DNA of 22,155 nt from a virus. The stretch spans positions 1-22,155 of IMG/VR virus record IMGVR_UViG_3300044712_000059; one strand, written 5' to 3'. Below, in pieces: positions 1 through 22,155 of the stretch; the stretch's first letter is position 1; each line of letters starts with the position of its first letter. Under the pieces are notes generated by a model that made no database searches, had not been told where the DNA came from, and saw nothing but the letters and a program-made list of their open reading frames with translations. Made by a program: the position numbers and the translations under genes.

Positions 1-48
1 CGTGCTGGCAAGAACGTAGCGATGGGTCACGAGGGACTACAGGCGTAG
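1..48 (+). CDS. C-terminal end of an upstream gene (partial)
   Basis: Reading from base 1, frame 1 encodes about 15 residues ending in GHEGLQA and a TAG stop. The gene immediately before a large terminase is often the small terminase subunit, so that is the positional guess, but the visible piece is too short to recognise. Frame 3 also stays open to about base 149, so the assignment is not secure. Bases 49-231 that follow show no convincing ORF, terminator or promoter. Confidence 0.3.
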   Translation, partial: RAGKNVAMGHEGLQA

Positions 49-231
49 TGAGTCTCATCCGAGGCTCCGCCCTTCCTTCCCTGCTAGCCTGCTTTTGTGT
101 TTGCAGACCCGCGATGCGCTGCTTAACCATCTTTACCCGATAGAATCCAGCACGAAACACAAGCGTATTCTAGTACCGCATTCACGGGATGACCTTTACG
201 TAAACGTCAACTTTCCTTACACGAAACTTAC

Positions 232-1674
232 ATGGCGACTCAGAAGATCCCTGACCTCAAAGCCCTTGAGGATGAACTGCTCGCCCGTGTTGCGGCACAG
301 CAGGATTTCGGGAAGTGGATCGAATACCGCCAGCAGGGAGCACTGAAACCTGCAAAGCACCACCAGTTGATCATCGACGAACTGATGAAGGTGGAATCGG
401 GGGAAACCAAGCGATTGATGCTGATTTTCCCTCCGGGTTCAGCCAAGTCCACCTACAGTTCAATGGAGTTCCCCCCGTGGTACCTGGGCAAGAACCCCGG
501 CAAGAACATCATCGCCGCCTCCCATACCTACGACCTTGCCGAGCGCTTTGGACGGAAGGCCCGCAATATCGTGGGTGCTATCGAGTTCAAGAATGTCTTT
601 GAAACGACACTTTCTGCCGATTCTGCGGCAGCAGGGCAGTGGGAAACGTCCCGAGGGTCGGAATACTTCGCAGCAGGCGTCGGCGGTTCGATCACGGGTC
701 GCCGTGCCGACCTTGGACTGATCGACGATCCGGTCAAGAGCAAGGAAGCCGCTGAAAGCGAGCGGGAACGCGAAAAAGCGTGGGACTGGTACGTCAATGA
801 CTTTGAAACCCGCCTGAAACCCGACTCCAGGCAGATCCTGATCCAGACCCGCTGGCACGAAGACGACCTTGCAGGCCGAATCCTGAACCGGGACGGCTCC
901 ATGTGGAAGGTGATCCGGGTGCCGATGGAGTGCGACGGACCCGATGACCCCCTTGGAAGAGCCGTTGGGGAGCGTTTATGGGCGGAATGGTTCACCGAAG
1001 AAATGGTGAATCAGGCGAAAAAGGACTTGCGCACCTGGAATGCGCTGTATCAGGGCAATCCGATCCCCGAAGAAGGAAACTTCTTCAAGCGTGAATGGTT
1101 CGTCGAGTACGAACCGAGCGATCTGCCCTCCACCCTCTACATCTACGGTGCCTGCGACTACGCGGTCACGGCGAAAACTGGCGATTACACCGAGTTGGGC
1201 GTTTTCGGAGTGGACTGGGACGGGGATCTGTGGGTGCTGGACTGGTGGTACGGACAGACCGACTCGGAAACGTGGATCGAGGAACAGTGCAACATGATTC
1301 TTGCCCACAAGCCGATGACATGGTTCGGGGAAGCCGGTCCGATCCGCCGCGCCATCGAACCGGCACTGAAAAAGCGCATGGAAGCCCGTCAGGCGTATTG
1401 CCACCTTGAGTGGTTGCCGTCGATTCACGACAAATCCACCCGTGCGCGGGGCGCTCAAGCTCTTGCCAGCATGGGCAAGATCAAGATACCGAAAGCCAAA
1501 CCGTGGCTGAACCATGTGGTCAGCCAGTGGCTGCAATTTCCGGCGGGTAGACAAGACGACGCAGTAGACGTACTATCTTTAATAGGACGAGGACTGGAAT
1601 TTGTTCAGTCAGCCGGCCAGCCCAAAAAACGCAAATTTGAGCACATGCCTAGTCAACACGCTTGGCTAGGGTGA
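232..1674 (+). CDS. terL: terminase large subunit
   Basis: This 480-aa protein is the DNA-packaging motor: an N-terminal ATPase drives DNA into the procapsid at the portal, and a C-terminal RNase H-like nuclease cuts the concatemer. A Walker A-like P-loop lies at residues 66-74 (FPPGSAKST), a variant of the usual GxxxxGKS. Walker B follows at 161-166 (LGLIDD), and a conserved QTRWHEDDLAGRI block lies at 205-217. Nuclease-domain acidic residues are visible at D309 (GACDYAV) and at the QDDAVD motif (441-446) near the C-terminus. The start is the first ATG after an in-frame stop at 190-192. I see no clear Shine-Dalgarno, so initiation may be weak or coupled upstream. The length fits the family. 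Portal follows after two small genes, as expected for a packaging module. Confidence 0.95.
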   Translation: MATQKIPDLKALEDELLARVAAQQDFGKWIEYRQQGALKPAKHHQLIIDELMKVESGETKRLMLIFPPGSAKSTYSSMEFPPWYLGKNPGKNIIAASHTYDLAERFGRKARNIVGAIEFKNVFETTLSADSAAAGQWETSRGSEYFAAGVGGSITGRRADLGLIDDPVKSKEAAESEREREKAWDWYVNDFETRLKPDSRQILIQTRWHEDDLAGRILNRDGSMWKVIRVPMECDGPDDPLGRAVGERLWAEWFTEEMVNQAKKDLRTWNALYQGNPIPEEGNFFKREWFVEYEPSDLPSTLYIYGACDYAVTAKTGDYTELGVFGVDWDGDLWVLDWWYGQTDSETWIEEQCNMILAHKPMTWFGEAGPIRRAIEPALKKRMEARQAYCHLEWLPSIHDKSTRARGAQALASMGKIKIPKAKPWLNHVVSQWLQFPAGRQDDAVDVLSLIGRGLEFVQSAGQPKKRKFEHMPSQHAWLG

Positions 1675-1689
1675 GTTCTTGGATGGGTA

Positions 1690-1863
1690 ATGGACGGCTC
1701 CTGCTTTGTGATAATCAAGGACGAATCGGAAACGTACATCCGGATCACAGACGTCCTTGAAATCCTCTCCGCGCAATACTCCCCCTCAGAACGCGATCAG
1801 GTCGCACGATTCCTCCACGGCGTCGTGACGGAACCGTATTGCCCGGACCAGAGGCTCAACTGA
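1690..1863 (+). CDS. 57-aa hypothetical protein
   Basis: A short ORF from ATG 1690 encodes 57 residues, starting MDGSCFVIIKDE and ending CPDQRLN. The product is a small soluble protein with mixed charge, no signal peptide and no membrane segment. The case for a real gene is positional: it fills the gap between terminase and the next gene, and its TGA overlaps the following ATG (TGATG at 1861-1865), the same coupling used elsewhere in this operon. The upstream sequence has only a weak purine-rich ribosome site (GGATGG around 1681-1686). I do not recognise a family. Function unknown. Confidence 0.6.
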   Translation: MDGSCFVIIKDESETYIRITDVLEILSAQYSPSERDQVARFLHGVVTEPYCPDQRLN

Positions 1864-2198
1864 TGCAGCGCAGAAGTTTTCTCGGATCAATCCTGGCTCT
1901 GGCAGCGGCTCCAGCCATTGTCAGGGCGGATTCGTTGATGCGAGTCATCCCGCGCGAAACATCCCTATTGATCGAGGATCTTCCCGGCATAGTCGGTGGA
2001 TTTGAGTCCGGTATTGCACAAAACACAATCCTGACGCCGACAATGATAACTCGTGAAGCATTGCGGGTTCTTCATCAGAAGTTGTCGTTTGTGAATAGTG
2101 TGAACACGCGATATGACACAAGCTGGAACTCGGCTGTCGTGGTGAATGGCGACAAAACGTTAAAGATTCGTCGCCCGCAACGCTATATGGTGACCTGA
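1863..2198 (+). CDS. Tat-signal mini-protein carrying a capsid N-terminus-like segment
   Basis: This 111-aa protein has two parts. Residues 1-22 look like a twin-arginine signal peptide: RR at 3-4 in an RRSFLG motif, a hydrophobic stretch, then VRA followed by D as a plausible signal peptidase I site. Tat-like small proteins are often seen in phage structural modules, with unknown function. Residues 54-111 align with the first ~60 residues of the spliced major capsid protein encoded at 13628-15729; 25 of the first 32 aligned positions are identical, including ITREALRVLHQKL. The protein stops at the end of that segment. The ATG at 1863 is preferred over an in-frame ATG at 1839 because it overlaps the upstream stop (TGATG) and places the RR motif at the N-terminus. 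The stop overlaps the portal ATG at 2198. Confidence 0.8.
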   Translation: MQRRSFLGSILALAAAPAIVRADSLMRVIPRETSLLIEDLPGIVGGFESGIAQNTILTPTMITREALRVLHQKLSFVNSVNTRYDTSWNSAVVVNGDKTLKIRRPQRYMVT

Positions 2199-4345
2199 TG
2201 GCTAAAGACAGCGACATCCTTGCCGACGCCCTTGAGCAGTTTAAGATCTCCGAGGACGCTGAGGCGGACAACCGGGAAACAGCCCTAGAAGATATCCGCT
2301 TTGCCCGCATGGGCGAGCAATGGCCCGATGAAATTGCCGCAGAACGGTCCCGCGAGGGCCGTCCCATGCTCACGATCAACCGGATGCCGTCCTTCTGCCG
2401 TCAGGTGGTCAACGATGCTCGTCAAAACAAGCCAAGCATTACAACGCGCCCGGCAACCGGTGGAGCCAACGTCTACACCGCCAACCTGTTCGACGGACTC
2501 ATCCGGCAGATCCAGAACCAGTCCAGCGCCAGCATTGCCTACGATACAGGCATCGAATCCGCCGTCTATGGTGGTTTCGGGTACTGGCGTGTTGATGTGG
2601 ACTATGCCTACAACGACTCCTTCGACCTTGATATTGTCATCCTTCCGGTAGAAAACCCGTTCTGCGTCTACGGCGATCCCATTGCAGGCGGTGCCGATTC
2701 CCGCGACTGGAACTTCGGATTCATCGTCGATGACATCCCGAAACAGGAGTTCAAGCGCCGCTATCCGGGTGCCGACGAGGGTCAGTTCGATGCCGCCGAG
2801 CCGAATCAGGCGGAATGGGTCACGGAAGAAACCATCCGGGTCGCGGAGTGGTGGAACCGCACGATAACGAAGAAAAAGATCGTCAAGCTGTCCGATGGAC
2901 GCATCCTTGACGCCGAGAATTACCTCAGAGAGAAGGGGATCTTCGATGCAATGGGTCTACAGGTTACTGGCGAACGCGAAACTCCTACTCACGAAGTTAC
3001 GCACCGCGTTATCACGTCCTCCGAAGTCCTAGAGGAAACCAAATGGGCGGGTTGCTACGTCCCGCTCGTGCCGACCTATGGCGATGTGGTCAATATCGAG
3101 GGCGTGCGGTACTTCCGCAGCCTGATCCGCGATGCCCGCGATCCGCAAAAGATGTTCAACTTCTGGCGGACTGCTGCTACGGAACTGGTCGCTCTCGCCC
3201 CTCGCGTTCCGTACATCGGTGCCCGTGGGTCGTTCAATACGGATAGCGAGAAGTGGCAAACGGCTAACCGCAAGTCGCACGCCTATCTGGAATACGACCC
3301 GCAGCCGGGTATGCCGCCTCCACAGCGTCAGTCACTAGACGGTGGAATTGCTGCAGGAGCATTGCAGGAAGCCATGAATGCCTCTGACGACATGAAAGCC
3401 GTCATGGGGATCTTCGATGCGTCACTGGGAGCAAAATCCAATGAAACGTCAGGTCGAGCCATTATGGCTCGTCAGCGCGAGGGAGATACTTCAACATTTC
3501 ACTTCATCGACAACCGCGACCGCGCTATCGAACATACGGGCCGCATCCTCGTCGATCTCATCCCGAAGGTTTACACAGGCGATAGAGTCGTCACCATACT
3601 TTCCGAAGACCTTAAAGAGTCACAAGTCGCTCTTGGAAAGCCTGTCCAGATAGCCAACGGCGTCAGCCACATCTTCGATCTCACGGCAGGCAAATACTCG
3701 CTTGTGATGAAGAAGGGGCTGTCGTACACCTCCAAGCGCGAGGAATCGGCCACTCAGATGATCGAACTGGCAAAAGTCACCGGCACGGGTGGATTGTTTG
3801 CCGATGTCATCGCCAAGAACCTCGACTTCCCCGGTGCTGACATCATCGAACAGCGCATCCAGGCATCGCTGCCTCCGCATGTGACGGGCAAGGGTCCGTC
3901 GCCGCAGGAACAGCAGATGCAGCAGGTCATGCAGCAGATGCAACAGGCCCTCCAGCAGATGCAGCAGGAAATCCAGAAGAAGGACATGGAAATCCAGGCG
4001 CTCAAGACAGGAACGCAAGCCGATATGGCTAAAGCGCAGGTTGATCTCGAAAAGGTCGGCGTTGACAAGGAAAAGGTCGAAGTCGAGAAAGCCAGCCTTC
4101 AGATCGAAGCGCAGCGCGTGATGAACGAGGCTATGCAGCTACAGCAGCAGGCTGAACAGGCCAATATGGACACCCAAGGCTTGCAGGGTGCGATTCAAGC
4201 GATGCAGGAGCAGATGCAACAGATGGCGCAGATGCACCAGCAGATGATGCAGCCGAAGAAGAAACAGGGTCGTGCTGTCAAGCAGCAGGACGGAACCTGG
4301 ACACTGGAATCCGTAGAGGTTCCGACCACTCAACCACTACAGTAG
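2198..4345 (+). CDS. portal protein (P22-like)
   Basis: This 715-aa protein forms the dodecameric ring at the capsid vertex through which DNA enters and leaves. Its length is close to P22 portal (725 aa). The N-terminal part (residues ~1-80) contains the charged segment ending in GRPMLTINRMPSFCRQVVND, typical of P22-type portals. A wing/stem region follows, with the IESAVYGGFGYWRVDVDY segment. From about residue 568 to 688 the sequence is strongly Gln/Met-rich and helical (repeated QQMQQ units, then a KAQVDLEKVGVDKEKVEVEK coiled coil), matching the long C-terminal helical barrel of P22 portals. The ATG overlaps the stop of the preceding gene. The Q-rich coding DNA is internally repetitive. 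Confidence 0.9.
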   Translation: MAKDSDILADALEQFKISEDAEADNRETALEDIRFARMGEQWPDEIAAERSREGRPMLTINRMPSFCRQVVNDARQNKPSITTRPATGGANVYTANLFDGLIRQIQNQSSASIAYDTGIESAVYGGFGYWRVDVDYAYNDSFDLDIVILPVENPFCVYGDPIAGGADSRDWNFGFIVDDIPKQEFKRRYPGADEGQFDAAEPNQAEWVTEETIRVAEWWNRTITKKKIVKLSDGRILDAENYLREKGIFDAMGLQVTGERETPTHEVTHRVITSSEVLEETKWAGCYVPLVPTYGDVVNIEGVRYFRSLIRDARDPQKMFNFWRTAATELVALAPRVPYIGARGSFNTDSEKWQTANRKSHAYLEYDPQPGMPPPQRQSLDGGIAAGALQEAMNASDDMKAVMGIFDASLGAKSNETSGRAIMARQREGDTSTFHFIDNRDRAIEHTGRILVDLIPKVYTGDRVVTILSEDLKESQVALGKPVQIANGVSHIFDLTAGKYSLVMKKGLSYTSKREESATQMIELAKVTGTGGLFADVIAKNLDFPGADIIEQRIQASLPPHVTGKGPSPQEQQMQQVMQQMQQALQQMQQEIQKKDMEIQALKTGTQADMAKAQVDLEKVGVDKEKVEVEKASLQIEAQRVMNEAMQLQQQAEQANMDTQGLQGAIQAMQEQMQQMAQMHQQMMQPKKKQGRAVKQQDGTWTLESVEVPTTQPLQ

Positions 4346-4353
4346 GAAACGAA

Positions 4354-4566
4354 ATGTCAAACTCTGAAGTTCCTCTGGTCTACACATCCAAAGGGAATGT
4401 TCCTGAATCGACCCTGAAGTACCAGCATCAGTGGATCAAGAATGATGAGTTCATCCAGTTCCTGGAATACTGGACGGATGAAACGGGTGAAGTTGTGAAA
4501 AACAACGTTCATGTCTACGCGCTGAAGGGCGGTCCGTCCATCGGCGGTCAACAAGCACTAATGTAA
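4354..4566 (+). CDS. 70-aa hypothetical protein
   Basis: A 70-residue soluble protein (MSNSEVPLVYTSKGNVPES... ending GGQQALM). It starts 8 bases after the portal stop with an AGGAAA ribosome site just upstream (AGGAAACGAAATG) and is followed closely by the next gene with its own AAGGAG site. It is rich in polar and aromatic residues (WIKNDEFIQFLEYW) and has no signal or membrane segment. Small proteins at this place between portal and structural genes are common in this phage type, but I recognise no named family. Function unknown; a virion or assembly role is inferred only from position. Confidence 0.75.
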   Translation: MSNSEVPLVYTSKGNVPESTLKYQHQWIKNDEFIQFLEYWTDETGEVVKNNVHVYALKGGPSIGGQQALM

Positions 4567-4576
4567 GGAGATTCTG

Positions 4577-5032
4577 ATGGCGAACAGCCAAGCAATCTGC
4601 ACCAGCTTCAAGGTGGAACTGCTGAAAGGCATCCACGCTCTCGGCACCACGGTCACTCGCGGTGGCACGACAAAGGACACGATCAAGGCGGCGCTCTATC
4701 TGGCTTCGGCCAGCCGTGGCGCAGGCGATACGGTCTATAACTCGACCGGCGAAGTCAGCGGCACGAACTACGTTGCCGGTGGCGTCACCGTCACGAACGG
4801 AACCGAGCCGACCAATACCGGAACGACCGCTCACTGGACCCCAAGCGCCTCGATTGTCTACACGACAGTCACGCTCTCAACGGCGTTCGATGCTGTGCTG
4901 ATCTACAACAGCACGCAAGGCGACAAGGCGATTGCCGTCTATACCTTCGGTTCGCAGACCATCACCGCTGGCACGTTCACGCTGACGATGCCGACGAATG
5001 ACGGGACGACCGGCCTACTTCGACTGGCATAA
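4577..5032 (+). CDS. small phage structural-type protein (unknown role)
   Basis: A 151-aa protein with a strong ribosome site (AAGGAG) before ATG 4577. It resembles a recurring phage protein type of ~140-150 residues: an N-terminal MANSQAICTSFKVELLKGIH helix, then a DTIKAALYLASAS strand and a VSGTNYVAGGVTVT turn, followed by Thr/Ser/Gly-rich beta strands that end in FTLTMPTNDGTTGLLRLA. Proteins of this kind sit among head or tail structural genes, and I infer a virion component such as a neck, decoration or fibre-anchoring part. No catalytic motif is visible. Recognition is from pattern memory only and the exact role is not known to me. Confidence 0.65.
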   Translation: MANSQAICTSFKVELLKGIHALGTTVTRGGTTKDTIKAALYLASASRGAGDTVYNSTGEVSGTNYVAGGVTVTNGTEPTNTGTTAHWTPSASIVYTTVTLSTAFDAVLIYNSTQGDKAIAVYTFGSQTITAGTFTLTMPTNDGTTGLLRLA

Positions 5033-5035
5033 GAG

Positions 5036-7693
5036 ATGGCCGGTGGTCAACAGATCAACAGTGGTCAGGGCAACGTCGCCTATGACACAGGGACGGTCGA
5101 ACAGGCTGTAACTGGATCTGCTGCTACCGGCGCTCAAGGAAGTTCTGCAAGAAGCAGTTTCCACCCTCTGCGCTCCAAAAAGACAGGGGGTGGTGCTGCA
5201 TCGTTCTTGCTGTCCGGTAGTTTTACTACGGCAGCAACAGGAATCCCGGTCAAGCAGGTTGCTGCACTGGTATCAGGTAGCCCAACGACATTTGCTGCTG
5301 GTTCTGTTTCTCAAAGTTGCGCCAAAGCACTAACTGGTACACAAATCGCAGGAGCAACCGGCATTGCCGGTGGAGGCGTTCCAGCATGGTCTGTCGGCGC
5401 AATCACGCTGGTTGAAGGTCAGTCCGGACAGGCTTCTGGACAGTTCAACCTTGTGGCAACCGGACCGTCTGGATACGTTGCCGGTGGTTCATATGATGTT
5501 CTCAGTGGTTCCGCGCTTCCGTCAGGAGCAACGCTATCTGCTGCTGGATTGATTGATGTCGGAACGGCTGTTGATGCCAGTGATGCGACTGGAGTCGTAT
5601 TTGGCTACACAGAGCCGAATGCACTTCCGACATTGACGTTGCACAACGCAAGCGTGACTGGTGAATTGCCGTTCATGGCGACAGCGTATCCATCAGAGAG
5701 CGCCGTTCCTGCCGGATTCACGATTCGCAGTTCTACACACGCAAACCTGAGAAGTTCTGTATTGAGCACATGGCCTGACGGATCGGCTCAGGTCGTCGTG
5801 ATGGCTGGGACGCACACGTTTGCCACAACGAATACAACCGGCACCGTGTCTCTACAGGCAGGGCCACAGCAAGGCACTGCTCTTGGTGTTGCTGACATCG
5901 CAAGCAAGTTCACAACGGGTATCAGCGTGGATTTTGGTGGTGGCGTCGGAACGCTGACGGCAGCACAGATGCTGACCAATTATGACCGGATCTGGTGGCA
6001 GAACTCACAGGTAATCTGCGCTAGATACCGTCTTGCCATCCCAGGCAAGGGCGTCATGGAAGCGGTGATAGACATTCACTCCTTCGCTGGTAGCCGGGCG
6101 TTTGTAGAGGTTGTCATAGAGAACGGTGAAATCGACACTGCCGGGACATCAACACTCCCGGTCAGCCAGTCGTATACGGGCGCTACGGTAAGCGTCAATG
6201 GAGTGACCATTGCCACCGTCAACAGTTCGCGTCCTTGGCACGTTGGTCAGGGCACTCCGACAACTCAGACGACACATGAAGCGTTCAGGGCGTGGTATTG
6301 CTCTGGATGGGTGGGTAGTGATCCTGCGGTAACGGTAACGCATGACACTGCTTATTTGCAGGCTCACCCGTTATTTTTTGAGCCGACCGCAGCTTCGTCC
6401 TATGACTTCTCAACGTATGTACCGGCAGGTAGCAATTTCAAGTCTGGAACATCGCTAAGTGCTGTTCCACAGACATACGGCACCGATACTTATGGCCCGT
6501 GGGCTGCGGGCAGACACCGCTATAACGGGATGGGCGGTACGGGCGACAGCGTGACCATTGCCTATCTGCCGCAGTGGGAGTGTTCTTACATCCAGACTGG
6601 CAGCAAGTATGTAGCCAATGCTGTGATTCAGAGCGGCCTGGGCGTGCTGACGTTCCCGATCCAGTACCGGGATACGGGTGGTGCCGTCCCGACGATGACA
6701 CAGATGGGAACCAAGACTCTCAGCAACACGAGTGGCATCCCCTACATTGGATGGCCGTTCGCAAACTATGACTACTATATGTGGGACTACGCTCACTGTC
6801 CTGCTGTTGGACTGGTTGCGTTCCTGTGCAGGCCATCGCCATGCTTCATCGAACTTGCCCAAAAGGCGGCAATGTTCAACTCGGCAGCGTATTCAGATCG
6901 CTTATTCGGCTACTACTACAACACCCGTGGCAAGGCGTGGTGCTATCGCAACTTGGCGTTCTCGGTGTTCCTGACACCCGATGCGCACCCATGGAAAACG
7001 TCTGCCAAGACCACGCTAGCTGCGAACACCACATTCTTCCTTGGGTGGAAGCAGTCGGCAGCGAACAAGCTGGACATATTGTGGCAGTACGACTTGACCG
7101 ACTTCAGGGACGAGGGCGACAACCCCGGTTTCCAGGCGTCGATGTGGCAGCATAACTTCGTTGCTGTTGTAACTCACAAAGCCGCATCAGCAAAATTGTT
7201 GACAGGAACAGACCAGACAAACATGGTTGAACTGGCTGACTGGGCTTGCGGTCAGGCGATTCGCTTTGTCACTGAGTCAACTGGCACTGAGTGGCGCTAT
7301 GCAGGCACTTACCACGGCAACATCGGAACTCAGGGCTATACGTCAGGCGATCTTGCTCCAACAATGTCTCAGTTCAATACGTGGGGCCAAGCGAGGGCGT
7401 GGAACAAGTCTGAGGCTGCTCCGACTGGTGCTGGAACGTGGAAAGTCTACTTTGGTGAAGAACCCAATGTGTACTCGTCACTCTGGACGGACGTTACCGG
7501 GAACAACGAGACTGGCGCAGAAATCAACTATACGTCGATTTTCTGGTCTGCTTTTGTGGCTGGAGTTGAGCGTGGCCTAACCAATTCTGATGCGGCATGG
7601 ACGACGGTCAATGCCAATGTGACGAACATGTCCACGTTCCTTGGCAATGGCTCCAAGGATTGCCGGTTCTCGCATTACCCGAGGAACAAGTAA
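5036..7693 (+). CDS. large tail fibre/spike-like structural protein
   Basis: An 885-aa protein starting 3 bases after the previous stop. Residues ~1-115 hold several short Gly/Ala/Thr/Gln repeats (for example LTGTQIAGATGIAGG), related in style to the repeat protein at 11036-12622. Residues ~115-195 look like an Ig/cadherin-type domain (ITLVEGQSGQASG... SGSALPSGATLSAAGLIDVG). The long remainder is rich in W, Y, G, T and S, with aromatic-rich segments such as DYYMWDYAHCPAVG and TEWRYAGTYHGNIG. That composition suits a carbohydrate-binding or depolymerising beta structure, though no catalytic residues can be named. There is no signal peptide. It is the first gene of a beta-rich cassette between portal and scaffold. 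The receptor-binding role is inferred, not shown. Confidence 0.7.
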   Translation: MAGGQQINSGQGNVAYDTGTVEQAVTGSAATGAQGSSARSSFHPLRSKKTGGGAASFLLSGSFTTAATGIPVKQVAALVSGSPTTFAAGSVSQSCAKALTGTQIAGATGIAGGGVPAWSVGAITLVEGQSGQASGQFNLVATGPSGYVAGGSYDVLSGSALPSGATLSAAGLIDVGTAVDASDATGVVFGYTEPNALPTLTLHNASVTGELPFMATAYPSESAVPAGFTIRSSTHANLRSSVLSTWPDGSAQVVVMAGTHTFATTNTTGTVSLQAGPQQGTALGVADIASKFTTGISVDFGGGVGTLTAAQMLTNYDRIWWQNSQVICARYRLAIPGKGVMEAVIDIHSFAGSRAFVEVVIENGEIDTAGTSTLPVSQSYTGATVSVNGVTIATVNSSRPWHVGQGTPTTQTTHEAFRAWYCSGWVGSDPAVTVTHDTAYLQAHPLFFEPTAASSYDFSTYVPAGSNFKSGTSLSAVPQTYGTDTYGPWAAGRHRYNGMGGTGDSVTIAYLPQWECSYIQTGSKYVANAVIQSGLGVLTFPIQYRDTGGAVPTMTQMGTKTLSNTSGIPYIGWPFANYDYYMWDYAHCPAVGLVAFLCRPSPCFIELAQKAAMFNSAAYSDRLFGYYYNTRGKAWCYRNLAFSVFLTPDAHPWKTSAKTTLAANTTFFLGWKQSAANKLDILWQYDLTDFRDEGDNPGFQASMWQHNFVAVVTHKAASAKLLTGTDQTNMVELADWACGQAIRFVTESTGTEWRYAGTYHGNIGTQGYTSGDLAPTMSQFNTWGQARAWNKSEAAPTGAGTWKVYFGEEPNVYSSLWTDVTGNNETGAEINYTSIFWSAFVAGVERGLTNSDAAWTTVNANVTNMSTFLGNGSKDCRFSHYPRNK

Positions 7694-9132
7694 TGGCGGC
7701 TCTTGTTTATCCTCGTCGAACCACAAGTACGGCAACGACGATTACGGTCAGCGGTGGCATTACATGGCCGCAGTCGGTCGCCGTTAGTTCATACGCCAGC
7801 GTCCCGCTTGTCAGCACTATTGCGAGCGTGTCTCCATCGCTGTCGTTTGTTGCTGATGGATACATAGGTGCTTCGTATAGCCAAAACATTGTCTGGAACG
7901 AAGACTATGGAGCCGGCGGTGGTGGTCTTTTCACTGGTGGTGGTCACGTAACAAGCGACTACCCATTTGCTTGGGTGTTTGATGGATCGATTCCTGGATG
8001 GGTCGCTCTTGACACTTCAGGACCGACAAACGCACTTGCTACAAACACGACATATGCCACCGGAGCGGAAGCTAGCTTAACGCCTGCAAACATTCCTGGC
8101 GGAACGCTGATTGCCGATGGCTACTACTGCCGCCCGCAGGCAGCAGATCCTGCTTATCCGACTCCATATGGCTATCCAGCGTTTGACTACATGGAGTTTG
8201 GCGAGTGGTCTACTGGAAAGCCATTCGGATTCCACACATGGAATAGCCTTTTCCCGATTCCTCCTGGCGTTGCTGGCATGGGCTCCAAGGGAGGATGGGG
8301 AAGTATTTGCCACCACTCGATGACGCGCATGAGCGGTCGAGGCGTAGCGTGGGGCCACAAGATTGATGCGGCGACTGGCGTTTGGTCCCGTTGGCCGCAT
8401 AGGTTGCCTGCTTTGACGGGCATCAATGATATGGGCGCGTGCATGCGTTCCTGTTCAGACGGGACGTATGCCTATACGCAGTGGAACTATCCGACAAGTA
8501 ACGCTAGAAACCTTGTCAGGACAACGCTAGCGACTGGTGTCCACGTTTCGCTCCCGCACGCGAACCAAGCGTGGGCGACGAATAACATCGTCATCATCCC
8601 AGGCACGACCATTGTCGTGTCGTTGTATGGCGCAGGAAGCGGTCTACAGGGTTCAGGGTCGCAACAGGCAACGATCCTTGCGACGGATGTCGGGTCAGCC
8701 GGGACAAATCAAGTTGAAGTAACGATGGGCAGTAACACAATGCCTTCCGGCGTTTATTGGGACTCTGCGTATCAGAATACTGCCGGTGGATTCGGACAGG
8801 CAGGTCTTGCGTGGGTTCCCGAGGTAGGCAAGCTTGCTGCGTTCCACCAAGCTCCTGCGGGCAGCACAAATGGCACGTGGCCGATGAAGCTTTACTGGAT
8901 AACACCACCGGCAAACGTACAAAGCACGTGGGCGTCAGGAACGTGGACGGTATCAGAGGAGGCTCTGACCATTCCTGGTGGCGATACGAAAGCCAACAAC
9001 GCAACAAACAGAGGGACGTATGGCAATCAATACACCTCGTTTGCATGGTCAAGCAAGTTGCGTTGCTTCCTACATTTTCCTCGCCCAGGTACTGGAATGT
9101 GCTTCTTTATCCGCACGAGTCTGGTCCCATGA
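7693..9132 (+). CDS. beta-propeller-like tail/fibre-associated protein (hypothetical)
   Basis: A 479-aa protein. I place the start at ATG 7693, which overlaps the upstream TAA (TAATG), and reject the ATG at 7597 because its first 32 codons lie inside the upstream gene in another frame and have odd composition. The N-terminus is Thr/Ser/Val-rich (ITVSGGITWPQSVAVSSYAS). The rest contains repeated blade-like segments with Trp and Gly: VWSRWPHRLPALTG, GLAWVPEVGKLAAFHQAPAG and a C-terminal YTSFAWSSKLRCFLHFPRPG, suggestive of a beta-propeller or Kelch-like fold. No active site is recognised. Its last codons overlap the start of the cupin gene. A receptor-binding or virion-surface role is inferred from context. 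Confidence 0.65.
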   Translation: MAALVYPRRTTSTATTITVSGGITWPQSVAVSSYASVPLVSTIASVSPSLSFVADGYIGASYSQNIVWNEDYGAGGGGLFTGGGHVTSDYPFAWVFDGSIPGWVALDTSGPTNALATNTTYATGAEASLTPANIPGGTLIADGYYCRPQAADPAYPTPYGYPAFDYMEFGEWSTGKPFGFHTWNSLFPIPPGVAGMGSKGGWGSICHHSMTRMSGRGVAWGHKIDAATGVWSRWPHRLPALTGINDMGACMRSCSDGTYAYTQWNYPTSNARNLVRTTLATGVHVSLPHANQAWATNNIVIIPGTTIVVSLYGAGSGLQGSGSQQATILATDVGSAGTNQVEVTMGSNTMPSGVYWDSAYQNTAGGFGQAGLAWVPEVGKLAAFHQAPAGSTNGTWPMKLYWITPPANVQSTWASGTWTVSEEALTIPGGDTKANNATNRGTYGNQYTSFAWSSKLRCFLHFPRPGTGMCFFIRTSLVP

Positions 9133-9440
9133 ACAAGTCTCATAGCTGGACTACATATGACTGGTCGGCGCGTCTTATGCAGGCCGACTACGGTGCGCCG
9201 CATGAGGGCCACGAGCACTGGACCGATCATGTCACGGTCATTGTGCGTGGTCCGGTTCGCATTGAGATGGACGTAGAGGCTATCGAGGCAGACCGTGGCG
9301 ACGCTATCGTTATTAAGGCTGGCGTTCGTCATCGCTTTGTACCACTGCACGCACGAGGCGCTGCTTGGCGTTGTTTATTTAGTTATGCTCACGCGATGAC
9401 TGATGGTGTAGCGCACGATAATTTCGACAAGGACAAGTAA
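9129..9440 (+). CDS. small cupin-domain protein
   Basis: A 103-aa protein starting at ATG 9129 inside the ATGA overlap with the preceding gene. It has the outline of a single-domain cupin: GAPHEGHEHWTDHVTVIVRG at residues 22-41 supplies several histidines in the place of cupin motif 1. A beta stretch (VRIEMDV) follows, then GDAIVIKAGVRHRFVPL at 57-73 in the place of motif 2, with H68 as the expected metal-ligand position. There is no signal peptide. Cupins bind metals and act as isomerases, dioxygenases or sugar-binding modules; the substrate here cannot be told. Its position inside a fibre-gene cassette suggests a sugar-related or virion role, which is inference. An upstream extension of this frame to 8757 is rejected because it overlaps the previous gene. 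Confidence 0.75.
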   Translation: MNKSHSWTTYDWSARLMQADYGAPHEGHEHWTDHVTVIVRGPVRIEMDVEAIEADRGDAIVIKAGVRHRFVPLHARGAAWRCLFSYAHAMTDGVAHDNFDKDK

Positions 9441-10178
9441 ATGGCAGCCAGCATCGTTCAGCAGAAGTTCGACGTATCGCAGGGCGGAACGTCGCAGGCG
9501 ACCATCAGCATCACGCCAAACAGTTCCATCACAGTTGGAAACTACCTGTGGGTCGTTTGCTGGGGCAATGCCACGATGGCAACGGCCAGCATTTCCGATG
9601 GAAGTAACACATATACTGCCCGCACCGATACTGGATATAGCTCCGCATGGGTGCGTGCGTGGACTACACCGATCACTACTGGTGGAACACCAACAATAAC
9701 AGTGACTCCAGCAGCAAATCGCAATATGTCGATAATGCTGGTCGAGGTTTCTGGAGTTAATAGCGGAACACCTGTCGAATTAAATGGTTCTGTATGGCAG
9801 TTGTGGGATAACAGTTCATTTCCTGCATCGCCTTTGAACTTTGGGGCGACCACCAATGCCGACCAACTGATTCTGGCAGCGGCAGGAACTGGTCCGAGTA
9901 TCGGTAGTTCACGAGACTATGGCGCAAACACCGGCTGGACGCAGGTTGCGGAAGCAACGACCGGTCCGACAATCTGCCTGATAAGCAAGAGCGTCACGAG
10001 TACCGGAACGTATGATCCGGACTTCACGATGGCGGCTGCTGGCTCTACTCAGGTTGTGTTTGTTGGTATCAGTTTTGTCAGTGGTGCTGGTAGTCCAGAT
10101 GTAACCGTTGCGGCGAGCGGTTCAGCATCAACTACTGGTCGTGGAACTCCGGTTCCTGACTTTCAGATTCCTCTTTAG
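9441..10178 (+). CDS. beta-rich tail/fibre-like protein (hypothetical)
   Basis: A 245-aa protein whose ATG directly follows the upstream TAA. It is dominated by Thr, Ser, Gly, Ala and Val in alternating patterns expected of a beta sandwich (SQATISITPNSSITVGNYLWVVCWGN, TPTITVTPAANRNMSIMLVEVSGV). In the central part, LNFGATTNADQLILAAAGT resembles the repeat cores of phage adhesins and lectin-like domains. The C-terminus trails into a low-complexity linker (VTVAASGSASTTGRGTPVPDF). There is no catalytic motif, signal peptide or coiled coil. I infer a minor virion or fibre component from composition and neighbours only. Confidence 0.65.
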   Translation: MAASIVQQKFDVSQGGTSQATISITPNSSITVGNYLWVVCWGNATMATASISDGSNTYTARTDTGYSSAWVRAWTTPITTGGTPTITVTPAANRNMSIMLVEVSGVNSGTPVELNGSVWQLWDNSSFPASPLNFGATTNADQLILAAAGTGPSIGSSRDYGANTGWTQVAEATTGPTICLISKSVTSTGTYDPDFTMAAAGSTQVVFVGISFVSGAGSPDVTVAASGSASTTGRGTPVPDFQIPL

Positions 10179-10186
10179 GAGTTGCC

Positions 10187-11035
10187 ATGCTTGACGTAGG
10201 AATCAGGGAAAGTACAGCGACTACTGGAACAGGTTCTCTGACGCTTGTTGAAGAAGCGGGATTCGTCAGGATTTCAGAAGCGTTTACGGCTGGAGATCTT
10301 GTCAGTTATCTCATTACCAGTGGAAATGACCGTGAATGGGGCATTGGAACGCTTGAGGGTGGCGGGACGTTCGCCAGAACGTTCGTCAGCGCTAGTCTGG
10401 TCAGTGGAACGTTCTCCCGTGCCAACACGCCGATCACGTTGGCTGGAACCAGTTACATCGTCTGCACGGCGCATCCAGGTGGAATGTATGGTGGAATAAG
10501 TGGATTCATTTCACATGGGTTGACTGCAAGGTATGTTCCTCATGCTGTTAATGGTACTGCACTAACTACGCTTGGAATGACAGCTAATCGTGGTTACTTC
10601 ATGCCATTTATTCCGGTGCACTGTCCAAAAGAATTTGGAAGTCTTGGAATTGAAGTAACAACGTTGACGGCTGGAACAGCCTATGTGGCATTGTTTGAGA
10701 CTTCCATTGCAAGTGGAAACTACAGGCCGGGTCGTCGCTTATACCAGACTGGTGCTTTAGATACTGGAACGACAGGCGAAAAACTGACTGGAAGCCTTGC
10801 AATCAGGTTGCGTCCCGGAACGCTTTACTGGATTGCCGTAACGGCATCTTCAACTTGCACGATGCGTGCTGTAGGTGTTGGTGGTATCAATGCGTTGCTT
10901 GGATTCAGTAACGCAACGACCACAAGTCGTTCGCATATCTACGCTACGCAATCTGGAGCATTTGGAACTGATGCTTCAGGGTTGACGTACACCATTGCAA
11001 CAGGCAACGCTCCCGCACCGCTTCTAGCACCGTAA
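10187..11035 (+). CDS. tail fibre/adhesin-like protein with phage N-terminal attachment-type domain
   Basis: A 282-aa protein with a good ribosome site (AGGAG, 7 bases before ATG 10187). The N-terminal ~95 residues follow a pattern I know from many phage tail and baseplate proteins: TATTGTGSLTLVEEAG, then FTAGDLVSYLITSGNDREWGIG, then GTFARTFVSASLVSGT. That module usually precedes a variable adhesin. The remainder is a beta-rich domain (RGYFMPFIPVHCPKEFGSLGI, RLRPGTLYWIAVTASSTCTM) resembling the jelly-roll heads of fibre tips. No enzyme motif is visible. The next gene begins immediately after its stop. A receptor-binding or accessory fibre role is inferred. Confidence 0.7.
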   Translation: MLDVGIRESTATTGTGSLTLVEEAGFVRISEAFTAGDLVSYLITSGNDREWGIGTLEGGGTFARTFVSASLVSGTFSRANTPITLAGTSYIVCTAHPGGMYGGISGFISHGLTARYVPHAVNGTALTTLGMTANRGYFMPFIPVHCPKEFGSLGIEVTTLTAGTAYVALFETSIASGNYRPGRRLYQTGALDTGTTGEKLTGSLAIRLRPGTLYWIAVTASSTCTMRAVGVGGINALLGFSNATTTSRSHIYATQSGAFGTDASGLTYTIATGNAPAPLLAP

Positions 11036-12622
11036 ATGTTTGAAAACAACCCATTCGGAATAGAGCCGTTTGGTACTAACGGCGAAGGACCGCATGAGTT
11101 GGTCGGGCAGTCTATTGCTGTCCAGCAAGGTAATGTCGAAGCAATACTGAACAAGACTGCTGACTTAACAGGTCAGTCAAGTACGGTTCAGCAAGGCATT
11201 CTACGAACGTTTGGTCAGCAGATATCTGCTGCTGCCGGAACTGTCACTCCGGTAATAACGAATGGCATCACGCTAATTGGCTCTGCTATTACGGTTGAGC
11301 AGGGTATTACTTCGGTCGCTGGTGGTGCTCGTGGTCAGGCAATTACTTTATTCCAAGGCACCATTGTCGCGTCTGTTGGTTCTGGAGAAACTCTGACTGG
11401 TAGTGCAAGCACAACAGTTTCTGGAATATTGCTCCCAGTAAATAATCCAACGACATCGGCTGGTCAAGTTATTTCTGGGGCTTCCGGTAACGTTGTTGTT
11501 GGAGGTAATCCGGTCACTGTCAATATCAGTGGCGTAGAAGCTGACTTTTTCATCGGTAGCCTGATTGCAGGAACGCAGTTTGTAACTGGTCAGGTATCGA
11601 CGACTGCTGCCGGAACATTGACTTATGTTCTGACGCTTCCAGTTGTCGGCATTGGCGCGTCTTTGGCCCAAGGAAACATTGCTGCCTCGCAGGAAGCAGA
11701 AGACACCTACATTGCGTCCTTGTACGGCATCCAGATCGCCAATATCGACGTTGAGTTGGTAGGTTCCGATGTCCTGATGGATACGGAACAGGGCAATGTC
11801 GGCACATCGGGAGATGACTTCAAGGCGCTGACTGGAAGCGCAACGGTATCGGCTGCTGGAACGTTGATTGCTGTACCTCAATTGTCGATCACGGGGCAGG
11901 AAATCAGCGATCAGCAGGGCGTGTTCGGTGCTCCTGGATTTGCAAGTCTGACTGGTGCTGAAAGTGCAGTTGTTGCGGGCAATGTGTTCCTGACTAATGA
12001 CCGGACATTCCCGATCACCGGGCAAAAAATGGTCATCAGTGACGGCAATGCCGTTACTAGCTACTTGGCTTTTGCGATTGGTCAGGTGCTGAATGTATCG
12101 CAGGAAGGCATTGGACCGAGAATAGTGAATCTGTTTGGCGAGCAGATTCTGAGCAGGCAGGGTGTCGTAATGCCGCCTGCCGTGACAGAGGCTCTTGTTT
12201 CTACTGGCGGGTTCTATCGTAGGAACAGGACACAGCGTGTTCCACTGTATGCGCGTATGCCTACGGACGAGGAAGTACTAGCAGAGCGCGAGGCTCTTGG
12301 AATCCTGCCCAAGAAGACTCAGAAGTTGATTGTCAATGAAGTCAAGAAGATTGCGAACGTGGATACCCGGTCAGAGGCGGCGCTGTTGGCGAATGCTTAT
12401 CTGCAAGATGGTCCGCAGCGCAATCTGATGGATCGTCTGCGCAATACCGCAGAAGATCAAAACGTAAGGTGGCGCGATGAGATGTTTACGATCACTCATG
12501 CGCTGATCCTTGATTCGTTGCGACGCAAAGCCGACCGCGAACTGCTTGAAAAACTAGTCGCGGAGGAAGAAGCAGAAACTGCCGAAGTCAACGAAATCCT
12601 TGAACTCTGGATGGAACTCTAG
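11036..12622 (+). CDS. repeat-rich structural protein with helical C-terminus
   Basis: A 528-aa protein whose ATG directly follows the preceding TAA. From about residue 20 to 384 it is built of roughly 15 degenerate units of 18-28 residues with the consensus LTGQxxxVxQGxVxxx; examples are LVGQSIAVQQGNV, LTGQSSTVQQGIL, ITGQEISDQQGVF and LFGEQILSRQGVV. This suggests a beta-solenoid or linear array of short beta arches. From about residue 390 the composition changes to charged, helical sequence (MPTDEEVLAEREALGILPKK, then LEKLVAEEEAETAEVNEILE), which could be an oligomerisation or attachment domain. The same style of repeat occurs at the N-terminus of the 885-aa protein at 5036. Virion role inferred; no named family recognised. 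Confidence 0.7.
   Translation: MFENNPFGIEPFGTNGEGPHELVGQSIAVQQGNVEAILNKTADLTGQSSTVQQGILRTFGQQISAAAGTVTPVITNGITLIGSAITVEQGITSVAGGARGQAITLFQGTIVASVGSGETLTGSASTTVSGILLPVNNPTTSAGQVISGASGNVVVGGNPVTVNISGVEADFFIGSLIAGTQFVTGQVSTTAAGTLTYVLTLPVVGIGASLAQGNIAASQEAEDTYIASLYGIQIANIDVELVGSDVLMDTEQGNVGTSGDDFKALTGSATVSAAGTLIAVPQLSITGQEISDQQGVFGAPGFASLTGAESAVVAGNVFLTNDRTFPITGQKMVISDGNAVTSYLAFAIGQVLNVSQEGIGPRIVNLFGEQILSRQGVVMPPAVTEALVSTGGFYRRNRTQRVPLYARMPTDEEVLAEREALGILPKKTQKLIVNEVKKIANVDTRSEAALLANAYLQDGPQRNLMDRLRNTAEDQNVRWRDEMFTITHALILDSLRRKADRELLEKLVAEEEAETAEVNEILELWMEL
11093..12187 (+). repeat. tandem degenerate coding repeats (GQ...QG units)
   Basis: About 15 tandem units in the repeat-rich protein share G-Q at the start and Q-G or A-G about eight residues later. 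The units are diverged at the DNA level, with varying spacing and codon choice. This points to old protein repeats rather than a recent expansion. Confidence 0.65.
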
Positions 12623-12630
12623 GAGAAAAA

Positions 12631-13578
12631 ATGTACCCGCAAGACGCAGGCACCCCGGAAACTCCCGAAGCACCGGAAGCCGCACCCGTTGATAACAGCC
12701 CGGATGTCGAATCCGCACCGCAGCTAGATGGAGAGCAGTCTGACCTGACGCAGGATGCTCCCCAACTGTCTGACGAAGACTATCAGTTGAATTTTCTTGG
12801 TACCAGCAAGTTTGAAATTCCTAGAGGTACACAAGAGGAAGTTCGTGCTGCACTGAAGAATCTTGAGAAGTCGCTGAACAAAGGGTGGACCGAGAAAAAC
12901 ATGCGTTTGTCGGAAAAGATACGCATGGCTGATGCACAGCAGCAAGAAATTGCTCAGACGGCGGAAATCCAGAAAGCGACTATCAAAGAGCTTGCAAAAC
13001 TGGAGTACTTGCAAGATCAACTGAATCAGTATGATAATGTTGACTGGCAGCAGTGGGCGACAACTGATCCTGAAGCCGCGAACCGCGCCTTCATGGCCTA
13101 TCAGGGACTCCAGAGGCAACATGCCAAACTGGATTCCGAGGTCAAAACGAAGCAGGATCAGGAACGCCAAAGCCAGCAGCAGCGTGCGCAGCAATGGTTG
13201 GCGCATGCAGAGGCAAAGTTGCAGGAGAACATTAAGGATTGGACTCCCGATAAAGGGAGAACCATCCAAAAGTTCATCTCTGAAACCTACCTCAACACCA
13301 ATACCCCAATGGATCAGGGCGCACTCCAGGCAGTGTCCTGGCACCCCGGCCTAGTCCAGATGGCCCATGAGGCAATGCTTTACAGGGAATCCCTGAAGCG
13401 AGCCTCCGCTAAAGAGCAACCTGTCCCGGCTGTTCCTGTCTCCAAGGTCAAGGGTACCGCACCAGCTGGCGCGAAAGACCCTTCCAAGATGACTGACGAA
13501 GAATGGCTGGCGTGGCGCAATCAGGATCTTGCGAACAAACGTAGGGCTGCTCCGATGAACACGATTCGTAGACGCTGA
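12631..13578 (+). CDS. scaffolding protein
   Basis: A 315-aa protein, close in length to P22 scaffold (303 aa), directly upstream of the coat gene as in P22. It has an AGGAG ribosome site 6 bases before ATG 12631. The first ~55 residues are Pro/Glu/Asp-rich and disordered. Residues ~75-200 are helical and coiled-coil rich (ALKNLEKSLNKGWTEKNMRL, then QERQSQQQRAQQWLAHAEAK). The last ~30 residues are basic and end in PMNTIRRR, the kind of positively charged C-terminal helix that binds coat subunits in P22. It would nucleate procapsid assembly and leave before or during packaging. No protease or catalytic motif is seen. Confidence 0.85.
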   Translation: MYPQDAGTPETPEAPEAAPVDNSPDVESAPQLDGEQSDLTQDAPQLSDEDYQLNFLGTSKFEIPRGTQEEVRAALKNLEKSLNKGWTEKNMRLSEKIRMADAQQQEIAQTAEIQKATIKELAKLEYLQDQLNQYDNVDWQQWATTDPEAANRAFMAYQGLQRQHAKLDSEVKTKQDQERQSQQQRAQQWLAHAEAKLQENIKDWTPDKGRTIQKFISETYLNTNTPMDQGALQAVSWHPGLVQMAHEAMLYRESLKRASAKEQPVPAVPVSKVKGTAPAGAKDPSKMTDEEWLAWRNQDLANKRRAAPMNTIRRR

Positions 13579-13582
13579 TTCC

Positions 13583-13623
13583 GGCTCCCGTCTTGGGGGT
13601 CGGGCAACCCCAAGATAGGAGCC
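13583..13623 (+). promoter_or_regulatory. RNA hairpin that encloses the capsid Shine-Dalgarno
   Basis: GGCTCC (13583-13588) pairs with GGAGCC (13618-13623), and TCTTGGGG (13591-13598) pairs with CCCCAAGA (13608-13615). One C-A mismatch and one G-U pair lie between, giving a stem of about 15 pairs with a 9-base loop. The capsid ribosome site AGGAG (13617-13621), 6 bases before ATG 13628, lies in the 3' arm. No T-run follows, so it is not a standard intrinsic terminator. It could limit capsid translation, be opened by ribosomes finishing the scaffold gene, or be an RNase cleavage site. Confidence 0.75.
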
Positions 13624-13627
13624 TTGA

Positions 13628-13708
13628 ATGGCGAATACCGTCCTCACCCCGACGATCATTACGCGCGAAGCCCTGCGCGTCTTGCATCAGAAACTGACGT
13701 TTCTCGGT
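13628..13708 (+). CDS. major capsid protein, exon 1 (codons 1-27)
   Basis: ATG 13628 opens a frame encoding MANTVLTPTIITREALRVLH, then QKLTFLG, followed at once by an in-frame TAA at 13709-13711. Continuing at 14524 gives N-V-N-T-Q-Y-D, and the joined product matches the paralogous segment in the protein at 1863-2198 (LHQKLSFVNSVNTRYD) with no gap. The ribosome site AGGAG lies 6 bases upstream inside a hairpin. The exon ends in GGT, providing the U that conventionally precedes a group I 5' splice site. Unspliced mRNA would give only a 27-residue peptide. The exact junction could shift by one base only if the frame were lost, so 13708/14524 is strongly constrained. Confidence 0.88.
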
Positions 13709-13750
13709 TAACAGTCAGCCGCCTTGTACTGTAAAGTACACTGAAAAACG

Positions 13751-13779
13751 TTGTGAAATCGGTGAAAATCTTGTATACT
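13751..13779 (+). promoter_or_regulatory. sigma70-like promoter for the intron endonuclease
   Basis: TTGTGA (13751-13756), a 17-base spacer and TATACT (13774-13779) form a good sigma70-type promoter. The -10 box ends 6 bases before ATG 13786, so transcription would begin at or next to the start codon and give a leaderless mRNA. The -35 box overlaps the P3 strand of the intron. No Shine-Dalgarno is present before the ATG. Confidence 0.5.
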
Positions 13780-13785
13780 TTCAGT

Positions 13786-14439
13786 ATGAACAAGACGATA
13801 CCGAGCCAAGCCTTGAGACGGGAACGCCTGTTGGCTGACCCGACTTGCAGCAGGTGTGGCGAGCGAAAGACCGTGGAAGACTTCCCTGCAAAGGGTGTTG
13901 ATTACTGGTGTACCGCTTGCCGCAATTCGTACTCGTTGAATCTGTATCACGAGCGTCGTGCAAAGTTGAGCGCAGAGGAACTGCAAAAACTTCGTGATGA
14001 TGTGAATAGACAGCAAAAGCTTCGCAGGGCTGAAAGGCTCGCCAAAATGGACGCCGAGAAATTGGCTGCGTTCAAAGCGAAAGCGAATGCTCAAAACATC
14101 GAAAGACGGAATGCTGTCCGAGATGTTGTCTACCGTGCATATGGCGGATACAAGTGCGCCTGCTGTGGAGAAACTGAGAAGTTGTTTCTGAGTATCGACC
14201 ACGTTAACAATGATGGCGCTGAACACAAGCGTTCGATGAAGTTGAACACTGGCGAACAGTTGCATCGGTGGTTAATCAGAAACAACTTTCCTGAGGGTTT
14301 TCAGGTTCTCTGCATGAACTGCAATTGGGGGAAGCATCGGAATAACGGTGTCTGCCCCCATCAAGGAAGGTGTAACGACTATCCCGAAAGGGAGTACAGC
14401 CAAGTGGCTGGAAGCGCAACGCCCCTCTATCGAGGGTGA
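13786..14439 (+). CDS. intron-encoded HNH homing endonuclease
   Basis: A 217-aa protein encoded within the capsid-gene intron. Residues 21-45 hold a zinc-binding CxxC...CxxC module (CSRCG, then WCTAC). A basic helical linker follows (~55-110), then an HNH nuclease domain: CACC at 124-127, SIDHVNNDG at 136-144 with the catalytic D-H pair at 138-139, and LCMNCNWGKH at 175-184 with the second zinc pair C176/C179, N180 and H184. Such enzymes cut intronless alleles near the insertion site and drive intron homing. I choose ATG 13786 over the in-frame GTG 13753 because the GTG lies in the P3/-35 region and the ATG sits right after a promoter-like -10. The last ~20 codons overlap the intron's P7, P3 and P8 strands, so this part of the gene is constrained at both RNA and protein level. 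Confidence 0.88.
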   Translation: MNKTIPSQALRRERLLADPTCSRCGERKTVEDFPAKGVDYWCTACRNSYSLNLYHERRAKLSAEELQKLRDDVNRQQKLRRAERLAKMDAEKLAAFKAKANAQNIERRNAVRDVVYRAYGGYKCACCGETEKLFLSIDHVNNDGAEHKRSMKLNTGEQLHRWLIRNNFPEGFQVLCMNCNWGKHRNNGVCPHQGRCNDYPEREYSQVAGSATPLYRG

Positions 14440-14523
14440 TGAGATAGTCTGCTCTGCATGGCGACATGCAGCGGGTCGAAGTCAGGCCGGGAGTGGAACT
14501 AACGAGCCACTCTGAACACAAGG

Positions 14524-15729
14524 AACGTCAACACCCAGTACGACTCCCGTTTCTCCGATTCGGGCGGCAAGATCGGCAATACGCTGAATGTGCGTATGCC
14601 GTCGAAGTACACGACTTCCAAGTCGGCTATCACCAACCTCCAGTCGAACGCTTCGGCTTCGTATCAGGACTCGGTGGAGCGCAGCACGCCAATCGTTATT
14701 GCGTCGCAATACCACGTTGATGTGTCGTTCACCAACGCCGAACTGTCGCTCGGTATCGACGACTTCAGCCAGCGCATCATCAACCCGGCGATTTCGCAAC
14801 TGGCCGCGTCGATGGAAGCCGATGCCGCGATTCAAGCCTACAAGCTGGTCGCCAACTACGCGGGTGACTACTCGGGCGCGATGACCTACAAGTCGTTCCA
14901 GCAGAACGGTCAGAAGATCACGGAAAACCTTGGTCCCCTGCCGAATCGCACCGCCATCCTGAACCCGCAATCGACGGTGGAATTTGCCGATGCGACCAAG
15001 GGTCTGTTCCAGGACAGCAACGAGATCCAGAAGCACTATCGTGAGGGTCGCATGGGCCGCACGGGTGGATTCGATGTCTACGAATCGACCCTGATCCCGG
15101 CGCATACGGTCGGCTCGATGGCCGGTTCGTGCGTGACCACGGGCGCTGCCAACGCGACGACCACGACCGCGACGACCTGGGTTTCGCAGACGGACGTTTC
15201 GGTGACGGGTGCCACGGCGACGACCACCTTCAAGGCGGGCGACATCGTGACCTTCGGTACGCTGGCTGACGGGTTCGTGGACTGCCATCCGGAGTCGAAA
15301 GCCTCCTATGGCCGTCTGAAGACCTTTGTCGTGCAGGCTGACCTGACGATGACCACGGCGACCAGCACCTACACGGTGACGGTCAAACCGGGCATCATGG
15401 TCGGTTCGGGCAATGCCTACCAGAACGCCATTATGACGGGTGCGGATACGTCCGGCCTGACGGTGACGAACTGGGCGGCGGCGTCGAGCACGGTCGGTCA
15501 GTCGCTGTTCATGCACGAGGATGCCTTCACGTTCGTGACGGCGGATCTGGAGGATGTGTCGAAGTACGGTTCGTGGGGCGCTCGCGCCGTCATGGATGGG
15601 ATCTCGATGCGGGTTGGCCGTCAGTGGGACATCACCAATGACCGCTTCCCGTGCCGGATCGACGTTCTGTGGGGCTTTGCGGGTCTGTACCCGGAACTCG
15701 CTTCCCGCCACATCCATAAGGTCGTGTAA
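14524..15729 (+). CDS. major capsid protein, exon 2 (P22 coat-like; codons 28-428)
   Basis: The frame resumes at AAC 14524 and runs to TAA 15727-15729. Joined with 13628-13708 it encodes 428 aa, next to 430 aa for P22 coat (gp5). Family features are a conserved shell region (FTNAELSLGIDDFSQRIINP, residues ~95-115), then AAISQL-type helices and a NPQSTVEFADATKG segment. An inserted beta domain of about 100 residues (~226-326: FKAGDIVTFG, FVVQADLTMTTATSTYTV, VKPGIMVGSGNAYQNAI) matches the P22 telokin-like I-domain position. The C-terminus is DRFPCRIDVLWGFAGLYPELA. A start at ATG 14590 would be the naive call, but it drops 49 conserved N-terminal residues. Codon use is strongly biased to C/G third positions, as expected for the most abundant virion protein. 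A terminator follows. Confidence 0.92.
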   Translation, partial: NVNTQYDSRFSDSGGKIGNTLNVRMPSKYTTSKSAITNLQSNASASYQDSVERSTPIVIASQYHVDVSFTNAELSLGIDDFSQRIINPAISQLAASMEADAAIQAYKLVANYAGDYSGAMTYKSFQQNGQKITENLGPLPNRTAILNPQSTVEFADATKGLFQDSNEIQKHYREGRMGRTGGFDVYESTLIPAHTVGSMAGSCVTTGAANATTTTATTWVSQTDVSVTGATATTTFKAGDIVTFGTLADGFVDCHPESKASYGRLKTFVVQADLTMTTATSTYTVTVKPGIMVGSGNAYQNAIMTGADTSGLTVTNWAAASSTVGQSLFMHEDAFTFVTADLEDVSKYGSWGARAVMDGISMRVGRQWDITNDRFPCRIDVLWGFAGLYPELASRHIHKVV

Positions 15730-15731
15730 AA

Positions 15732-15799
15732 GTTTCTCCGCAGTGGTAGATTTGGGGAGTCTGGAAACGGACTCCCCTCTTTTTTGCCCACGGAGAAAC
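15732..15799 (+). promoter_or_regulatory. outer stem enclosing terminator and glycosyltransferase ribosome site
   Basis: GTTTCTCCG (15732-15740) is perfectly complementary to CGGAGAAAC (15791-15799). The 9-bp stem encloses the terminator hairpin at 15754-15785. Its 3' arm contains the GGAG ribosome site of the gene starting at 15801. In read-through mRNA the ribosome site would be masked. Confidence 0.6.
15754..15785 (+). terminator. rho-independent terminator after the capsid gene
   Basis: GGGGAGTC (15754-15761) and GACTCCCC (15770-15777) form a perfect 8-bp GC-rich stem with an 8-base loop, followed by TC and six T (15780-15785). It lies 25 bases after the capsid stop and would end most capsid transcripts before the accessory cassette. 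Confidence 0.9.
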
Positions 15800-15800
15800 A

Positions 15801-16673
15801 ATGGCATTCAAGCCAAGGCCCATTGAGGCCAAGAAGGCAACACAACCAAGAAAGCCAATCCGCGCCTTTGTAGCAACACCTGCCTACGATGGCCGCGTCC
15901 TAACTGACTACGCAGTCAGCATCAGTGAATCTTCCCTCATCGCTCCGATGTTCGGCATCCATGTCACAACGTCGATCATGGGCAATGGGGCATTCATCGA
16001 CATCGCCCGCAATACCTTCGTCAAACTGTTCCTTGAGTCGGATTGCACCCACCTGTTCTTCATCGACGCTGACCTGAAGTGGGAGGCACGGGCATTCGTC
16101 AGCCTGCTGCAAGCCGACCTTCCGATCTGCGCCGGGGTCTACCCCAAGCGGCAGAATCCGGAGGAATACCCGGTCAGGTTCATCGCCAAGGACGGGATTC
16201 CTTGGGTGACGGCTACCGGCGATCCGGACAGCGGTCCCGCCGACAGCGGTTGGGTCCAGTGCGAGCGGGTTCCTGGTGGTTTCCTCTGCATCCGGCGCGA
16301 CACGATTGAGTACATGGTCGCCCGCTCCCCGCAGCAGATGGAGTCAAGAGGCGGTAAGCAGCCCCTGCTATTTGCCGGTGCGCACTTCAAGCGGCTCAGT
16401 CCGACCGAATACGGGGCGGTAGACATCATCAACGGGGAGTTCACGCCGGAAGACTTCGTGGACTTCTTGGGCGAGGACTACTACTTCTGCGACCGCTACA
16501 TCCGGATGACGGGCAAGTCCATCCCGGTATGGGCAGATTTCGACTTCTGCCATGCCGTGAACTGGACCGGGAACTGGCACCAGTACCTCATCAAGCAATC
16601 GGATGTCGAAGGAACCAAGAAAGCCGAAGCACTGGCAAAACAGGTCGAAGAAGACAAGCGGAGGGTTGCATGA
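15801..16673 (+). CDS. glycosyltransferase-like protein (GT-A fold)
   Basis: A 290-aa protein with a GGAG ribosome site 5-6 bases before ATG 15801. After a ~20-residue basic N-terminus comes FVATPAYDGRV (23-33), a typical first strand and loop of a nucleotide-sugar-binding GT-A fold. GNGAFIDIARN lies at 61-71, then a hydrophobic strand ending in the metal-binding DxD-type motif FFIDADLKW (86-94, D89 and D91). Later, GEDYYFCDRYIRMTGKSIPV resembles the acceptor-side acidic segment of such enzymes. No membrane segment. It would transfer a sugar from a nucleotide-sugar donor; the acceptor is unknown. It heads a cassette with a methyltransferase and a radical SAM enzyme, all joined by ATGA overlaps. 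Confidence 0.75.
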   Translation: MAFKPRPIEAKKATQPRKPIRAFVATPAYDGRVLTDYAVSISESSLIAPMFGIHVTTSIMGNGAFIDIARNTFVKLFLESDCTHLFFIDADLKWEARAFVSLLQADLPICAGVYPKRQNPEEYPVRFIAKDGIPWVTATGDPDSGPADSGWVQCERVPGGFLCIRRDTIEYMVARSPQQMESRGGKQPLLFAGAHFKRLSPTEYGAVDIINGEFTPEDFVDFLGEDYYFCDRYIRMTGKSIPVWADFDFCHAVNWTGNWHQYLIKQSDVEGTKKAEALAKQVEEDKRRVA

Positions 16674-16834
16674 AAACCCTGTTTTACGTTGACCTGAAAG
16701 TTGACGCAGATCAAGCATCAAAAGATGCAGGGATTGACCTGCTCAAAAGCAATGGGTGCACCAAGTTCGTCGAAAGTCAGGAAATAGACAGCGACGGCAG
16801 AACAGTGATTCGTATCAGCGGAGGAACAGAATGA
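16670..16834 (+). CDS. 54-aa hypothetical protein
   Basis: ATG 16670 overlaps the preceding TGA (ATGA) and has GGAGG 4 bases upstream of it. It encodes 54 residues beginning MKTLFYVDLKVDAD and ending VIRISGGTE. Its stop overlaps the start of the methyltransferase (ATGA at 16831-16834). The small acidic alpha/beta-looking protein has one Cys and no signal or membrane segment. A longer frame extending upstream from here lies inside the glycosyltransferase gene and is not used. No family recognised. Because it lies between modifying enzymes it could be an accessory protein or a substrate, but nothing in it resembles a known peptide precursor. Confidence 0.65.
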   Translation: MKTLFYVDLKVDADQASKDAGIDLLKSNGCTKFVESQEIDSDGRTVIRISGGTE

Positions 16835-17376
16835 AGCGCGAACTGCTCATGGGTTGCGGTAACTCAAGAGAGAAGCAGGTAAAGTGGACTGGAAGCGATG
16901 GACCGTTTGAAAACGTCACAACTCTTGACATAGATCAAAGTTGCAATCCAGACGTCGTATGGGACTTGAACAATCTCCCGTACCCCTACGAGGACGACTC
17001 GTTTGACGAAATCCACGCCTACGAGTGCTTGGAGCACACCGGCAAGCAGGGCGACTGGAAGTTCTTTTTCGAGCAGTTTGCCGAGATCCACCGCATCCTG
17101 AAACCGGGTGGCGTGCTGGTGGCGACCGTCCCGATGTGGGATTCCCCGTGGGCATGGGGTGATCCGGGCCATACGAGGGTCATCACCCGTGGAAGCCTGT
17201 TGTTCCTTGACCAGCATCAATACATGCAGGTCGGGACGACTTCCCCCATGACCGACTACCGCCCCTGGTACAAGGCTGACTTTGAAACGATGAACGTCAT
17301 GGAGTCGGAGCACCGCTTCGGGTTCATCCTGAAAGCCATCAAGGGCGATGTCCGCAAGAGTCCCGTTGAAGGATGA
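16831..17376 (+). CDS. SAM-dependent methyltransferase (class I)
   Basis: A 181-aa protein starting at ATG 16831, which overlaps the upstream stop and follows a GAGGAA ribosome site. It has a compact Methyltransf_11-type layout: MGCGNS (7-12) as the glycine-rich SAM motif I, TLDID (31-35) with the acidic ribose-binding residue, and DLNNLPYPYEDDSFDEIHAYECLEH (45-69), the usual motif II/III stretch. EIHRILKPGGVLVATVPMW (85-103) is the motif IV-V signature. The shorter length suggests that only the catalytic domain is present. The acceptor is unknown. The 5' third is less GC-rich than the rest, a possible sign of mosaic origin. An upstream start at 16756 is rejected because it lies within the 54-aa gene. 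Confidence 0.85.
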   Translation: MKRELLMGCGNSREKQVKWTGSDGPFENVTTLDIDQSCNPDVVWDLNNLPYPYEDDSFDEIHAYECLEHTGKQGDWKFFFEQFAEIHRILKPGGVLVATVPMWDSPWAWGDPGHTRVITRGSLLFLDQHQYMQVGTTSPMTDYRPWYKADFETMNVMESEHRFGFILKAIKGDVRKSPVEG

Positions 17377-18230
17377 TCGATTACGCCCCCTACCTTGAGC
17401 GTTGGCATAGCCAGCCTAAGGAAGTCAGCCTAGAAACTCTGGCGCGGTGTAACGCCGCCTGCACCTTCTGTCCCTATCCCACGCTGGAGCGGATAGGGAC
17501 GAAGATGCCGGACCAGTTGATCCAGAAGTTGCTCAACGAAATGGCGACTTGGGAGGTCGAGTTTGACTTTGCCCCCTTCAAACTAAGCGAACCTCTGCTG
17601 GACGTTCGCCTTCAATCCATCTGTGAGACATTTTCTACCGATGTCCCTAAAGGGACGCTTCGGCTGTTCACAAATGGTTCTCCGATGACCAAAAAGCATC
17701 TGGAGTGGATTGCCGCATTGCCGAGGCTTCATCACCTTTGGATCAGCCTGAACGACCATAGGGCTGACGAATATCAAAAGTTGATGCGGATTCCGTTCGA
17801 CAGGACTGCCAAAAACCTAGACCTTCTGCATGAGATGGTGGTCAAGGGCGAGTTCAAGCATCCTGTTGTGATTTCTCGGGTTGGGCAGGATTTTGACTTC
17901 CAACGTTATTGCCACATCCGTTGGCCCGAGTTCCAGAGAAGCATCATCAAGAAGGATGGCTGGCTAGGCTATGTCGATCCAGATGATCCGACGATCCCTG
18001 ATACGCCCTGCATCCGATGGTTTGAGCTTTCTATCATGGCCGATGGGCTAACGAGTCATTGCTGCATGCACTCTGGAGAACCCGCCAAATACAACATCGG
18101 GGACGTAAACAAGCAGACGATGCTCGAAATCTACAATTCGCCGTTTTGGGCAGAAAGACGCTACAAGCTTCTTAGCCGAAAAGCATTGGATGATCGCTCA
18201 CCGTGCAACCAATGTAGCTACGGCTACTGA
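17373..18230 (+). CDS. radical SAM protein with SPASM-like C-terminus
   Basis: A 285-aa protein starting at ATG 17373, overlapping the methyltransferase stop. The signature CxxxCxxC motif that binds the 4Fe-4S cluster and SAM is C26-N-A-A-C30-T-F-C33. A barrel-like core follows, with KLSEPLLDVRL (a GGEP-like position) and LRLFTNGSPMT. The C-terminal part has further cysteines in a SPASM/Twitch-like arrangement: C213 (TPCIRW), C230 and C231 (HCCMHSGE), C278 and C281 (CNQC). SPASM enzymes generally modify peptides or sugars, and some act on other small molecules. With a glycosyltransferase and methyltransferase alongside, it may take part in sugar or protein modification. Its stop overlaps the end of the convergent HNH gene. 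Confidence 0.88.
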   Translation: MIDYAPYLERWHSQPKEVSLETLARCNAACTFCPYPTLERIGTKMPDQLIQKLLNEMATWEVEFDFAPFKLSEPLLDVRLQSICETFSTDVPKGTLRLFTNGSPMTKKHLEWIAALPRLHHLWISLNDHRADEYQKLMRIPFDRTAKNLDLLHEMVVKGEFKHPVVISRVGQDFDFQRYCHIRWPEFQRSIIKKDGWLGYVDPDDPTIPDTPCIRWFELSIMADGLTSHCCMHSGEPAKYNIGDVNKQTMLEIYNSPFWAERRYKLLSRKALDDRSPCNQCSYGY

Positions 18231-18694
18231 GTTCTTTTCCGGTAAGGACGACGGTTTTTTAGCTGGGTAGAGATATCTGCCCAGCGACAATTCTCAGGTT
18301 CGTAGTTGCCGGAATTGTTTATACGATCAAGGGTCATGCCTTCTGGGCGTTCTCCCATATCCAGAAGGAAGTTCTCAAAAGACTTCCATCTGTCGCAGAC
18401 CGTAACTCCTCCATACGAGTATGGATTGCCTTTTTTGATTCTTGTGAACATGGCTGACCAGGAGTTATAGGTCTTTGTATGTCGGTAGTTCGCAGAATGT
18501 CCGTGCGTTAGCGCCCTAATTTTGTTGGCGCACGGGAGGCAACTTGACTGCCCTTTTTTAGTTAGCCTATATCCATTTGCCAATACGGCATTGCCGCATT
18601 TGCATAGGCAGTTCCAGTTGTAGTTTCGCTTTTTAACGCCCGCAAAAGAAACAACCGTCAGGTTTCCAAAGGTAAGGCCAGTTAAGTCACGCAT
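18224..18694 (-). CDS. free-standing HNH endonuclease (homing-type)
   Basis: A 156-aa protein, the only real gene on the minus strand. It belongs to a familiar phage type: N-terminal RDLTGLTFGNLTVVSFAG (2-19), a zinc-like CLCKCGN...SCLPC module (C29, C31, C33, C52, C55), then THGHSANYRHTKTYNSWSAM. YSYGGVTVCDRWKSFENFLLDMG precedes the nuclease core TLDRINNSGNYEPENCRWAD (121-140). These are mobile, self-spreading genes that cut related phage DNA near their insertion point. It is inserted antisense between the radical SAM gene, whose last codons it overlaps, and the adaptor gene. Base composition looks more AT-rich than the flanks, consistent with transfer. It has its own promoter and no Shine-Dalgarno. 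Confidence 0.88.
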   Translation of the reverse strand: MRDLTGLTFGNLTVVSFAGVKKRNYNWNCLCKCGNAVLANGYRLTKKGQSSCLPCANKIRALTHGHSANYRHTKTYNSWSAMFTRIKKGNPYSYGGVTVCDRWKSFENFLLDMGERPEGMTLDRINNSGNYEPENCRWADISTQLKNRRPYRKRTQ

Positions 18695-18700
18695 TGGTTC

Positions 18701-18729
18701 ATTGTACTAGTAGACCTTAGTAGTTTCAA
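18701..18729 (-). promoter_or_regulatory. sigma70-like promoter of the antisense HNH gene
   Basis: On the minus strand TTGAAA (18729-18724), a 17-base spacer and TACAAT (18706-18701) make a near-consensus sigma70 promoter. The -10 box ends 6 bases before the ATG at 18694, predicting a leaderless transcript. Confidence 0.7.
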
Positions 18730-18739
18730 GGTAGACTAG
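18707..18739. repeat. inverted repeat over the HNH promoter
   Basis: CTAGTAGACCTT (18707-18718) and AAGGTAGACTAG (18728-18739) are complementary at 10 of 12 positions with a 9-base gap. The repeat covers the spacer and -35 of the minus-strand promoter and lies in the leader of the + strand adaptor gene. It could be an operator or an RNA hairpin. There is no T-run. Confidence 0.45.
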
Positions 18740-18792
18740 GGCAATTCCGCGGGCCACCCACGCGAGGCCAGCTTCCTCTCATCGGAGGGTGC

Positions 18793-19428
18793 ATGGCCCT
18801 ATCGAATTACACCGATCTTCAGGCGGCTGTGGCGTCTTGGCTGACGCGCACTGACCAGACCGCCAATATCCCCGATTTCATCAGGCTGTACGAGGCAGAC
18901 GCCAACCGGCGTATCCGCATTCGTCAGAACATGACGACCAGCCAAGTCACGCTCAGTCAGGGCGCTGCTTCGGCTACGTTGCCATCCGACTTCCTTGAAG
19001 AAGTCGAACTGAACTACAACGACACCAGCATGGCGCTGACCAAGATGTCGTTCGATGACCTGGATCGCCTGAACACGGAGGATTCCGCTGCCGGTCGCCC
19101 TGCCTTCTACGCCATCACGAACAACGGCTCAAATGAACTGGCTATCTTTGAGACTGAGGCCGACCAGACCTACACGTTGAACCTGCGCTACTACGGCAAG
19201 TGGAATATCACGGTCACGAACACAAACTGGCTGCTGACCAATGCGCCTGATGCGTACCTGTTTGGAGCCTTGGCCGAAGCCGCCATGCTACTGCGGGATG
19301 AGGTTCTGTTGCAGATCGCCATTCAGCGCCGGGATGCGGCTACCGATTGGGTACTGAAGTCGGACTCGCGCTCGAAATCACGAACCCTCTATGTTGATCG
19401 CGCTCTGTCGTCGATTGGGAGTTGGTAA
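18793..19428 (+). CDS. head-tail adaptor protein (SU10/P22-like connector)
   Basis: A 211-aa protein with a strong GGAGGG ribosome site before ATG 18793. The N-terminal segment MALSNYTDLQAAVASWLTRTDQTANIPDFIRLYEADANRRIRIRQN is the hallmark of a widespread phage adaptor family found next to the portal ring: a helix, then DFIRLYEADANRRIRIRQ. A beta insertion follows (ATLPSDFLEEVELNYNDTSMALTKMS, then YTLNLRYYGKW), and the C-terminal helices APDAYLFGALAEAAMLLRDE return. It would bind under the portal and connect it to the tail nozzle. The accessory cassette and HNH gene separate it from the capsid gene, which it often follows closely in related phages. Confidence 0.8.
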   Translation: MALSNYTDLQAAVASWLTRTDQTANIPDFIRLYEADANRRIRIRQNMTTSQVTLSQGAASATLPSDFLEEVELNYNDTSMALTKMSFDDLDRLNTEDSAAGRPAFYAITNNGSNELAIFETEADQTYTLNLRYYGKWNITVTNTNWLLTNAPDAYLFGALAEAAMLLRDEVLLQIAIQRRDAATDWVLKSDSRSKSRTLYVDRALSSIGSW

Positions 19429-20039
19429 TGGGACTAGAAACTGGAACCTACATCTCGTCGCTAAACTCAGCGAATCCTGTCACCGGAGACAACAAAACAG
19501 AGGGTGATGACCACATCCGGCTTATCAAGTCCACGATCCTTGCGACGTTCCCGAATATCACTGGGGCTGTCACTCCGACGCATACGCAACTTAATCAACT
19601 TGCAACAAACACATTTTCAGCGCCGCTGTACATAACAAACCAAACATCGTTTTTTGTTGGTCTTACATCAGACCAGACATCCGGAACGACAATTCTGTTC
19701 GATTCAGAAGACCACGATTACGGAAACAACTATTCGACAGGTACTGGAACATTCACTGCTCCGTATACCGGAATCTATTTGGTTTCCTTTGGTGTCAACA
19801 TTGCAAACAATAGTGGCTCTGGTAACGCAGCGAATGTAATTGTGAAGAAAAACGGGAGCATTACGAGTTTATCTAGTCACCTTTATCTGGCAAACAACAC
19901 AGAAGGAACGATGTCAGGATCTGGAGTAATCCTGATGACAGCAACGAACACATTGATCGTTACTTCTTCATCTTCCTTGGGGGCAACATATAAAGCCCAA
20001 GCAAACAAATGCTATTTCTCTGCAAGACTTCTTGGATAA
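19428..20039 (+). CDS. tail protein with C1q/TNF-like C-terminal domain
   Basis: A 203-aa protein starting at ATG 19428 (TAATG overlap with the adaptor stop); the TTG at 19422 is not needed. Residues 1-45 (TYISSLNSANPVTGDNKTEGDDHIRLIKSTILATFPNITG) match a conserved phage tail-fibre N-terminal module. From about residue 70 the sequence has the pattern of a complement C1q-like jelly roll: an FDSEDHDYGNNYSTGTGTFTAPYTGIYLVSFGV stretch (around residues 87-120, key residues Y, T-G-T-F-T-A-P, G-I-Y), then a VIVKKNG strand and an LIVTSSSSLGATYKAQANKC ending. C1q-type domains form trimers and bind proteins or sugars, which suits a fibre tip. Role inferred. Confidence 0.75.
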   Translation: MGLETGTYISSLNSANPVTGDNKTEGDDHIRLIKSTILATFPNITGAVTPTHTQLNQLATNTFSAPLYITNQTSFFVGLTSDQTSGTTILFDSEDHDYGNNYSTGTGTFTAPYTGIYLVSFGVNIANNSGSGNAANVIVKKNGSITSLSSHLYLANNTEGTMSGSGVILMTATNTLIVTSSSSLGATYKAQANKCYFSARLLG

Positions 20040-20042
20040 ATC

Positions 20043-20231
20043 ATGGCGACCAATAGCCAGATTGGCAAGTTAGCAAACGAGTTCATAGAATTGTCTGAGC
20101 GCATAGAATCGCTCAAAGATAAGAAGAAGTCATTGCAGGATCAGTTAGTTGAAGTCAACGATCAACTGACGCAATCGCAAGACGCAGTTACGGTTTCAAA
20201 GAACAACCTGAAAGCGTTGCTGAACGAATGA
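20043..20231 (+). CDS. 62-aa coiled-coil protein
   Basis: A 62-aa all-helical protein starting 3 bases after the upstream stop. Heptad-like spacing of hydrophobic residues runs through most of it (IGKLANEFIELSERIESLKD, then LQDQLVEVNDQLTQSQDAV), predicting one long coiled coil. Its stop overlaps the next start (ATGA at 20228-20231). It could be a small tail or assembly protein, or a partner that trimerises with its neighbours. No family recognised. Confidence 0.75.
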   Translation: MATNSQIGKLANEFIELSERIESLKDKKKSLQDQLVEVNDQLTQSQDAVTVSKNNLKALLNE

Positions 20232-21766
20232 TCTACACACTTGAAGCAGGTGATGGTGGACTCGCGTCAGACATTGACGGGATGGACGCTGCCGACAAGT
20301 TGTGGACAAACGGGCAGAACGTCCGTTTCGAGAATGGATACCTGCGTCCGTTTGACGGTCATTCATCGCTCTACGATCCTCCGACTGTCAAGCCTTACGG
20401 CATCTTTCCGCTACGCACGGCGTCGTCAAACCTGTGGGCCTACATGGGTCTTGCCAAGGCGTATGCAGTCAACAATGCCGGAACCCACTTCAACATCACT
20501 CGTGCTGCTGGTGACTACACCGCTACGGCTGATACCAAGTGGACGGGCGGTGCGCTGACCTCCTACCTGATCTTCAACAACGTCAACGACGCTCCGCAAA
20601 GCTGGAACGGAGATACCGGAACAGCCGCCATCCTGCTGAATGCTTGGACCAGCACGCATCGCTGCGTTGCCATCCGTCCTCTGCGTAACTATCTGGTTGC
20701 GGTCGGGATCAACAAGAACGGGACGAATTACCCGGTCATGGTGAAGTGGAGCCATGCTGCTGATCCAGGTGCGCTGCCTTCCTCATGGGACGAAACAGAT
20801 GCGACCAAGGATGCTGGCGAGCAGGATATTGGCGATTCAAACGGCGCTCTTGTTGATATTGTTCCTTTGGGTGATCTAGGAATCATATATGCCACCGACT
20901 CGTACCACTCGATGCAGTACATCGGAGGGACGTATGTATGGCGGTTCAGCAAGATTTCAGGGGATGCCGGGGCAATCTCTCAGAACTGCGCTGTTCAGTA
21001 TCCCGGTGGGCATGTCGTTCTGACTTCCGGCGATGTCATCAGCCACTCTGGCGGCGCTCCGCAGAGCATCATCAATGCTCGTATGCGGGCAAATCTTTTC
21101 AACTCGATTGACTCGACGTACTACCGGCGTTCGTTTGTAGTGCACAACGAATTGCGATCCGAGGTATGGATTTGCATCCCTGAAAGCACTCAGGTTGCTT
21201 GCAATAAAGCATACGTCTGGAACTATGCCCAGAACTCATGGGGAGTTCGTGACCTACCAAATGCGACGGCAGGGAATACGGGTCCGGTCGTGAGTTCCGT
21301 TTCCGATACTTGGGCGACGGCGGATGGAACGTGGGGAGATGACACCGGAACATGGGGTGGAGCAACGCTTGCTGCCATTAAGAGAAAGACAGTTCTTGCG
21401 TCTGCCGATACAAAGCTGTATCTGGTTGATGACGGAATAACGTTCGCAGGATCTACTCTTACGATGTTTGTCGAACGTACCGGGTTGGCACTTGGAAACC
21501 ACGACCGCATCAAACTGGTGAAGTCCGTCAGGCCACGAATCGACGCTCCGCTAGGAACGGTTGTCAATGTTCGTGTCGGTGGAGCCATGACTGCCGATGC
21601 TTCGGTGGCATGGTCGAATCCTCTGCCGTACACCGTTGGAAGTTCTGTCGCTGCATGGGGCATGACTTCCGGGCGCTACATCGGAGTCAAGCTGGAAAGC
21701 ACTTCCGGCTCCCAGTGGCGCTGTCGCAGCATGGACATCGAATACGAACTGGCAGGGCGCGTATGA
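20228..21766 (+). CDS. packaged-DNA stabilisation / tail nozzle protein (P22 gp10-like)
   Basis: A 512-aa protein that I assign to the P22 gp10 or SU10 nozzle group, which plugs the portal-adaptor channel and anchors the tail after packaging (P22 gp10 is 472 aa). The sequence is beta-rich with repeated propeller-like blades: KLWTNGQNVRFENGYLRPFDG near the N-terminus, LTSYLIFNNVNDAPQSWNGDT, CVAIRPLRNYLVAVGINKNG and YPGGHVVLTSGDVISHSGG. The C-terminal domain includes DRIKLVKSVRPRIDA. The order adaptor, small tail proteins, nozzle, fibre supports this. Start ATG overlaps the upstream TGA. No signal peptide. Confidence 0.82.
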   Translation: MIYTLEAGDGGLASDIDGMDAADKLWTNGQNVRFENGYLRPFDGHSSLYDPPTVKPYGIFPLRTASSNLWAYMGLAKAYAVNNAGTHFNITRAAGDYTATADTKWTGGALTSYLIFNNVNDAPQSWNGDTGTAAILLNAWTSTHRCVAIRPLRNYLVAVGINKNGTNYPVMVKWSHAADPGALPSSWDETDATKDAGEQDIGDSNGALVDIVPLGDLGIIYATDSYHSMQYIGGTYVWRFSKISGDAGAISQNCAVQYPGGHVVLTSGDVISHSGGAPQSIINARMRANLFNSIDSTYYRRSFVVHNELRSEVWICIPESTQVACNKAYVWNYAQNSWGVRDLPNATAGNTGPVVSSVSDTWATADGTWGDDTGTWGGATLAAIKRKTVLASADTKLYLVDDGITFAGSTLTMFVERTGLALGNHDRIKLVKSVRPRIDAPLGTVVNVRVGGAMTADASVAWSNPLPYTVGSSVAAWGMTSGRYIGVKLESTSGSQWRCRSMDIEYELAGRV

Positions 21767-22155
21767 GTGTCGGATACCAGCCAGCACCGCCGTACCGGGG
21801 ACAGGAGCCTGCCGAATACTCGTATGCCGAGTTGCAGGATCTGGTACGGGCGCTCAACGAAGCGCAGGAACTGTTGCCTCTACAAGCCTTGGCAGCGGCT
21901 CCTGACAAGCCACGGGAAGGACTGGTGGTCTATGCCAACGGAACCAACTGGAACCCCGGATCAGGCGCAGGACCGTATGCCTACATCGGAGGCACCTGGA
22001 CTCCACTTCACACAGGCGGAGCAGGAGGCAGTACAAATCTCAGCTACACGGCTGCGACGCGAGTTATCGCCAGTGACACCGGGACTGATGCGACTCTCCC
22101 GCTGGTCACTTCCGCTGATGCTGGCCTTGCTCCTGCTAGTGGCGGCGGGACTACT
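21763..22155 (+). CDS. tail fibre/spike protein, N-terminal part (runs off window)
   Basis: ATG 21763 overlaps the stop of the previous gene and the frame stays open to the window end, giving at least 131 codons. The N-terminus (MSVGYQPAPPYRGQEPAEYS, then a helical ELQDLVRALNEAQELLPLQA) looks like an attachment segment. A GLVVYANGTNWNPGSGAGPYAYIGGTWTPL repeat follows, then YTAATRVIASDTGTDATLPLVTSADAGLAPASGGGTT (key residues TGTDATLP and DAGLAPASGGGTT). This last pattern is very common in the shaft of phage fibre and spike proteins just before the receptor-binding part. The 3' end lies outside the window. Confidence 0.85.
   Translation, partial: MSVGYQPAPPYRGQEPAEYSYAELQDLVRALNEAQELLPLQALAAAPDKPREGLVVYANGTNWNPGSGAGPYAYIGGTWTPLHTGGAGGSTNLSYTAATRVIASDTGTDATLPLVTSADAGLAPASGGGTT

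Follow-up and report, generated by a model that had tools for sequence, protein, structure and literature searches.

In the window, that is the 22,155-nucleotide stretch of the IMG/VR virus record IMGVR_UViG_3300044712_000059 analysed here, the gene for a P22-like coat protein is split by an 815-bp insert. Comparative analysis confirmed this insert (13709-14523) as a group I intron that shows features of subgroup IA and carries an ORF for an HNH endonuclease. With a probability of about 93%, we regard it as a mobile HNH-encoding intron that is predicted to be spliced out, giving the mRNA for a 428-aa coat, and to home into intronless coat genes; splicing, cleavage and advantage are here deduced from sequence. 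Introns in capsid genes are already known, and the interest of this one lies in a capsid-focused family with clustered insertion points.

The split coat gene and its empty counterparts

The genes and gene parts concerned are the following.

1884-2198, plus strand: truncated coat paralogue with a TAT-like start and about the first 61 coat residues, without an intron (from the sequence)
12631-13578, plus strand: head scaffolding protein gene, upstream of the coat gene (phrog_3927, E 8e-12)
13628-13708, plus strand: coat gene exon 1, MANTVLTPTIITREALRVLHQKLTFLG, 27 codons, aligned to the contiguous N-termini of the intact coats L002-L009
13709-14523, plus strand: group I intron of 815 bp, showing subgroup IA features (empty-site comparison, 3' core identity, covariation and an RF00028 score of 26.4 bits)
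13786-14439, plus strand: HNH endonuclease ORF P0003, 217 aa (phrog_2255, E 8e-14; invariant CxxC, DH and CxNC residues in 32-34 relatives)
14524-15729, plus strand: coat gene exon 2, P22-like coat, 401 aa (PF11651, E 5.6e-26; phrog_283, E 2.9e-48)

The frame of exon 1 runs into the stop codon TAA at 13709, directly after coat codon 27. Exon 2 scores 91.7 bits with the PF11651 profile (cut-off 24), which identifies it as a P22-like coat, and the same contig contains P22-like portal, terminase and scaffold genes. In the IMG/VR relatives L002-L007, whose coats are 55-71% identical, the coat is uninterrupted across the junction, and the same holds for the more distant L008-L009 (32% identical); the junction of L005 reads QKLTFLG/NVNKQYD. 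The predicted joined coat has 428 aa, with TFLGNVNTQYDSR as the peptide across the exon junction, and joining the flanks restores an open coat frame in the window as well as in 20 related P22-type loci.

The earlier note had proposed a capsid gene split by a group I intron, and this is borne out by the empty sites, the covarying fold and the IA-type P7.1/P7.2. Its boundaries (exon 1 to 13708, exon 2 from 14524) and the insert size of 815 bases were exact. It had based the junction on the intronless paralogue, which agrees, although the intact coats L002-L009 are the better evidence. This truncated copy is located between the terminase and portal genes, and the search of 8 related records for a separate full counterpart of it gave partial matches only, mostly to coat genes.

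Ribozyme fold and the ORF in its core

All ribozyme parts named in the earlier note, from P1 with its U.G pair through the P2 GUAA loop, the 7-bp P3, P7, P7.1, P7.2, P8 and the P9 GCGA loop to the terminal G, were found at the places given there, whereas the HNH ORF had been overlooked. The helices are listed with the share of standard pairs among the related introns.

13705-13721, plus strand: P1, exon CGGU (13705-13708) with the internal guide GCCG (13718-13721); the guide tracks the exon
13725-13740, plus strand: P2 hairpin with GUAA loop; 92 of 101 cells paired, double changes at 6 of 6 bp
13749-13755, plus strand: 5' strand of P3, pairing with 14415-14421; 126 of 126 cells paired, double changes at 5 of 7 bp
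13759-13804, plus strand: P4 (13759-13763/13800-13804) around P5 (13770-13774/13790-13794); P4 paired in 90 of 90 cells
13805-14371, plus strand: P6 (13805-13807/14369-14371), site of the ORF insertion; 53 of 53 cells paired, with a C-G to G-C change
14377-14449, plus strand: P7 (14377-14382/14444-14449), holding P7.1, P7.2, the 3' strand of P3 and P8; P7 paired in 106 of 108 cells, with double changes
14454-14471, plus strand: P9 hairpin with GCGA loop; 118 of 126 cells paired

The helix count was made on 18 related introns, aligned after removal of the ORF, and covered P1-P4, P6, P7, P7.1, P7.2, P8 and P9; P5, counted apart, pairs in 54 of 78 cells. Standard pairs made up 852 of the 903 pair cells (94%), compared to 31-42% if one strand was slid, and double changes were seen in 150 cells, while 500 shuffles never gave more than 57. 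All 51 core pairs drawn are kept in the window. Because the window served as the template for the structure, the paired fraction is biased in its favour; the double changes are no consequence of that choice. Both P7.2 (90 of 90 cells paired, double changes at 4 of 5 bp) and P7.1 (51 of 54) are present between P7 and P3, the arrangement by which subgroup IA is recognised.

The wobble pair at the splice site is U13708.G13718, and the terminal base of the intron is G14523. At every insertion point in the family the guide matches its exon (CGGU/GCCG, GGGU/GCCC, GGAU/GUCC, AGAU/GUCU and others, 10 distinct combinations), a perfect score that is partly by construction because the guide was taken to be the first G with three complementary bases after it, with an estimated chance of such a guide of about 0.13 per locus. 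Matches to the 3' core (14364-14523) were obtained in 252 phage records, including introns in DNA polymerase and primase-helicase genes; the core is 73-89% identical to phage introns and the whole-core matches end at the intron end. Thus folded after transcription, the intron RNA would pair the exon end ...CGGU with the guide GCCG in P1, a guanosine would attack after U13708, and the exons would be joined after G14523 to yield the mRNA for the 428-aa coat, while unspliced mRNA would give 27 residues only.

The gene could also be read without splicing, as a coat gene split by insertion of a free HNH gene, with the coat made from the GTG at 14590. The ORF starting there is open (379 aa), and free-standing HNH genes of a related clade adjoin intact coats. 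We consider this highly unlikely, since the exons are restored exactly at many loci, the guides match the exons, the catalytic core covaries, and the truncated product would be without 49 residues conserved in relatives. An ORF caller would yield precisely this truncated coat of 379 of the 428 residues, as had been foreseen, and intron-split coat genes thus get mis-annotated as N-terminally truncated.

The ORF overlaps the ribozyme core at both ends, with the first codons read from P5, P4 and P6 and the final ones from the stretch between P6 and P8. An N-terminal [IT]PSQ recurs among HNH relatives with the same layout because there the ribozyme core is read in frame. Residues C124, C127, D138, H139, C176, N178 and C179 of P0003 are the invariant ones. 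Pfam gave no HNH match for P0003. The predicted model has a pLDDT of 88 and is confident except for the C-terminal tail; a Foldseek search of it against the PDB found no significant match, the best ones being HNH enzymes at E 0.2-0.7, and phmmer against the PDB sequences found no match.

This layout also affects detection. At the gathering score (50 bits), RF00028 has no match in the window, and a permissive Infernal search with the same model gave 26.4 bits (E 2e-4). Relatives of the same ribozyme that have no ORF reach 60-85 bits, above the gathering score, and relatives with an ORF in P6 fail as the window does. The window thus falls below the Rfam threshold because the ORF inserted in the core hides the intron from the model. 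The covariance search proposed in the earlier note is therefore ambiguous on its own, negative at the gathering score and positive at the permissive one, and the idea that a missing covariance-model hit would speak against the intron is misleading at the Rfam default threshold, given the ORF in the core. We rejected the absent gathering-score match as a refutation, since the ORF-less relatives pass. Routine Rfam scans miss such introns when the ORF sits in the core. In three relatives (L061, L071, L078), most of the HNH ORF precedes P3 instead of being placed in P6; L071 and L078 are above the Rfam threshold.

Insertion points, mobility and free-standing sisters

The family was sampled as the best 80 HNH relatives in viral contigs. 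Split capsid genes contain 52 of these 80, namely 39 in introns of P22-like coats, many of them near copies, and 13 in split PF13252-type capsids. Another 11 are free-standing just upstream of an intact P22-like coat, a layout read directly for 9 of the 11, and 17 are elsewhere or unassigned. Four insertion points are used in P22-like coats. In the numbering of the window, two of them directly follow codon 15 and codon 27, the latter being the window's own, and two fall inside codons 18 and 33; at each of the four, joining the flanks gives back the coat. The points were set from curated exon ends, with L023 having no clean placement. Members of this intron family have entered one short stretch of capsid genes time and again, in many uncultured phages. 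In those of the P22-like kind, mobile introns have thus targeted the coat gene, which is expressed late and highly, more than once.

The point after codon 27 is also occupied by the same intron type in L010, L011, L012 and L013, which come from several datasets. As the contig is a metagenomic fragment, an intron of another genome might have been joined into the coat gene during assembly; the occurrence in these four other contigs and the match of the guide to the local exon make such an artefact extremely improbable. A further 80 coats fetched by similarity contained no intron, and the intron therefore seems uncommon, although loci fetched before were seemingly not returned, so that this is not a clean prevalence.

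In the GenBank record MW202512.1 (1049-1681) a capsid gene is apparently split by a related intron, the ends of which are approximate; the annotation there gives an 'icea protein' and a major capsid protein that is truncated. Two bacterial MAG contigs (L101, L102) contain the same kind of HNH and an intron core beside PF13252-type capsid genes; prophages or binned phages therefore carry them too.

In the HNH tree, the endonucleases at the window's insertion point (window, L010, L011, L012) form one clade (100/99) and those at the codon-33 point another (98/94). The coats are arranged differently: the window coat lies within a clade of intronless coats (100/98), L010 groups with coats carrying the codon-18 intron (100/100), and L011 and L012 are placed elsewhere, so that coats with this insertion point are found in three places. 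HNHs cluster by insertion point and coats do not, which indicates that the introns spread horizontally. The coats of L010 and L046 are 91% identical, with introns at different points and HNHs of 39% identity.

A more direct comparison is offered by L014, which is occupied (L015 is a second contig identical to it), and L155, which is empty. Both are identical over 1.6 kb upstream, to about 90 bases from the intron. Of the last 70 bases before the intron, 21 are different; the alignment there has no gaps, and in the coding part most of the changes are silent. Downstream 9 of 614 bases differ (about 98.5% identical). Co-conversion during homing leaves such a flanking tract (PMC3984707), and the divergent patch of about 90 bp is the trace expected from it, at the codon-18 sister point and not at that of the window. 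Both the conflict between HNH and coat trees and the L014/L155 tract at the sister point indicate site-specific spread into intronless alleles.

For the window, homing would begin with a cut or nick made by the HNH near codon 27 in the intronless coat gene of a co-infecting phage; in the repair, templated by the copy that has the intron, the intron would be inserted and exon DNA next to it co-converted. Alternatively, the ribozyme might still splice with the HNH dead or unexpressed, the intron now being fixed and vertically inherited in this phage. The start codon lies within P5 with no clear ribosome-binding site before it, and the last residues overlap the core and have low model confidence; against this, the HNH is full-length with all invariant residues, the C-terminus varies freely among relatives, and spread within the clade of this insertion point is evident from the tree conflict. 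We thus hold the loss of HNH function to be unlikely and favour an intron that is still mobile.

Cutting a rival's coat gene may in addition be of advantage to the host phage, the family being concentrated at capsid genes. More speculatively, the HNH lineage, whether intron-borne or free-standing, could have become a specialist for the capsid genes of tailed phages, using its four points between codons 15 and 33 of P22-like coats, and could persist because co-infecting rivals lose their coat genes to it; this is possible, but we consider it rather doubtful.

The free-standing members directly seen belong to the codon-18 clade and are located alone between scaffold and intact coat gene (L025, L026, L031, L034, L037, L052, L055, L064, L067). 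Free-standing endonucleases that share a target with introns are a proposed route to mobile introns (reviewed in PMC3984707), and in collaborative homing such enzymes cleave the sites at which introns insert (Bonocora and Shub 2009, Zeng et al. 2009, reviewed in PMC3984707). A pair of this kind consists of a free-standing endonuclease and an intron devoid of an ORF that have one target site in common; of the two, the endonuclease is the partner seen in these relatives. With sister HNHs free beside intact coats and relatives intron-borne in nearly the same gene, the layout resembles collaborative homing, a likeness suggested here by gene arrangement. Because occupied and empty alleles exist together with free-standing sisters, one short target would allow direct tests of homing, of how such introns form and of competition between phages.

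Comparison with known systems and neighbouring genes

The earlier note had called introns in capsid genes rare. They are indeed known in few phage capsid genes, but they have been documented in LittleE and Tuc2009 (PMC3706429) and in crAss-like MCPs (PMC7886860), which makes the present case less novel than the earlier note suggests. In the open-access literature we found no paper on introns in P22-like coats (subscription papers were outside the search).

The intron of the mycobacteriophage LittleE is the closest in layout: it has 819 bp compared to 815 bp, contains an HNH gene, interrupts the major capsid gene and has relatives with an empty allele. Its splicing was shown by RT-PCR and N-terminal sequencing (PMC3706429), whereas that of the window intron is predicted from the sequence. 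LittleE is moreover a siphovirus, its HNH gene has the opposite orientation, and its intron is located much later in the gene, at nucleotide 496 (PMC11855218). The crAss-like MCP introns (PMC7886860) likewise concern capsid genes of uncultured phages and endonuclease domains; those genomes, however, have many introns, and the likeness is drawn from their published description.

The 3' core is shared at 73-87% DNA identity, with the same fold, by introns in DNA polymerase and primase-helicase genes of T7-like, N4-like and T4-like phages (KF192075, MZ997840, MK327933, PQ657801), but there a replicative gene is interrupted and the HNH is of another type or absent. An effect on rivals is known for the intron-borne HNH of PhiPA3, gp210, which blocks assembly of the competitor PhiKZ (PMC11620839). 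The structural consequence observed there is proposed here, and the PhiPA3 target is gp178, not a coat gene.

Two further observations concern the region downstream of the coat gene in this podovirus-like contig. A methyltransferase and a radical SAM/SPASM protein are encoded within the structural gene block (16828-18230, plus strand), and a second, free-standing HNH gene of another family (phrog_374) is located at 18224-18694 on the minus strand.
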